From the IMG/VR virus record IMGVR_UViG_3300049855_000139, positions 1 to 43,388 of that record: DNA of 43,388 bases, one strand, 5' to 3'. Position 1 is the stretch's first letter, and each line of letters starts with the position of its first letter. The notes under the pieces are model-generated. The model saw nothing but the letters and a program-made list of their open reading frames with translations. It was not told the origin of the DNA and searched no databases. This DNA is from a virus. A program made the translations under genes and the position numbers. This document shows positions 1 to 43,388 of this stretch, piece after piece.

Positions 1-26
1 ACGGTGAACCCTAAAGGGTTCACCGT
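1..26. other. Perfect palindromic hairpin at the left edge
   Basis: An 11 bp perfect stem, ACGGTGAACCC with GGGTTCACCGT, encloses a TAAA loop. It lies 31 bp beyond the stop codon of the leftward helicase gene and could act as its transcription terminator, although no clear T-run follows on the minus strand inside the window. A protein-binding palindrome is the alternative. Confidence 0.5.
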
Positions 27-57
27 CCCCCCTTTAATGGTTTCCCCAAAGTGTTCA

Positions 58-1539
58 TCATGTGCGAAACTTGGCGTGACGCGCAAGAAGCCGTTCCGCG
101 ACGTTGAGAACCTCCTCCGCGCCGAGCCGGAGCCGGACGCTTTCGACGGGGACGCCGAGGGCGGCGAGGGCGGCGCGGCGGTCCCTTGTTGCCTTCACGA
201 AGAGGTTGTCTTTCGCCCGGCCCCGCTCGCCGATGTCGAAGTACAGAAGCCCGTTTTTCTGATCCGCGAGCCGAACTCCTCGCCCGTATTTTTGGACGGC
301 GTCGTTCTTGTTTTTCATGCTCGCGGCGTCGATCATCATGCTTATTTTCTTCAGGTTGACGCCCTTCTTGAAGACCTTGTTCGCGAGGATTAGCCGGATC
401 TTCTCCTTCTCGAATTTCTTCTTCGCCTTGACGCGCTCCTCGACGGCTCGCCCGCCCCAAACTACATCGTGAGGAAGATCGTCGAGACGGGAGGCGAGTT
501 CTTCCAAATGCGCGACGCGCTCAACCAAAACGACTACCATGTAACCGCGTTCCACTCCGGCCCGTGCGAGGTCCGCGATGAAGTCATTCCGGGTCTTCGA
601 GAAGACGATGTCGCGATGGTAAGAACCCATATAACGAACGTGTCCAAGTCCCTCCCCTTCTTCCTCCGCGATTCGTGAGGAGGAGCGTTTCAAGTCCGCG
701 CCGACAACGACGCCCGGCGTCAAGAATCCCTGAGAAACTCCTGAGGAATAACCGTACTGAAAGATGACGGGACCGCAAAGCGCAAAGGCTTTGTACTTGA
801 CATCTTCCTTCTCGATTTCCAGCGTCGCGGTAAGCCCGAACACGGCCTTCGGACGAAACAACGCGATCACTTCTTCCTGTCGTCGGTTGAGCATGATATG
901 AAGCTCATCGACGATCATGACTTCGAGGCGCTCCGCCCATGCCTGAAAGAGTTCCGTCTCGGCGTGCATGCGTAGCGTTTGGATCGTCGCGACGGTGATC
1001 CGCTTCGGCTTGAATTGCGACTTCCCGACGATGCCGACTTCCTCCCCAATAACGGCCTTCAATTCCTCCCGCGCTTGTTCGAGGAGCGTGAGTTCATCGA
1101 CCACGAAGACGGCCCGCCCGACGAGCCGCCGGAAATACAGTCCCGCTATGAGCGTCTTCCCCGTCCCCGTCGCGTTAAGAAGTATTCCTCCTGAATTAGA
1201 CGCGGCGATCATCGCTTCGACGGCGTCGTTCTGGTACGGGCGAACCTTGAAGCCCGGCGCTTCGTTCGGGACGACGTAAAACTCCGGGAAGCGCCGGAGG
1301 TCCTTGATCTTCCATCGGATCTTAGCTTCCTCGGCGATCTTGTCCTTCATCGCCAAGAACAAACCCGTCGGGACGCGGCTCCCTTCCATCAGGCATCGCG
1401 TCCCGTCCCAATCGCCGAGCTTGAACGCGGGCATGAAGCGGTAGTTCGGGACCGTATAGGAGAAATAGGCGGGGAGGTCGTCCGGGAACGGCCATGAGAG
1501 AGAAGCCCTTCGATTTCTTAGCTTTACGGAGACGCGCAT
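58..1539 (-). CDS. Superfamily 2 DNA helicase (UvsW/SSL2-like)
   Basis: This 493-residue ATP-dependent helicase probably acts on branched or recombining DNA during phage replication. The ATPase motifs are clear: Walker A NATGTGKT at residues 122-129, the DELH box at 211-214, LTAT at 236-239, and motif VI as QKYGRGVR near residue 415, followed by a C-terminal tail. The roughly 100 residues before Walker A resemble the small N-terminal domain of UvsW-type enzymes. The ATG at 1539 has an AGGAACC ribosome site just upstream. It is transcribed away from the DUF932-type gene, from a divergent promoter region. Family membership is firm; UvsW-like function is inferred. Confidence 0.88.
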   Translation of the reverse strand: MRVSVKLRNRRASLSWPFPDDLPAYFSYTVPNYRFMPAFKLGDWDGTRCLMEGSRVPTGLFLAMKDKIAEEAKIRWKIKDLRRFPEFYVVPNEAPGFKVRPYQNDAVEAMIAASNSGGILLNATGTGKTLIAGLYFRRLVGRAVFVVDELTLLEQAREELKAVIGEEVGIVGKSQFKPKRITVATIQTLRMHAETELFQAWAERLEVMIVDELHIMLNRRQEEVIALFRPKAVFGLTATLEIEKEDVKYKAFALCGPVIFQYGYSSGVSQGFLTPGVVVGADLKRSSSRIAEEEGEGLGHVRYMGSYHRDIVFSKTRNDFIADLARAGVERGYMVVVLVERVAHLEELASRLDDLPHDVVWGGRAVEERVKAKKKFEKEKIRLILANKVFKKGVNLKKISMMIDAASMKNKNDAVQKYGRGVRLADQKNGLLYFDIGERGRAKDNLFVKATRDRRAALAALGVPVESVRLRLGAEEVLNVAERLLARHAKFRT

Positions 1540-1583
1540 GGTTCCTATTTTATCACGGCGAGGGTGATCGTCATTGCTCTTTC

Positions 1584-1612
1584 AGTATGCCACGAGCGCG
1601 GCGAAAAAAAAA
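1584..1612 (-). promoter_or_regulatory. Predicted leftward promoter of the helicase gene
   Basis: On the minus strand a CATACT -10 (1584-1589) is followed by GAA, the same -10 and flank used by the divergent rightward promoter. An A/T-only hexamer, TTTTTT, lies 17 bp upstream in place of a normal -35. Transcription would begin about 35 bases before the helicase ATG. The -35 is poor, so confidence is moderate. Confidence 0.45.
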
Positions 1613-1637
1613 AGTTCAACTATTTTTATTTTTACTA

Positions 1638-1666
1638 TTGCTTTCCTCCTCCTCATGAGGCATACT
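1638..1666 (+). promoter_or_regulatory. Predicted promoter of the rightward arm, relative of the repeated promoter
   Basis: TTGCTT (1638-1643) and CATACT (1661-1666) are separated by 17 bp. The spacer begins TCCTCCTCCTC and ends in the palindrome CCTCATGAGG. The hexamer is preceded by ACTA, as in the ten-copy promoter family of this phage, but the AGTAC box is absent. Transcription would start near 1673, giving a leader of about 33 bases with a GAAAGGA ribosome site before the ATG at 1706. Confidence 0.65.
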
Positions 1667-1705
1667 GAAGTTGTTCCGGGACACGGGACACGAAAGGAAA
1701 ACACA

Positions 1706-2449
1706 ATGAACCTCGACACGAATCAAGCATCCGCTACCCTTTGCGCTCACACTGGAGCCGTGAAGGTTGACCGTCAACAATTGGCGCTTATCACGCCTCC
1801 GGCCCGTACCGCTTCGCATGTTCCCGTTGCTCACGCGGAACTCGTCGAAACGATTGAGCGCTCGCTCGTCCGCCGGGACTTCCGCGTCGCTCGGGAAGAG
1901 TTCGCTGTTCAAACCGACGGCATGAAAATTTTCGGAACCTTCATCCTCGAACACGCCTCCGCCGACTTCGCCTTCGCCCTCGGCTTCCGCGCCGCCAATG
2001 ATAAGAGCATGGCGATCTCACTCGTTGCCGGGATGAGCGTGTTCGTCTGCGATAACATGGCGCTCTCCGGTTCGTGCATCACCTTGACGCGGAAGCATAC
2101 GTCCGGCTTGAATCTCGTTTCTGAGATCGACGGCGGCGTCCTCCGCGCCCTCGGACAGTTCGACGCCCTGAAAGCCGACACGGATCGCCTCAAGGGGATC
2201 ACGTTGAAGGACGCCGTCGCGAAGTCCCTCATCCTCGACGCGGCCCTCAAGGGTGTCATGCCGACGCGCCTCGTTCACGATGTCGCGAAGAACTACTTCA
2301 CGCCTCCGCATGAAGAATTTACTCCCCGTACCGCGTGGAGTTTGCACAACGCGTTTACGGAATCCTTCAAGGCGCTCCGCCCGAACATCGCGCAAGAGTC
2401 GTCTATCTCCCTCGGCTCCATGTTCCAGATTGGAGAGAAAGTAAACTAA
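1706..2449 (+). CDS. DUF932-type phage/plasmid protein
   Basis: The 247-residue protein resembles the DUF932 (phage/plasmid-like, TIGR03299-type) family. It has the characteristic central stretch FGTFILEHASADFAFALGF, then SMAISLVAGMSVFVCDNMAL, and later aromatic positions around WSLHNAFTESFK. The molecular function of this family is not established; it is common in early or replication regions of phages and plasmids. The start was set at 1706 because GAAAGGA precedes it at normal spacing. The frame is open further upstream, but that part overlaps the promoter. It is the first gene of the rightward arm. Confidence 0.75.
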   Translation: MNLDTNQASATLCAHTGAVKVDRQQLALITPPARTASHVPVAHAELVETIERSLVRRDFRVAREEFAVQTDGMKIFGTFILEHASADFAFALGFRAANDKSMAISLVAGMSVFVCDNMALSGSCITLTRKHTSGLNLVSEIDGGVLRALGQFDALKADTDRLKGITLKDAVAKSLILDAALKGVMPTRLVHDVAKNYFTPPHEEFTPRTAWSLHNAFTESFKALRPNIAQESSISLGSMFQIGEKVN

Positions 2450-2458
2450 GCCCGGAAC

Positions 2459-2478
2459 GGGGAGCGCCTTCGCTCCCC
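2459..2478 (+). other. Intercistronic hairpin
   Basis: GGGGAGCG and CGCTCCCC form an 8 bp perfect stem with a CCTT loop, 9 bases after the DUF932-type gene. No T-run follows; a TCCTCCTC tract and the next gene's ribosome site come straight after. It may attenuate or stabilise the transcript rather than terminate it. Confidence 0.4.
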
Positions 2479-2499
2479 TTCCTCCTCAGGAGAAAAAAC

Positions 2500-2790
2500 A
2501 TGCCGAAACCATCGACACTCAAGAAAAGCTGCATGGGCGCTATCGTCCGCTATTGCGGTCACGAGGGTTACTTCCTCGCCGACATCTACCTCGTCGGGAA
2601 CGCCGCGACGGTCGTCGCTTGCGGCCCGGTCACGCCCCAAAACATCGCCCGGCCCGGCCCGGAAGTCCTCCGACAGGATTGTACTCATCACCTTCTCGAC
2701 TTCCCCAAAGCCGGATGTTGGAAGCCGGAGCGCGGCTTCTTCACCGTTCCCGCGTCGCAAGTCCGCGAGTTGACGCGCGAGGTTGTATGA
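2500..2790 (+). CDS. Hypothetical protein (96 aa)
   Basis: No family was recognised. The protein has four cysteines (for example in KKSCMGAIVRYCGHEGYF) and a C-terminal segment rich in Trp, Lys and Phe. The ATG at 2500 follows a CAGGAGA ribosome site. The stop overlaps the start of the next gene as ATGA, indicating translational coupling within the rightward operon. Confidence 0.7.
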   Translation: MPKPSTLKKSCMGAIVRYCGHEGYFLADIYLVGNAATVVACGPVTPQNIARPGPEVLRQDCTHHLLDFPKAGCWKPERGFFTVPASQVRELTREVV

Positions 2791-3125
2791 GCGTGCAAGC
2801 GCTCCTTCCCGCGCCGTGTGCAACGTGTCCATTCCGCCGGACGGGGAAAGCCGTCCGGCTCCGCCCGGCCCGCGCGAAAGAGATCGCGGCGAACGCTTGC
2901 AATCCCGACGGCCTCGCGTTTTGGTGCCATGAGGAACCCAACGAGCAACACAAGACGCATTGCTCCGGCTCGGCGCTCTTCGGCGTCAAGAATGGCAACA
3001 TGACAAACTATCTCCGTATTTTGAGCCGGATTAGGATGTTCACGCCGGAGACAATGAAAGGGAAGACGGCGATCTTCGACACGGTTGAAGAGATGGTCGA
3101 GGCGAACCGCAAGGCGGGTTATTAA
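2787..3125 (+). CDS. DUF6283-type small cysteine protein
   Basis: This 112-residue protein begins with the signature CATCPFRRTGK, followed by a Cys/His pair (AFWCHEE) and a later His-Cys (KTHCSG). This layout matches small phage proteins of the DUF6283 type, which probably bind a metal; their role is unknown. The start overlaps the upstream stop (ATGA). A second protein with the same CxxCPFRR beginning is encoded at 40271-40681 on the other arm. The stop codon merges directly into a copy of the repeated promoter element. Confidence 0.72.
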   Translation: MSVQALLPAPCATCPFRRTGKAVRLRPARAKEIAANACNPDGLAFWCHEEPNEQHKTHCSGSALFGVKNGNMTNYLRILSRIRMFTPETMKGKTAIFDTVEEMVEANRKAGY

Positions 3126-3178
3126 ATCGGTACTTTAGTACTATTGCATTCTTCCTCCCGAAAGACGAGAATCAACTC
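3124..3178 (+). promoter_or_regulatory. Repeated leaderless-type promoter, plus-strand copy
   Basis: The AGTAC box (3130-3142) is followed by -35 TTGCAT (3144-3149), a 17 bp spacer starting TCTTCCTCC, and -10 GAGAAT (3167-3172). CAACTC then leads straight into the ATG at 3179. The start codon therefore coincides with the expected transcription start. This is the only rightward copy among the ten full elements. Confidence 0.75.
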
Positions 3179-3853
3179 ATGAGCGACAACACAATCACAC
3201 TCACCCTCGCCGAACTCTTCGAGGCGACGCAAGCCGGAAAGACCTTCGCCATCGCGAACGGGTATCCCGTGGTAATCACGAAGGACGGCGAGAAGATCGA
3301 CTACTACCACGCCGATATGGAGAGCGTCTTGCTTTCCGGCCATGGCGGGACGGTACTTTCTTGCTTGACGGAAACGAGCGCCATTTCCCGGAAGAAAGCG
3401 GAGGCGGAACTCCGCCTGAAGGAATACGTTTGGAGCCGCTGCGAATGGTGTACCATCGACATCGCGACGCCATCGACGGCGGAAGCGGTCCTCGCTCGGA
3501 ATAACGCCGTCGAACCCAATCGCGAGCTTCGCTTCGAGAACGCCGAGGGGAAAGTCGTTCCGGTCGTTGGCGTCGGTGTGACGCGGAGCATCGGCTCGGA
3601 CTCCTACGCGGGGACGATTGTCAAGGTATCCCCGAGCGGTCATCAGTTCACGATGCGGGACGACATCGCGCAAGTCGTCAAGGGTACGGAACAAGACGGC
3701 TCGGCGGAATATATCTATCTACGCAATTCGGCGGGATGCGGAGCCGAGACGGTCTTCTCCCGGCGGCGTGACGGCTCCTACATCCAAGCGGGATCGAGCT
3801 ACGGACGCGCGAACATCGGCATCCGTCGCACGTACCGCGATCCAAGTTTCTAG
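3179..3853 (+). CDS. Hypothetical protein (224 aa)
   Basis: No family was recognised. The N-terminus (about residues 5-45, LTLAELFEATQAGKTFAIAN) looks like an amphipathic helix followed by strands. A CEWCTIDIATPSTAEAV segment near residue 85 contains a CxxC pair. The ATG lies 6 bp after the -10 of the repeated promoter and lacks a Shine-Dalgarno sequence, so a leaderless message is predicted. A strong terminator follows, so the gene appears to be its own transcription unit. Confidence 0.7.
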   Translation: MSDNTITLTLAELFEATQAGKTFAIANGYPVVITKDGEKIDYYHADMESVLLSGHGGTVLSCLTETSAISRKKAEAELRLKEYVWSRCEWCTIDIATPSTAEAVLARNNAVEPNRELRFENAEGKVVPVVGVGVTRSIGSDSYAGTIVKVSPSGHQFTMRDDIAQVVKGTEQDGSAEYIYLRNSAGCGAETVFSRRRDGSYIQAGSSYGRANIGIRRTYRDPSF

Positions 3854-3874
3854 TTTGTGTCCGTGTCCTTCTCA

Positions 3875-3905
3875 AGGCTCCTCGAAAGGGGAGCCTCTTT
3901 TTATT
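3875..3905 (+). terminator. Intrinsic terminator
   Basis: A 7 bp stem (AGGCTCC at 3875-3881, GGAGCCT at 3890-3896) with an 8-base loop is followed by a T-rich run (3898-3905). It ends the transcript carrying the gene at 3179-3853. Confidence 0.85.
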
Positions 3906-3910
3906 TACTC

Positions 3911-3939
3911 TTGACAGGTTCCTCATGAGCGCTTATCAT
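3911..3939 (+). promoter_or_regulatory. Strong sigma70-type promoter
   Basis: A consensus -35 TTGACA (3911-3916) and a near-consensus -10 TATCAT (3934-3939) are exactly 17 bp apart. The spacer starts GGTTCCTCATGAG, echoing the CCTC(N)TGA tract in the spacers of the repeated promoters. Transcription should begin near 3946, just ahead of an AAAGGAG ribosome site. Confidence 0.82.
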
Positions 3940-3961
3940 CATGAGGAAAGGAGAAACGCCA

Positions 3962-4216
3962 ATGCGGATCATACTACCGTGTGAATGCGAGACGATTCTC
4001 TCCATGCCGGAGATCACCGCGTTCCCCGCCTTCACGTCCGCCGTCTGTCCATCCTGCAAGGTCGAGTATTCCGTCCTTCGGGAAGAGGTCCTTCGCGGAG
4101 ATGCCCCGGTTCAGAAGGCGACGATCTATGTCGCATCCCTCGCCCGGCTTCAGGATGCTGTACTCAATGGGTTGCGGATTTCAGTTGACGCGCCCCAAGC
4201 TGTAGCGGTAAGCTGA
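3962..4216 (+). CDS. Hypothetical protein with two CxxC/CxC motifs (84 aa)
   Basis: A CEC motif (residues 7-9) and CPSC near residue 28 suggest a small zinc-binding fold, but no family was recognised. The ATG at 3962 is chosen because AAAGGAG lies at the right distance. The in-frame ATG at 3941 sits only two bases after the -10 and would be upstream of the predicted transcript start. The gene is followed by a terminator and the tRNA. Confidence 0.65.
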   Translation: MRIILPCECETILSMPEITAFPAFTSAVCPSCKVEYSVLREEVLRGDAPVQKATIYVASLARLQDAVLNGLRISVDAPQAVAVS

Positions 4217-4226
4217 ATCAACGGCG

Positions 4227-4248
4227 TCGGTACTTTCTGAGTTACCGA
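4227..4248. other. Inverted repeat resembling the promoter-element box
   Basis: TCGGTA (4227-4232) and TACCGA (4243-4248) form an inverted repeat, and TCGGTACTTT on the left arm is identical to the start of the ten-copy promoter element. No -35/-10 pair follows. It may be a stray binding site for the same regulator or a remnant of a deleted element. Confidence 0.35.
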
Positions 4249-4251
4249 TTA

Positions 4252-4288
4252 GGCGGCGCTCCCGGCGGATGCGCCGCCTTAAACTTTT
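4252..4288 (+). terminator. GC-rich terminator just before the tRNA
   Basis: An 8 bp perfect stem (GGCGGCGC at 4252-4259, GCGCCGCC at 4271-4278) is followed by TTAAACTTTT. It ends right where the tRNA begins, so the tRNA is either made from read-through transcripts or the hairpin acts as a processing site. Confidence 0.6.
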
Positions 4289-4365
4289 AGCGGGGTAGTT
4301 CAGTCTGGTAGAACGTCGGTCTCATAAACCGAAGGTCGAGAGTTCAAGTCTCTCCCCCGCTCCCA
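4289..4365 (+). tRNA. tRNA with CAT anticodon (Met, or Ile2 if modified)
   Basis: A full cloverleaf folds: 7 bp acceptor AGCGGGG/CCCCGCT, 4 bp D stem GTTC/GAAC, 5 bp anticodon stem TCGGT/ACCGA with loop CTCATAA (anticodon CAT at 4323-4325), variable AGGTC, and T stem GAGAG/CTCTC with loop TTCAAGT. The CCA tail is encoded at 4363-4365. The paired A1-T72 and the absence of three G-C pairs in the anticodon stem argue against an initiator. The discriminator is C, which is unusual for Met or Ile2. A CAT anticodon could also be lysidine-modified to read Ile AUA. Confidence 0.93.
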
Positions 4366-4373
4366 TGATCCAC

Positions 4374-4411
4374 ACGCGGAAGAAGTCGGAAGGCTCTTCC
4401 GCGTTGTTTTT
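4374..4411 (+). terminator. Intrinsic terminator after the tRNA
   Basis: A 10 bp perfect stem (ACGCGGAAGA at 4374-4383, TCTTCCGCGT at 4395-4404) is followed by TGTTTTT. It closes the rightward arm. Confidence 0.85.
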
Positions 4412-4491
4412 GCCTACCGCCCGGCCTTTACGCCTTCCCCGAAGTGTTCGCTTATTCTTCGCTGAGAACACAAACGCATAGGAGCCGCAAG

Positions 4492-4572
4492 AAGGCCCCC
4501 GAAAACGATGAGGGGTTATCGAACCACGATAACCCCATCGAAAACGCGTTGTAGGGGCTTCTACGGCCCCTT
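4492..4572. other. Cluster of palindromes between convergent transcription units
   Basis: GGGGTTATCG (4512-4521) and CGATAACCCC (4527-4536) make a 10 bp perfect stem, flanked on both sides by direct CGAAAACG copies. A second hairpin, AGGGGC/GCCCCT (4553-4558 with 4566-4571), overlaps the stop codon of the leftward operon. The rest of 4412-4560 holds no gene I can see. The cluster probably stops leftward late transcription, since rightward and leftward transcription converge here. A protein or packaging site is possible but unsupported. Confidence 0.5.
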
Positions 4573-4989
4573 ACGGTCCTGTCCATCAGTTGCCCCGGAG
4601 GACGTTTCGCCGGGTTGAGCGCCCGGCGGAAGAGGAAACGCCCCTTTTACCGCGTCGGGGAGCTTGATCCCGATACGGAAGGCGAATTCCTGCATCGCAA
4701 ATTGCTTCGTCGCGAGCCATGCGAACTTAGCGATCCCGGCGGCGGTCAAGCCGGAGATCGTGAGGACGCCGCCGTCGATTGAGTAGCTCGTCGAGATCCC
4801 GGCGGCGGCGGCGACGGCGAGGAGCGCCGAGAAGATCCGCGCCGTCTCCGGCTTCACAAATGAAAGAAGCCCGGTCTTCGACTCCTTGCAAGCCTGAAGG
4901 AGGTACGCGGAGAGCATCGCGACGACGATCCCGTCGAGATCCGCCGAGCCGGAGGCGTTGAGTTGTGCGGGGTTGATAAGTGTTGTCAC
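4561..4989 (-). CDS. Putative holin-like membrane protein
   Basis: This small protein of 142 residues (GTG start) has two hydrophobic stretches: AVLSAYLLQ-like residues near 18-30 (read as VVAMLSAYLLQA) and FSALLAVAAAAGISTSY near 45-62. A further weakly hydrophobic segment, LTAAGIAKFAWLATK, follows, then a polar Pro/Gly tail. It is the last gene of the late operon, next to an exported protein and a membrane-anchored PAS protein, which fits a lysis role, but the sequence alone does not prove a holin. The GTG at 4989 overlaps the upstream stop as GTGA, which decides the start; there is no in-frame ATG nearby. Confidence 0.55.
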   Translation of the reverse strand: MTTLINPAQLNASGSADLDGIVVAMLSAYLLQACKESKTGLLSFVKPETARIFSALLAVAAAAGISTSYSIDGGVLTISGLTAAGIAKFAWLATKQFAMQEFAFRIGIKLPDAVKGAFPLPPGAQPGETSSGATDGQDRKGP

Positions 4990-5561
4990 GGGATTTGTAC
5001 CTCGAAGGGATCGAATGTTTTCTTGAATGCGCCAAGCGCGAGGCGAGACGAGCAACTCCGGGCGTCGAGAACGGTCGTCCGCCCCGGATCGAGGAATTGA
5101 GCGAGGGCGCTGATGTCGAGTCCGGCCTCGGCGCGAGCGTCCTCGGAAAACTTCCCGGCGAAGCCTTGCGCCGCGACGAGTCCAAGCTTAACGCCATTCG
5201 AGGCGGCGATGGTTCCGCCCGCCGTGAAGAGAGAACCGCCGAGAAGGGCGTACTCGGCGGCTTTCGCAATCCGGTACTTCTTGCCCTTTGTCCGCGCCCG
5301 GTTCGCTGTCGAGATCGCAAGCGCCGGATTGACGGTCCCGACTTTCTTCTCGATGGCTTGCACGATCACGCCTTCGGAGATTCGCATTCCGCCGTCGGTC
5401 TTGTTGCAGACTGTCGCCTGATAGAGTCCGACGCCTCGCAAACCTCCGCCAAACGCGGCCTTGAAGACTTCATAGGGTTGATGGGAAACGGTGACGGTCA
5501 ACGTCGGCGGAGCTTGTCCGGCGAGGGAGAGCGCGAAGAGGAGCGCGGCGGAGAGTTTCAT
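4986..5561 (-). CDS. Exported protein of unknown function
   Basis: The 191-residue protein begins MKLSAALLFALSLAGQAPP, a typical Sec signal peptide with probable cleavage after the Ala-Gly-Gln region. The mature part has an alanine/glycine-rich, moderately hydrophobic stretch (ALLGGSLFTAGGTIAASNG) and two cysteines (TVCNKT and ARSCSSR) that could form a disulphide in the periplasm. The ATG at 5561 follows a GAGGACT ribosome site. It sits between the PAS protein and the holin-like gene with 4 bp overlaps or gaps, so a role in lysis or the cell envelope is plausible but not shown. Confidence 0.6.
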   Translation of the reverse strand: MKLSAALLFALSLAGQAPPTLTVTVSHQPYEVFKAAFGGGLRGVGLYQATVCNKTDGGMRISEGVIVQAIEKKVGTVNPALAISTANRARTKGKKYRIAKAAEYALLGGSLFTAGGTIAASNGVKLGLVAAQGFAGKFSEDARAEAGLDISALAQFLDPGRTTVLDARSCSSRLALGAFKKTFDPFEVQIP

Positions 5562-5565
5562 ATTT

Positions 5566-6165
5566 TTAGTCCTCATGAGGATGTTCTTCCCGGTGGAGAA
5601 TCGCAAGGTAGCCGATAGGCGGCTCGTTATCCTTTATGCCGGGACGCATAGGAACGATTTTACAAGCAACGAAGATGCTCAAGTCCGAATCGGGATTATG
5701 AAGCGTGAAAGTCGTCTCATAGTTGCGATTCTCGACGAGGGCGTTCGTCCACTCCCGAGAGACGCGCTCGCGGTCTCGCGGGTGTAGCGCGTTAATCCAT
5801 CCGCGCCCGAGGATCTCCTTCTCATCCCGGCCCGTCCATCGGACATAGGTCCGATTCAGAAGGATGCAAATTCCCGCGCCGTCGAATTCAAGAATGCCGT
5901 AGGGAACGAGTCCAAGAAGAATACGATCCCGCTGCTCTCCCCGCGCCGTGAGGACTTCGATCCGCTCGATAGAATCTCGCAGCGTCGCGCCGCCGTTACG
6001 GGTGAATTGCGCCGCGAGTTGATCCACCTTCGCGGGAAGGGTTCCTAGGTTCGTCGAGAAACGATATAACGGAGCGCCTACAAATTTCCAAATTGTAGCG
6101 AGAGCCGTGAGCGCGGCGGCGATCTTCCCGAGGAGGAGGAATAAAGAATTATGGTCAAGTGGCAA
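5566..6165 (-). CDS. Membrane-anchored PAS-domain protein
   Basis: The 199-residue protein has an N-terminal hydrophobic helix (about residues 6-32, FLLLGKIAAALTALATIWKF) and then a short helical linker. A PAS fold occupies about residues 80-190: it starts RILLGLVPYGILEFDGAGIC, continues with NRTYVRWTGRDEKEILGRGW and ALHPRDRERV, and ends with strands reading YETTFTL and IGYLAIL. No kinase or other output domain follows. The start is TTG at 6165, supported by an AGGAAG ribosome site. It lies in the late operon between a putative receptor-binding protein and an exported protein. PAS domains sense ligands or redox state; what this one senses is unknown. Confidence 0.78.
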   Translation of the reverse strand: MPLDHNSLFLLLGKIAAALTALATIWKFVGAPLYRFSTNLGTLPAKVDQLAAQFTRNGGATLRDSIERIEVLTARGEQRDRILLGLVPYGILEFDGAGICILLNRTYVRWTGRDEKEILGRGWINALHPRDRERVSREWTNALVENRNYETTFTLHNPDSDLSIFVACKIVPMRPGIKDNEPPIGYLAILHREEHPHED

Positions 6166-6169
6166 GAGA

Positions 6170-7426
6170 TTATCTTCCTATGGCGTAGTCGGCGGTTGCC
6201 CCGGTTCCGGCTTCGTGCATCCGCTCTACAGTCAATTGTGATACATACGCAACATTCGAGCCGCCTTCGATCTCGAATCCAAACGTCCAAAACTGATTAG
6301 AGAAATCCTCCTCGTCCCATGGATCGGAGTTTTCCGGGTCCACCGTAAAGATCCATTGTTTGATTGTGTAGCGGTTCGAGCCGTCGAAGTCATACCAGTC
6401 CCCGTATGAATCGACGCTTCCCCTGATGATGGGGCGGATGCGATGTCCGGCGGAGCCTGTCGCGCCACGGAACGCAATCGTTACGCTCAAGGCGTCGATT
6501 GTGCCGACGGGGAACCAACGAAGGAAGCGGAAGACGCCCCGGCCCGTATCCCCGGCGGCGACGCGCAAGGAAGAATTGTCTTCGTCGTGATAGGCGCATC
6601 CCGTATAGGGAAAGTTCTTCCGCTCAAGAATCATTCCGGCATACGTCGGAAGCCCGGCGAATAGAACCGTGAGGGAGGGATGAAGGACGGGCGTGAGATT
6701 CGAGACTTCGATATCGGCGATGGTGTCGTCGTCGGTAGGGTAGTTCGTCGTGTTGCGTTTCTCGCCCATCAGGACGGCATCGTTCCGCAAATAGAAGTTA
6801 TCGGCGACGAACATCGGAAACCCGAAGTTTTCCCATACGAAGCCCGCGAGCGTGTACGTCGTCGGCGCGATCCCGCCCTTCACGGTTTGCGCTCCGGCCT
6901 CGTCGAGGATAAGGCTCCCGTCCCGGTAGATTTGAATTCCGGCGGGCGAGGTAACAACGAACTCGAACCAATGGTATACATCTTGTTCGACAACGCCCGG
7001 ATCGGTTGCGGCCCGAAGCGTTCCCGTAAAGTTCGAGCCTGTCCCTCCGCTCCATAGTTCGATGCGCCCGTCCGCGCGGATCGCGAGCGCGAACTGCTTA
7101 GTGACGGTGAGCATGATATCCCGATGCCGCGCTTGGAAGAAGTCGGAATTCCCGTCGAAGGTTCCTCCGGTTCCTCGTGAGGTCTTCAAGTGCATGCCGA
7201 AGCAAAGAGTCGAAACGCCGCCGGAGCCATTACCAAAATTATGTTCGTAGGGACTCCGCCCGAAGCCCGTATTCATAACGGAAAACGCGAGATCCTCCTG
7301 ATAGTAGGAAGAGCTTCCATAGAAGCCGTCCAAGTTATCGCCCTGATCGCTGACGAGCGTATCGAACGCCTCCGTCTGTCGATTGTGAAGCGCGGCGTCG
7401 AAGGCGTGAAAACGAACGAGACTCAT
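6170..7426 (-). CDS. Putative tail fibre / carbohydrate-binding structural protein
   Basis: The 418-residue protein contains a concanavalin-like beta-sandwich signature around residues 130-230, with HWFEFVVTSPAGIQIYRDG and a following NFYLRND segment typical of LamG-like phage proteins. Aromatic, Gly- and Asp-rich sequence follows. It is encoded directly after the tail hub, a usual position for distal tail or adsorption proteins. The ATG at 7426 overlaps the stop of the hub gene (TAATG). Receptor binding is inferred from domain type and position. Confidence 0.65.
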   Translation of the reverse strand: MSLVRFHAFDAALHNRQTEAFDTLVSDQGDNLDGFYGSSSYYQEDLAFSVMNTGFGRSPYEHNFGNGSGGVSTLCFGMHLKTSRGTGGTFDGNSDFFQARHRDIMLTVTKQFALAIRADGRIELWSGGTGSNFTGTLRAATDPGVVEQDVYHWFEFVVTSPAGIQIYRDGSLILDEAGAQTVKGGIAPTTYTLAGFVWENFGFPMFVADNFYLRNDAVLMGEKRNTTNYPTDDDTIADIEVSNLTPVLHPSLTVLFAGLPTYAGMILERKNFPYTGCAYHDEDNSSLRVAAGDTGRGVFRFLRWFPVGTIDALSVTIAFRGATGSAGHRIRPIIRGSVDSYGDWYDFDGSNRYTIKQWIFTVDPENSDPWDEEDFSNQFWTFGFEIEGGSNVAYVSQLTVERMHEAGTGATADYAIGR

Positions 7427-9972
7427 TAGATGTAGCCTCGCAGAACGCCGATCCCGTTCTTGCCCGGTTGAATCGAGCCGACGTAAAGAATTTCCATCGT
7501 GAGGATATCGTCCTTGACAAGGACCGGGACGGCGAAGTCGTTGAAGGTGAGGATCGCCGTGATCCCGTCGGTATATTGCGGGTTCGTGTTGAAGATGTTT
7601 GTCCCGTTGCGGAGAATCCGCATCTCGAAGAAGCCGCCCGAGGGAGGCGTCGCGAAGTAGAGGGAGAAATCTTTCAGTGTGAAATTGTCGTAGGGGACGA
7701 TGAACGGGTTCCCCCAAACGCCGACTTCCGCGCCGGGGTTCGTGATGCCCGGAAGAGTCTTCGCGATGTCGAAGGGGATGTTCACTTCTTGCGCCCGCGC
7801 CGACTTGCGGATGCGCTTAATCAAGCGGTGCATCGCCGTGAGTGCGTCGCGTTGCTGAATCTGATTCGAGAGCTTCACCGTTTGCCGGAGGACGCGCTTC
7901 GCTTCTTCCTGCAACGTGATCGACTCGACAATAAGCGTCTCGTTGATGTCCATGCCGGGGAGATTGACGACGGTAGACATGCCCGGCTCCAAGCCGTAGC
8001 GGTGCGTACTGAAATCCAATTCAAGGCCCATCACGCCGAAGCGGGTGAGAAGGTTGTCGGCGTACTCCTGAACCATGGCGGCGTCAGAAATATCGGTAAG
8101 GGTTTCGAGCGCCTCATAGATGCCCGTTCCGCCTTCGATGGCTTGCCGGGCGGCGATCTCCGCCGAGTTCTCGGACAGGACAGGCTCGGGGAAATCGGTC
8201 GTGAGCGTGAAGTCAACGGAGAGAACCGTCCCGATGGGGTACTGATCGAAGGTAGGCGAGTTGCGATAGAAGTCGAGAACCGTCGGATCGGTTTGATGGA
8301 ACTCCCATCCCGAGGGAGCCGCCTCGCCCGGACGCCACAACACGACGGGCGTCCCATTAACGCGGACTTCCTCGATACGGGAGAGCTTGTTATTCCACTC
8401 CCACGCCGAGAACAAGAAGCCATTCCAGAAAATGTTATACGGCGTTACCGTGTTGATCGGAACGATGAAATCACGCGTGAGCCGCGCGGCTTCCGGCGCG
8501 ATGGACGCCTTCACATTCTGACGATTCCGGTAGAGTCCCCGATCCCGGTGAACGCGGAGATCGGTCCACAATTGCCCATTGACGCCGCTCGTCGCTTCCG
8601 TGATGTCGAACGGCGCGGACGTAGTCGTCGCCGGGCGGTCGTAGAAGTAGAGGTTCCGGTAGAAATCAAATTGCCAATCCCATCCCGTCGCTTCCGCGAG
8701 GCGGTCGAGGACTTCATTGAGCGGCGTATAGGAGAAATCGAGATCGCCGAGGACCGTCCCCGGATCGCCACGGTTCACCCAAGTAATGCCTTCCGGCGTG
8801 AAGATGCGTTCTTGCAAGTCTTCGAGGATTGATGTCAAGGTTCCGTAGTCGTCGCCCGTGTACTTCATCGTGAGGAGGCGGCGAGAAAGCGACTTCCCAT
8901 AGTCGGAACACTGAACCGAGAAGTCCCGCGTCGGCTCCTGCAAGTGGTAGCGGCCCCAATCAATAGAGTCAATTGTTCCGGCGAAGATCCGAACCCATCC
9001 ATCGGAGCCGGGCTTATAGAAGCCGTGTTCGGCCTCCGTCATGTCTTCATCGAAGAAGTAGATCACGACGGGTTGCCCGATGACAGGCTCCCAACTTCCC
9101 GACTCGTCGGCGGCGGCGAAGGACGCCGAGGCTTGAAAGTTCAATTGCCGATTAACGGAGATGCTGTTCTCCCGAAGGTAGGGAGAGATATTCACGCCAT
9201 TGATGAAGACGGCGAAGTTCGAGTTCGCGGTGTCGAGTGACAGGACCGCGCCGGAGTTTCCGAAAGCTTCTTCCGACTCGATGCCCACGGCTCCCCACAA
9301 GCCCCAATAGATCGAGCCGCCGGAGCCGAAGGCTTCCCCGCTCGGAATGCCCGCCGTCCCCGAGATGAGTGTGTAGACGTTCCCGCCGGAGCCGAAAGCT
9401 TCCGCGCTCGGGATGCCTGTATCGCCATAGATCGGCCCCGCAACGATTCCGCCGGAGCCGAAGGCTTCCGCCGAGGCGATGCCCGTAACGCCGACAATCG
9501 GCCCGCCGACGCTCCCGACGGCCCCGTCCGCGCCGAAAGCTTCCGCCGAGGGAATGCCCGCCGTCCCCGTGACTGTATTCGAGGAGATGGTCCCGCCCGA
9601 GCCGAAGGCTTCGCCCGAGGCGATGCCGGACACGCCAACAAGCGGCCCGGCGACAACGCCGCCCGATCCAAACGCCTCGCCCGAGGCAATGCCGGAGACG
9701 CCCGCGATGTTAAGCCCCGTTGCGCCGCCGGAGCCGAAGGCTTCGCCCGAGGCGATGCCCGTAACGCCGATGATGTACTGGAATGCAACGGTCCCGCCCG
9801 AGCCGAAGGCTTCGCCCGAGGCGATGCCCGTCGATCCCGTGATAGCCGTGTCGAGGGTAACGGACTCGATTTGATCGACAGGAAGACCGTCGATGAAATA
9901 CATTTGCCCGCCGGGAGAATCCGGCGTGTCGAAGGGAAGTCCCTCAAACCATGATTTGTTTTCCGTTCCCAT
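7426..9972 (-). CDS. Tail hub / tail-tip protein with N-terminal GEAFG repeats
   Basis: The 848-residue protein has two parts. Residues 49-243 carry nine copies of a GI(A/P)SxEAFGSGG motif spaced 20-30 residues apart. From about residue 250 it looks like a gp27/gp44-type tail hub: NFAVFINGVNIS, IYFFDEDM, FAGTIDSIDWG, SVQCSDYGKSLSRRLL, then the TGWDWQFDFYRNLYFYDRP stretch and a C-terminal beta-rich domain. The gene follows the beta-helix protein and precedes the lectin-like protein, as expected for the tail tip. The ATG lacks a strong ribosome site and is probably coupled to the upstream gene. Confidence 0.78.
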   Translation of the reverse strand: MGTENKSWFEGLPFDTPDSPGGQMYFIDGLPVDQIESVTLDTAITGSTGIASGEAFGSGGTVAFQYIIGVTGIASGEAFGSGGATGLNIAGVSGIASGEAFGSGGVVAGPLVGVSGIASGEAFGSGGTISSNTVTGTAGIPSAEAFGADGAVGSVGGPIVGVTGIASAEAFGSGGIVAGPIYGDTGIPSAEAFGSGGNVYTLISGTAGIPSGEAFGSGGSIYWGLWGAVGIESEEAFGNSGAVLSLDTANSNFAVFINGVNISPYLRENSISVNRQLNFQASASFAAADESGSWEPVIGQPVVIYFFDEDMTEAEHGFYKPGSDGWVRIFAGTIDSIDWGRYHLQEPTRDFSVQCSDYGKSLSRRLLTMKYTGDDYGTLTSILEDLQERIFTPEGITWVNRGDPGTVLGDLDFSYTPLNEVLDRLAEATGWDWQFDFYRNLYFYDRPATTTSAPFDITEATSGVNGQLWTDLRVHRDRGLYRNRQNVKASIAPEAARLTRDFIVPINTVTPYNIFWNGFLFSAWEWNNKLSRIEEVRVNGTPVVLWRPGEAAPSGWEFHQTDPTVLDFYRNSPTFDQYPIGTVLSVDFTLTTDFPEPVLSENSAEIAARQAIEGGTGIYEALETLTDISDAAMVQEYADNLLTRFGVMGLELDFSTHRYGLEPGMSTVVNLPGMDINETLIVESITLQEEAKRVLRQTVKLSNQIQQRDALTAMHRLIKRIRKSARAQEVNIPFDIAKTLPGITNPGAEVGVWGNPFIVPYDNFTLKDFSLYFATPPSGGFFEMRILRNGTNIFNTNPQYTDGITAILTFNDFAVPVLVKDDILTMEILYVGSIQPGKNGIGVLRGYI
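9244..9828 (-). repeat. Nine-copy GEAFG repeat array inside the tail hub gene
   Basis: Nine related coding units (residues 49-243) read GIASGEAFGSGG four times, and otherwise GIPSAEAFGADG, GIASAEAFGSGG, GIPSAEAFGSGG, GIPSGEAFGSGG and GIESEEAFGNSG. Linkers of 8-18 residues vary freely while the 12-residue core is strongly conserved. Confidence 0.9.
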
Positions 9973-9975
9973 TGT

Positions 9976-12561
9976 TTAGGAGACTGTGAACTCTCCGACG
10001 TTGACATGCCCGGCGGTCCCATCGCAATCTACATAGAACTCGACGACGCCGTCGTCCGTCGGCGTTCCGGTCGATCCGGTGAGTTGCTCCCAATTTCCGA
10101 TAGCGGCGGTCATCGTGTCGATGACTGTATCGGAGTCGAGACCGATAGCGGGGTTCGCTCGCCGAATGAGACGCGGCTCCGCGCCGTTGTAGTTCGCGGA
10201 GTCTCCGGCGGCGGAGGAAGATTTCCAAACCTTACAAGAGATTGTTTTCGCGACGCCGTTGAGAACGCGGACGCGGCGGACGGCGCTCTCGGCTTTCGCG
10301 TAGGAAACCGTAATTGACGGTGCGATCTTCTCCGTCGGCGAGGAGACATCATAACGAACCGTGTCGAGGCGATGCGTCCAAGCGATGCCCGCGCCGACTT
10401 GCACGTCTCGGCGGTGATCGCCCGCCGTGTTGTTGTAGCGCTGATGACGGATGTCGTAGAGCTTGAAATCCGATCCTGTATGCCCGGTGATCTTCGTCGC
10501 CGAAGCGAGAGCGCATCCGACGAAGAGAAGATCCCAACGCCCTTGGTTATCGTTGAAGACTACGTCCCCCGTGCTATGCGTCGTGTCGGTTCCAGTTGCG
10601 ACGCCGAAGTCTACATTCTCCGCGCGGAACTTGCACCAATCGCCGACTACCCAAAGCCCGCGCGGTTGCGCTTGCAAGGTCGAACCGCAAATGGTCCCGC
10701 CCCGGATCGTCAGTTCAATCGGCGACGAGTCCGTACTGTTCCCGAAGTAGATCCCCGCTTGCGCGTTCCCCCAAATGCGGACGTTGGTGAGAGTAAGCCG
10801 ACACGAGCCGTTCGTCGAGTTGAAAAGAAAAGCTTGATTCGCGCATAGGTAGACTGTCGGATTCTGAATTATGCCGTAGTAATGACACGCGTTGTTCTGC
10901 GTGACATGGAAGCCCGTCCCCTGATGAGTGATGACGGTATCGTCAAACATGATGGAAAGGTCAACATACGGCGCGGTGACGCCGAGGTTGAAGACAATCG
11001 CGGCGGCGCTCGTCGAACTGTTCCCGGTGATGATATTCCGCCGGAAGTCCCATCCTTGCGCGTAGGTCCGCATGATGTTGAGATAGATCGCAGTCGTTCC
11101 GTCGAGGTTCCCGACGAAGATGTTATCGGTCACGATGCAACTTACGAAGAAATTCGTTCCGCCCCCGTAACCGTTGTTCGAGTAGATGCAAATGTTCCCG
11201 GCGCGGTAGAACACGTTATAGCGCATGACCACGGTCCCGGATTTGTTTTGAATGAACGAGGCGACAATAATCGCGTTGTTGCCCGTGTCGGTCGTGCAAT
11301 ACTCCACCGTTGCAGTTCCGGCGGCATGCGGTTGAAAGTCCCAATAATAAATTCCGGTCGTGTTCCCGCCCATAAAGGTGAATTGAACATAGCGGACGAC
11401 GGCGGTACAAACTTCGCGGAACGACAGGTATCCCCGCAAAGTCGAAGACGCTCCCGTAATTTTGACGTTGCGCGTCATGTTTGCGACATACGTCTTATGC
11501 GGCGCGGTTCCGCGCTTCTGATTCGTCAAGCCGGAAGAGAGCGTTACTTGCGTAGCACTATCGACGGTCGAGATTGTTTTTTGCTCGACTTCGGTCACGG
11601 TCACATTGCCCGGCCCAATGCCTAGCACGTCGTTCGCTTCCCATCCTGAAGTACTGTCAAGCCCGATCACCGTAGAGGACGCGGCTTCATCCGTGTTGAT
11701 TTGCGTCCAAGGATTCTTCGTCGCCCCTTGGATCGTGAGCGTCCCTCCCGAATCGACGACGATCCCCGTGTCAGTATTCGCGACGCAATCCATAAAGAGC
11801 GTGCATGAGGAGGAGGAAGGAATCGGAGTCCCGGAGCTTCCGACTTCCATCACACCGCCGCTACAAATGTGGAGAACGCCCTTCCATTTGAAATAGTAGG
11901 CGGTCGATGCCGTCGTTCCGCAAATGAAGGTTCCCCCTTGCGAGACGATGATCCCTTGCGGCGGTCCGCCGGAAACTGTCGGCCCGAAGCTCGTTGTCGC
12001 GGTGTTGTCGAGCGTAACAGTGAAAGAGTTCCCGCTCCCGGTCCCGGTCCGCTCTCCCGTGATGAGGAGTTGATCCCCGGACGCCGGAGCCGCCGTAGTC
12101 GTTGTAGCGAGCATGCGGCTCCAATTGTTTGAAGTCGCATTTCGGTAGAGGGTGACTTGCGAGCCTGTCGTCGAGCAAACCACGCGGACAAGGTACGCCT
12201 TGCCCGCAACAAGCAATTGCGAGGAGGAGAACTTGAAAAACACCCATCCATGCCCGAGGCTTGATGTCGCGTAATACGGGAGATCCGAGACGTTCACAGT
12301 AACGGAAGTCACGTCTACCGCGTCGGTCGAGTTGCGAAGGGTAACGGTGAAGGTCCCCGAGGGAGACGCCGCGCGAGCCGCGATCTTCAAGGCGATGCCT
12401 GTAACGGTGATAGCGCCGGGCGTGAACGTCGAGGAATCGAGGTTCGATGTACTGATCGCCGTTGACGCCGCCGAGGAGTCGAGGAGGCTCGTCGAATCGA
12501 CTTGCTCCCACGTCCCCGACGCGGTGAAGTTCCCGGTTGCCCGGCTAATGAGTGTTGCCAT
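9976..12561 (-). CDS. Large beta-rich tail protein, probable parallel beta-helix
   Basis: The 861-residue protein is Ser/Thr/Gly/Asn-rich. After an N-terminal beta-sandwich-like region (residues 1-170), a G8-like or pectate-lyase-like portion has repeated short strands such as GIIVSQGGTFICG, GVLHICSGGVMEVG and GIVVDSGGTLTIQG. Right-handed helix turns follow (FYRAGNICIYSNNGYGGG, VTDNIFVGNLDG). Such folds are common in tail spikes that bind or cleave surface sugars. No catalytic residues can be assigned. The ATG at 12561 follows an AAGGGAG site. Placement between the small structural protein and the hub supports a tail role. Confidence 0.7.
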   Translation of the reverse strand: MATLISRATGNFTASGTWEQVDSTSLLDSSAASTAISTSNLDSSTFTPGAITVTGIALKIAARAASPSGTFTVTLRNSTDAVDVTSVTVNVSDLPYYATSSLGHGWVFFKFSSSQLLVAGKAYLVRVVCSTTGSQVTLYRNATSNNWSRMLATTTTAAPASGDQLLITGERTGTGSGNSFTVTLDNTATTSFGPTVSGGPPQGIIVSQGGTFICGTTASTAYYFKWKGVLHICSGGVMEVGSSGTPIPSSSSCTLFMDCVANTDTGIVVDSGGTLTIQGATKNPWTQINTDEAASSTVIGLDSTSGWEANDVLGIGPGNVTVTEVEQKTISTVDSATQVTLSSGLTNQKRGTAPHKTYVANMTRNVKITGASSTLRGYLSFREVCTAVVRYVQFTFMGGNTTGIYYWDFQPHAAGTATVEYCTTDTGNNAIIVASFIQNKSGTVVMRYNVFYRAGNICIYSNNGYGGGTNFFVSCIVTDNIFVGNLDGTTAIYLNIMRTYAQGWDFRRNIITGNSSTSAAAIVFNLGVTAPYVDLSIMFDDTVITHQGTGFHVTQNNACHYYGIIQNPTVYLCANQAFLFNSTNGSCRLTLTNVRIWGNAQAGIYFGNSTDSSPIELTIRGGTICGSTLQAQPRGLWVVGDWCKFRAENVDFGVATGTDTTHSTGDVVFNDNQGRWDLLFVGCALASATKITGHTGSDFKLYDIRHQRYNNTAGDHRRDVQVGAGIAWTHRLDTVRYDVSSPTEKIAPSITVSYAKAESAVRRVRVLNGVAKTISCKVWKSSSAAGDSANYNGAEPRLIRRANPAIGLDSDTVIDTMTAAIGNWEQLTGSTGTPTDDGVVEFYVDCDGTAGHVNVGEFTVS

Positions 12562-12579
12562 GCGCGGCGCTCCCTTGCG

Positions 12580-12990
12580 TTACAGCTTAAAGATTTTGTT
12601 CGAGTCGCCCGGCCACGAAACGGTGATGTTCCCGCCGTTTGGCGTGCAAGGCAAGCCCGTGTAGTTGTCGATATACGCGATGAGCCGGGAAGTCGATTCC
12701 GTCCCCGTATGCTTGTACAGGATGATGGACTCGAATTGATCGCCGGAGACGGAGTTAATCGTCAAGTCGTCGGCGTCCATCACGCCCGCCGTGTTCGTTT
12801 TGTTGGCGAGGGAGGCGGCGGAAGTTGCGACGCGCCCGCCCGCCGCGACATCGTCCAAGAAGTCATGCGTTGACTGATTGACGGTGTAGTCGGCGGAATC
12901 GACGAAGATCGCGCGGATGTCGTCCGACGGCCAATTGACGGCGGCGTTTCCGAATCCGGCGCGGCCATTATCGTAGAGGAATGTAGACAT
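12580..12990 (-). CDS. Conserved phage structural protein (136 aa)
   Basis: The sequence follows a pattern widespread in tailed phages: IRAIFVDSADYTVNQSTHDF, then FLDDVAAGGRVATS, GVMDADDLTINSVSGDQFES, LIAYIDNYTGLPCTPNGG and a terminal VSWPGDSNKIFKL. These small beta-rich proteins are found in tail modules; the exact position in the virion is unknown. The ATG follows a GAAAGG site. It lies between the tape measure and the large tail protein. Confidence 0.7.
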   Translation of the reverse strand: MSTFLYDNGRAGFGNAAVNWPSDDIRAIFVDSADYTVNQSTHDFLDDVAAGGRVATSAASLANKTNTAGVMDADDLTINSVSGDQFESIILYKHTGTESTSRLIAYIDNYTGLPCTPNGGNITVSWPGDSNKIFKL

Positions 12991-13014
12991 GTTGAAGAAC
13001 CTTTCAGGGTTGAG

Positions 13015-16000
13015 TTAAATAGCTACGCCGCGATTGCGGAAGGTCGAGATCATTTCGTTCGCGACTTTGCCCGCCTCCGCGTTGTTTACGTTGACGTTCA
13101 TGATGATTGGAGTCGAGGAGATTCCCGAGTAGGGAGCGCCCCAATAGCTAGAAGGTGCGTCCGTCGGTCCTCGGGAGGGAGACGGATTCGGCGTTAGATC
13201 GGCGATGCGGTTCTGAAGGAACTTGATCGCGTTGTTGATCTCGGAGCCGAGACCGATAGACGTGCGGAGCCGATTGATCTCGGCTTGCATTGCCTCCACC
13301 GAAGAGAGCGTCGCGGCGGTGAACGTGCCGGATGCTTCCTTCAGGAGTTGCGCGGGAACGGAAGCGAGCGCTTGCGCTGTTGACGTGACGGCGTCGCTCA
13401 CGCCTGTCGCGAAGCGTTCCATCGACGAGGCGACGGAGTTCGTGCTTCCGATCACGGTATCGGTGAAAGGACGAACGACGCCTTGCATGTTCGTGCCGAA
13501 GTTTTGCGTAGACTTGCCCGCCGCATTGAGCGCCTTCGAGAGTTCGGCCATCTCATCCTTAGTCCGCTTCTGAACTTGGATAACCTTCCCTTCCTCATCG
13601 ACGACGTAGGCGAGTTGATTCGACCAATCGGCGAAGACCTTCGTCCCGTCGGCGAGCGCTACGGACTGCTCCGCGATGGCATAGCCGAGCTTGCGAAGTT
13701 CCTCAAGAGTTTTTCCGACTCGATCCTTGTACTCCTCGTTTGCGTCGGCGACGGCGGCGACGGTTTGCGCGACGGCTTGCTCGAAGTGTTGAACCGCTCC
13801 GGTCGATCCCGAAACGGCGGCGGTGTTGTTGTCGAAAGCGAGCGAAGAGTAGTTCGTCGCGTTCGCGTTAATCATGTTCGCGTAGGTTTGCCCGACGACG
13901 GTCGAGGTATTCGCTCGCAATGCGTTGATGTATTCGGTATAGATTGCGTCGCTGAGACCTTGCCCGCCCGCGCCTTCGCCGTTGAGGAGATTCACGCCGC
14001 CCGTCGCCATGCGTTCGAGGTAGCCGTTCGCGACTTCCAGCGTCCCGAGGATGTCGGACAAGAAACGCCCGGTGATGTCGCCGTAGCGTTGCATCTCCTG
14101 AACAATTTGATCCTTCATCGCGAAGAGTTGCTCTTGTCGCTTGTGTGCGTCGGCGCGGAAGTTCATTAGCTCCGCCTTGATCTCGCGCGTTGTGACTTCG
14201 ATCCGCCCGATATCTTGCTCCATGCGACGGCCTTGCAAGTACTGAAGAACGCCCGTGACGGCGGAGACGGCGGACGAGATCGCGGTGATCCACCCCGTCA
14301 GTCCGCCCTGTAGCGCTTGCGTCGCCTTCTGTGCATTGTCCGCGCCGCCGACGGAAGGCAAGCCGCCCGGCGAGGAAGGCTTCCCGGAGAAGACGGACTC
14401 GACATCCTTGAAGGCTTTCGTCGCCGACTTCCCGAGATCCTGCATTGATTTGATGTTGCCCTGCAACGCGTCCTGTAGAACGCCTCGGAGAATGTTCTTC
14501 ACGAAGCTCGTCGCGGCTTTCCCGATGTCGTCGAAGAAGCTCTTAAACGCCTCGGAGAATCCCTTCCCCTTGATGATCGAATCGACAAGCCCATCGGAAA
14601 GATTCCCGAAGGCCCCGGCGATGTCCTTCCCGAACTGATTGAACATCTCGCCGTACTTGCTCAACTTCCCGGCCATCTGATCGAGATACTTGCTCGTGTC
14701 GGCAATTTGTTTGTTGTATACCGTGACGTTCTCCCCGCGAGCAACGGCGAGGTTGCGCTCGGCTTCGAGCATCTTCTGATACGCTTCTAACACTTGCTGA
14801 TAGTTGACGTTCTGATTTCCCGCCTCGTAAAGCGCCTTGATGTACTGATAGGACTCTTTTGCTTTCGCGGCGAGTTCTGTGAGGACTTTCGTCGAAGTAA
14901 GCCCCAATTGCCGCATCGCGCCCTCAAGCTTGGCGTTAGTTTCCAGAATGCGGATAAGCGGGTTATTCTGCCCGAGTTCCTGATAGGTCTTGAGGACTTG
15001 TTTCCCGTTCTCCATGATGGAGACCGTCGCCATGTTTAGCTGCTCGTAGAGGGACTTCTGAATCGGGACTTGCTTGAGCGCGGCCTCGTGCATGTCGTTA
15101 TAGGCTTTCTGAAACACGGAGGCGGTCTTGAGCTTTGCAATCGCGAGCTTCTCATCCATGTCCTTGATCTTCGCGGTCAAGTCGATGATGTCGTTGATGG
15201 TCTTCATTTGTGCCGCATAGCGCTTGTCGGCTTCCTTCCATCCTTGCGCCATGCGGTCATCGTGTTCCTTAGCTTCTTTCGCGGCTTTCTTGAGCGCGGC
15301 GGAGGAGGCGGCGGCGGACTTCGCGGCGGACTTCGCCGCTTCCTCCGCCATACGCGCCGCAAGCTGCCTTTGCTTGGCGGCGTCTACCTCTTTCATCGCG
15401 GCCTCGCCCATCGCCCGCGCGTGTTCCATCTGAGCGGCTTGAGCGCGTTTCAGATTCGCGATAGCGCCGTCTTCCATTGCCTTGAACTTGCCAAGCGACA
15501 ATTGCATCGACTCGGCGGTATCGCGGAATGCTTTCGCGAGGAGGTTAAGCCCGCCCGTCATTGCCGTGATGAAGTTCGTCTTCATCTGATCCCACAAGAA
15601 CGCGAGCGCCTTCCCCATCCATTCGGCGGCGTCCTTCGAGCCTGTCAGATAGGTGATGCTCTCCTTGAGTTGCTCGATGAGTATTCCGAGTCCGGGATTG
15701 ATAACTTCGATGAAGCTGACGACGGAGCGGCCCGCGAGCGCGAGATTCTCCCATGCGTCCTTCGTGTTGTCGAGGACGTATTTCATCTCCCCGAGCGACT
15801 CGATCATGTCCGCAATTTGCCACGCGCTAAACGCGGCGGCGACGGCGGTGATGCCAATTGTGAGCGCCGACATTCCGCCGAGGACGCCCGCCATGGGAGC
15901 GGCGAGGGAGCCGAGTCCGCCGACGATTGTCGGAAGGAACGCGGTGAACGAGCCGAGCGCGAGGAGCGCCGGACCAATGGCGGCGGCGAGCGCGGCGAAA

Positions 16001-17142
16001 GCGAGAATCCCCGTTTGCAACTCTTCCGGGAGGAGCTTGAACTTATCGACGAGTTTCCCGACGTAGTCGAGGATCTCGTTCGCGGCCTTTAGAAGCTTTT
16101 GCGCGAATGGCGCGAGGATCGCGCCGATCTTGATGCCGACGGTTTCGAGTGAGGACGTGAATTCCTCCCACGTTCCCATAAGCCCCTGAATCATGATCTT
16201 GGCTTGCTTGAGCGCGGCTCCCTGATAGCTCTCGATCTCTGAGCGCATCTTCGCAAACGCGGCGGCTCCGTTCGCGATGAGCGGGAGAACTTCGGACCAT
16301 CGTTGACCGAAGATCGCCGTCGCCGCTTGCGCGTTGTTCATGAGCGGCCCGAGTTGCTTGAAGATTTCCGCGAGCGGGAGGAGGTTCCCCGTCGCGTCCT
16401 TGACGTGAATGTTCAAGTCCTTCATTGCGGCGGCTCCCGCCTTCGAGGGAGAGACGAGATCGTTCAGGATATTGCGGAGCGCCGTCCCGCCGCGCTCTCC
16501 ACGGATGCCCGCGTCGGCGAGGACGCCGAGGGCGGCGGCGGTGTCGAGCATCGGAATCTTGAGCGCCGACGCCACGGAGCCGACGTAGGAGAACGCATAG
16601 CCGAGGTCCTTAACCGACGTAGAGGAGGAGGAGGAAGTTTTAGCGAGGATGTCCGCGATCTTTTGTGTGTCGCTTACCTGAAGGTTGTATCCCTTCAGAA
16701 TGTCGCTCGTGATTTGCGCGGCGTCCGCAATCTGCATTTGCTCCGTCGCGGCGAGTGCGAGGACGCCCGGCATCGCCGTATAGATTTCATTCGTCTTGAA
16801 GCCAGCGGCGGCGAGGTTCCCCATTGCATCGGCGGCTTGCTTGGCGGAGTACTGAGTCTTAGCGCCGAGGTCCATCGCCTGATTGCGGAGCTTCTCCAAG
16901 TCCTTCCCGAAGATGTCGCCGAGCGCGGAGACCTTGTTCATCGCGGACTCGAAGCCGCCGAAGGCAACGAGCGACGCCGTCGCGATCCCGGCGAGCGGGA
17001 GCGTGATCGCCTTCGTGAGGGATTCCCCGACGCTCTTGAACTTGTCGGCTTGCGCTTCGAGTTCTTTCTTCGCGGCGTCGAGACCGTCGGAGAATTCTTT
17101 CATCTCCAACGCGAGCCGAACGAATAGATCCCCGATCTTCAT
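13015..17142 (-). CDS. Tail tape measure protein
   Basis: At 1375 residues this is the longest gene in the window. The N-terminal 350 residues are a classic TP901/TIGR01760-type tape measure core, with the segments FESAMNKVSALGDIFGK, TQYSAKQAADAMGNLAAAGF, GVLALAATEQMQIADAAQI and AALGVLADAGIRGERGGTAL. Hydrophobic segments follow at about 375-440 (LQTGILAFAALAAAIGPALL), then an Ala/Lys/Glu coiled coil near 590-650 and long helical regions. It sets tail length and is ejected with the DNA. By the usual 1.5 angstrom per residue rule a tail of about 200 nm is expected. The ATG overlaps the GT stop (TAATG). Confidence 0.95.
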   Translation of the reverse strand: MKIGDLFVRLALEMKEFSDGLDAAKKELEAQADKFKSVGESLTKAITLPLAGIATASLVAFGGFESAMNKVSALGDIFGKDLEKLRNQAMDLGAKTQYSAKQAADAMGNLAAAGFKTNEIYTAMPGVLALAATEQMQIADAAQITSDILKGYNLQVSDTQKIADILAKTSSSSSTSVKDLGYAFSYVGSVASALKIPMLDTAAALGVLADAGIRGERGGTALRNILNDLVSPSKAGAAAMKDLNIHVKDATGNLLPLAEIFKQLGPLMNNAQAATAIFGQRWSEVLPLIANGAAAFAKMRSEIESYQGAALKQAKIMIQGLMGTWEEFTSSLETVGIKIGAILAPFAQKLLKAANEILDYVGKLVDKFKLLPEELQTGILAFAALAAAIGPALLALGSFTAFLPTIVGGLGSLAAPMAGVLGGMSALTIGITAVAAAFSAWQIADMIESLGEMKYVLDNTKDAWENLALAGRSVVSFIEVINPGLGILIEQLKESITYLTGSKDAAEWMGKALAFLWDQMKTNFITAMTGGLNLLAKAFRDTAESMQLSLGKFKAMEDGAIANLKRAQAAQMEHARAMGEAAMKEVDAAKQRQLAARMAEEAAKSAAKSAAASSAALKKAAKEAKEHDDRMAQGWKEADKRYAAQMKTINDIIDLTAKIKDMDEKLAIAKLKTASVFQKAYNDMHEAALKQVPIQKSLYEQLNMATVSIMENGKQVLKTYQELGQNNPLIRILETNAKLEGAMRQLGLTSTKVLTELAAKAKESYQYIKALYEAGNQNVNYQQVLEAYQKMLEAERNLAVARGENVTVYNKQIADTSKYLDQMAGKLSKYGEMFNQFGKDIAGAFGNLSDGLVDSIIKGKGFSEAFKSFFDDIGKAATSFVKNILRGVLQDALQGNIKSMQDLGKSATKAFKDVESVFSGKPSSPGGLPSVGGADNAQKATQALQGGLTGWITAISSAVSAVTGVLQYLQGRRMEQDIGRIEVTTREIKAELMNFRADAHKRQEQLFAMKDQIVQEMQRYGDITGRFLSDILGTLEVANGYLERMATGGVNLLNGEGAGGQGLSDAIYTEYINALRANTSTVVGQTYANMINANATNYSSLAFDNNTAAVSGSTGAVQHFEQAVAQTVAAVADANEEYKDRVGKTLEELRKLGYAIAEQSVALADGTKVFADWSNQLAYVVDEEGKVIQVQKRTKDEMAELSKALNAAGKSTQNFGTNMQGVVRPFTDTVIGSTNSVASSMERFATGVSDAVTSTAQALASVPAQLLKEASGTFTAATLSSVEAMQAEINRLRTSIGLGSEINNAIKFLQNRIADLTPNPSPSRGPTDAPSSYWGAPYSGISSTPIIMNVNVNNAEAGKVANEMISTFRNRGVAI

Positions 17143-17875
17143 TAGACTTTCTCCAAAGCGGCATGCACAATTTTCGGATCGGGAGCGCCGAGGCGCGGCG
17201 CGATGGAGCCGCCGAACGCCATCGTGATAGCCTTCGCTACCTGTAGCTGCTCTTCAACGGTTTGACGCGGCTTCTCGGCTCGTTTCCCGGTCCGCTTGGG
17301 CATGAAGTCCTCGATCTTGAAAGCCTTCCGCTTGCCCCGGTGCGCGTTCGCAATCAAGACGGCGATAAGCGCGAAGCGCGAGTCTTCCGTCTCCCGCTCC
17401 TCGTTGTAGTCTTCCGTGAGGAGAAGATACTCGTAGGGCGTGAGGCGGTAGAACTCCTGAATCGTGAGACCGTAGCGCCGAACCGCCGTAACGCACAAGC
17501 GCGGAATGTCGAAGCCTTCATCCCCCGGCGCGGAGCCTTCTATGCGCCGAGGGGAATCTCCAAAGGGCGGACGCCCGGCATGTCCTCCCCCGAGACGGCC
17601 ATCGACCACGCGCGGGCGATGCGCTCGACGAGATAGGGGAGATTCGCGAGCGTGATGAACTTTTGAAGCGCCTTCGCCGTCGGCGCGGTCTCGTCGTGCT
17701 TGAGCGCGGTAACGAGCATGAAGCGAACGTCGGCGATCTTCATGTTGCTCCATGACTCCCCGGCGAAGAGCGTCCGGCCTTGCCGGGTTTCGAGTTCCGC
17801 GAGAGCGTTGAAATCGACGCGGAGGACGCGCTCCTTGTCGAGCATGATCGGGGTTCCCGGTGTGATCGTATTCAT
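17142..17875 (-). CDS. Tail assembly chaperone GT (frameshift product)
   Basis: This 244-residue fusion is read as complement(17561..17875) joined to complement(17142..17561), with base 17561 read twice. A -1 shift at CCCTTTG moves ribosomes from the G frame into a frame lacking its own good start. The T part begins GDSPRRIEGS and contains the helical region LTIQEFYRLTPYEYLLLTED, then a basic segment, EDFMPKRTGKRAEKPR. In lambda-type phages GT binds the tape measure and recruits tube subunits. Its position directly upstream of the tape measure gene is the canonical one. Confidence 0.82.
17540..17875 (-). CDS. Tail assembly chaperone G
   Basis: The 111-residue zero-frame product ends at a TAG just past the slippery site. 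Its sequence (LRVDFNALAELETRQGRTLF, then helices ending in VRPLEIPLGA) resembles gpG-type tail chaperones, which keep the tape measure soluble before tail assembly. It starts at the ATG at 17875. The gene follows the tail tube gene, separated by a hairpin-bearing leader. Confidence 0.82.
   Translation of the reverse strand: MNTITPGTPIMLDKERVLRVDFNALAELETRQGRTLFAGESWSNMKIADVRFMLVTALKHDETAPTAKALQKFITLANLPYLVERIARAWSMAVSGEDMPGVRPLEIPLGA
17561..17567 (-). promoter_or_regulatory. Programmed -1 frameshift site CCCTTTG
   Basis: The heptamer fits XXXYYYZ exactly in the zero frame (C CCT TTG). It lies 6 codons before the G stop codon, and the -1 frame stays open for 139 codons beyond it. Both tRNAs can re-pair on CCC and TTT. 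Confidence 0.75.
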
Positions 17876-17942
17876 GAGATGACTTCATCCCCTTCCGTGT
17901 TGTCTGATTCATCGGTCCCTCGCGTGCTAGGATGCCCTCAGG

Positions 17943-17995
17943 CGAGCCGGAAGTAGGGAGGAGGACCGATTCCATCCCTTGCACCTTCCGGCTCG
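17943..17995 (-). other. Long-loop hairpin between tail tube and chaperone genes
   Basis: CGAGCCGGAAG (17943-17953) pairs perfectly with CTTCCGGCTCG (17985-17995) across a 31-base loop. It sits just after the tail tube stop and lacks a T-run. It may stabilise the abundant tail tube message or partly terminate it. Confidence 0.45.
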
Positions 17996-18008
17996 TTGGC
18001 GGGCGTTA

Positions 18009-18443
18009 TTAGGCGAGCGTCGGAGGACCGGAAACCTTCGCGGTCACGGACGCCATGAGAACCTCGGCGGGATCGGAAGACATCTCGAACGCCGTCCAAA
18101 TAACGGGAAGCGTCCAAGTGGTGACGGCAACGTCGGGGAAGACGATTTGCACGTTCCGGCGCGTCCGGTTCGTGATGTCCTTCAGGATGCCCGCCGAATA
18201 CGAGTGCGTCGGATCGGTAGGAATGAAGTTCAACTCGAACGAGATTTCGCCGCCGTCGAGAAGCCCGGCGATGAAGCGCCGCCACGGGGTAGGCGTGTTG
18301 TGCGTTGTCACGTCGATAGCATCGGCGCTGATCGACGGCCCGGAGATGTTGCGAAGCTCGGCGACGGTCGTGAAGTTTTCCGAGACGGCCCCGTCCCCGA
18401 GCTTGAGAAGAGTTCCGAAGGCGCTTACGGCATTTGAAGACAT
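18009..18443 (-). CDS. Major tail (tube) protein
   Basis: This 144-residue protein matches the lambda-gpV/TP901-type tail tube pattern. It has ELRNISGPSISADAIDVTTH near the start, WRRFIAGLLDGGEISFELNF in the middle, then a PTDPTHS turn and terminal strands. The subunits stack as rings around the tape measure. It starts at the ATG at 18443 with GGGAGAAA upstream and lies directly before the G/GT chaperones, the standard order. Confidence 0.88.
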   Translation of the reverse strand: MSSNAVSAFGTLLKLGDGAVSENFTTVAELRNISGPSISADAIDVTTHNTPTPWRRFIAGLLDGGEISFELNFIPTDPTHSYSAGILKDITNRTRRNVQIVFPDVAVTTWTLPVIWTAFEMSSDPAEVLMASVTAKVSGPPTLA

Positions 18444-18475
18444 GTTCTATTTCTCCCTGATTTGTGGTGTCGCGC

Positions 18476-18829
18476 CTACGGACGCGGAAGCTTGATAACG
18501 GCGAACTGGACTTCGACGGCGGAACCCGCGAAGTATAGAGCGCCGTCCGATTGAACCCATCCCGCTTTCTGCTTGAAAGGTCCGAGAACCTTATAGCCGC
18601 CGTCGGTGATGGCTTCGGTCGTGATCGTGCCAGATCGCCCGAGGGCGTTCGCGACGGACGTGATTGTAAACGTCCCGGCCCCGCCGCTGCCTCGCACGAG
18701 AAGAAGGTCGTCGCCCGTCATTGGGATCGAGTTCCCGTTTGTCACGTCGGACGCGGTCCATGTAACCGTGACTCCGGCGGTAGGGTAGGAGCCGTTTGCA
18801 ACAATTTTCGTTAGGGCGGTTCGTGCCAT
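18476..18829 (-). CDS. Small structural-type protein, paralogue 1 of 3
   Basis: The 117-residue protein shares a pattern with the next two genes: a GSYPTAGVTVTWTASD start, a DDLLLVRGSG turn, TITSVANALGRSGTITTEAI, GPFKQKAGW and a terminal hydrophobic strand. This layout is common in small virion proteins of head-tail modules. An AGGAG site precedes the ATG. It is most similar to paralogue 2. The role is unproven; a decoration or tail-associated protein is likely. Confidence 0.62.
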   Translation of the reverse strand: MARTALTKIVANGSYPTAGVTVTWTASDVTNGNSIPMTGDDLLLVRGSGGAGTFTITSVANALGRSGTITTEAITDGGYKVLGPFKQKAGWVQSDGALYFAGSAVEVQFAVIKLPRP

Positions 18830-18842
18830 GGTCTCATGTCTC

Positions 18843-19205
18843 CTATTGGTTCAGCGGAAGGGAAATCACGGCGAACTTGATATTGTTGTCTTCGCCTTCG
18901 CAATTGAGCGTTCCGCCGGATTGCGCCCATCCTGCGATTTCCTTGAACGGCCCGAAGGCGCGGGTTACTCCGGCGGCGAGCGATTCGGCGGTGATGTCAC
19001 GCGAGCGGCCTTGCGCGTCGGGGACGGAGTTGATCGTTACGGTCTTCGCCGTCGAAGCGTGACCATTTCGCACGAGGAGGAGATCGTTCCCGCCCATGGT
19101 GAACTGATTCTTGTTCGTAGCGTCGGCGTCCGTCCAAGTGATCGAAACTCCGGCGGTAGGATACGAGCCGGGAGCATTGGATTTCGTGATAGATACGCGT
19201 GCCAT
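18843..19205 (-). CDS. Small structural-type protein, paralogue 2 of 3
   Basis: The 120-residue protein aligns with paralogue 1 along its whole length (GSYPTAGVSITWTDAD, NDLLLVRNGH, SVPDAQGRSRDITAE, GPFKEIAGWAQSGG). A GAGGAACC ribosome site precedes the ATG at 19205. It has its own predicted promoter of the GTCGATAATAA type, so paralogues 1 and 2 can be expressed separately from the upstream genes. Confidence 0.62.
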   Translation of the reverse strand: MARVSITKSNAPGSYPTAGVSITWTDADATNKNQFTMGGNDLLLVRNGHASTAKTVTINSVPDAQGRSRDITAESLAAGVTRAFGPFKEIAGWAQSGGTLNCEGEDNNIKFAVISLPLNQ

Positions 19206-19222
19206 TGGTTCCTCATTGGTTT

Positions 19223-19251
19223 ATTATCGACGCGAGTCTTCATGCTCCTAA
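19223..19251 (-). promoter_or_regulatory. Predicted promoter, GTCGATAATAA class
   Basis: On the minus strand TTAGGA (19246-19251) and GATAAT (19223-19228) are 17 bp apart. The GTCGATAATAAACCAATGAG context is the same as at 25720. Transcription would begin about 20 bases before the ATG at 19205, leaving room for GAGGAACC as ribosome site. Confidence 0.6.
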
Positions 19252-19592
19252 TGAGCATGTCCGACAAACGCGACGAGTAGCTCGGCGTGAGCGCCGGAAT
19301 AATAGATTGAGCCGTCATTTTGACGCCATCCCGAGATGAGGAACGGCCCATATAAGCGAGTCTCGCCCGCCTGTATCGTTTCGCTGATGTCGCCGGAACG
19401 CCCGAAAGGATCGGCGACACTCGTGATCGAGAAGACACGCGCGGACGCGCCGGAATTTCTCACGAGGAGGAACTCGCCGCCCTGCAACGGGGAGGCGTTA
19501 CCGTTCGAGGCGTCGCATGCCGTCATGATGGCGTTGAGGCTTTGCCCGGAGTAGCCGCCGGGGAGCCGTTGCCGGGCGATTGTTGTCCTCAT
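19248..19592 (-). CDS. Small structural-type protein, paralogue 3 of 3
   Basis: The 114-residue protein is the most divergent copy but keeps the diagnostic order: a CDASNGN turn, GGEFLLVRNSGASARVF, SITSVADPFGRSGDISE, LYGPFLISGW and a hydrophobic end. The start codon overlaps the stop of the zinc-finger gene (ATGA). Its 3' end carries the -35 of the promoter for paralogue 2. Confidence 0.62.
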   Translation of the reverse strand: MRTTIARQRLPGGYSGQSLNAIMTACDASNGNASPLQGGEFLLVRNSGASARVFSITSVADPFGRSGDISETIQAGETRLYGPFLISGWRQNDGSIYYSGAHAELLVAFVGHAH

Positions 19593-20029
19593 GCTTTTTT
19601 CTTCCTTGTCGGTTCAATAAGCCCCGACTTCTCCAAGTCGGGAAGAAGGGATTCGAGCGCCTTCTCAAGAGCGGGATCGTCGGCGCGGATCGCCTCGGCT
19701 TCTTCAGGAGGAGGAGGAGGCGGCGGAGGCGTAGAAGCGGAGACGGGAATGTTCTCGACAGGCTTCCCCGAAGGATCGAAGAGGAGCGTCGCCGCCGGAC
19801 GGTACGCGGGCGGATCGGCCTGATGGTGACGCGTGAAAACGTGATGAGCGATCTCGCTTTCGTTGAAGGAGTCCATCCCGCAAAGGCAACAACGAAACAC
19901 AAGGAACGATTGCCACGGCCCCGCCGTGTAACCTCGTGCGCGGTCCTCGTCGTTTTTCGGGATATGATTCCGAAGTCCGGCGGATTCGTAGTTCACGCCG
20001 GAGTAGTTGAGTTTTAATTGATTAGCCAA
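19589..20029 (-). CDS. C2H2 zinc-finger-like protein in the head-tail region
   Basis: The 146-residue protein has one classical C-x2-C-x12-H-x4-H motif (within RCCLCGMDSFNESEIAHHVF), then a run of eight prolines, then an acidic helical tail ending in Lys residues. The TTG at 20029 is chosen because AAGGTG lies at ideal spacing; an in-frame ATG at 20065, deep in the upstream gene, has no ribosome site. Its position between the tail terminator and the paralogous small proteins is odd for a DNA- or protein-binding finger. It may be a scaffold-type or regulatory protein; function unknown. Confidence 0.6.
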   Translation of the reverse strand: MANQLKLNYSGVNYESAGLRNHIPKNDEDRARGYTAGPWQSFLVFRCCLCGMDSFNESEIAHHVFTRHHQADPPAYRPAATLLFDPSGKPVENIPVSASTPPPPPPPPEEAEAIRADDPALEKALESLLPDLEKSGLIEPTRKKKA

Positions 20030-20453
20030 TGGGTTGCACCTTGATTCTGTAGCGATAGAGAGCATGACGAACGCCGTCGCGTTCGCTTAGGACTTGATGA
20101 AACTCCGGGCGGGACGAGTTGATAACGAAGCCCTGAACCGGGAATTTCTGATAGGTGAGGAGCCGAGCGAGAATCTTCCCGATGAGGAGGATTTCTTTAT
20201 TTCCCTCGTAGTTCGAGTAGACGTGAAAAAGAATCGTTAGATCGTTCCCCGTCGTCGTGAGACGGTCGTTCGGGACTTCCGTGATTTCCCCGATGCAAAC
20301 GAACGGCATATTGACGTTGGCGTCTTCGGGCGGCTCCCCGTCGAAAATGTTCTCGCCGACGGCCTCGCGAAGTTCTACGTCGCCCATCATGAGAGCGAAA
20401 ACGCCCGCTTGTACGTCCCACATTGCCGAGCCGCCGATGATTGGATAGGCCAT
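20022..20453 (-). CDS. Tail completion/terminator protein (DUF3168-like)
   Basis: The 143-residue protein fits the DUF3168 pattern. A helical N-terminus reads VFALMMGDVELREAVGENIF, followed by DGEPPEDANVNMPFVCIGEI, a strand LTILFHVYSNYEGNKEI and helices, and it ends YRYRIKVQPIG. Such proteins cap the tail tube at the head-proximal end. The ATG at 20453 is preceded by GAGGA; a TTG nine bases upstream is the alternative. It follows the HK97 gp10-like gene, the expected order. Confidence 0.75.
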   Translation of the reverse strand: MAYPIIGGSAMWDVQAGVFALMMGDVELREAVGENIFDGEPPEDANVNMPFVCIGEITEVPNDRLTTTGNDLTILFHVYSNYEGNKEILLIGKILARLLTYQKFPVQGFVINSSRPEFHQVLSERDGVRHALYRYRIKVQPIG

Positions 20454-20454
20454 C

Positions 20455-21051
20455 TTAAACAAGTCCTCGGAGGAAGGTTTGCATGTCGCGCTCGAACTCC
20501 GGGCGGACCTTCTCGAACGCCGGGAACATGAACGGACGCGGAGCCGTACCGAACCGGGCGATATGCCGGGCGATCACGTAAGCGAGCGAAAGCTCGGCGG
20601 CTTTCTTCTTCTTTCCCCGGCCCGAGACCTTCGGGCGGATTCCCTTCCGCTTCATCCATTCAAGAATCGCGAGGACGAGCGCTTTCCCCGGCTTGTCGCG
20701 CCCTGTCCCGTGTTGATACTCAGGAGGAATCGGCCCGCCGAGCGCGTGCTTCTGTTTCCCTTTCGGCCCGGTCCCGAACTCGATGAAGGCGGCATAGCCC
20801 GTGTCAGTAGAGATTTCTGAGATTGTCCCGCTCTTGTAGAAACGCGGCTTGATCGACGCCCGAAGAAGGCCCATATCGACAGGCGCGAGTCTCTTAGCAT
20901 CGTTTTGAATGTTGAGAGCATGGTATCGGATGATTTGCGCGGCTTTGCCTCGGGCGTCGGCGTCGAGCTTGTCGAGCGCCGTCTTCAACGCGTTGACGCC
21001 GATTAGTTGAGCGCCGATTTTCGACGACTTCCAACGCTTATCGACGCTCAT
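20455..21051 (-). CDS. HK97 gp10-like head-tail joining protein
   Basis: The 198-residue protein has the hallmark of this family: helices with KAAQIIRYHALNIQNDAKRL, then APVDMGLLRASIK, a strand region with YAAFIEFGTG, and APRPFMFPAFEKVRPEFERD near the C-terminus. Between the FGTG and PRPF motifs is a basic insert, RPKVSGRGKKKKA. The protein works at the head-tail interface. ATGA overlap couples it to the head closure gene upstream. Confidence 0.85.
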   Translation of the reverse strand: MSVDKRWKSSKIGAQLIGVNALKTALDKLDADARGKAAQIIRYHALNIQNDAKRLAPVDMGLLRASIKPRFYKSGTISEISTDTGYAAFIEFGTGPKGKQKHALGGPIPPEYQHGTGRDKPGKALVLAILEWMKRKGIRPKVSGRGKKKKAAELSLAYVIARHIARFGTAPRPFMFPAFEKVRPEFERDMQTFLRGLV

Positions 21052-21479
21052 GCAATCGCCCCATTTCCGCCGAAGGCTTCCGCCGACGGAATGCCTGTAA
21101 CGCCGACGAGCATGAGCGCGATCTTCGGGACAACGGGGACGCGGTCCTTCGTGTCGAGATCCTTCCGCTCAATACACTCGATGAGCAAACGGCGTTGGCG
21201 CATTTCGGGATCGCGGAACGAGACGACGGCGAAGACTTGCGTCCCGTATACGATCCGCATTTCGGTAGTGAGGTTCGGGAACCATCGAGCCTCGATAATG
21301 TGAGAGATTTCATTCCCGCGTTGCCCGGCGATGTAGCTTTCGCGGGAGTTCGCCGGGCGAATGTCCGCCCAAAATTGACCGACTACCGCGAAGGTGCGCG
21401 GGCGTCCGCCTCCCTCGTCGATGGAGAGTGAACGGGCTTCCAGCGTCACCCAATAGCGGAGCGATCCCGCTTCGATCAT
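21048..21479 (-). CDS. Head closure / head-tail adaptor with a C-terminal GEAFG motif
   Basis: The 143-residue protein follows the SPP1 gp16-type adaptor pattern: LRYWVTLEARSLSIDEGGG, FWADIRPANSRESYIAGQR, SHIIEARWFPNLTTEMRIVY and VSFRDPEMRQRRLLIECIE. It plugs the portal-connector channel in related phages. The last 15 residues are GIPSAEAFGGNGAIA, a copy of the repeat that occurs nine times in the tail hub and is not part of the adaptor family. Confidence 0.78.
   Translation of the reverse strand: MIEAGSLRYWVTLEARSLSIDEGGGRPRTFAVVGQFWADIRPANSRESYIAGQRGNEISHIIEARWFPNLTTEMRIVYGTQVFAVVSFRDPEMRQRRLLIECIERKDLDTKDRVPVVPKIALMLVGVTGIPSAEAFGGNGAIA
21051..21095 (-). repeat. Single GEAFG motif at the C-terminus of the head adaptor
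   Basis: It encodes GIPSAEAFGGNGAIA, ending at the stop codon. The core GIPSAEAFG is identical to two of the copies in the tail hub. Confidence 0.85.
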
Positions 21480-22168
21480 AGAGCGGAAATCCTCCTCATG
21501 ATATGGCGCTCCAAGAGAGAAGCGACGTTCGGCGGCATGTTCCCCGCGATCTTTTGCGCGACTTCATACTTCGAGATAGGTCCCTGTCCCTCGCGGTTCT
21601 CGTAGAAGTGTCCGGCCCATTGAATGATGCCCCGCTTCACTTCCGGCGGGACGGCGGCGCGGAGCGCGGCGATTTGCGCCGGATCGGTAGGGCTTGTGAC
21701 GTTGTAGACTCCCGCCTTGTAGGTCGTCACCCAAGAAGCAAAGCCTCGATGAGACGGCCATGAGGAGCGGGCGGCGGCATACTCGCCCGCAAGGGTATAA
21801 GAGCCGGAGTCTACTGTCAGTAAAGTGTCGGCGTCCCATCCCGAGATGTACTGAATCGAAGAGATGGACAACACGGGACGGCGGTAGAGGCGGTAGATCC
21901 GAGAAACAATGTTTTGCGTTTGCTTCCACGTCTCGCATCCCCAAACTTGCGCCGTGTAATTCTGAACCTCGGCGCGGACGGCTTGCAGAATTGCGAGAAG
22001 ATCATCGTCTTCGTGTGTCTGCCCGACGGGGTATTTCATCCCGACTTTCATCTCTTGCACAGAGATCGGCTCGATGCCGGAGTCTGAGACAAGCGTGAGG
22101 ATCGGACGAACCGAGGAGCGTGTGCTTAGTCCGCCTTGCCCTTGCGTGATTTCATCGAGAAACGCCAT
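21476..22168 (-). CDS. Head-tail connector (phiE125 gp8 / gp6-like)
   Basis: The 230-residue protein has the connector signature: EPISVQEMKVGMKYP, EDDDLLAILQAVRAEVQNYT, then beta-rich VLSISSIQYISG and helical PPEVKRGIIQWAGHFYENRE. Such proteins form the ring beneath the portal. ATGA overlap links it to the adaptor gene. The N-terminal 35 residues, before EPIS, are an unusual extension. Confidence 0.8.
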   Translation of the reverse strand: MAFLDEITQGQGGLSTRSSVRPILTLVSDSGIEPISVQEMKVGMKYPVGQTHEDDDLLAILQAVRAEVQNYTAQVWGCETWKQTQNIVSRIYRLYRRPVLSISSIQYISGWDADTLLTVDSGSYTLAGEYAAARSSWPSHRGFASWVTTYKAGVYNVTSPTDPAQIAALRAAVPPEVKRGIIQWAGHFYENREGQGPISKYEVAQKIAGNMPPNVASLLERHIMRRISAL

Positions 22169-22172
22169 ACGC

Positions 22173-22436
22173 TTATTTCCTTCTTACGGAGCCGTTCGCT
22201 CCGAACGCTTCGCCCGTTGGGATGCCCACGATCCCGGCGAGCCAGAGACCGGGCGGGATGACTCGCTTACATATCACGATAGCCGTCATGCTCCCGCCTC
22301 CCTTCCTGTCCGAGTACATCCCGAAGTGAAGAACTTCCCATCCGAGCGCCCCAAGCGCGTTAAGCCCGCCGTCGGTGACTTCGTCCTGGATGCCAGCGCT
22401 CAAGGGGAGCGCCGCGATTCTGTATTCCCACTGCAT
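22173..22436 (-). CDS. DUF4177-like small protein with a C-terminal GEAFG motif
   Basis: Residues 1-62 resemble DUF4177-type proteins: MQWEYRIAALP, a GLNALGALGWEVLHF helix and a final strand MTAIVICKR. The remaining 25 residues end with GIPTGEAFGANGSVRRK, a further copy of the motif found in the tail hub and head adaptor. There is no clear ribosome site; the gene follows a long hairpin. Function unknown; a virion location is suggested only by the motif and context. Confidence 0.62.
   Translation of the reverse strand: MQWEYRIAALPLSAGIQDEVTDGGLNALGALGWEVLHFGMYSDRKGGGSMTAIVICKRVIPPGLWLAGIVGIPTGEAFGANGSVRRK
22185..22226 (-). repeat. Single GEAFG motif in the DUF4177-like protein
   Basis: It encodes GIPTGEAFGANGSV followed by RRK and the stop. 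With the head adaptor and tail hub, this makes three genes carrying the motif and eleven copies in total. Confidence 0.85.
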
Positions 22437-22441
22437 AGCGA

Positions 22442-22489
22442 AAGCCCGCCCCGTAGGAGAGCGCGGCGGCTCCCATACCGGGCGGGCTT
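22442..22489 (-). terminator. Hairpin, probable partial terminator
   Basis: AAGCCCGCCC (22442-22451) pairs perfectly with GGGCGGGCTT (22480-22489) around a 28-base loop. It lies after the decoration-type gene cluster and before the DUF4177-like gene. There is no long T-run, so it may reduce expression downstream of the abundant capsid transcripts instead of stopping it. Confidence 0.5.
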
Positions 22490-22518
22490 AGGAGTAGCGC
22501 CGCGCTTTCAATTGGGCG

Positions 22519-22941
22519 TTAGGCGACAGGCTTGTTACGAGCGCCGCCGAGGATCGCGATAGCCGAGACGGTCATGTCGGCGGTCCCGGTCTCGTCAAAC
22601 ACGAGGCGCATGTAGCGTTTGGTTCCCATCGTGACGCCGAACTTCTTGACCGAAACGGCCATGGAAGTAGCGTTAACGACAAGTTGCGTCCCAATGATTC
22701 GAGTCGCGGTGTCGGTGACAACGGTCACGCCGGAGGCGAAAGTGTTGTCGTCTGACTCCTCGACCTTCACGGTGAAGTAGTTCGAGACATCCGCCGTCGC
22801 AACGGCTTCGAGGTAGATCGCGAACATGACGGGACCGAGGTAGCCCGCGAGATCGACGACGTTCGCGGAATTGTTGTCCCCCGTAAGGTTCGCGCGGACC
22901 TTCGCGATTTGAAGACCGAGTCCGTTTACAAGATCGTGCAT
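22519..22941 (-). CDS. Putative capsid decoration-type protein (140 aa)
   Basis: The protein is beta-rich, with DLAGYLGPVMFAIYLEAVAT, FTVKVEESDDNTFASGVTVV and RYMRLVFDETGT. This pattern is common in small structural proteins encoded next to major capsid genes. A GAAAGGAAAAC ribosome site precedes the ATG. Decoration or minor capsid function is inferred from position and composition. Confidence 0.6.
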   Translation of the reverse strand: MHDLVNGLGLQIAKVRANLTGDNNSANVVDLAGYLGPVMFAIYLEAVATADVSNYFTVKVEESDDNTFASGVTVVTDTATRIIGTQLVVNATSMAVSVKKFGVTMGTKRYMRLVFDETGTADMTVSAIAILGGARNKPVA

Positions 22942-22970
22942 GATGATGTTTTCCTTTCCTTGTTGAAGTC

Positions 22971-23411
22971 TTAGACGAGAACGAAGTCGATGGCGTAGTC
23001 GATTTGCGTCGCCGTCGTGCCGTCCGATCCGGTCTTCGTTACCTTAACGCCATTCCCGGCGGTGAGAGCGGCCATGAAGCCCGCGCCCATCGTTTGCCCG
23101 GTGATGGTGTTCCGCATGTTGAACACGGCCCCGTTGGTCAAGTTCGCCTGAGCGTAGGAGGCGATAACCGGGGAGCCGTCCGATTCTTGAAATTCGATAG
23201 CGGTGAGCGCGGCGAATGCGCCCGTTGACTTGAGCCATCCGCCAACGACTTTAATCTGCTTGCCCGACACGCCTTCGATGACGGTCTTGCCCGCGTTGAC
23301 TTCGGCGAGCGTCGCCGATCCGACGACGGTGAAAACGCCGGAGCCGCCTCCCTCGTACGTGGGATTGCCGTCGCCTTGTCGGTGATAAACCGCGCTGTTG
23401 TAAGAAGCCAT
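22971..23411 (-). CDS. Putative capsid-associated structural protein (146 aa)
   Basis: The protein is Gly/Ala/Thr-rich and beta-rich (FTVVGSATLAEVNAGKTVIE, QIKVVGGWLKSTGAFAALTA), ending in DYAIDFVLV. It is the first gene after the major capsid gene, with an AAAGGAC ribosome site. A head decoration role is likely but unproven. Confidence 0.58.
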   Translation of the reverse strand: MASYNSAVYHRQGDGNPTYEGGGSGVFTVVGSATLAEVNAGKTVIEGVSGKQIKVVGGWLKSTGAFAALTAIEFQESDGSPVIASYAQANLTNGAVFNMRNTITGQTMGAGFMAALTAGNGVKVTKTGSDGTTATQIDYAIDFVLV

Positions 23412-23484
23412 GATGTTGTCCTTTCGTCAATTGTTCAAGAGGAGGAGGAAGAGCCGGGGAGCGGCCCTTCCTTGTTCCGCGCTG

Positions 23485-24750
23485 TTAGGCGCTGATCTTG
23501 AGCTTCTTGATCGCCTCCGGGAGAATGACCGCGCCACCGACGCGCTTACGCGCCGAGAATTCGACCATGCCCGTTGCCTTGCTCGTGATGGGATCGACTT
23601 GGAACTCCATGTTGACGCGGTCGAGAATCATGTAACCGCGACGGAAGGAGCCGAAGGCGACGGGGTACGTGTTCGCGCCGATGTCCGGCATGTCGATACA
23701 GGTGAGATACGGCTTGTCGAGGATCGTCGCCGGGCGAGCATCGGTCTTGATGCCAGCGGCCCAAAGGTAGTTTCCGGCGGAGTCCTTCAGTTGCCGGATC
23801 GTCTTCAGGGTCGAGCGGGAGAGAACGAAGTAGGCGTCGGAGAGATACGCCTCTTTCAGTTCGTAGTAGAGCGCGATGAGACCATCGGCCTTGATCTCCG
23901 AGGCGTGACCGGAGTTGACGGACGTGATCGAGGAGTTCGTGAGAACGCCCTCGGGACGCCCGACGCCGGAGCCGGACACGAAGCCCGCGCCTTCCAACAC
24001 GCCGAACTGCTCGGCGAAGTCGGCGCGAAGGAATGCTTCGAGATCGAAGACGGCGTCTTCGAGTTCGGTCTTCGCGACTTTGGTCATCGCGTACATTTCA
24101 TGCGATTTCAACTCGAACATGCCGAAGGAGGGGTTCGTCGTTTCCGTGCGAGTCCCCAAGTCCTCCACCCACGACGCCGACGCGGTTCCCGTTTTCTTCG
24201 GGACTTGGACGCCTTGCCGGGTCGTCGAGCGAGCCGTGCAAATTTGACGCAACGGGGAGAACTCGACGATGTTGGCGATGATCTCCTGAACGTATTCGAG
24301 CGGAACGAGGTAGCCGCCCTGAGTGTCGGAGCCGGAATGAAGGACCTTGTAGCCTTCGGGGAGAGCGCCGAACTTGCCGCCGCTGATCGTCGCTTCGATG
24401 GCTTCGACCGGAAGGCCCGAGCGCATGAGCTTGAAGAAGAACTTCTTGAACTCCTTCGCCTTGCTTTCCTCGTCGTTGCCGGGAAGGACGCCGCCCTTGC
24501 GGTTGATCTTGGCTTCGATTTCCGCGATAGCGCTGAGAACTTTCTGATGCCGGGATTCGGCTTCGTCTTTCGCTTCGCGCTTCGCGATGGCGTCTTCATG
24601 CCCGTCGATCTTGCTGTTGATCTTGTCGATTGCCGCTTTCGTTTCGCCGAGCATATCGCCGAACTTCGCAATCTCCTTCAAGCCTTGTTCGTTCGCCGCC
24701 TTGAAAGCGTCGAACGAGGTTTGCATTGATTTAACTTCGTCAGTAGTCAC
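23485..24750 (-). CDS. Major capsid protein (HK97 fold)
   Basis: The 421-residue protein has an N-terminal coiled-coil delta domain (residues 1-110, with repeated Glu/Lys/Ala heptads) that is normally removed by the prohead protease. The HK97 body follows: LHSGSDTQGGYLVPLEYVQE, IANIVEFSPLRQICTARSTT, ASWVEDLGTRTETTNPSFG, then FVLSRSTLKTIRQLKDSAGN and a P-loop-like end, SARKRVGGAVILPEAIKKL. The start is GTG at 24750, decided by an AGGAG site 7 bases upstream. The protease gene lies just upstream, separated by a short region that holds a possible 28-codon ORF. Confidence 0.96.
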   Translation of the reverse strand: MTTDEVKSMQTSFDAFKAANEQGLKEIAKFGDMLGETKAAIDKINSKIDGHEDAIAKREAKDEAESRHQKVLSAIAEIEAKINRKGGVLPGNDEESKAKEFKKFFFKLMRSGLPVEAIEATISGGKFGALPEGYKVLHSGSDTQGGYLVPLEYVQEIIANIVEFSPLRQICTARSTTRQGVQVPKKTGTASASWVEDLGTRTETTNPSFGMFELKSHEMYAMTKVAKTELEDAVFDLEAFLRADFAEQFGVLEGAGFVSGSGVGRPEGVLTNSSITSVNSGHASEIKADGLIALYYELKEAYLSDAYFVLSRSTLKTIRQLKDSAGNYLWAAGIKTDARPATILDKPYLTCIDMPDIGANTYPVAFGSFRRGYMILDRVNMEFQVDPITSKATGMVEFSARKRVGGAVILPEAIKKLKISA

Positions 24751-24830
24751 GAGAGAATCTCCTAGTGAAATTGTGGGGAGTTGGTAGGATGTCCGGCGAT
24801 CTTATCGGTGACTGAAGGGTAAGCCCCTGC

Positions 24831-24917
24831 TTACTGTTCAGTGTCCCTCGCGGCTTCCCCCGGCGGCTTCCAGTCTCTTACGGCTCGAAGTGCCGAACGA
24901 AGTGCATCGTCGTTCAT
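24831..24917 (-). CDS. Possible 28-residue leaderless small protein
   Basis: An ATG at 24917 begins MNDDALRSALRAVRDWKPPG and ends in TEQ before a TAA. The start lies 5 bp after a GATAAT -10 with TTGGGA 17 bp further upstream, so the transcript would begin at or just inside the start codon. The N-terminal half could form an amphipathic helix. It fills the gap between protease and capsid genes. It may instead be only the untranslated leader of the capsid message. Confidence 0.4.
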   Translation of the reverse strand: MNDDALRSALRAVRDWKPPGEAARDTEQ

Positions 24918-24922
24918 TGGTT

Positions 24923-24951
24923 ATTATCGACGCGGGCGGGAAACCTCCCAA
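24923..24951 (-). promoter_or_regulatory. Predicted promoter of the capsid gene, GTCGATAATAA class
   Basis: On the minus strand TTGGGA (24946-24951) and GATAAT (24923-24928) are 17 bp apart. The flank GCGTCGATAATAACC matches the copies at 19223 and 25720. A dedicated capsid promoter, giving a leader of about 165 bases, fits the need for very high capsid expression. Confidence 0.6.
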
Positions 24952-24955
24952 TCGT

Positions 24956-25696
24956 CTAGCGTTTCGAGTATTCCGCCATCTCGCGAAGAAGCTGCTTTCG
25001 CTGCATTTCGGCGGCTTCGTTTTGCATGAACGCGAGAAAGCTTTTGACATGTTCCTCGCTATCGACGGAGAGCGCCGGATCTTCTTGAGGAGGAGGAGGA
25101 ACAACGGCGGACGCCGGAATATAGACGCCCTTCTCTTCGTCGAGCGTGTAACGGACGGCCTTCGCAAAGTGTTCTTCGCGGTCCTCGATGGACGCGGCTC
25201 CCTTAACAGCCTCGATTGCGGCCTTCGGGTTCATGCCCCACGGAACGACGGAAATCTCGTAGAGCTTCAATTCCAGCAAACGCCGAATTTTCCCGTCGGC
25301 TTCCTCGGCGTACTTCAGAACGTCGAAGCCGAAGGAAAGCGCGTTAAGGATGCCTTCCTTGATCTTCGTCCGAACTTCTTGAGCGCGAGTAACAGACGAG
25401 AACTTCGCGCGGAACTTGAGACCGTAGTCGTCTTCGGAAGCGTCTTCCACGAGACCGATAACCGCATCGGTCCCGGAGTAGACCATATGCGAATCGTAGA
25501 GGAGGATTGACTTCCGTTTGATGCCTTCCTTGATTGTCTTCGCGAACGCGCCCTTCTCGACAATGTCGCCGCCAAGATCGACATTCCCGAACACGGAAGC
25601 ATAGCCTTCTAGGATTCCGTTCGCGCCGTCCTTCGGCCCTTCCTCTTCGATGACCTTGACCTTCGAGGCGTCCGGGGAGATTGAAACAAATAGCAT
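24956..25696 (-). CDS. HK97-family prohead protease
   Basis: The 246-residue serine protease matches family S78: GILEGYASVFGNVDLGGDIV, EKGAFAKTI, the catalytic-histidine region LLYDSHMV, and the catalytic-serine region ILNALSFGFDV. It ends with a Pro-rich segment and a helix. It cleaves the capsid delta domain during head maturation. The ATG at 25696 follows GAGGAACT. A GATAAT-type promoter lies directly upstream. Confidence 0.93.
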   Translation of the reverse strand: MLFVSISPDASKVKVIEEEGPKDGANGILEGYASVFGNVDLGGDIVEKGAFAKTIKEGIKRKSILLYDSHMVYSGTDAVIGLVEDASEDDYGLKFRAKFSSVTRAQEVRTKIKEGILNALSFGFDVLKYAEEADGKIRRLLELKLYEISVVPWGMNPKAAIEAVKGAASIEDREEHFAKAVRYTLDEEKGVYIPASAVVPPPPQEDPALSVDSEEHVKSFLAFMQNEAAEMQRKQLLREMAEYSKR

Positions 25697-25719
25697 GAGT
25701 TCTAGTTCCTCATTGGTTT

Positions 25720-25748
25720 ATTATCGACGCGGCTCCCTGATCGCCTAA
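25720..25748 (-). promoter_or_regulatory. Predicted promoter of the protease gene, GTCGATAATAA class
   Basis: On the minus strand TTAGGC (25743-25748) and GATAAT (25720-25725) are 17 bp apart, in the context GTCGATAATAAACCAATGAG shared with 19223. The start site would leave a leader of about 17 bases carrying GAGGAACT. Confidence 0.6.
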
Positions 25749-25993
25749 AATACCGAATCGTCGGGCGGGAGATCCTCCGGCGGAAGATGCTTTCCGAGGC
25801 GAAGATTAAAGCCGAGCGCCTGAAGTCGTTGGAAACTCCACGCCTCAACGTCGGGGATGTAATCCGGGCGGTTGACGAGGGCGGCGTCGATGGCATCTTG
25901 CATCAAGTCGCCGACGAGTTCAGGGAGGGAAACCGGAACGACGAGGCTCCCGTGAAGCTCGAATTCTGAATCGCGAAGGAATACTTGCATCAT
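25745..25993 (-). CDS. Hypothetical protein (82 aa)
   Basis: A small acidic protein with a helical centre (PELVGDLMQDAIDAALVNRP) and a Pro-rich end (PPEDLPPDD). No family was recognised. It is coupled to the minor head gene by an ATGA overlap, and its 3' end overlaps the -35 of the protease promoter. A second ATG, one codon in, is an alternative start. Confidence 0.6.
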   Translation of the reverse strand: MMQVFLRDSEFELHGSLVVPVSLPELVGDLMQDAIDAALVNRPDYIPDVEAWSFQRLQALGFNLRLGKHLPPEDLPPDDSVF

Positions 25994-27846
25994 GGGGTAG
26001 CTCGCAAGGCGCGGAAGATCACGTCGAATAGTTCAGGGTCTTGACGCATGAGCCGGGCGGGATCGCGGAAAAAGTATTCAAGGCCCATCGAGGTTAGCTC
26101 CGTCAGTCCGCCCGGTTGATTCGGCACACGGTAGACCTTCCCCATATATGGACTCATCCACTGATCGACCTTCGTTAGCTCCGTGTCCCGATAGGCACTA
26201 TTCCCGGTCACGTCGCGAAGCTTTTGAAAATTCTCCCCCGCCGTCCGGCGGTCCCATAGCGCATTAACCGCATCATTGACCGTCTTCGAGGTCCGCTCGA
26301 TGGCGTGAGCGATTTCATGAACGGCGGTTCCGATGTCGTCGAGCGGGTCGAGATAGACCTGATGTACTTCCTCGTAGCGGAGCGTTGCCCGGTTGAACTT
26401 CCGAACCGTTTTTTGATAGGCCCGGCCCGACGGCGTAGTCTTCACTTCGATTCTGAGATCGCGGAGTTCGGGACGCCCGCCTATAATCCGGTTCAGAAAC
26501 TTCTCGGCTTCCTTGACGACGGCCTTGTTTAAGCCCTTCCCCCGGATGACGGTCTTCAGTGTTCCGCGTTCTTCCGATTCCGCGTATTTGAGGAACAAGT
26601 CCCGGAACGAGTTCCGCCGGATCTCGCGGAGCTTCTCGATCTCCTCCCGGAGCTTTTGATTCGCGCTGTTCAGACGGAGAAACTCGGAATCCTGTATTAC
26701 GCCGTTTCCGAGCCGGGCTTCAAGCGCTACCATTTCCCGCATGAGCGCCTCGCGCTCCAAGACAATCGCCGCGACGCGGCTTTCAATCGCATCAGTCGCG
26801 GTAAGGAATTCCGCGCGGAGCTTCTCGGGATCGCCGAGCGGTCGAGGGAGCGGCGTCTTCGGAGGCTTCGGCGGCTTCGGAACCTTCGGCACGCGTGGGA
26901 CACGCGGCGGCTTTGGAGAAGGCGGAGGCGGCGGCGTAGGCTTCGGATTCGTGAGGAAATCCAGCGGCGGAGCAAAGTAGAGTGATGTACAGCGACATTG
27001 GATTATTTCCTTTGCAGAAGCCCCGAGCGATGGATCGCCGGGGAACATGAGAAGAGAGCCTCCGACTTGAAACGGCTTATCGTAGGCAATGCCTTTCTGA
27101 TCGGCTCCGGCGCGTCGATGCGTCGGACGCGTTCGCTTGTCATTTGTTGCAAGCCAGTCTTTCGTCATCCCGTTCGTCGGTTGAAACTTCCCGATTCCGA
27201 AGTGAGTCCCGGCGTTCGATGCGCCGATGACTTCGGTCCGAGCGATGAGATACGAGCGGTATCGGGAGAAGCCCGTCCCGGCTTGAATCTTGTCCACAAT
27301 CTCAGGAACGGAATCGCCGTCCCGAACGGCCTTGTCGATTATGTTCCTCAGGAGCGTCCGCGTCGTGTTCCCGATATTCGTAACCTTTGCGGCGGTCATC
27401 GAATTGAAATAACTTTGCATCTCGGGAAGGTCTTCGAGGACGATCTCCTCGAAAGGGTCGTTCTTTTGCCGGAGCCGGGAGCGAAGCCGCCGGGCGAAAG
27501 CGACGCCGACTTCGTCCTGAAGCTTGCGAAGCATCGCCCCGAGCGGGACGAGTAGCTCGCGATAGAGCGGCCCTTCAAGGGATTGAACGCTCCGCGTCGC
27601 GGCGTATTGCTTCGCGATCTCCCGCCCGGCCTTCGTGAAGAGAGCCGCAACGCGAGGAGACCATAGATCCTCGAACTCGCGGCGCTTCCCGTCGTAGGCT
27701 TTCCACTCCAGAACGCGGGAGACTTCCTCAATCGAAGTTTCTTCAGGAAGAGGAAAATAATGCTTCACGCCCGCGAACGCCGCGAGAACCCACGAGCGGA
27801 GTTCACGCGGCGCGGTGCGAACGCGGAAGCGAGTAAAGCGGTCCAT
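25990..27846 (-). CDS. MuF-like minor head protein fused to a zinc metallopeptidase-like domain
   Basis: This is a 618-residue, three-part protein. Residues about 1-295 are an SPP1 gp7/Mu gpF-type minor head region, with SRYRSYLIARTEVIGASNAG, WLATNDKRTRPTHR and the end EIIQCRCTSLYF. Residues about 300-345 are a Pro/Lys linker. A coiled coil follows (about 350-430). The C-terminal domain has HEIAH at 510-514 and a downstream ELTSMGLE whose Glu (about 583 or 590) could be the third zinc ligand. MuF proteins enter the head and can be injected, so a peptidase cargo is plausible. Catalytic activity is inferred from the motif only. Confidence 0.82.
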   Translation of the reverse strand: MDRFTRFRVRTAPRELRSWVLAAFAGVKHYFPLPEETSIEEVSRVLEWKAYDGKRREFEDLWSPRVAALFTKAGREIAKQYAATRSVQSLEGPLYRELLVPLGAMLRKLQDEVGVAFARRLRSRLRQKNDPFEEIVLEDLPEMQSYFNSMTAAKVTNIGNTTRTLLRNIIDKAVRDGDSVPEIVDKIQAGTGFSRYRSYLIARTEVIGASNAGTHFGIGKFQPTNGMTKDWLATNDKRTRPTHRRAGADQKGIAYDKPFQVGGSLLMFPGDPSLGASAKEIIQCRCTSLYFAPPLDFLTNPKPTPPPPPSPKPPRVPRVPKVPKPPKPPKTPLPRPLGDPEKLRAEFLTATDAIESRVAAIVLEREALMREMVALEARLGNGVIQDSEFLRLNSANQKLREEIEKLREIRRNSFRDLFLKYAESEERGTLKTVIRGKGLNKAVVKEAEKFLNRIIGGRPELRDLRIEVKTTPSGRAYQKTVRKFNRATLRYEEVHQVYLDPLDDIGTAVHEIAHAIERTSKTVNDAVNALWDRRTAGENFQKLRDVTGNSAYRDTELTKVDQWMSPYMGKVYRVPNQPGGLTELTSMGLEYFFRDPARLMRQDPELFDVIFRALRATP

Positions 27847-27854
27847 CGTAAAGC

Positions 27855-28319
27855 TTACGGCGTAACCTCGTAGTCGGCGAGGACGAGAGCGCCCGAGGAA
27901 GCCATGTCTCCATAGGAAGCGTGAAACGTAATGACCGCGCCGGAGATGGTGTAGTCGGCTCCCTCTTTCTGACGGATGCCATTCTGATACACGCGGAGCG
28001 TCCGCGCGTCGGGCGTCGAAGCGAGCGTCGCGGTCCTATTGCCCGGCCCGCTCATCGTCAACGCCTCGCCGAAGATCCGGCGCGACGGCGCGGGGAGTTG
28101 CATCCGAATAACCGGGCGAGCGCCGGACACGTCGAGGACGACGCCCGGCCCGAGGTCCGCGTGAGCGATGGAGCCATTCGGGAGGATCACCCATAGTAAG
28201 CCGCCCGTACTCGGAGCGCCCTTAATTTGTGTCGAAGGGATCGCCGTGACCATGACGGAGGATTGCGCGGAAGCAATGCTCGGGAAGAGGAGGAGGAAAA
28301 ACAGAACACAACGAAACAT
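27855..28319 (-). CDS. Exported protein with a virion-type C-terminal motif
   Basis: The 154-residue protein starts with a strong Sec signal peptide (MFRCVLFFLLLFPSIASAQS, likely cut after ASA). Near the C-terminus, TLRVYQNGIRQKEGADYTIS matches a motif often seen in phage tail fibre and baseplate proteins. A signal peptide on a protein encoded between lysozyme and minor head genes is unusual. It may act in the host envelope late in infection, for example in superinfection exclusion or lysis. Confidence 0.62.
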   Translation of the reverse strand: MFRCVLFFLLLFPSIASAQSSVMVTAIPSTQIKGAPSTGGLLWVILPNGSIAHADLGPGVVLDVSGARPVIRMQLPAPSRRIFGEALTMSGPGNRTATLASTPDARTLRVYQNGIRQKEGADYTISGAVITFHASYGDMASSGALVLADYEVTP

Positions 28320-28324
28320 GAAGC

Positions 28325-28840
28325 TTACTCCGTGATGAGGGATTTGATAGGGGTTTCCAGCGTCGCCGAGGCGAGCGCCGGGAAGGTCTTCTTCAGGTGA
28401 TCGAGGACATACTCGGCGTAGACGCGCGGATGATTCGAGTCGGCGGCGGGAGCGTAGCCGGGATAGCCGAGCGGGAGAACATTCCCGGCCTTGTCGCGTT
28501 GCCCGGCGAAGAACTCATAGAAGCTCATCGGATGCGTCCGGCGGCGCGGCCAATTCCGAGAGATCCCGAAGACGTTCGTCTCAATCTGCCCGTGTAATGC
28601 TTTCCATCCGCTCTCCACCGTCGGAAACGAGGCGTAACCGTAAATCGTGACCGCGCCCGGCCAATAGCGGATGTTGCCGGGGTTGTTGTTCATTTGTGCG
28701 AGGGTAATCGGGTCTCCTTCTTTTTTCCATGACGGCGGGAGCCGCTTCCCCATCGCCCGCCATTTCCACGAGGTCATGCCGAAGCCTTCCATCTCCGACA
28801 TCCCGACGGCCATCGCCGATACAAATTGATTTCGTTCCAT
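28325..28840 (-). CDS. Lysozyme-like peptidoglycan hydrolase
   Basis: The 171-residue protein resembles lysozyme-fold phage hydrolases. It has an MSEMEGF region whose Glu18 is a candidate catalytic residue, the family hallmark NNNPGNIRYW at 51-60, YASFPTVESGWKALHGQIE and a C-terminal Tyr/His-rich segment ending in a helix. There is no signal peptide. It may be the endolysin, or a virion-associated wall hydrolase given its place between portal and minor head genes. The ATG at 28840 abuts the portal stop. Confidence 0.75.
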   Translation of the reverse strand: MERNQFVSAMAVGMSEMEGFGMTSWKWRAMGKRLPPSWKKEGDPITLAQMNNNPGNIRYWPGAVTIYGYASFPTVESGWKALHGQIETNVFGISRNWPRRRTHPMSFYEFFAGQRDKAGNVLPLGYPGYAPAADSNHPRVYAEYVLDHLKKTFPALASATLETPIKSLITE

Positions 28841-30286
28841 CTAGTAAACTCCTGTACGGCGGCGGCGACGCCACGCGGCCCGCGCCTTCGGGTCGTTCTC
28901 GTCTTCGTCGTCTTCCTCATCCCGCACGGTGTCCGGTTCCTCGTCGTCGTCTTCGTTAGGATCGGTGGGAGGCGCGGGCGGCTCGGGGAGCGCGGGCGGC
29001 TCGGCGGAGGAAACCGGGATCATGTTCGATTGCATCCACGCGGAATCGCCCCACGGAACATCATCGAAGCCGAGACCGAGGCGGCGATTGATGGCGTTGA
29101 TCGGCCAATTCATCATGAAGAGAGCGTTCGCCGTTTTGACCTTTGCATCATACGCCTCGCGAAACGCGGGGACGTTGGTGATGTCGTAGGACACGACGAT
29201 ATTGTCGCCCCAATAAATCGCAAGCTGATTGTTGATCTTCGCCGCGATCCAATCGAGCAACGGGATAATGGTGTCTTCCCAAAATGAGAGCCGGGAGACG
29301 CCATAGTTCGAGTATGTCGGGTCTTCGTTTGCGCCGATGATTGGCGGCGGCGTCGCGAGGATCGCGCAAATTTCGTATTTGTTCAATTTGCGCTGTTCAA
29401 GGAATTGAAGATCGACTTGCGAGAGCGCCATCTGATCCCATTCCATGCCGCCCCAAAGGATCATCGGACGATGGCGATTTTCGCCCGTGTACTCTTTCTC
29501 AATTTCCTCCTGAAGAGTAATGCGCTCCTCGTCGGAAGTAATCGTCGCGGGGACTTTCAGGATGCCGCCCGGCACGGCGAAGTTGTCAAGGACGGACTTG
29601 TTCCAAGTGATCGCGGAGTCTTCCGTCTCCAACGTCCGCGCGGCGGCGGTAAGCGGCGAGATGCCGACGAACTCGTTCAGCGGATCGACATATTGAAAGT
29701 GAATGATTTCCGCCGGGTCAAGGAAGATCGGTTCAGTCGTCCCGCCCGCGTCGATCTTGTAGTTCTTCACGAAGTTCCGAGAGTCCGGCTTCGGCGTCAC
29801 CCAATCAGGACGGACTGAATACAGGTGACGCGGAACAACGCGCCCGCCTCCGCCGTCGCTCCGGTCCTTGACGAAGACCTTTTCCCAATACGCATTTCCC
29901 CCGAGGTCGAGGCTCGTCATCCACCGTTGAAAGAACTCCGTGCGATCACAATACGGATTAGGACGCCGGAGAAGTTCCTCAAGAGGATGACCGGGGAGCG
30001 GTTTGATTTCTCCCGACTTTTGACGCTCGCCTACTTTCCACGGGACCGAGCCGACGGCCCCGCCTCGGGCGGAAATACAGCGGTGAACCCATACTTGCCC
30101 GTTGTAGCCTTTCTGAGCGGCGATAGTGAAGGGGATGCCATTCTTCCCCCAAAAGAACGAGGCGACGCCGGAGCCGAAGACCTTCGCGAGGACGGGGAGC
30201 AATTGCGATTGCGTCCCCTTCATCACAATCGGCGCGGGCGTTGACGGCGGCGTCGTAGTAAAGAAAAGCTTCTCAACAAGTTTCAT
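28841..30286 (-). CDS. Portal protein (HK97 type)
   Basis: The 481-residue protein contains HK97-type portal landmarks: VWVHRCISARGGAVGSVPWK, HPLEELLRRPNPYCDRTEFF, GNAYWEKVFV, AEIIHFQYVDPLNEFVGISP, then KYEICAILATPPPIIGANED and SRLSFWEDTIIPLLDWI. The C-terminus is Pro-rich, then very acidic (DDDEEPDTVRDEEDDEDEND), then basic. Twelve copies form the DNA channel of the capsid. The ATG follows an AAGAGGG ribosome site downstream of a GATAAT box. Confidence 0.95.
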   Translation of the reverse strand: MKLVEKLFFTTTPPSTPAPIVMKGTQSQLLPVLAKVFGSGVASFFWGKNGIPFTIAAQKGYNGQVWVHRCISARGGAVGSVPWKVGERQKSGEIKPLPGHPLEELLRRPNPYCDRTEFFQRWMTSLDLGGNAYWEKVFVKDRSDGGGGRVVPRHLYSVRPDWVTPKPDSRNFVKNYKIDAGGTTEPIFLDPAEIIHFQYVDPLNEFVGISPLTAAARTLETEDSAITWNKSVLDNFAVPGGILKVPATITSDEERITLQEEIEKEYTGENRHRPMILWGGMEWDQMALSQVDLQFLEQRKLNKYEICAILATPPPIIGANEDPTYSNYGVSRLSFWEDTIIPLLDWIAAKINNQLAIYWGDNIVVSYDITNVPAFREAYDAKVKTANALFMMNWPINAINRRLGLGFDDVPWGDSAWMQSNMIPVSSAEPPALPEPPAPPTDPNEDDDEEPDTVRDEEDDEDENDPKARAAWRRRRRTGVY

Positions 30287-30301
30287 ATTGCCCTCTTAGT
30301 T

Positions 30302-30307
30302 ATTATC
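30302..30307 (-). promoter_or_regulatory. Possible -10 element before the portal gene
   Basis: GATAAT in the context GTCGATAATAACT repeats the -10 of the class found at 19223, 24923 and 25720. No convincing -35 lies 17 bp upstream (the hexamer is ATCGCC), so activity would need help from an activator or the extended context. Confidence 0.4.
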
Positions 30308-30310
30308 GAC

Positions 30311-30910
30311 CTACGCCACGAAGCGGCGATTATCCCGCGCGGGCGGGAAGGCGCTTCGGATCGTCGCGAGCGCGGCGTTACGGATTAAAGGGACACGGTA
30401 CGGCTTGACTTGCAACTCCTCGGCGATCTCGGCTTCTGTCCGCTCATGGAAGAAGTAGCGCAAAAGAACAAGGGTCTCTATCCCTGTCAAGCGGTCCCGC
30501 ATGAGGGACCGAACGCGGCTCCATAGGATCGAGTTCGAGAGCCGGGCTTCCGTGTCGCTATCGACGCCGAGCGGAAGGTCACGGGGAGCCGTCGGAAGGA
30601 AGCGGCTCGCGTAGCGGGTTTCGACTTTCAGGAGATCGAGCGGAGCGCATGCGATCCGGTGATAGGCGTATGTAATGAGCTTAATCGGCCCGCCGTCGCG
30701 CCGGGATTTGACTTGAAGGAGCGCGAGGATCGACTCGGAAACGGCGTCCTCGAAAGAGGCTCCCCCGTTCGGCCCGCGCCATGCCCAATTTTCATGAGTG
30801 AGCTTTAGAATAAGCGGGAGGTAGTCTTTCGTCGTCCCTTGATCCTCAAGAGGAAGAGACAAACCTTCGGGGATGCGGCGGATCGTGTTGTTGCGTTGCG
30901 AGTAGCGCAT
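30311..30910 (-). CDS. Phage-encoded sigma-70-like factor
   Basis: The 199-residue protein has two sigma-like domains. A region 2-type helical part (about residues 30-105) includes FEDAVSESILALLQVKSRRD and KLITYAYHRIACAPLDLLK. A region 4 helix-turn-helix (about 140-195) reads LRYFFHERTEAEIAEELQVK followed by RVPLIRNAALATI. No region 1.1 or long region 3 is present, as in ECF-type factors. The ATG overlaps the terminase stop (TAATG). The position between terminase and portal is unusual. It could redirect host RNA polymerase to phage promoters. A DNA-binding small terminase is the main alternative. Confidence 0.72.
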   Translation of the reverse strand: MRYSQRNNTIRRIPEGLSLPLEDQGTTKDYLPLILKLTHENWAWRGPNGGASFEDAVSESILALLQVKSRRDGGPIKLITYAYHRIACAPLDLLKVETRYASRFLPTAPRDLPLGVDSDTEARLSNSILWSRVRSLMRDRLTGIETLVLLRYFFHERTEAEIAEELQVKPYRVPLIRNAALATIRSAFPPARDNRRFVA

Positions 30911-32325
30911 TATTGCTTGGTCTGCTCCGCCCGTTGCCGCGCGGCTTCCCTTTCTTCTTTCGTGATGACGCGGGAGACGCCCGGACGGATCGGCGAGAAC
31001 TCTTCCGTGAAGTAGCGGAAGGCTCCGGCGGCGGCGTCCGCTTGGTCGTCGTGTCCGCTCTCGGGGACGTTGATGATCTCCTCGAAGAAGTCGGCGTTCC
31101 ACGGTCCGTTAAGAATTCCGACGTTACCCGCTTTACATTGCGCGGCGAGCGGCATCCATCGAGAAATTTTAGAGCCTGTCGAGGGGTATCCCGCTACGTT
31201 CCATCCTGCGAGGAGTCGAACGAAGTTCGCAATAAGTGACTTCCCCGACGCGCCGCCTTCTTGTTCTATGCGGATCGGTACGGATCGCCCGTCCGCCCGC
31301 GCGACGGAATGAATGCGCTCTTGCACGCCGCCGGGATCGAGCCGGAAGCGGCGAACGTCTTCGATCCAAAATTTTCCCATCCCATCGCGGGCGAGAAGGA
31401 CGCCGACAGTCCAATCGGGATCGTCTCCGGCTTGCTTCTTCTCCGTTGCCGCGAGATCCCAAAAGCGGACGTGATGAACGACGGAAGAAGTCGGAATAGC
31501 ATCGACGTAGTTCGCGAACCACTCCCGGCGGAAGATCGTCCCTTCGCGGACGGCGTCCCAATCTCCATCTTCACGCTGCTTGCGTGTGATCGGGTCAAGC
31601 TCGGCGAGCATCTCCCGATACGCCTTAATGTCTACGTGCGGATTGTCGGTGAGCTTGGCGGGGATGAAGAGACGGCCCGGCGCGGTCGTCTTGATGAAGC
31701 GATCCTTAACCCAAACATGCCCGACGCCGCCGGGGTTCGTCGCGGATCGCATGCGAAGCGGAACGGGAAAGCCTTCGAGACGGCGAAGACGTTGGAAGAG
31801 AAAACGATATTGGTCCTCGTTGAATTGCGTCAACTCGTCGAAGATGATCGTCTGATAGGCGGGTCCGTCATAGTTCCAAACGTCCTTGAAGTACTGAAGG
31901 TAGCCGAATTCGACCTTCGCCCCGTTCGGCCACACATAGCGATTATTCATCGCCTCCCATCGGGCATCAGTTCCGCGTAACCATTTATGCGCCCGGTCAA
32001 GGATCGAATCCGCTTTAGAGAGTTGCCCGTATGTTCGGCGAAGGATGAGGGCGGCGTAGTTCGGAACGTCAACGTATTGCAACGCGCACATAAGGAGCGC
32101 GTCGGTCTTCCCTCCGGCGGCGGCTCCGCCGTACATGATTTCACGATGCCCGTCGAGCGTAAGGAAAACGCTTTGCTTGGGCGTCGGGAAATTCGGAATG
32201 TACTTCGTGAGCTTCGGGAGAATCGTCGCGAGCCGGGGATTCTGACGAACGCGCTCGGCGTAGAACGCGGCCTTCTCCTCGAAGGGGAGGTCGTTAGGGG
32301 CGAGAGCGGGAAAGGTAGACGCCAT
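30910..32325 (-). CDS. terL: Terminase large subunit
   Basis: The 471-residue packaging motor has Walker A GGAAAGGKT at 66-74, Walker B TIIFDE ending at 162-163, and a coupling-type SATNPGG motif. The C-terminal RNase H-like nuclease is marked by RFWDLAATE, IRIEQEGGASGKS and GHDDQADAAAGAF. It cuts concatemers and pumps DNA through the portal. No small subunit is recognisable next to it. A predicted promoter and the ThyX terminator lie just upstream. Confidence 0.95.
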   Translation of the reverse strand: MASTFPALAPNDLPFEEKAAFYAERVRQNPRLATILPKLTKYIPNFPTPKQSVFLTLDGHREIMYGGAAAGGKTDALLMCALQYVDVPNYAALILRRTYGQLSKADSILDRAHKWLRGTDARWEAMNNRYVWPNGAKVEFGYLQYFKDVWNYDGPAYQTIIFDELTQFNEDQYRFLFQRLRRLEGFPVPLRMRSATNPGGVGHVWVKDRFIKTTAPGRLFIPAKLTDNPHVDIKAYREMLAELDPITRKQREDGDWDAVREGTIFRREWFANYVDAIPTSSVVHHVRFWDLAATEKKQAGDDPDWTVGVLLARDGMGKFWIEDVRRFRLDPGGVQERIHSVARADGRSVPIRIEQEGGASGKSLIANFVRLLAGWNVAGYPSTGSKISRWMPLAAQCKAGNVGILNGPWNADFFEEIINVPESGHDDQADAAAGAFRYFTEEFSPIRPGVSRVITKEEREAARQRAEQTKQ

Positions 32326-32390
32326 GCGCGGGAGATTGAGCGCGGAACTCCCGCATCACCAAAGCGCCCGCCGACATCGCAGACAACGCA

Positions 32391-32419
32391 AGTATAACAA
32401 GCATGAGGAGGAACAAAAA
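32391..32419 (-). promoter_or_regulatory. Predicted promoter of the late structural block
   Basis: On the minus strand TATACT (32391-32396) lies 17 bp after TTTTTG. The spacer starts TTCCTCCTCATG, the tract typical of the repeated promoter family, here shifted by one base. The -35 coincides with the T-run of the terminator of the preceding operon. Transcripts would begin about 60 bases before the terminase ATG. Confidence 0.5.
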
Positions 32420-32442
32420 AGAGGCTCCCCGGAGGGAGCCTC
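32415..32442 (-). terminator. Intrinsic terminator after thyX
   Basis: On the minus strand a 9 bp perfect stem (GAGGCTCCC/GGGAGCCTC) with a 4-base TCCG loop is followed by six T residues. It separates the thyX-containing operon from the structural operon. Confidence 0.9.
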
Positions 32443-32469
32443 GTGAGTAGCTTATGTATCCTAGGTTTG

Positions 32470-33390
32470 CTAGACCTTGGGGTATTGTAGCGTAACGAAC
32501 GCGCCCCGGAGGGGATCGGTCTTGATCGCGACATCCTGAAAGAGGGAAGGCGCGAGCGCCCGGAACATCCCGGCGAGAATCACGGCGACGCGGCGGGCTT
32601 CCGGCTCCGCGTGAAGAGATCCTCGCATGTTCAGGAAGTGACGCCATGCGCGGACGTTCGCCGTCGCAACGATGGGCGCTTCGGTCTCATTCGGGAGAAG
32701 AGCGCGAGCGGCTTGATTGACGGCTTTCCGGCGGTCCGTCTTCGACATCTTGCCAAACTCGGACGGCGTCCCCGCTCGCTCGAAGCTGTCGATCTCGCGT
32801 TCAAGTTGCGCGAGGAGAATCCCGGCCATCTCTTCGTATTGGTCGTAGGCGGTTTCGATTCGGTCGATAAACGCGTCGTGAGCTTCTTCATTCCCTTGGA
32901 ACTCGGGACGGCATACGAAGCGAAGGCGCGAACCGTCAACGTAGCGCTGAGAGACTTGAGAGAACGCGAAGCCCGCCCGGTGGCGTACAAGCTCATGAGT
33001 GAACGAGCGGGAGACGCCATACAGGAGGAAGGAGTAATTCGCATGTTCGAGAACGGAGCCGTGACCGGAGGCTAGGATGTTCTTGATGTACTTCTCCGCT
33101 TCGCCGTTCATTGTGCGATTCGGGGAGAAGCTCATATAGCAAAGTTGCCCGGCGAACTTCGTGAGAGCGACGGCGTCTTCTAACGCGACAGGATCGCGTA
33201 GATAGTTCTGGAAGTCGAGAGCGTCGTCAAACCCGCCGAGGAACTCCTCGACGCCGTCAAGGGTCGTTTCCGGCCTCGCAAGGAGGCATACGCCCGGCTC
33301 GTTGAGATAGTAGACGCCTCCGTTCGTCTTCTGTACTTTCGGATGAATCGCCGTGACGTGCGCGGCGGGAGGTTTCAAAATAAATTCCAT
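32470..33390 (-). CDS. thyX: Flavin-dependent thymidylate synthase
   Basis: The 306-residue enzyme makes dTMP from dUMP using FAD, NADPH and methylene-tetrahydrofolate. The signature is ELVRHRAGFAFSQVSQRYVD, a ThyX-type RHR...SQRY motif; GHGSVLEHANYSF precedes it and RAWRHFLNMRGSLHAEPEAR follows near the C-terminus. Phages encode it to secure thymidine for replication. The ATG at 33390 has an AAAGGA site and overlaps the end of the next upstream gene by 16 bases. The N-terminal part of about 60 residues is longer than in compact ThyX enzymes. Confidence 0.95.
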   Translation of the reverse strand: MEFILKPPAAHVTAIHPKVQKTNGGVYYLNEPGVCLLARPETTLDGVEEFLGGFDDALDFQNYLRDPVALEDAVALTKFAGQLCYMSFSPNRTMNGEAEKYIKNILASGHGSVLEHANYSFLLYGVSRSFTHELVRHRAGFAFSQVSQRYVDGSRLRFVCRPEFQGNEEAHDAFIDRIETAYDQYEEMAGILLAQLEREIDSFERAGTPSEFGKMSKTDRRKAVNQAARALLPNETEAPIVATANVRAWRHFLNMRGSLHAEPEARRVAVILAGMFRALAPSLFQDVAIKTDPLRGAFVTLQYPKV

Positions 33391-33776
33391 TGTTGCGTGT
33401 CCTTTTTCGGTTTGGTTATTTTCGCTTTCGGCTTGACCGGGACCGGGACGGGCGGGCGAGCTTTCGGCGGAGGCGGAGGAGGCGGCGGCGCGACGAAACG
33501 CGGCGCGTTCCAATTATGGGGCGGGAGTCCGGCGAGACGACGAGCGCGGTCGAGCGACGCCCGCATAACACCCTCGGGGACGCCCTCGGGCGGGCGCTTC
33601 TTCGCGGCGGCTTTCAACGCGTCGGCGACGACTTCCTCGGCGACGCCCGGCCCGCGCTTGATTGTCGCGCCGAGGTAGAAATTCCAAGCGCCCGGCTTCG
33701 CGTCTACAGGTTCCAGTAGGAAACCGACGCGAAGGCGGGAAGCTTGCCCGATAAGCGCGGCGAGGTTCTGAGGCAT
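33375..33776 (-). CDS. Hypothetical protein with Pro/Lys-rich tail (133 aa)
   Basis: The N-terminal 85 residues (MPQNLAALIGQASRLRVGFL, then WNFYLGATIKRGPG and helix VVADALKAAAKKRPPEG) form a small globular part of unknown family. The last 40 residues are a PPPPPPPP run followed by Lys/Pro/Val repeats, probably disordered. The ATG overlaps the stop of the small membrane protein upstream (TAATG). Confidence 0.6.
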   Translation of the reverse strand: MPQNLAALIGQASRLRVGFLLEPVDAKPGAWNFYLGATIKRGPGVAEEVVADALKAAAKKRPPEGVPEGVMRASLDRARRLAGLPPHNWNAPRFVAPPPPPPPPKARPPVPVPVKPKAKITKPKKDTQQWNLF

Positions 33777-33880
33777 TACGGCGCGGAAGGCGGGCGGCGG
33801 CTTCCCGCGAGTACTAACGCCCCTAGCACAATGGCGAGAACGAGGACGACGGTGAGGCGAAGACCGATCTCGATTTCCAT
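33776..33880 (-). CDS. Small single-pass membrane protein (34 aa)
   Basis: A 34-residue protein begins MEIEIGLRLTVVLVLAIVLG and continues with more hydrophobic residues and a basic/Pro-rich tail (GSRRPPSAP). A GGAGG ribosome site lies at the right distance. Both ends overlap neighbours as TAATG, which strongly supports translation. Its role is unknown; together with the membrane protein at 34440-34613 it suggests envelope-targeted products in this operon. Confidence 0.65.
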   Translation of the reverse strand: MEIEIGLRLTVVLVLAIVLGALVLAGSRRPPSAP

Positions 33881-34440
33881 TACGCCTCCGTTTCGAGGAC
33901 GCGGCGCTCGTTCTGGAGATCGCGGACAATAGCGAGGGTCTCGTCGAACTTCGCCGGGTAACGGGCGAGAAGCTTCGCAATGTTCCGCTTCGCGACGGCT
34001 TCCGGGGTTTGCCCCACGGTGTCAAGCGCTATTGCGTCATACCAAAATTGATCGCCGATCTCCTCCGCGATGTTCACTTCGTCGAGCGTGCCGGAAGCGA
34101 GGAAGTCTAGGAGAGCGTCGAAGAGTTCGGCGCTTTCGGTGAACATGCCGAGCGCGGCGTGAAAGAGGCGCTCGAAGCGCGGATCGTGCATTCGCTCGAC
34201 GATGACGGCGTTGACGCGCTCGTCCGGCGAATGCTCGGGGACAAGGATCTCCCGGCCCTCGTTCGGCTCCTTGCCGTACATGAGGAGTTTTTTCCATCTG
34301 TCCGCCATCTCGCCGCTTTCCGAGATATCGCGCATGAGTTCAACGACGCGCGTCGCCGTGTCTCCCTTCGCGAGTTCTTGCTCGTAGCGGTCATAGGTGC
34401 ATTCGGTCCGCGTCGCGGCCTTTACATAGTCTTGATTCAT
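33880..34440 (-). CDS. MazG-like nucleotide pyrophosphohydrolase
   Basis: The 186-residue protein ends with a MazG/dUTPase-type all-alpha signature: LLDFLASGTLDEVNIAEEIG, DQFWYDAIA with acidic metal ligands, then VAKRNIAKLLARYPAKF. Such enzymes hydrolyse NTPs or modified nucleotides and, in phages, may lower alarmone or non-canonical dNTP levels. Clustering with thyX fits a nucleotide-metabolism operon. The ATG overlaps the upstream stop (TAATG). The substrate cannot be told from sequence. Confidence 0.78.
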   Translation of the reverse strand: MNQDYVKAATRTECTYDRYEQELAKGDTATRVVELMRDISESGEMADRWKKLLMYGKEPNEGREILVPEHSPDERVNAVIVERMHDPRFERLFHAALGMFTESAELFDALLDFLASGTLDEVNIAEEIGDQFWYDAIALDTVGQTPEAVAKRNIAKLLARYPAKFDETLAIVRDLQNERRVLETEA

Positions 34441-34613
34441 TACTTGCCTTCCTTGAGGATTTGCCGTATCTCGACATCGGTACGCGCGGCCTCGCGGCGG
34501 AGCCAATTGTAGTACTTCGGTATTCCCCCGAGGAGGAGGAGGAGGAAGATAACGGCGGCGAGCGCAAGCCATGCGCGGACCTTGACAGGGTCAAGATACA
34601 ATTTCTGTTCCAT
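34440..34613 (-). CDS. Small membrane protein (57 aa)
   Basis: The protein begins MEQKLYLDPVKVRAWLALAA, continues through a Val-Ile-Phe-(Leu)5-Gly-Gly core, and ends with a charged helix (RREAARTDVEIRQILKEGK). One transmembrane segment spans about residues 15-31. The start lies 7 bp after a TATAAC -10, so its message may have almost no leader. It overlaps the MazG-like gene by TAATG. Function unknown. Confidence 0.62.
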   Translation of the reverse strand: MEQKLYLDPVKVRAWLALAAVIFLLLLLGGIPKYYNWLRREAARTDVEIRQILKEGK

Positions 34614-34620
34614 CTCTTCA

Positions 34621-34650
34621 GTTATACGCGGCTCGGCGTCGGTCCCCTAA
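34621..34650 (-). promoter_or_regulatory. Predicted promoter of the MazG-ThyX operon
   Basis: On the minus strand TTAGGG (34645-34650) and TATAAC (34621-34626) are 18 bp apart. The -35 resembles TTAGGA/TTAGGC of the GATAAT promoter class. It follows directly after a terminator, as expected for a new operon. Confidence 0.5.
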
Positions 34651-34690
34651 AACACTTGCGCCCCCGGCATGCGGAGGCGCTTTGTGTTTT
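34649..34690. terminator. Bidirectional-type terminator hairpin
   Basis: AAAACAC (34649-34655) pairs with GTGTTTT (34684-34690), and inside it GCGCC pairs with GGCGC across small bulges. The A- and T-rich flanks mean it could stop transcription in both directions. It separates the small-gene region from the MazG-ThyX operon. Confidence 0.7.
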
Positions 34691-34721
34691 GCTTCCTTCG
34701 GAGGGATGCGAAGCTAGTCTA

Positions 34722-34985
34722 TCAAATTCGGCGCGTGACTTTCCCCGTCCCGCGATACGTCCGGGCTTGTATCGGGATCGTTGCTTCCGAAAGCGCCTTG
34801 ATCGTGTCGAGGAACGCGAGAAGATCCCCGTCCCGGCCCTTAGCGGCCTCGTAGAGATCGCGGAACGTCGGTCCCGGATCGGGTGACGTTGCGCCGCGCG
34901 TGACGAAGCGGCGGAGCGTGAGAGCGGCGTCAAGCAAATTACGCGTGAGCGCTTCTCGTTCTTGTGACTGATAGCGTGAAGACAT
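34722..34985 (-). CDS. Hypothetical helical protein (87 aa)
   Basis: A Ser/Arg-rich start (MSSRYQSQEREALTRNLLDA) leads into helices (FRDLYEAAKGRDGDLLAFLD) and a basic C-terminus. No family was recognised. The ATG overlaps the upstream stop (TAATG); it is the last gene before the terminator. Confidence 0.6.
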   Translation of the reverse strand: MSSRYQSQEREALTRNLLDAALTLRRFVTRGATSPDPGPTFRDLYEAAKGRDGDLLAFLDTIKALSEATIPIQARTYRGTGKVTRRI

Positions 34986-35305
34986 TAGAGAAATTCCTCC
35001 CCGAGCGGGACAGGCGAGCGCCGAACTTTCGTTAGGGCAATCGCGAGATCGTCGTGAACGTCGCCGCCGGGACCGTAGCCGAGCGACTCTAAGAAGGTAA
35101 GGGCGTTTTGAATCGCCTCCGACACGGTGACGTGTCCGTCCGTCCATCCCTCGACGGAGTTCCCGACTTCCTTACCGTCCGCGTTCTTGATATACGAGAC
35201 GTATGTTCCTTCCTTGTACGCTTTGCATACTTCCATCGCGACGGCGCGGCTCGGCGTGGAAATCAGGAGCTTGTGATCTTTCGCTCCGAACGTGTGATAG
35301 GTCAT
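34985..35305 (-). CDS. Hypothetical protein (106 aa)
   Basis: The protein starts MTYHTFGAKDHKLLISTPSR. Its first half looks like a small alpha/beta fold (AVAMEVCKAYKEGTYVSYIK) and its second half is helical (VSEAIQNALTFLESLGYGPG). No family was recognised. A strong AGGAGGG ribosome site lies upstream of the ATG. Confidence 0.65.
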   Translation of the reverse strand: MTYHTFGAKDHKLLISTPSRAVAMEVCKAYKEGTYVSYIKNADGKEVGNSVEGWTDGHVTVSEAIQNALTFLESLGYGPGGDVHDDLAIALTKVRRSPVPLGEEFL

Positions 35306-35336
35306 GATTGCATTCCCTCCTGAGGAAGGGCGGCGC

Positions 35337-35663
35337 TTATGCGCGGCCCATTGTGCCGAGGCTCGTGTAGAGTCCGGTTTCGGTTTCAAACAAGTCCCGG
35401 AGGTCCTCGGCATAGACGCCGTCGAACTCCGAAACGGTACGAACATTCAAGCCGCGAATCGCGAGGAACTCGACCTTGTAGAGATCGGCGACGAGGTCGA
35501 GGGTCACGCGGACGCCCGTGATGCTCTTCTGAGCGAAGCGGGCGGGAAGGCGGAAGGTGAGAGTGTTCTCGCCGCCGATGAAGTTCTTCGCGCCCGTCAT
35601 GACCGCGAAGCGGTTTCCGCCGAGTTGCGCGAGGATCGTGTTTGCTGTTTGCATGTTGCTCAT
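35337..35663 (-). CDS. Conserved phage/plasmid small protein, MTGAKN type (108 aa)
   Basis: The sequence follows a pattern seen widely in phages and plasmids: ILAQLGGNRFAVMTGAKNFI, then ENTLTFRLPARFAQKSITGV, a strand region KVEFLAIRGLNV, and a helix ending in ETETGLYTSL. Its function is unknown. The ATG is the first ATG after a repeated promoter, 6 bp from the -10, with no ribosome site, so a leaderless message is predicted. Confidence 0.75.
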   Translation of the reverse strand: MSNMQTANTILAQLGGNRFAVMTGAKNFIGGENTLTFRLPARFAQKSITGVRVTLDLVADLYKVEFLAIRGLNVRTVSEFDGVYAEDLRDLFETETGLYTSLGTMGRA

Positions 35664-35716
35664 GAATCTATAATGCTCCCTCAGGAGGAACAATGCAATA
35701 GTACTAAAGTACCGAT
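35664..35716 (-). promoter_or_regulatory. Repeated leaderless-type promoter
   Basis: On the minus strand the AGTAC box is followed by -35 TTGCAT (35693-35698), a 17 bp spacer starting TGTTCCTCCTGA, and -10 CATTAT (35670-35675). AGATTC then leads into the ATG at 35663. The stop codon of the upstream gene merges into the element. Confidence 0.75.
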
Positions 35717-36007
35717 TTACAAATTCTTTGCGGCGAGAAGATTCTGAAGGGAAGGAAGCGTTCGGGCGAGCTTGCGAACGTAGTCGAGGGAAACCGCTTC
35801 CCAATGTTCGCCCGCGTCCTTCATCGTGAATATCTGTCCGGCGACGCCTTCGCAGTCCCGGCGCTCGCCGATAGTTCCCCATCGTTCGAGCATCATCGAG
35901 CCGTGTTTCGTGTCGTTGAAGACGGCGGCGACGTATTGCGGGACTTCCGAGTTCTTCCGGCGAAGCCACATTCCCCGGCGGATCGTGAGGGAGGCGGCGG
36001 CGCTCAT
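35717..36007 (-). CDS. Hypothetical WGR-like small protein (96 aa)
   Basis: The protein carries MWLRRKNSEVPQYVAAVFND and MMLERWGTIGE; the ERWGTIG stretch loosely recalls WGR-type domains, which is a weak resemblance only. The C-terminus is helical and ends AAKNL. The ATG overlaps the next upstream stop (ATGA). Confidence 0.58.
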   Translation of the reverse strand: MSAAASLTIRRGMWLRRKNSEVPQYVAAVFNDTKHGSMMLERWGTIGERRDCEGVAGQIFTMKDAGEHWEAVSLDYVRKLARTLPSLQNLLAAKNL

Positions 36008-36189
36008 CGGGACATGTCCTTCGGGACGATCATGATGAGCGCTCCCTGAAACGAGAAGTGAACGCCGTCCGACTTCCCGGCGCGGAGCCGCTTGAGGAAA
36101 GTTCGGAAGGCGATCTCGGCAACATCGGGGAACGCGGTCATATCCTTCCCCGGAATTACAGTTTGTAGTTTCTTGTCGAGGTCTTTCAT
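36004..36189 (-). CDS. Hypothetical protein (61 aa)
   Basis: A small basic protein, MKDLDKKLQTVIPGKDMTAF at the start and a hydrophobic strand GALIMIVPKDM at the end. It is translationally coupled on both sides by ATGA overlaps. No family was recognised. Confidence 0.58.
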   Translation of the reverse strand: MKDLDKKLQTVIPGKDMTAFPDVAEIAFRTFLKRLRAGKSDGVHFSFQGALIMIVPKDMSR

Positions 36190-36605
36190 GCTTTCCGCTT
36201 TCTCGCCGCATCCTTCGCGGCCTTCTTCTCTTCATCGCGCTCGCGCTTGTCGGCTCGCGCTTTCAGTTCCGCCCCTATCTGAAATATGCGCGTGATGGGG
36301 ACAGTGTAGAAGCTCGACCGCGCGACGCCCTCTTCTCCGATCTCGACGAAGAACGGGCGGACGACGAGCCGGAGCTTCTTCCCGTTATATTCGGCGGCGG
36401 TCTCGATGACGTTCTCGGCGCTTAGGAGGCGTTCGGCGTTGGCGAAGACCTTATCGACCGGGAGCCGCAAGTAAGCCCGGCGGGAATGGCGTTTCTTGCC
36501 GAGGAGGATCTCGGCGGCGGAGACTCCGACGACTATCGGATGCTCCCCGGCGAGGGCGCTCGTCTCGCGGAATGTCGGCTTATCTTTCGTGGTGAGCTTC
36601 TTCAT
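36186..36605 (-). CDS. Hypothetical protein with charged C-terminus (139 aa)
   Basis: A beta-rich body (HPIVVGVSAAEILLGKKRHS, KLRLVVRPFFVEIGEEGVAR, SFYTVPITRIFQI) is followed by a strongly charged helix (RADKRERDEEKKAAKDAARK). No family was recognised. ATGA overlaps join it to both neighbours. Confidence 0.6.
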   Translation of the reverse strand: MKKLTTKDKPTFRETSALAGEHPIVVGVSAAEILLGKKRHSRRAYLRLPVDKVFANAERLLSAENVIETAAEYNGKKLRLVVRPFFVEIGEEGVARSSFYTVPITRIFQIGAELKARADKRERDEEKKAAKDAARKRKA

Positions 36606-37213
36606 GCGATAACCTCCGGCGTCTCGGCGCGGTAGGCGTCGTGAATCGCCTTCACGCGTTGCCGTGTAATGCCGAATTTCGCCCCTACCGCTGCTTGAGT
36701 CCATCCGCCCCGAAGCATCGCGTCTATGGTCTCCGCACGCTCAAGGAACGCCTGTTCTGTGAGCCCGAAGGTCTTCTCGTAGTAGCAACTTCGGGAGCAA
36801 AAGACGAGCGCCGAGTGTTGCGCCGCGCTCGCGGCCCGCTCGAACTCATCGCCACAATTGCGGCATGTCTTTTTTGTGATTCTTCCCATCTGGTACCCTT
36901 CCTTAATTTGACGGTATGCTTCGGCGTGATTGTGGGCTTGCCCCTGCGTCTCGGCGAAGAAAGAAATATCGTGCGCGGGATCGGTGCGCGGACAAGCGCC
37001 GCGAAGATAACCCGCGATCCGAATGAGTTGACGCATGACGCGAATATACTTCACGCGTCGCCCCGGCCTCGTGGAAGCATGCGCTTCCTGAAAGGCTTCG
37101 ATATGCGCCCCGGCGAGGAGACTCAACGCCGAAACGGTAGGCGTCCAAGCTTGGAGCATCTCCGGCGTGATCGCGAAGACGCCCCTGTCGTCCGTGGGGA
37201 ATTCGCCGAGCAT
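36602..37213 (-). CDS. Zinc-ribbon plus helix-turn-helix protein (203 aa)
   Basis: The N-terminal half (about residues 1-108) is helical and unrecognised, with RRVKYIRVMRQLIRIAGYLR. The second half starts at MGRITKKTCRNCGDEFERAA, and its cysteines (CRNC and CSRSC) form a likely zinc knuckle. A helix-turn-helix follows (GGWTQAAVGAKFGITRQRVK). It probably binds DNA. An internal ATG at the second half has its own AAGGAAGG ribosome site, so the zinc-HTH half may also be made alone. The ATG at 37213 overlaps the upstream stop (TAATG). Confidence 0.65.
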   Translation of the reverse strand: MLGEFPTDDRGVFAITPEMLQAWTPTVSALSLLAGAHIEAFQEAHASTRPGRRVKYIRVMRQLIRIAGYLRGACPRTDPAHDISFFAETQGQAHNHAEAYRQIKEGYQMGRITKKTCRNCGDEFERAASAAQHSALVFCSRSCYYEKTFGLTEQAFLERAETIDAMLRGGWTQAAVGAKFGITRQRVKAIHDAYRAETPEVIA

Positions 37214-37515
37214 TACGCGCCCTCGATTCCGAATTGATCGAGAGCGTTCGCGCGGTGAGCGGCGCGGGCGGCGACGGCGGCGGCTTTCCCACATGCCAAG
37301 ATCCAAGCGCCGTATCCCGTGCGGAAGGCGCTCCAATCGGCCCCGGCGAGCCGGAGGGCGGCGACGGCGCGGCGGAAGAGGCGGCGAGTCGCCTTCTCGT
37401 TGGCGGTCTTCGTGTCGCCGAGTTCAATGAAGAGTTCGACTTCGCCCTTCGTGGCGACGAAGCCGCGATAGATGCCCGCCTTGTTGAATGCTTTCGTGAT
37501 TTGTTTGTTGCTCAT
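37213..37515 (-). CDS. Hypothetical protein (100 aa)
   Basis: The protein starts MSNKQITKAFNKAGIYRGFV, has a strand VELFIELGDTKTANEKA, and ends in an Ala-rich helical part. No family was recognised. Unlike most genes behind the repeated promoter, it has a leader of about 20 bases with a TAAGGAA ribosome site. Confidence 0.65.
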   Translation of the reverse strand: MSNKQITKAFNKAGIYRGFVATKGEVELFIELGDTKTANEKATRRLFRRAVAALRLAGADWSAFRTGYGAWILACGKAAAVAARAAHRANALDQFGIEGA

Positions 37516-37538
37516 TGTCGTGTGTTCCTTACACTCTT

Positions 37539-37582
37539 AGAATACGAATTCACGAGGAGGAATGCAATAGTACTAAAGTACC
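37539..37582 (-). promoter_or_regulatory. Repeated promoter, leadered version
   Basis: On the minus strand TTGCAT (37562-37567) and TATTCT (37539-37544) are 17 bp apart, with spacer start TCCTCCTCGTGA and the AGTAC box upstream. Here the ATG is 23 bp after the -10 and has its own Shine-Dalgarno sequence. This supports reading the shared element as a promoter. Confidence 0.78.
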
Positions 37583-37833
37583 TTTTTTATTTTCCCTTGA
37601 CGGCGGCGGAGCCTGTCGCCGGGGAAATCCATCGAATCCGCGATCCGCGTCGCGGCGGCGAGATGGGAAGCCGGGAAAGAAACCTCCCATCGTGCCGTAG
37701 TGGGATCGTTGTAGAACTCGCGGTGCTCCCGCGTTACGTCGGGGATGCCCGCGTTCGTCAAGCGGCGCGACAGGCGGAGGGAGTAGTTTCTCCACGTCGC
37801 GAGCGTTCCATAACTCCAAGTATGCCGTTCCAT
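37573..37833 (-). CDS. Hypothetical protein (86 aa)
   Basis: The protein starts MERHTWSYGTLATWRNYSLR and contains REHREFYNDPTTARWEVSFP. It ends in a basic segment whose last codons, K-K-V-L-stop, use bases of the repeated promoter element (GTACTTTAG). No family was recognised. TAATG overlap couples it to the gene upstream. Confidence 0.6.
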   Translation of the reverse strand: MERHTWSYGTLATWRNYSLRLSRRLTNAGIPDVTREHREFYNDPTTARWEVSFPASHLAAATRIADSMDFPGDRLRRRQGKIKKVL

Positions 37834-38309
37834 TATTGCCCCGCCTTCTGACGAAGCATTGCGTCGCTCGTCGTCTTCCTGATGTCTATTTCCTGAACCG
37901 CGCGGGAGGACTCGCAGCGAACGAGCCAAACCGCGCGGACATGCGGGCGAGCGAGCGCGAGAAGAACGCCGCGCTCTCCCGTTGGGAGCCGGACGACGAC
38001 GCCGCGCTTGGCGTCCTCGACGTGCATCGCGAAGATGTCGAAGCCCTCGCGCGGGACGGGCGTCCGGCGTGTTGCATGCTCGCCCGTGATGATGTCCTCG
38101 ACGAGGAACTCTTTCCCCCGCGCGGTCCAAGAGAAGACGATATTCCCGAGACCGCGAATCTCCGCGCGTTCCCGCTCCTCCTCCCCATAGAAGCCGGAGA
38201 CATAGCGCTCATAGGCTTCCTTCTCCTGAAAGGCGACGCGCCGGGCGGTTGCCTCGTCCACTTGAGCGGGCGAGCCGCCGGAGTATGTCGGAATCACTTC
38301 GTAGGGCAT
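37833..38309 (-). CDS. Hypothetical protein (158 aa)
   Basis: The first 80 residues are acidic and helical (ARRVAFQEKEAYERYVSGFY), followed by a beta-rich half (IVFSWTARGKEFLVEDIITG, GVVVRLPTGERGVLLALARP, VWLVRCESSRAVQEI). No family was recognised. An AAAGGAAAA ribosome site precedes the ATG. Confidence 0.62.
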   Translation of the reverse strand: MPYEVIPTYSGGSPAQVDEATARRVAFQEKEAYERYVSGFYGEEERERAEIRGLGNIVFSWTARGKEFLVEDIITGEHATRRTPVPREGFDIFAMHVEDAKRGVVVRLPTGERGVLLALARPHVRAVWLVRCESSRAVQEIDIRKTTSDAMLRQKAGQ

Positions 38310-38343
38310 TGGTTCATTTTCCTTTCTGAAGAGACGCCCGGCG

Positions 38344-38757
38344 TTAGCCGAGCATCTCACGAAACGCCCGCGCCATCGCGCCCCGGTCGTAATTGTCGTT
38401 ACGCTCCTCGTCGCGGGCGGAGAGCGTTCCCGATCCCTCGCAACGGTAGCAGATACCGCCCGGCCCCGTCGGTTGCCCGTTGACAACGGCGGTGATGAAT
38501 TTCCCCGTCCCCGCACAACGTCCGCAACGCGGGCGGGCATTGAAGCGGTCGATCTCGGCGAGGTAGAACTCTCGCGCCTCTTCGTCCATCGCGAGGACGC
38601 CCGCGCGGGAATCCTTCAGGCGCTTGACGGCAATGACGTGAGGCGTTTCCCAACGGCGAGCTTCCCGGTTCCAGCGGAAGCCCGCGTTCTTGACTTCGTC
38701 CTTCTGAGAGAACTCGCAAGCGGCGATGAAAGTGTTGTTGTTCAGTTTGATAATCAT
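38344..38757 (-). CDS. DUF5710-like protein with DnaJ-type zinc finger (137 aa)
   Basis: Residues 1-45 resemble DUF5710: a short strand start, then KDEVKNAGFRWNREARRWET. A helix region follows, then two zinc-binding repeats of the DnaJ type, CGRCAGTG at 78-85 and CYRCEGSG at 103-110. These bind one or two zinc ions and may contact protein or RNA. There is no J domain. The gene has a repeated promoter with a short leader and an AAAGGA ribosome site. Confidence 0.72.
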   Translation of the reverse strand: MIIKLNNNTFIAACEFSQKDEVKNAGFRWNREARRWETPHVIAVKRLKDSRAGVLAMDEEAREFYLAEIDRFNARPRCGRCAGTGKFITAVVNGQPTGPGGICYRCEGSGTLSARDEERNDNYDRGAMARAFREMLG

Positions 38758-38781
38758 GTTCGTGTCGTCCTTTATGATCCT

Positions 38782-38829
38782 AGAATAAATCATCAGGAGG
38801 AGGAACGCAATAGTACCAAAGTACCGATT
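38782..38829 (-). promoter_or_regulatory. Repeated promoter, leadered version
   Basis: On the minus strand TTGCGT (38805-38810) and TATTCT (38782-38787) are 17 bp apart, with spacer start TCCTCCTCCTGA. The box is the AGTACC variant. The ATG at 38757 is 24 bp downstream of the -10, behind AAAGGA. Confidence 0.78.
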
Positions 38830-39234
38830 TTACTCTTCGCCTGAAGAATCTTTCGGCGGCGTCCGCTTGAAGGCGAAGAAGGCGAAGACCTTCGGGAGCG
38901 GGATGAGCGTCGAGACGCCGCGATAGTTGAGGCGGACGCGGTAAGCGGTCGTGTGGACAGTGTAGGAACTCCCCATATCGCTGATAGTCTCCGCGCGGCC
39001 CTCGCCGACGAGCCGGGCTTCTTCGATTGCGCCGTCGGGAAACAAGACGAGGATCTCCGCCCGTTTCCGGGCGAGGCTTTCGAGCGCCTTCGTTACGTCG
39101 AAGGTCTTCCGCCCGATGGTGACTTGATATCGGAGATGTCCCCAATCGTCAAGCTCCCGGACACGGAAGAAGTCGGAGCGCTTGAGATGCGCCGCCGACG
39201 CGGGCGGCGCGGGCGGCTTAGGCGTAAGCGGCAT
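38830..39234 (-). CDS. Hypothetical protein (134 aa)
   Basis: A Pro/Ala-rich start (MPLTPKPPAPPASAAHLKRS) is followed by a probable alpha/beta region with RVRELDDWGHLRYQVTIGRK, ALESLARKRAEILVLFPDGA and a terminal FAFFAFKR segment. No family was recognised. Its start overlaps the end of the upstream gene by 17 bases. Confidence 0.6.
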   Translation of the reverse strand: MPLTPKPPAPPASAAHLKRSDFFRVRELDDWGHLRYQVTIGRKTFDVTKALESLARKRAEILVLFPDGAIEEARLVGEGRAETISDMGSSYTVHTTAYRVRLNYRGVSTLIPLPKVFAFFAFKRTPPKDSSGEE

Positions 39235-39421
39235 CGAGGTTCACCTTCCCCCGCTTCGCGGCGGCGTCGATGGCTTCGTTGGAGATCGGGAGCGAGCGCC
39301 CGGCGACGAACTTCTTCGCGGCGCGGGCGCTTCCCGTGAACATCATGAAGATGTCGTCGCCCGTGGTGCGGACGATCATCAGGCGGCTTGCAATCGGCTT
39401 AACTTCGTAGGTCGTTTTCAT
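39218..39421 (-). CDS. Hypothetical protein (67 aa)
   Basis: The protein starts MKTTYEVKPIASRLMIVRTT, then FMMFTGSARAAKKFVAGRSL and a short helical end. No family was recognised. The ATG lies 6 bp after the -10 of a repeated promoter and no Shine-Dalgarno sequence is present. Confidence 0.62.
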   Translation of the reverse strand: MKTTYEVKPIASRLMIVRTTGDDIFMMFTGSARAAKKFVAGRSLPISNEAIDAAAKRGKVNLDAAYA

Positions 39422-39475
39422 GTTTTGATTATGTGGGATCGTGAGGAGGAACGCAATAGTACTAAAGTACTGATT
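39422..39475 (-). promoter_or_regulatory. Repeated leaderless-type promoter
   Basis: On the minus strand TTGCGT (39451-39456) and CATAAT (39428-39433) are 17 bp apart, with spacer start TCCTCCTCACGA. CAAAAC leads into the ATG. The AGTACT box lies directly upstream. Confidence 0.78.
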
Positions 39476-39492
39476 TTATTCCTCCTCGAAAA

Positions 39493-39843
39493 TTATTGGA
39501 TCGCGGCGCGGCCCTTCGGCGCTTTCGCGTCGGAGTTCAGGACCGCGCGGAACTCGTCCGGCGTGAGGGCGGCGAGTGCGGCGGCGTATTCGGCCTGAGT
39601 GATCGGATCGTTCTCGATGTTGAAGCGGTTCGACGAAGTGCAATTCGTGAGGTAGAAGTCGGAACCCCAACGGCGGAAGAGGTTATAGCCGGAGCTAACC
39701 TCGCGGGCGAGGATGCCCGTTTTGCAGATGAGAAGGTCATAGGCGTGACCGCGCCGGGCGGGAAGCTCGACGCCCGCCGTGAAGTCGTAGTCGCCCCGGA
39801 TCTCGCAGTTAATAGCGCGTTTGGTGTTGCGTTCGTTGTTCAT
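39493..39843 (-). CDS. Hypothetical protein (116 aa)
   Basis: The protein starts MNNERNTKRAINCEIRGDYD and has a strand-rich centre (HAYDLLICKTGILAREVSSG, FYLTNCTSSNRFNIEN). A C-terminal helix region, QAEYAAALAALTPDEFRAVL, follows. No family was recognised. It is predicted to be expressed from a leaderless message. Confidence 0.6.
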   Translation of the reverse strand: MNNERNTKRAINCEIRGDYDFTAGVELPARRGHAYDLLICKTGILAREVSSGYNLFRRWGSDFYLTNCTSSNRFNIENDPITQAEYAAALAALTPDEFRAVLNSDAKAPKGRAAIQ

Positions 39844-39896
39844 GAGTTTATTCTCGGCTTTCAGGAGGAAGAATGCAATAGTACTAAAGTACCGAA
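39844..39896 (-). promoter_or_regulatory. Repeated leaderless-type promoter
   Basis: On the minus strand TTGCAT (39873-39878) and GAGAAT (39850-39855) are 17 bp apart, with spacer start TCTTCCTCCTGA. AAACTC leads into the ATG at 39843. The upstream gene ends inside the element at a TAG within GTACTTTAG. Confidence 0.78.
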
Positions 39897-40216
39897 TTAC
39901 GCCGGGCGTCATACGAGGCGTTCGCCTTGACATAGGACGCCTTGACACTGTCGAGGGTTCCCGCCATGCGCCCGCGCTTGCCGTAGCCGTCGGCGTGGTA
40001 GACGAAGCCCGTCGCGAGGTCGATCATGAAACACGCGGAGACCTGTCCATTGGTGAGGACGCGGTCGAGAAGGGTGAACTTCCGGCGAACGTCCGTCACC
40101 TGATAACCCGCGTAGGGCGTCGAGGTCCCGAGGGCGTTGTTCGTATTCATGAGATCGACGAGTTCGAGGACGGTCTCGGCGGCGTTGGCGGCGTTGATTA
40201 GCGTGACGTTGTTCAT
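39884..40216 (-). CDS. Hypothetical protein (110 aa)
   Basis: The protein starts MNNVTLINAANAAETVLELV, continues with TPYAGYQVTDVRRKFTLLDR and VSACFMIDLATGFVYHADGY, and ends RRNSVL with its stop inside the next promoter element. The C-terminal Lys/Arg/Gly stretch resembles small nucleic-acid-binding proteins only in composition. A leaderless start is predicted. Confidence 0.6.
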   Translation of the reverse strand: MNNVTLINAANAAETVLELVDLMNTNNALGTSTPYAGYQVTDVRRKFTLLDRVLTNGQVSACFMIDLATGFVYHADGYGKRGRMAGTLDSVKASYVKANASYDARRNSVL

Positions 40217-40270
40217 GAGTCCATCATGCGGGATCATGAGGAGGAACGCAATAGTACCAAAGTACCGATT
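40217..40270 (-). promoter_or_regulatory. Repeated leaderless-type promoter
   Basis: On the minus strand TTGCGT (40246-40251) and CATGAT (40223-40228) are 17 bp apart, with spacer start TCCTCCTCATGA. GGACTC leads into the ATG. The box is the AGTACC variant. Confidence 0.75.
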
Positions 40271-40681
40271 TTAGTCGTCGTCGAAAATTTCTTCGTCATC
40301 GTCGTCGGGGTAGCTGTCCGGCGAAAATTCCCATGACTTGATCCGGGCGGCTCGATGGTGCGCGATGAACTCGGCGCGGTTCGAGAAGAACTTCACGGGA
40401 TCGCGCGGAATCTTCGCGACGACTTTCGCGGCGGCGGGATCGCGCGGGATCTTCACTTCGTTCCTCATCAGGGTAAGCGCCCCGAAACAACGCGGCGCTT
40501 CGGCCTCGGCTTTCTTCCATGCCCGGCCCTTGAGGTTCTGATCCATCGACGTATGGCACGCGAGCGAGGCGTCCGTTAGCGCGTTCGCGACAAAGTTCTC
40601 GGGCGTGTTGCTCCCGAGCCATCCCGGAGGAGCCTCCCGGCGGAAAGGGCATTCCTTACAAGCGGCGCGTTTCGCTTTCAT
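40271..40681 (-). CDS. DUF6283-type protein with acidic tail (136 aa)
   Basis: The protein begins MKAKRAACKECPFRREAPPG, the CxxCPFRR signature shared with the protein at 2787-3125. A Cys-His pair (SLACHTS) and a later Cys (APRCFGALTL) complete a likely metal site. The tail ends in a run of acidic residues (DDDDEEIFDDD). ATGA overlap couples it to the upstream gene. The role of the family is unknown. Confidence 0.72.
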   Translation of the reverse strand: MKAKRAACKECPFRREAPPGWLGSNTPENFVANALTDASLACHTSMDQNLKGRAWKKAEAEAPRCFGALTLMRNEVKIPRDPAAAKVVAKIPRDPVKFFSNRAEFIAHHRAARIKSWEFSPDSYPDDDDEEIFDDD

Positions 40682-41025
40682 AGGGCTTCGATTCTCCGTT
40701 TCCACGCTCCGGCGCGAAGAACGTCGGCTTCTTGGGGATTGTAGATCGTCGAGCGGACGACATTCCCGGAGGCGACTTCGACGAGCGTGACTTCGAGGCG
40801 GCGCGTGTCGATGCTCGACCGCATGAACTCGGCGACGGTCTCGGCCCCACTGAGCGCGGCCCATGCTCCCGAGAGCTTCATGAAATCCCGCGACTCCCCG
40901 GCGACGGGGATTTCTCCGGCGACGATGAGACGATAGGCGAGCGTCGCCTCTTGAAGGACGGTTCCCGGCGCGAGTCCGAAGACGACGCGCGTCCGGGAGA
41001 TATGGCAGATGTAGGGCGCTTTCAT
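40678..41025 (-). CDS. Hypothetical protein (115 aa)
   Basis: The protein starts MKAPYICHISRTRVVFGLAP and contains AYRLIVAGEIPVAGESRDFM, then EFMRSSIDTRRLEVTLVEVA and a helical end. It is probably alpha/beta. No family was recognised. ATGA overlaps link it to both neighbours, including the ComM-like ATPase. Confidence 0.6.
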   Translation of the reverse strand: MKAPYICHISRTRVVFGLAPGTVLQEATLAYRLIVAGEIPVAGESRDFMKLSGAWAALSGAETVAEFMRSSIDTRRLEVTLVEVASGNVVRSTIYNPQEADVLRAGAWKRRIEAL

Positions 41026-41636
41026 TTTGACGCCTCCAAGGATTCCGGCCTCATGTAGTAGAGATCGGCGTATTGCGCCGCTTCCGCCACATGGCGGGCT
41101 TGCAGCGTCGGGGAGGCTCCGAGGTTCGCCACGGCCCGCGCGACGCGAAGGACGGCCTCGTAACGCCACGGGGAGAAGCCAAGCTTCCGGGCGGCGAGTT
41201 CCATCGTCCGGCGAGCGGCGTCGTCGGAGAGTTCGAGGGTGTAGTTCTCTAAGCCGAAAAACTTTGCGCGACAGATACGCTCGGCGGCTTCGGCGAGCCA
41301 TTCCGGGGAATCCTGAGGCGGAGCCGCCATGTCCTTATGAGTCGGCTCGGGAACCTCGACAAGTATCTCGGCGGTCGAGGCGATGCGGAGATCGAAGCGG
41401 CGGAGCCATCTATAGAGCATGCGCGGCGGACAGGTGCAAGCCCGGCGGATCGCGCCATGGTTTCCACACGCGCAAGTATCGACCGCTCGCGCCTTCGGCG
41501 AGAGTTCGGCGAAGGCGGTCAACGTGGTACGCTTGCCGACGCCGCGAGGACCGACGAGCGCGATATTGAGATCCCCGACGAGCGCGATTTCAAGCGCCCG
41601 CTTCGCGACGGCTTTCCCGAAGAGAGTTACGCCCAT
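41022..41636 (-). CDS. Miniature ComM/YifB-like (magnesium chelatase-type) ATPase
   Basis: The 204-residue protein combines the N-terminal P-loop of YifB/ComM proteins (GDLNIALVGPRGVGKRTTLT, Walker A 29-37) with their later signature. The latter is a CxC pair at 55-57, CTC at 67-69 and the PRMLYRWLRRFDLRIAST type segment, followed by VEVPEP. The C-terminal lid helices (FSPWRYEAVLRVARAVANLG) are also present. Bacterial ComM/YifB proteins are about 500 residues; the Walker B and the rest of the AAA core appear to be missing. It may be a degenerate or regulatory form, or depend on a partner. Confidence 0.72.
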   Translation of the reverse strand: MGVTLFGKAVAKRALEIALVGDLNIALVGPRGVGKRTTLTAFAELSPKARAVDTCACGNHGAIRRACTCPPRMLYRWLRRFDLRIASTAEILVEVPEPTHKDMAAPPQDSPEWLAEAAERICRAKFFGLENYTLELSDDAARRTMELAARKLGFSPWRYEAVLRVARAVANLGASPTLQARHVAEAAQYADLYYMRPESLEASK

Positions 41637-41959
41637 GATTCGACGCCCTCCACAAAACGAAAATTCTCTTGCAATAGCGCCGTATCGACGCCATTACGGA
41701 ACGAGTAACCCGTGAAGCCGAGCATCCCGGAATACGGTCCCGACGGGATGACGCCGGAGACCTTCACAAGAATCCAATCGTTGACCTGAAACGCAAGCCC
41801 GGTCTTCGTCTTGACGTTCTTGACGACGATGCCGAGTTTCCACTCGGGACCGTCCCAATGTCCCGCGTATTGCGGGTAGGCTTCATGGGCTTTGTCGGCG
41901 ACGGCGCGAAGGCGAGCCTTCTCCGTGTCGATTTGTTGGGGAGAAAATAAGAAGTTCAT
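41627..41959 (-). CDS. Hypothetical protein (110 aa)
   Basis: A helical start (MNFLFSPQQIDTEKARLRAV) is followed by a beta-rich half with GIVVKNVKTKTGLAFQVNDW, ILVKVSGVIPSGPYSGMLGF and a final FRFVEGVESW. This could be a small SH3- or OB-like barrel. No family was recognised. An AAAGGACT ribosome site precedes the ATG, and its 3' end overlaps the ComM-like gene by 10 bases. Confidence 0.6.
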   Translation of the reverse strand: MNFLFSPQQIDTEKARLRAVADKAHEAYPQYAGHWDGPEWKLGIVVKNVKTKTGLAFQVNDWILVKVSGVIPSGPYSGMLGFTGYSFRNGVDTALLQENFRFVEGVESWA

Positions 41960-41991
41960 AGTCCTTTGCCTTTCGAGAGAAGACGCAATCG

Positions 41992-42243
41992 TTACCGATT
42001 GCGCCATGTATTGATTTGTACGCCGTTATGGAAGACGGGAACATCTAACATCGCTTGCATCCATCCCTGAGACCACGCCTTCAGAATGAGAACCGCGTTC
42101 CCTTTGCCGGGATATTCGCGGATCATGTTCATCCCTTCCGGCCCGCCGACGGGAGCATGCGCCCGGCCTTCGGCGAATGCTTGCCGTCCGAGGGCTTCCG
42201 CCATCTTCCAAAGGTCGTTTTTCTTGATCGTGTTCGTCTTCAT
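41992..42243 (-). CDS. Hypothetical protein (83 aa)
   Basis: The protein starts MKTNTIKKNDLWKMAEALGR, is helical in the first half and ends with WSQGWMQAMLDVPVFHNGVQ. No family was recognised. Leaderless start: the ATG at 42243 is 6 bp from the -10. Confidence 0.6.
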   Translation of the reverse strand: MKTNTIKKNDLWKMAEALGRQAFAEGRAHAPVGGPEGMNMIREYPGKGNAVLILKAWSQGWMQAMLDVPVFHNGVQINTWRNR

Positions 42244-42296
42244 GAGTTTAGTATCGGCTTTCAGGAGGAGGAATGCAATAGTACCAAAGTACCGAT
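42244..42296 (-). promoter_or_regulatory. Repeated leaderless-type promoter
   Basis: On the minus strand TTGCAT (42273-42278) and GATACT (42250-42255) are 17 bp apart, with spacer TCCTCCTCCTGAAAGCC. AAACTC leads into the ATG. Apart from one base in the AGTACC box it is identical to the neighbouring copy at 42441. Confidence 0.8.
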
Positions 42297-42440
42297 TTAC
42301 GCGACGCGCTTCTCGGCGGCGCGGGCGAACAAGGCTTCGAGTTCCTCGGCGGAGTTGACGACGGCGGCGGCGACGGTCTCGACAGTCTCGGAGCCGTCTT
42401 CGTTCGTGGTGATGATTTCGATGTTGATGTTGTTGTTCAT
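42297..42440 (-). CDS. Hypothetical small acidic protein (47 aa)
   Basis: The protein begins MNNNINIEIITTNEDGSETV and ends in an acidic/Ala-rich helix (SAEELEALFARAAEKRVA). It lies exactly between two promoter elements with start and stop flush against them. The clean bracketing supports it as a real gene in spite of its size. Confidence 0.62.
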   Translation of the reverse strand: MNNNINIEIITTNEDGSETVETVAAAVVNSAEELEALFARAAEKRVA

Positions 42441-42493
42441 GAGTTTAGTATCGGCTTTCAGGAGGAGGAATGCAATAGTACTAAAGTACCGAT
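42441..42493 (-). promoter_or_regulatory. Repeated leaderless-type promoter
   Basis: On the minus strand TTGCAT (42470-42475) and GATACT (42447-42452) are 17 bp apart, with spacer TCCTCCTCCTGAAAGCC. AAACTC leads into the ATG at 42440. The upstream stop TAA touches the element. Confidence 0.8.
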
Positions 42494-42670
42494 TTACGGG
42501 TTCGCGCAAACTTTCCCGATTGCCTCGTATGGTCCGAGATGAACGAGGCTCGTCGCGGCGTCGGCGGAGGCGGCTTCGACGCGTCTCCACTCCACCGTGA
42601 AATAGGAGCGGAGAAGCTTGTTCGCGAACGCGTCGTAACGCGTGAGAATCTGTATCGTGTATTTCTTCAC
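42494..42670 (-). CDS. Hypothetical protein (58 aa)
   Basis: The start is GTG at 42670, overlapping the upstream stop as GTGA, which decides it. The sequence (KKYTIQILTRYDAFANKLLR then SYFTVEWRRVEAASADAATS) looks like a small beta-alpha protein of the kind that includes host-takeover proteins. No family was recognised. Confidence 0.58.
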   Translation of the reverse strand: MKKYTIQILTRYDAFANKLLRSYFTVEWRRVEAASADAATSLVHLGPYEAIGKVCANP

Positions 42671-42912
42671 GGCTTCACCCTGAGGACCGGGCGGAATCCG
42701 TCGCGCTTGACTGCTTGGCGCGGGGAGCCGTCCCGCATGTCGATCTCGACGTTGGCGGAGTGAGGAATCACGCCGAGGAAATCGGTCTCCCATCCCCGGC
42801 GCGTCCAAGCGGCGGCGACGCCTCGCCCCATATCGGCGGCGACTTCGACGGTCGAGGCGGAAACCTCATAGGCTTCCGCGCCGTCCGGGATCGTCTCGAA
42901 GATCGTGACCAT
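42667..42912 (-). CDS. Hypothetical protein (81 aa)
   Basis: The protein begins MVTIFETIPDGAEAYEVSAS and includes GVAAAWTRRGWETDFLGVIP; it is mostly beta-strand and Asp/Arg-rich. No family was recognised. Coupled to the next gene by GTGA. Confidence 0.58.
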   Translation of the reverse strand: MVTIFETIPDGAEAYEVSASTVEVAADMGRGVAAAWTRRGWETDFLGVIPHSANVEIDMRDGSPRQAVKRDGFRPVLRVKP

Positions 42913-42913
42913 A

Positions 42914-43198
42914 CTAGCGGCCCTCCGGGAGAGTGATGGGCTTGCAAGCCTTGAGAGCTTCGCCGAGGGCTTCGAGCTTGGAGCCGTAGACGATGGAGAA
43001 GACGGCCCAATCGTATTGGAAGCCGTTACCTTCGGGATTGAGCTTCGCGCCGAAGACCTTAAAGGGATGCGTTTCCGTGCGCGTGTTCTTGTACTTCTCA
43101 ACGAAGCCGAGGACGGTCTTCTCATTGAGCTTGAGCATCCACGCGTCGGGCTTCCCGGTTTGAATCTTGATCCATTGGACTTTGTTCGTGTCGTTCAT
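42914..43198 (-). CDS. Hypothetical protein (94 aa)
   Basis: The protein begins MNDTNKVQWIKIQTGKPDAW and has ETHPFKVFGAKLNPEGNGFQ in the middle and a C-terminal helix (SKLEALGEALKACKPITLPE). No family was recognised. It is predicted to be read from a leaderless transcript and to start a three-gene unit with the two following genes. Confidence 0.6.
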   Translation of the reverse strand: MNDTNKVQWIKIQTGKPDAWMLKLNEKTVLGFVEKYKNTRTETHPFKVFGAKLNPEGNGFQYDWAVFSIVYGSKLEALGEALKACKPITLPEGR

Positions 43199-43250
43199 GA
43201 GTTCAGTATGAAAGATCACGAGGAGGAATGCAATAGTACTAAAGTACCGA
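43199..43250 (-). promoter_or_regulatory. Repeated leaderless-type promoter
   Basis: On the minus strand TTGCAT (43228-43233) and CATACT (43205-43210) are 17 bp apart, with spacer start TCCTCCTCGTGA. GAACTC leads into the ATG at 43198. The AGTACT box lies upstream. Confidence 0.78.
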
Positions 43251-43273
43251 TTGCACGCCTCCCCGTTTTTTTT

Positions 43274-43388
43274 TTAGTCGAACTCGATCCGCGCCGGGTG
43301 AATCCATTGCTCCGGCTCGCCGATGGGCGTCTCAATCTGATATTGCTTTTCGCCGAGGGTGATAACGGTCACGGGTTCCCACTTGGCG
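43274..43388 (-). CDS. Partial hypothetical protein, C-terminal 37 codons
   Basis: An open frame enters from the right edge and ends at a TAA at 43274-43276. The visible part reads AKWEPVTVITLGEKQYQIET at its start and WIHPARIEFD at its end. The start lies outside the window. A run of ten A residues follows on the minus strand, beginning within the TAA stop codon, just before the next promoter element. No family was recognised. Confidence 0.5.
   Translation of the reverse strand, partial: AKWEPVTVITLGEKQYQIETPIGEPEQWIHPARIEFD

Follow-up and report, generated by a model that had tools for sequence, protein, structure and literature searches.

Ten near-identical phage promoters, with an operator-like upstream box, predicted to make mostly leaderless mRNAs

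A viral DNA stretch of 43,388 nucleotides (IMG/VR record IMGVR_UViG_3300049855_000139, positions 1 to 43,388; the window, in what follows) was found to contain ten near-identical elements that are predicted to act as promoters and, in eight cases, to start the mRNA at the AUG itself. The sequence evidence for this prediction is strong and is comparative as well as internal. The earlier note on this DNA had proposed promoters with leaderless messages, and this proposal is supported, not proven, by the exact spacing, by the contrast in Shine-Dalgarno (SD) sequences and by the enrichment of one start codon offset in other phages; from these data we infer transcription starts and leaderless translation at these elements. 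In addition, the data indicate that the box preceding each promoter is a separate operator-like module, present in many unrelated phages in two promoter geometries and accompanied in the window by a weakened -35.

The ten elements have a common layout, in which RGTACTTTRGTACTA is followed by TTGCRT, a spacer of exactly 17 bp (10/10) and a -10 of the form NANNNT. One element is on the plus strand (TTGC start at 3144) and nine are on the minus strand (TTGC starts at 43233, 42475, 42278, 40251, 39878, 39456, 38810, 37567 and 35698). Most elements are directly preceded by a TAA triplet, which usually terminates the upstream gene. Hexamers about 17 bp apart, as expected of sigma-70-type promoters, were present in all ten, with a -35 matching the sigma-70 consensus at just three of six bases. 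The arrangement of box, TTGC(A/G)T, spacer and NANNNT described in the earlier note was recovered at every site, with two corrections: the copy at 39471 carries AGTACT and not AGTACC, and the spacer of the copy at 35698 begins with TGTTCCTC and not with a CCTCCTC-type tract. The count of ten also held for boxed elements, but not for the family, which includes an eleventh, boxless and leadered copy at 1638..1666 on the plus strand (TTGCTT, a 17-bp spacer with a TCCTCCTCCTC tract, CATACT, then AAGGA and an ATG at 1706). This copy has a weak -35, yet no box, which speaks against the activator reading given below.

The gap between the -10 and the ATG is exactly 6 nt in eight of the ten elements, which confirms the claim that the ATG starts 7 bases past the -10. 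Simple arithmetic gives a chance expectation of about 0.04 occurrences of TTGCRT-N17-NANNNT-N6-ATG per 43 kb on both strands, against the eight observed. On the plus strand, the element at 3129..3172 (box 3129-3142, -35 TTGCAT 3144-3149, -10 GAGAAT 3167-3172) precedes the ATG at 3179 of a 224-aa ORF (3179..3853), whose C-terminal part resembles a lineage-2 gene (see below) behind a boxed element (G013 32656-33003). The remaining seven are on the minus strand. The element at 43205..43248 (-10 CATACT, ATG 43198) is followed by a 94-aa ORF (42914..43198) with a homologue near 70.5 kb in the relative G029, that at 42447..42490 (GATACT, ATG 42440) by one of 47 aa (42297..42440), and that at 42250..42293 (GATACT, ATG 42243) by one of 83 aa (41992..42243). 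Behind the element at 40223..40266 (CATGAT, ATG 40216) lies a 110-aa ORF (39884..40216) weakly similar to G022 and G003 lineage-2 genes that also follow boxed elements. The elements at 39850..39893 (GAGAAT, ATG 39843) and 39428..39471 (CATAAT, ATG 39421; the AGTACT half-box copy) precede ORFs of 116 aa (39493..39843) and 67 aa (39218..39421), respectively. Finally, the element at 35670..35713 (CATTAT, ATG 35663) precedes a 108-aa ORF (35337..35663) of the family phrog_9437, which is widespread among phages; a homologue in G022 lies behind a boxed element.

Most other genes of the window have an SD-like sequence where they may plausibly start, whereas these eight have none; a GGAG 12 nt 5′ of 35663 falls inside promoter DNA. 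On the contrary, the two elements with a distant ATG do carry an SD, as the earlier note had it. These are the minus-strand elements at 38782..38825 (-10 TATTCT, ATA at the +1 place, ATG at 38757 after 24 nt) and 37539..37582 (-10 TATTCT, GTA at the +1 place, ATG at 37515 after 23 nt), in which AAGGA and TAAGGA, respectively, are located 10 nt 5′ of the ATG. The start regions of the eight genes were also rich in CA/AC (6.5 vs 2.5 per 18 nt, p=0.0002). This richness was observed as well in the two leadered genes behind boxed elements, and may mark promoter-proximal genes generally.

Leaderless genes of Deinococcus-Thermus and Actinobacteria have a TANNNT-like -10 located 6-7 bp 5′ of the ATG and no SD (PMC3160421, PMC12340547), and the spacing validated experimentally in Deinococcus equals that of the window (PMC12340547). 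Unlike those bacterial genes, the window elements would form a phage regulon, in which near-identical copies share an operator box and the -35 always lies 17 bp from the -10.

Comparative data point in the same direction. No close phage relatives of the window were found by megablast, but G029 proved to be a complete, collinear relative with a 55-bp terminal repeat, and the window is likely an incomplete genome. Six boxless promoters of G029 consist of TTGACA, a 17-bp spacer, a -10, 6 nt and ATG; the layout thus persists without the box, with a consensus -35 where the box is missing. A scan of other phages for promoters followed by N6-ATG, akin to the one suggested in the earlier note, gave the same 6-nt peak with TTGAC[AG] as the -35, both in G029 (7/13 TTGAC[AG] sites) and in lineage 2, a group of phages of about 100 kb unrelated to the window phage. 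For lineage-2 TTGAC[AG]-N17-NANNNT sites, the ATG stood at 6 nt in 18/119 vs about 3 at other offsets. Reversed sequence, used as control, showed no ATG peak. Of 41 boxed lineage-2 promoters of the window type, 18 had the ATG 6-7 nt past the -10. A more distant relative, G001, showed neither the box nor the ATG peak. Among GenBank phages, the lineage-2 terminase matched only that of the Acidobacteriota phage Tunturi_3 (22%), which was rejected as a pointer to the host on account of its lack of the box.

Messages from the boxed lineage-2 promoters are predicted to open AUGGAG...; a second AUG, preceded by an SD, follows, mostly 15 nt further on. They resemble E. coli mRNAs that combine a 5′-terminal AUG with an SD-led start (PMC4965119), with the difference that the two lineage-2 AUGs share frame in 12/14 and belong to a promoter family, not to scattered genes.

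The box is a 14-bp near-palindrome, RGTACTTTRGTACT, located one base 5′ of the -35 and centred at about -43.5 when the A of the ATG is taken as +1. It recurs in unrelated viral contigs, where it takes two fixed positions relative to the promoter. The reversed box pattern, a control, gave no matches. Class A is the window type, with the box one base 5′ of the -35. In class B, strong TTGACA-N17-TACTAT promoters with a near-perfect -35 (TTGACA), often located before endolysin genes, have the box overlapping their spacer and -10. The gap from box to TTG was 1 nt in 67 cases, 2 nt in 8 and other in 1, a count biased towards a fixed distance, since the records were partly found by patterns requiring CTATTG. 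Since TTGACN is frequent among lineage-2 class A sites, weakening of the -35 is best seen in the window. The status of the box as an operator-like module was absent from the earlier reading of the window. NtcA sites have the form GTA-N8-TAC and were rejected as an identity for the box, whose spacing is N6. A literature search for the box sequence found no paper.

In the reading that we consider probable, a weak σ70 promoter is assisted by a regulator bound at about -43 and yields leaderless mRNA, with one regulator acting in opposite signs at the two classes. Each element would be a complete sigma-70-type promoter filling the gap between two genes; at eight of the ten, RNA polymerase would start on the A of the ATG, and the ribosome could begin on the resulting leaderless mRNA without an SD. 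A single sequence-specific regulator, most probably an activator, is predicted to use RGTACTTTRGTACT as its operator; both its existence and its sign of action are deduced from sequence. All ten transcription units, which mostly comprise small genes without assigned function, would be switched jointly, and at class B the same regulator, bound over spacer and -10, would repress strong promoters, those of lysis genes included.

The model resembles that of lambda PRM, a weak promoter with an operator upstream of or overlapping the -35, where CI activates while repressing a strong promoter elsewhere. A PRM-like operator is centred near -42, and the window boxes, centred at about -43.5, similarly lie upstream of the weak TTGCRT, where the activator would touch RNA polymerase as CI does at PRM; the dual action is likewise proposed here. 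The mRNA is leaderless in both cases, by prediction in the window and as named for lambda cI (PMC4965119). The window differs from PRM in having ten copies serving different genes and a box unlike lambda operators; moreover, a search of 20 records gave no CI-like protein of the S24 type (LexA/CI), and the window is likely incomplete. Searches by BLAST, HMM and Pfam gave no convincing regulator gene common to all box carriers. A 95-aa zinc-ribbon/HTH_23 protein of the window (36602-36889) is a regulator candidate only.

Rather tentatively, and at somewhat less than even probability, we propose that the 14-bp box serves one undescribed regulator, which from about -43 activates small takeover genes through promoters that are weak and often leaderless, and from over the -10 represses strong lysis promoters. 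Taken jointly with this proposal, and no more firmly held, is the idea that such a regulator may be a host protein used by unrelated phages or a gene exchanged between them. If true, it would represent a one-protein early/late switch across many environmental phages.

The main rival to the activator model is a LexA-type repressor. The promoters would again be leaderless, with the box as operator of a host LexA-type protein silencing classes A and B until DNA damage, and the phages would be SOS-controlled without a repressor of their own. We regard this reading as unlikely. All ten boxes fit the cyanobacterial LexA (SOS) consensus RGTACNNNDGTWCB and resemble AGTACWNWTGTACT (PMC3091678); however, their inner positions depart from the cyanobacterial site, and no DNA-repair regulon or LexA was tied to the window box. 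The class B placement is classically repressive, whereas at class A repression needs neither the fixed 1-nt gap to the -35 nor the weak -35 of the window. A single box in unrelated phages suits a host protein, and the missing S24/CI/LexA gene and the phage-integrase domain encoded by G006 agree with the rival as well. A host regulon would then be expected, but among 84,980 prokaryote genomes strict variants gave no class A-like match, and only four matches to the box 19-mer (one on a phage-like contig) vs about 3.7 by chance. A 33-mer search in distant mode gave two 20-base plasmid matches, which were judged to be due to chance. The joint release of lysis and early genes would also be odd.

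A second alternative, which appears quite improbable, retains the repeated promoters but places the mRNA start a few bases off the ATG, or has the mRNA processed, with leadered translation independent of SD; the box would be a passive repeat, through recombination of which the cassette spread, in the manner of T4-type PeSL cassettes. The latter resemble the window elements as repeated early promoter cassettes between genes; they differ in being flanked by stem-loops and in having no such box, and they are not known to be leaderless. Duplication of the whole element, its neat fit between stop and start codons, the near-identical spacer DNA in the window, G029 and G033, and the homologues of three window class A genes behind lineage-2 class A elements agree with such spreading. 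Nevertheless, it would not account for a single exact ATG offset in several phages, boxless G029 promoters included, nor for a box kept at expected operator positions, in two geometries, within otherwise unrelated DNA. A non-promoter repeat linked to translation or replication, such as start-associated sequences (SAS) or iterons, is highly improbable: the elements lie just 5′ of gene starts, as do the many, mostly one-direction SAS/ESAS repeats of cluster K mycobacteriophages, ESAS with an inverted repeat, but SAS is 5′-GGGATAGGAGCCC near the start, a motif absent from the window elements, with no fixed -35/-10 layout noted in the portion of the source consulted (PMC3203893), and the eight genes have no SD inside the element, the -35/-10 distance is constant while much of the spacer is variable, G029 counterparts have the consensus TTGACA, and one boxed promoter precedes a tmRNA gene, whose RNA does not function as a message that opens with a start codon.

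To our knowledge, phage leaderless mRNAs have so far been studied gene by gene, as in the case of lambda cI. Judging from sequence, sets of leaderless promoters appear to be in use in the window phage, in its complete relative and in unrelated phages, and the common layout together with the upstream control box points to a shared, apparently undescribed way to switch viral gene sets. Phages may deliberately exploit non-canonical initiation while taking over the cell, for example if infection disturbs leadered initiation. Furthermore, the box with its two geometries would offer a direct and testable route to a new transcription factor, and might also reveal which hosts these uncultivated phages infect.

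The ten promoter elements described in the earlier note were re-found in the window at the coordinates given there, one on the plus strand and nine on the minus strand, all with the layout RGTACTTTRGTACTA, TTGCRT, 17 bp and NANNNT. In line with the claim that eight copies place an ATG directly at the predicted transcription start, the ATG lies exactly 6 nt past the −10 in 8/10 elements, against a chance expectation of 0.04 such promoter-ATG units by our own arithmetic. The two exceptional copies do carry AAGGA-type Shine-Dalgarno (SD) sites, 10 nt ahead of a later ATG, with ATA and GTA occupying the place 6 nt past the −10. An SD-like stretch was observed near a plausible start in most other window genes, the start codons in this comparison being our choice and not curated. 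TAA immediately precedes most elements, usually as the stop codon of the preceding gene, and an eleventh, leadered element at 1638-1666 has no box.

The leaderless layout was tested through the −10-to-ATG distance over all TTG..-N17-NANNNT sites, a test described as unbiased. The window gave a single marked peak, at 6 nt (8 sites), and no peak was found in reversed sequences or in the more distant relative G001. The 6-nt offset was also recovered in the relative G029 (7/13 TTGAC[AG] sites) and in ten contigs of lineage 2, a set of unrelated phages of about 100 kb (18/119 sites vs about 3 at other offsets). G029 (77.6 kb, 55-bp terminal repeat) is the nearest relative of the window, with collinear structural genes of about 33-88% amino-acid identity. 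Six of its promoters combine TTGACA, a spacer that contains a TTCCTC tract, a −10 and an ATG after 6 nt and lack the box, which shows that box and leaderless layout can be separated. G029 also has, on the minus strand at 34814, 34679 and 34549, three promoters of type TTGACTTCCTCYTCCAGATGAGSTATGCT that resemble each other, stand in tandem and lack a clear gene start. A third phage, G033, has the TTGCATTCTTCCTCCTGA core in common, with GTG 6 nt past the −10 at 21408 and, provided that the spacer is taken as 18 bp, ATG at the same distance at 30059. The same −10-to-start spacing is found in a validated leaderless motif of Deinococcus (PMC12340547) and in a bacterial survey of leaderless genes (PMC3160421). 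The promoter layout is a fact of sequence, from which we infer transcription start sites and leaderless translation. CA-rich gene starts help leaderless initiation; they are present in the window genes predicted to be leaderless but also in the two leadered class A genes, so that CA-richness is weak support.

Viral contigs with no relation to the window also contain the box. Its lineage-2 carriers (G003, G005, G006, G009, G013, G016, G017, G022 and others) have almost no detectable proteins in common with the window. In class A, where the box lies upstream of the −35 as it does in the window, TTG follows it by one base at 67 sites, by two at 8 and otherwise at 1, and the genes behind are mostly small. 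The ATG lies 6-7 nt past the −10 in 18/41 lineage-2 class A promoters; 14 of those 18 starts open with ATGGA[GT], in frame with a subsequent, mostly SD-led ATG in 12/14, an arrangement resembling E. coli 5′-terminal-AUG mRNAs (PMC4965119). These copies are related to one another and therefore are not independent events. For three class A genes of the window (3179, 35663 and 40216), related lineage-2 genes likewise follow class A elements, the likeness being weak for 40216. In class B (TTGACA-N17-TACTAT) the box overlies spacer and −10, and the products of the genes behind, some named by eye, include GH108 endolysins, an SprT-like protein, a Cas4/RecB-like exonuclease and membrane proteins.

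The last 1.1 kb of L187 (G020) contains perfect boxes in repeated pairs facing apart, about 500 bp between pairs, in an iteron-like arrangement. In IMG/VR contig 3300031566_009333 (L135/L188), which also has phage replication genes, a box with TTGC...TATATT stands directly ahead of a tmRNA gene whose tag is long (ANLFEKVSNFVSKLFGSEYNFHAVAVPA; L188 4981, minus strand). The MAG 'uncultured archaeon LFW-28' includes contigs of a bacterial-type phage of lineage 2 (L064/G010:C38, C10), probably through misbinning, and a predicted leaderless class A site lies at C38:32607. G006 encodes GroEL, GroES and a response-regulator domain. A RecA-like protein, recognized by eye, occurs in lineage 2 and G021, and related proteins are encoded by G029 and G033.

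The window, which spans the whole IMG/VR record (43,388 bp, 59% GC), derives from a tailed phage, and terminase, portal, tape measure, HK97-type capsid and prohead protease were identified in it. It is probably incomplete, since no terminal repeat was found in it and its relative G029 reaches 77.6 kb; a missing regulator gene there thus tells little. A possible regulator is encoded at 36602-36889 on the minus strand, a protein of 95 aa that has zinc-ribbon-like cysteines and is HTH-like at its C-terminus. The window also carries a tRNA-Met gene (4289-4365) and a repeat of about 66 bp (CCGCCGGAGCCGAAGGCTTC...), in about nine tandem copies at 9260-9855 within an 848-aa tail gene and as single copies at 21061 and 22192.

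The component parts (sigma-70 promoter, leaderless start and upstream operator) are already known, and the box sequence had no match in the literature searched. The main rival to a regulator that both activates and represses is that the box is the operator of a LexA-type repressor, because 10/10 window boxes fit the cyanobacterial LexA consensus RGTACNNNDGTWCB (PMC3091678) and no S24 protein was found in the box carriers searched. Against it, a host regulon was not found in two genome scans with strict patterns, which covered part of the box variants. To touch RNA polymerase, an activator needs its site at a constant distance from the weak −35, an arrangement known from CI at PRM, and a site that overlaps a strong −10 is that of a repressor. 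The −35 is TTGCRT (3/6 consensus) with the box in the window and TTGACA without it in G029. Since the class A box stands in the place of an activator and the class B box in that of a repressor, we favour one putative regulator with both actions, which at class A promoters would touch RNA polymerase at the weak −35 and activate transcription, and at class B promoters would bind over the strong −10 and repress it.
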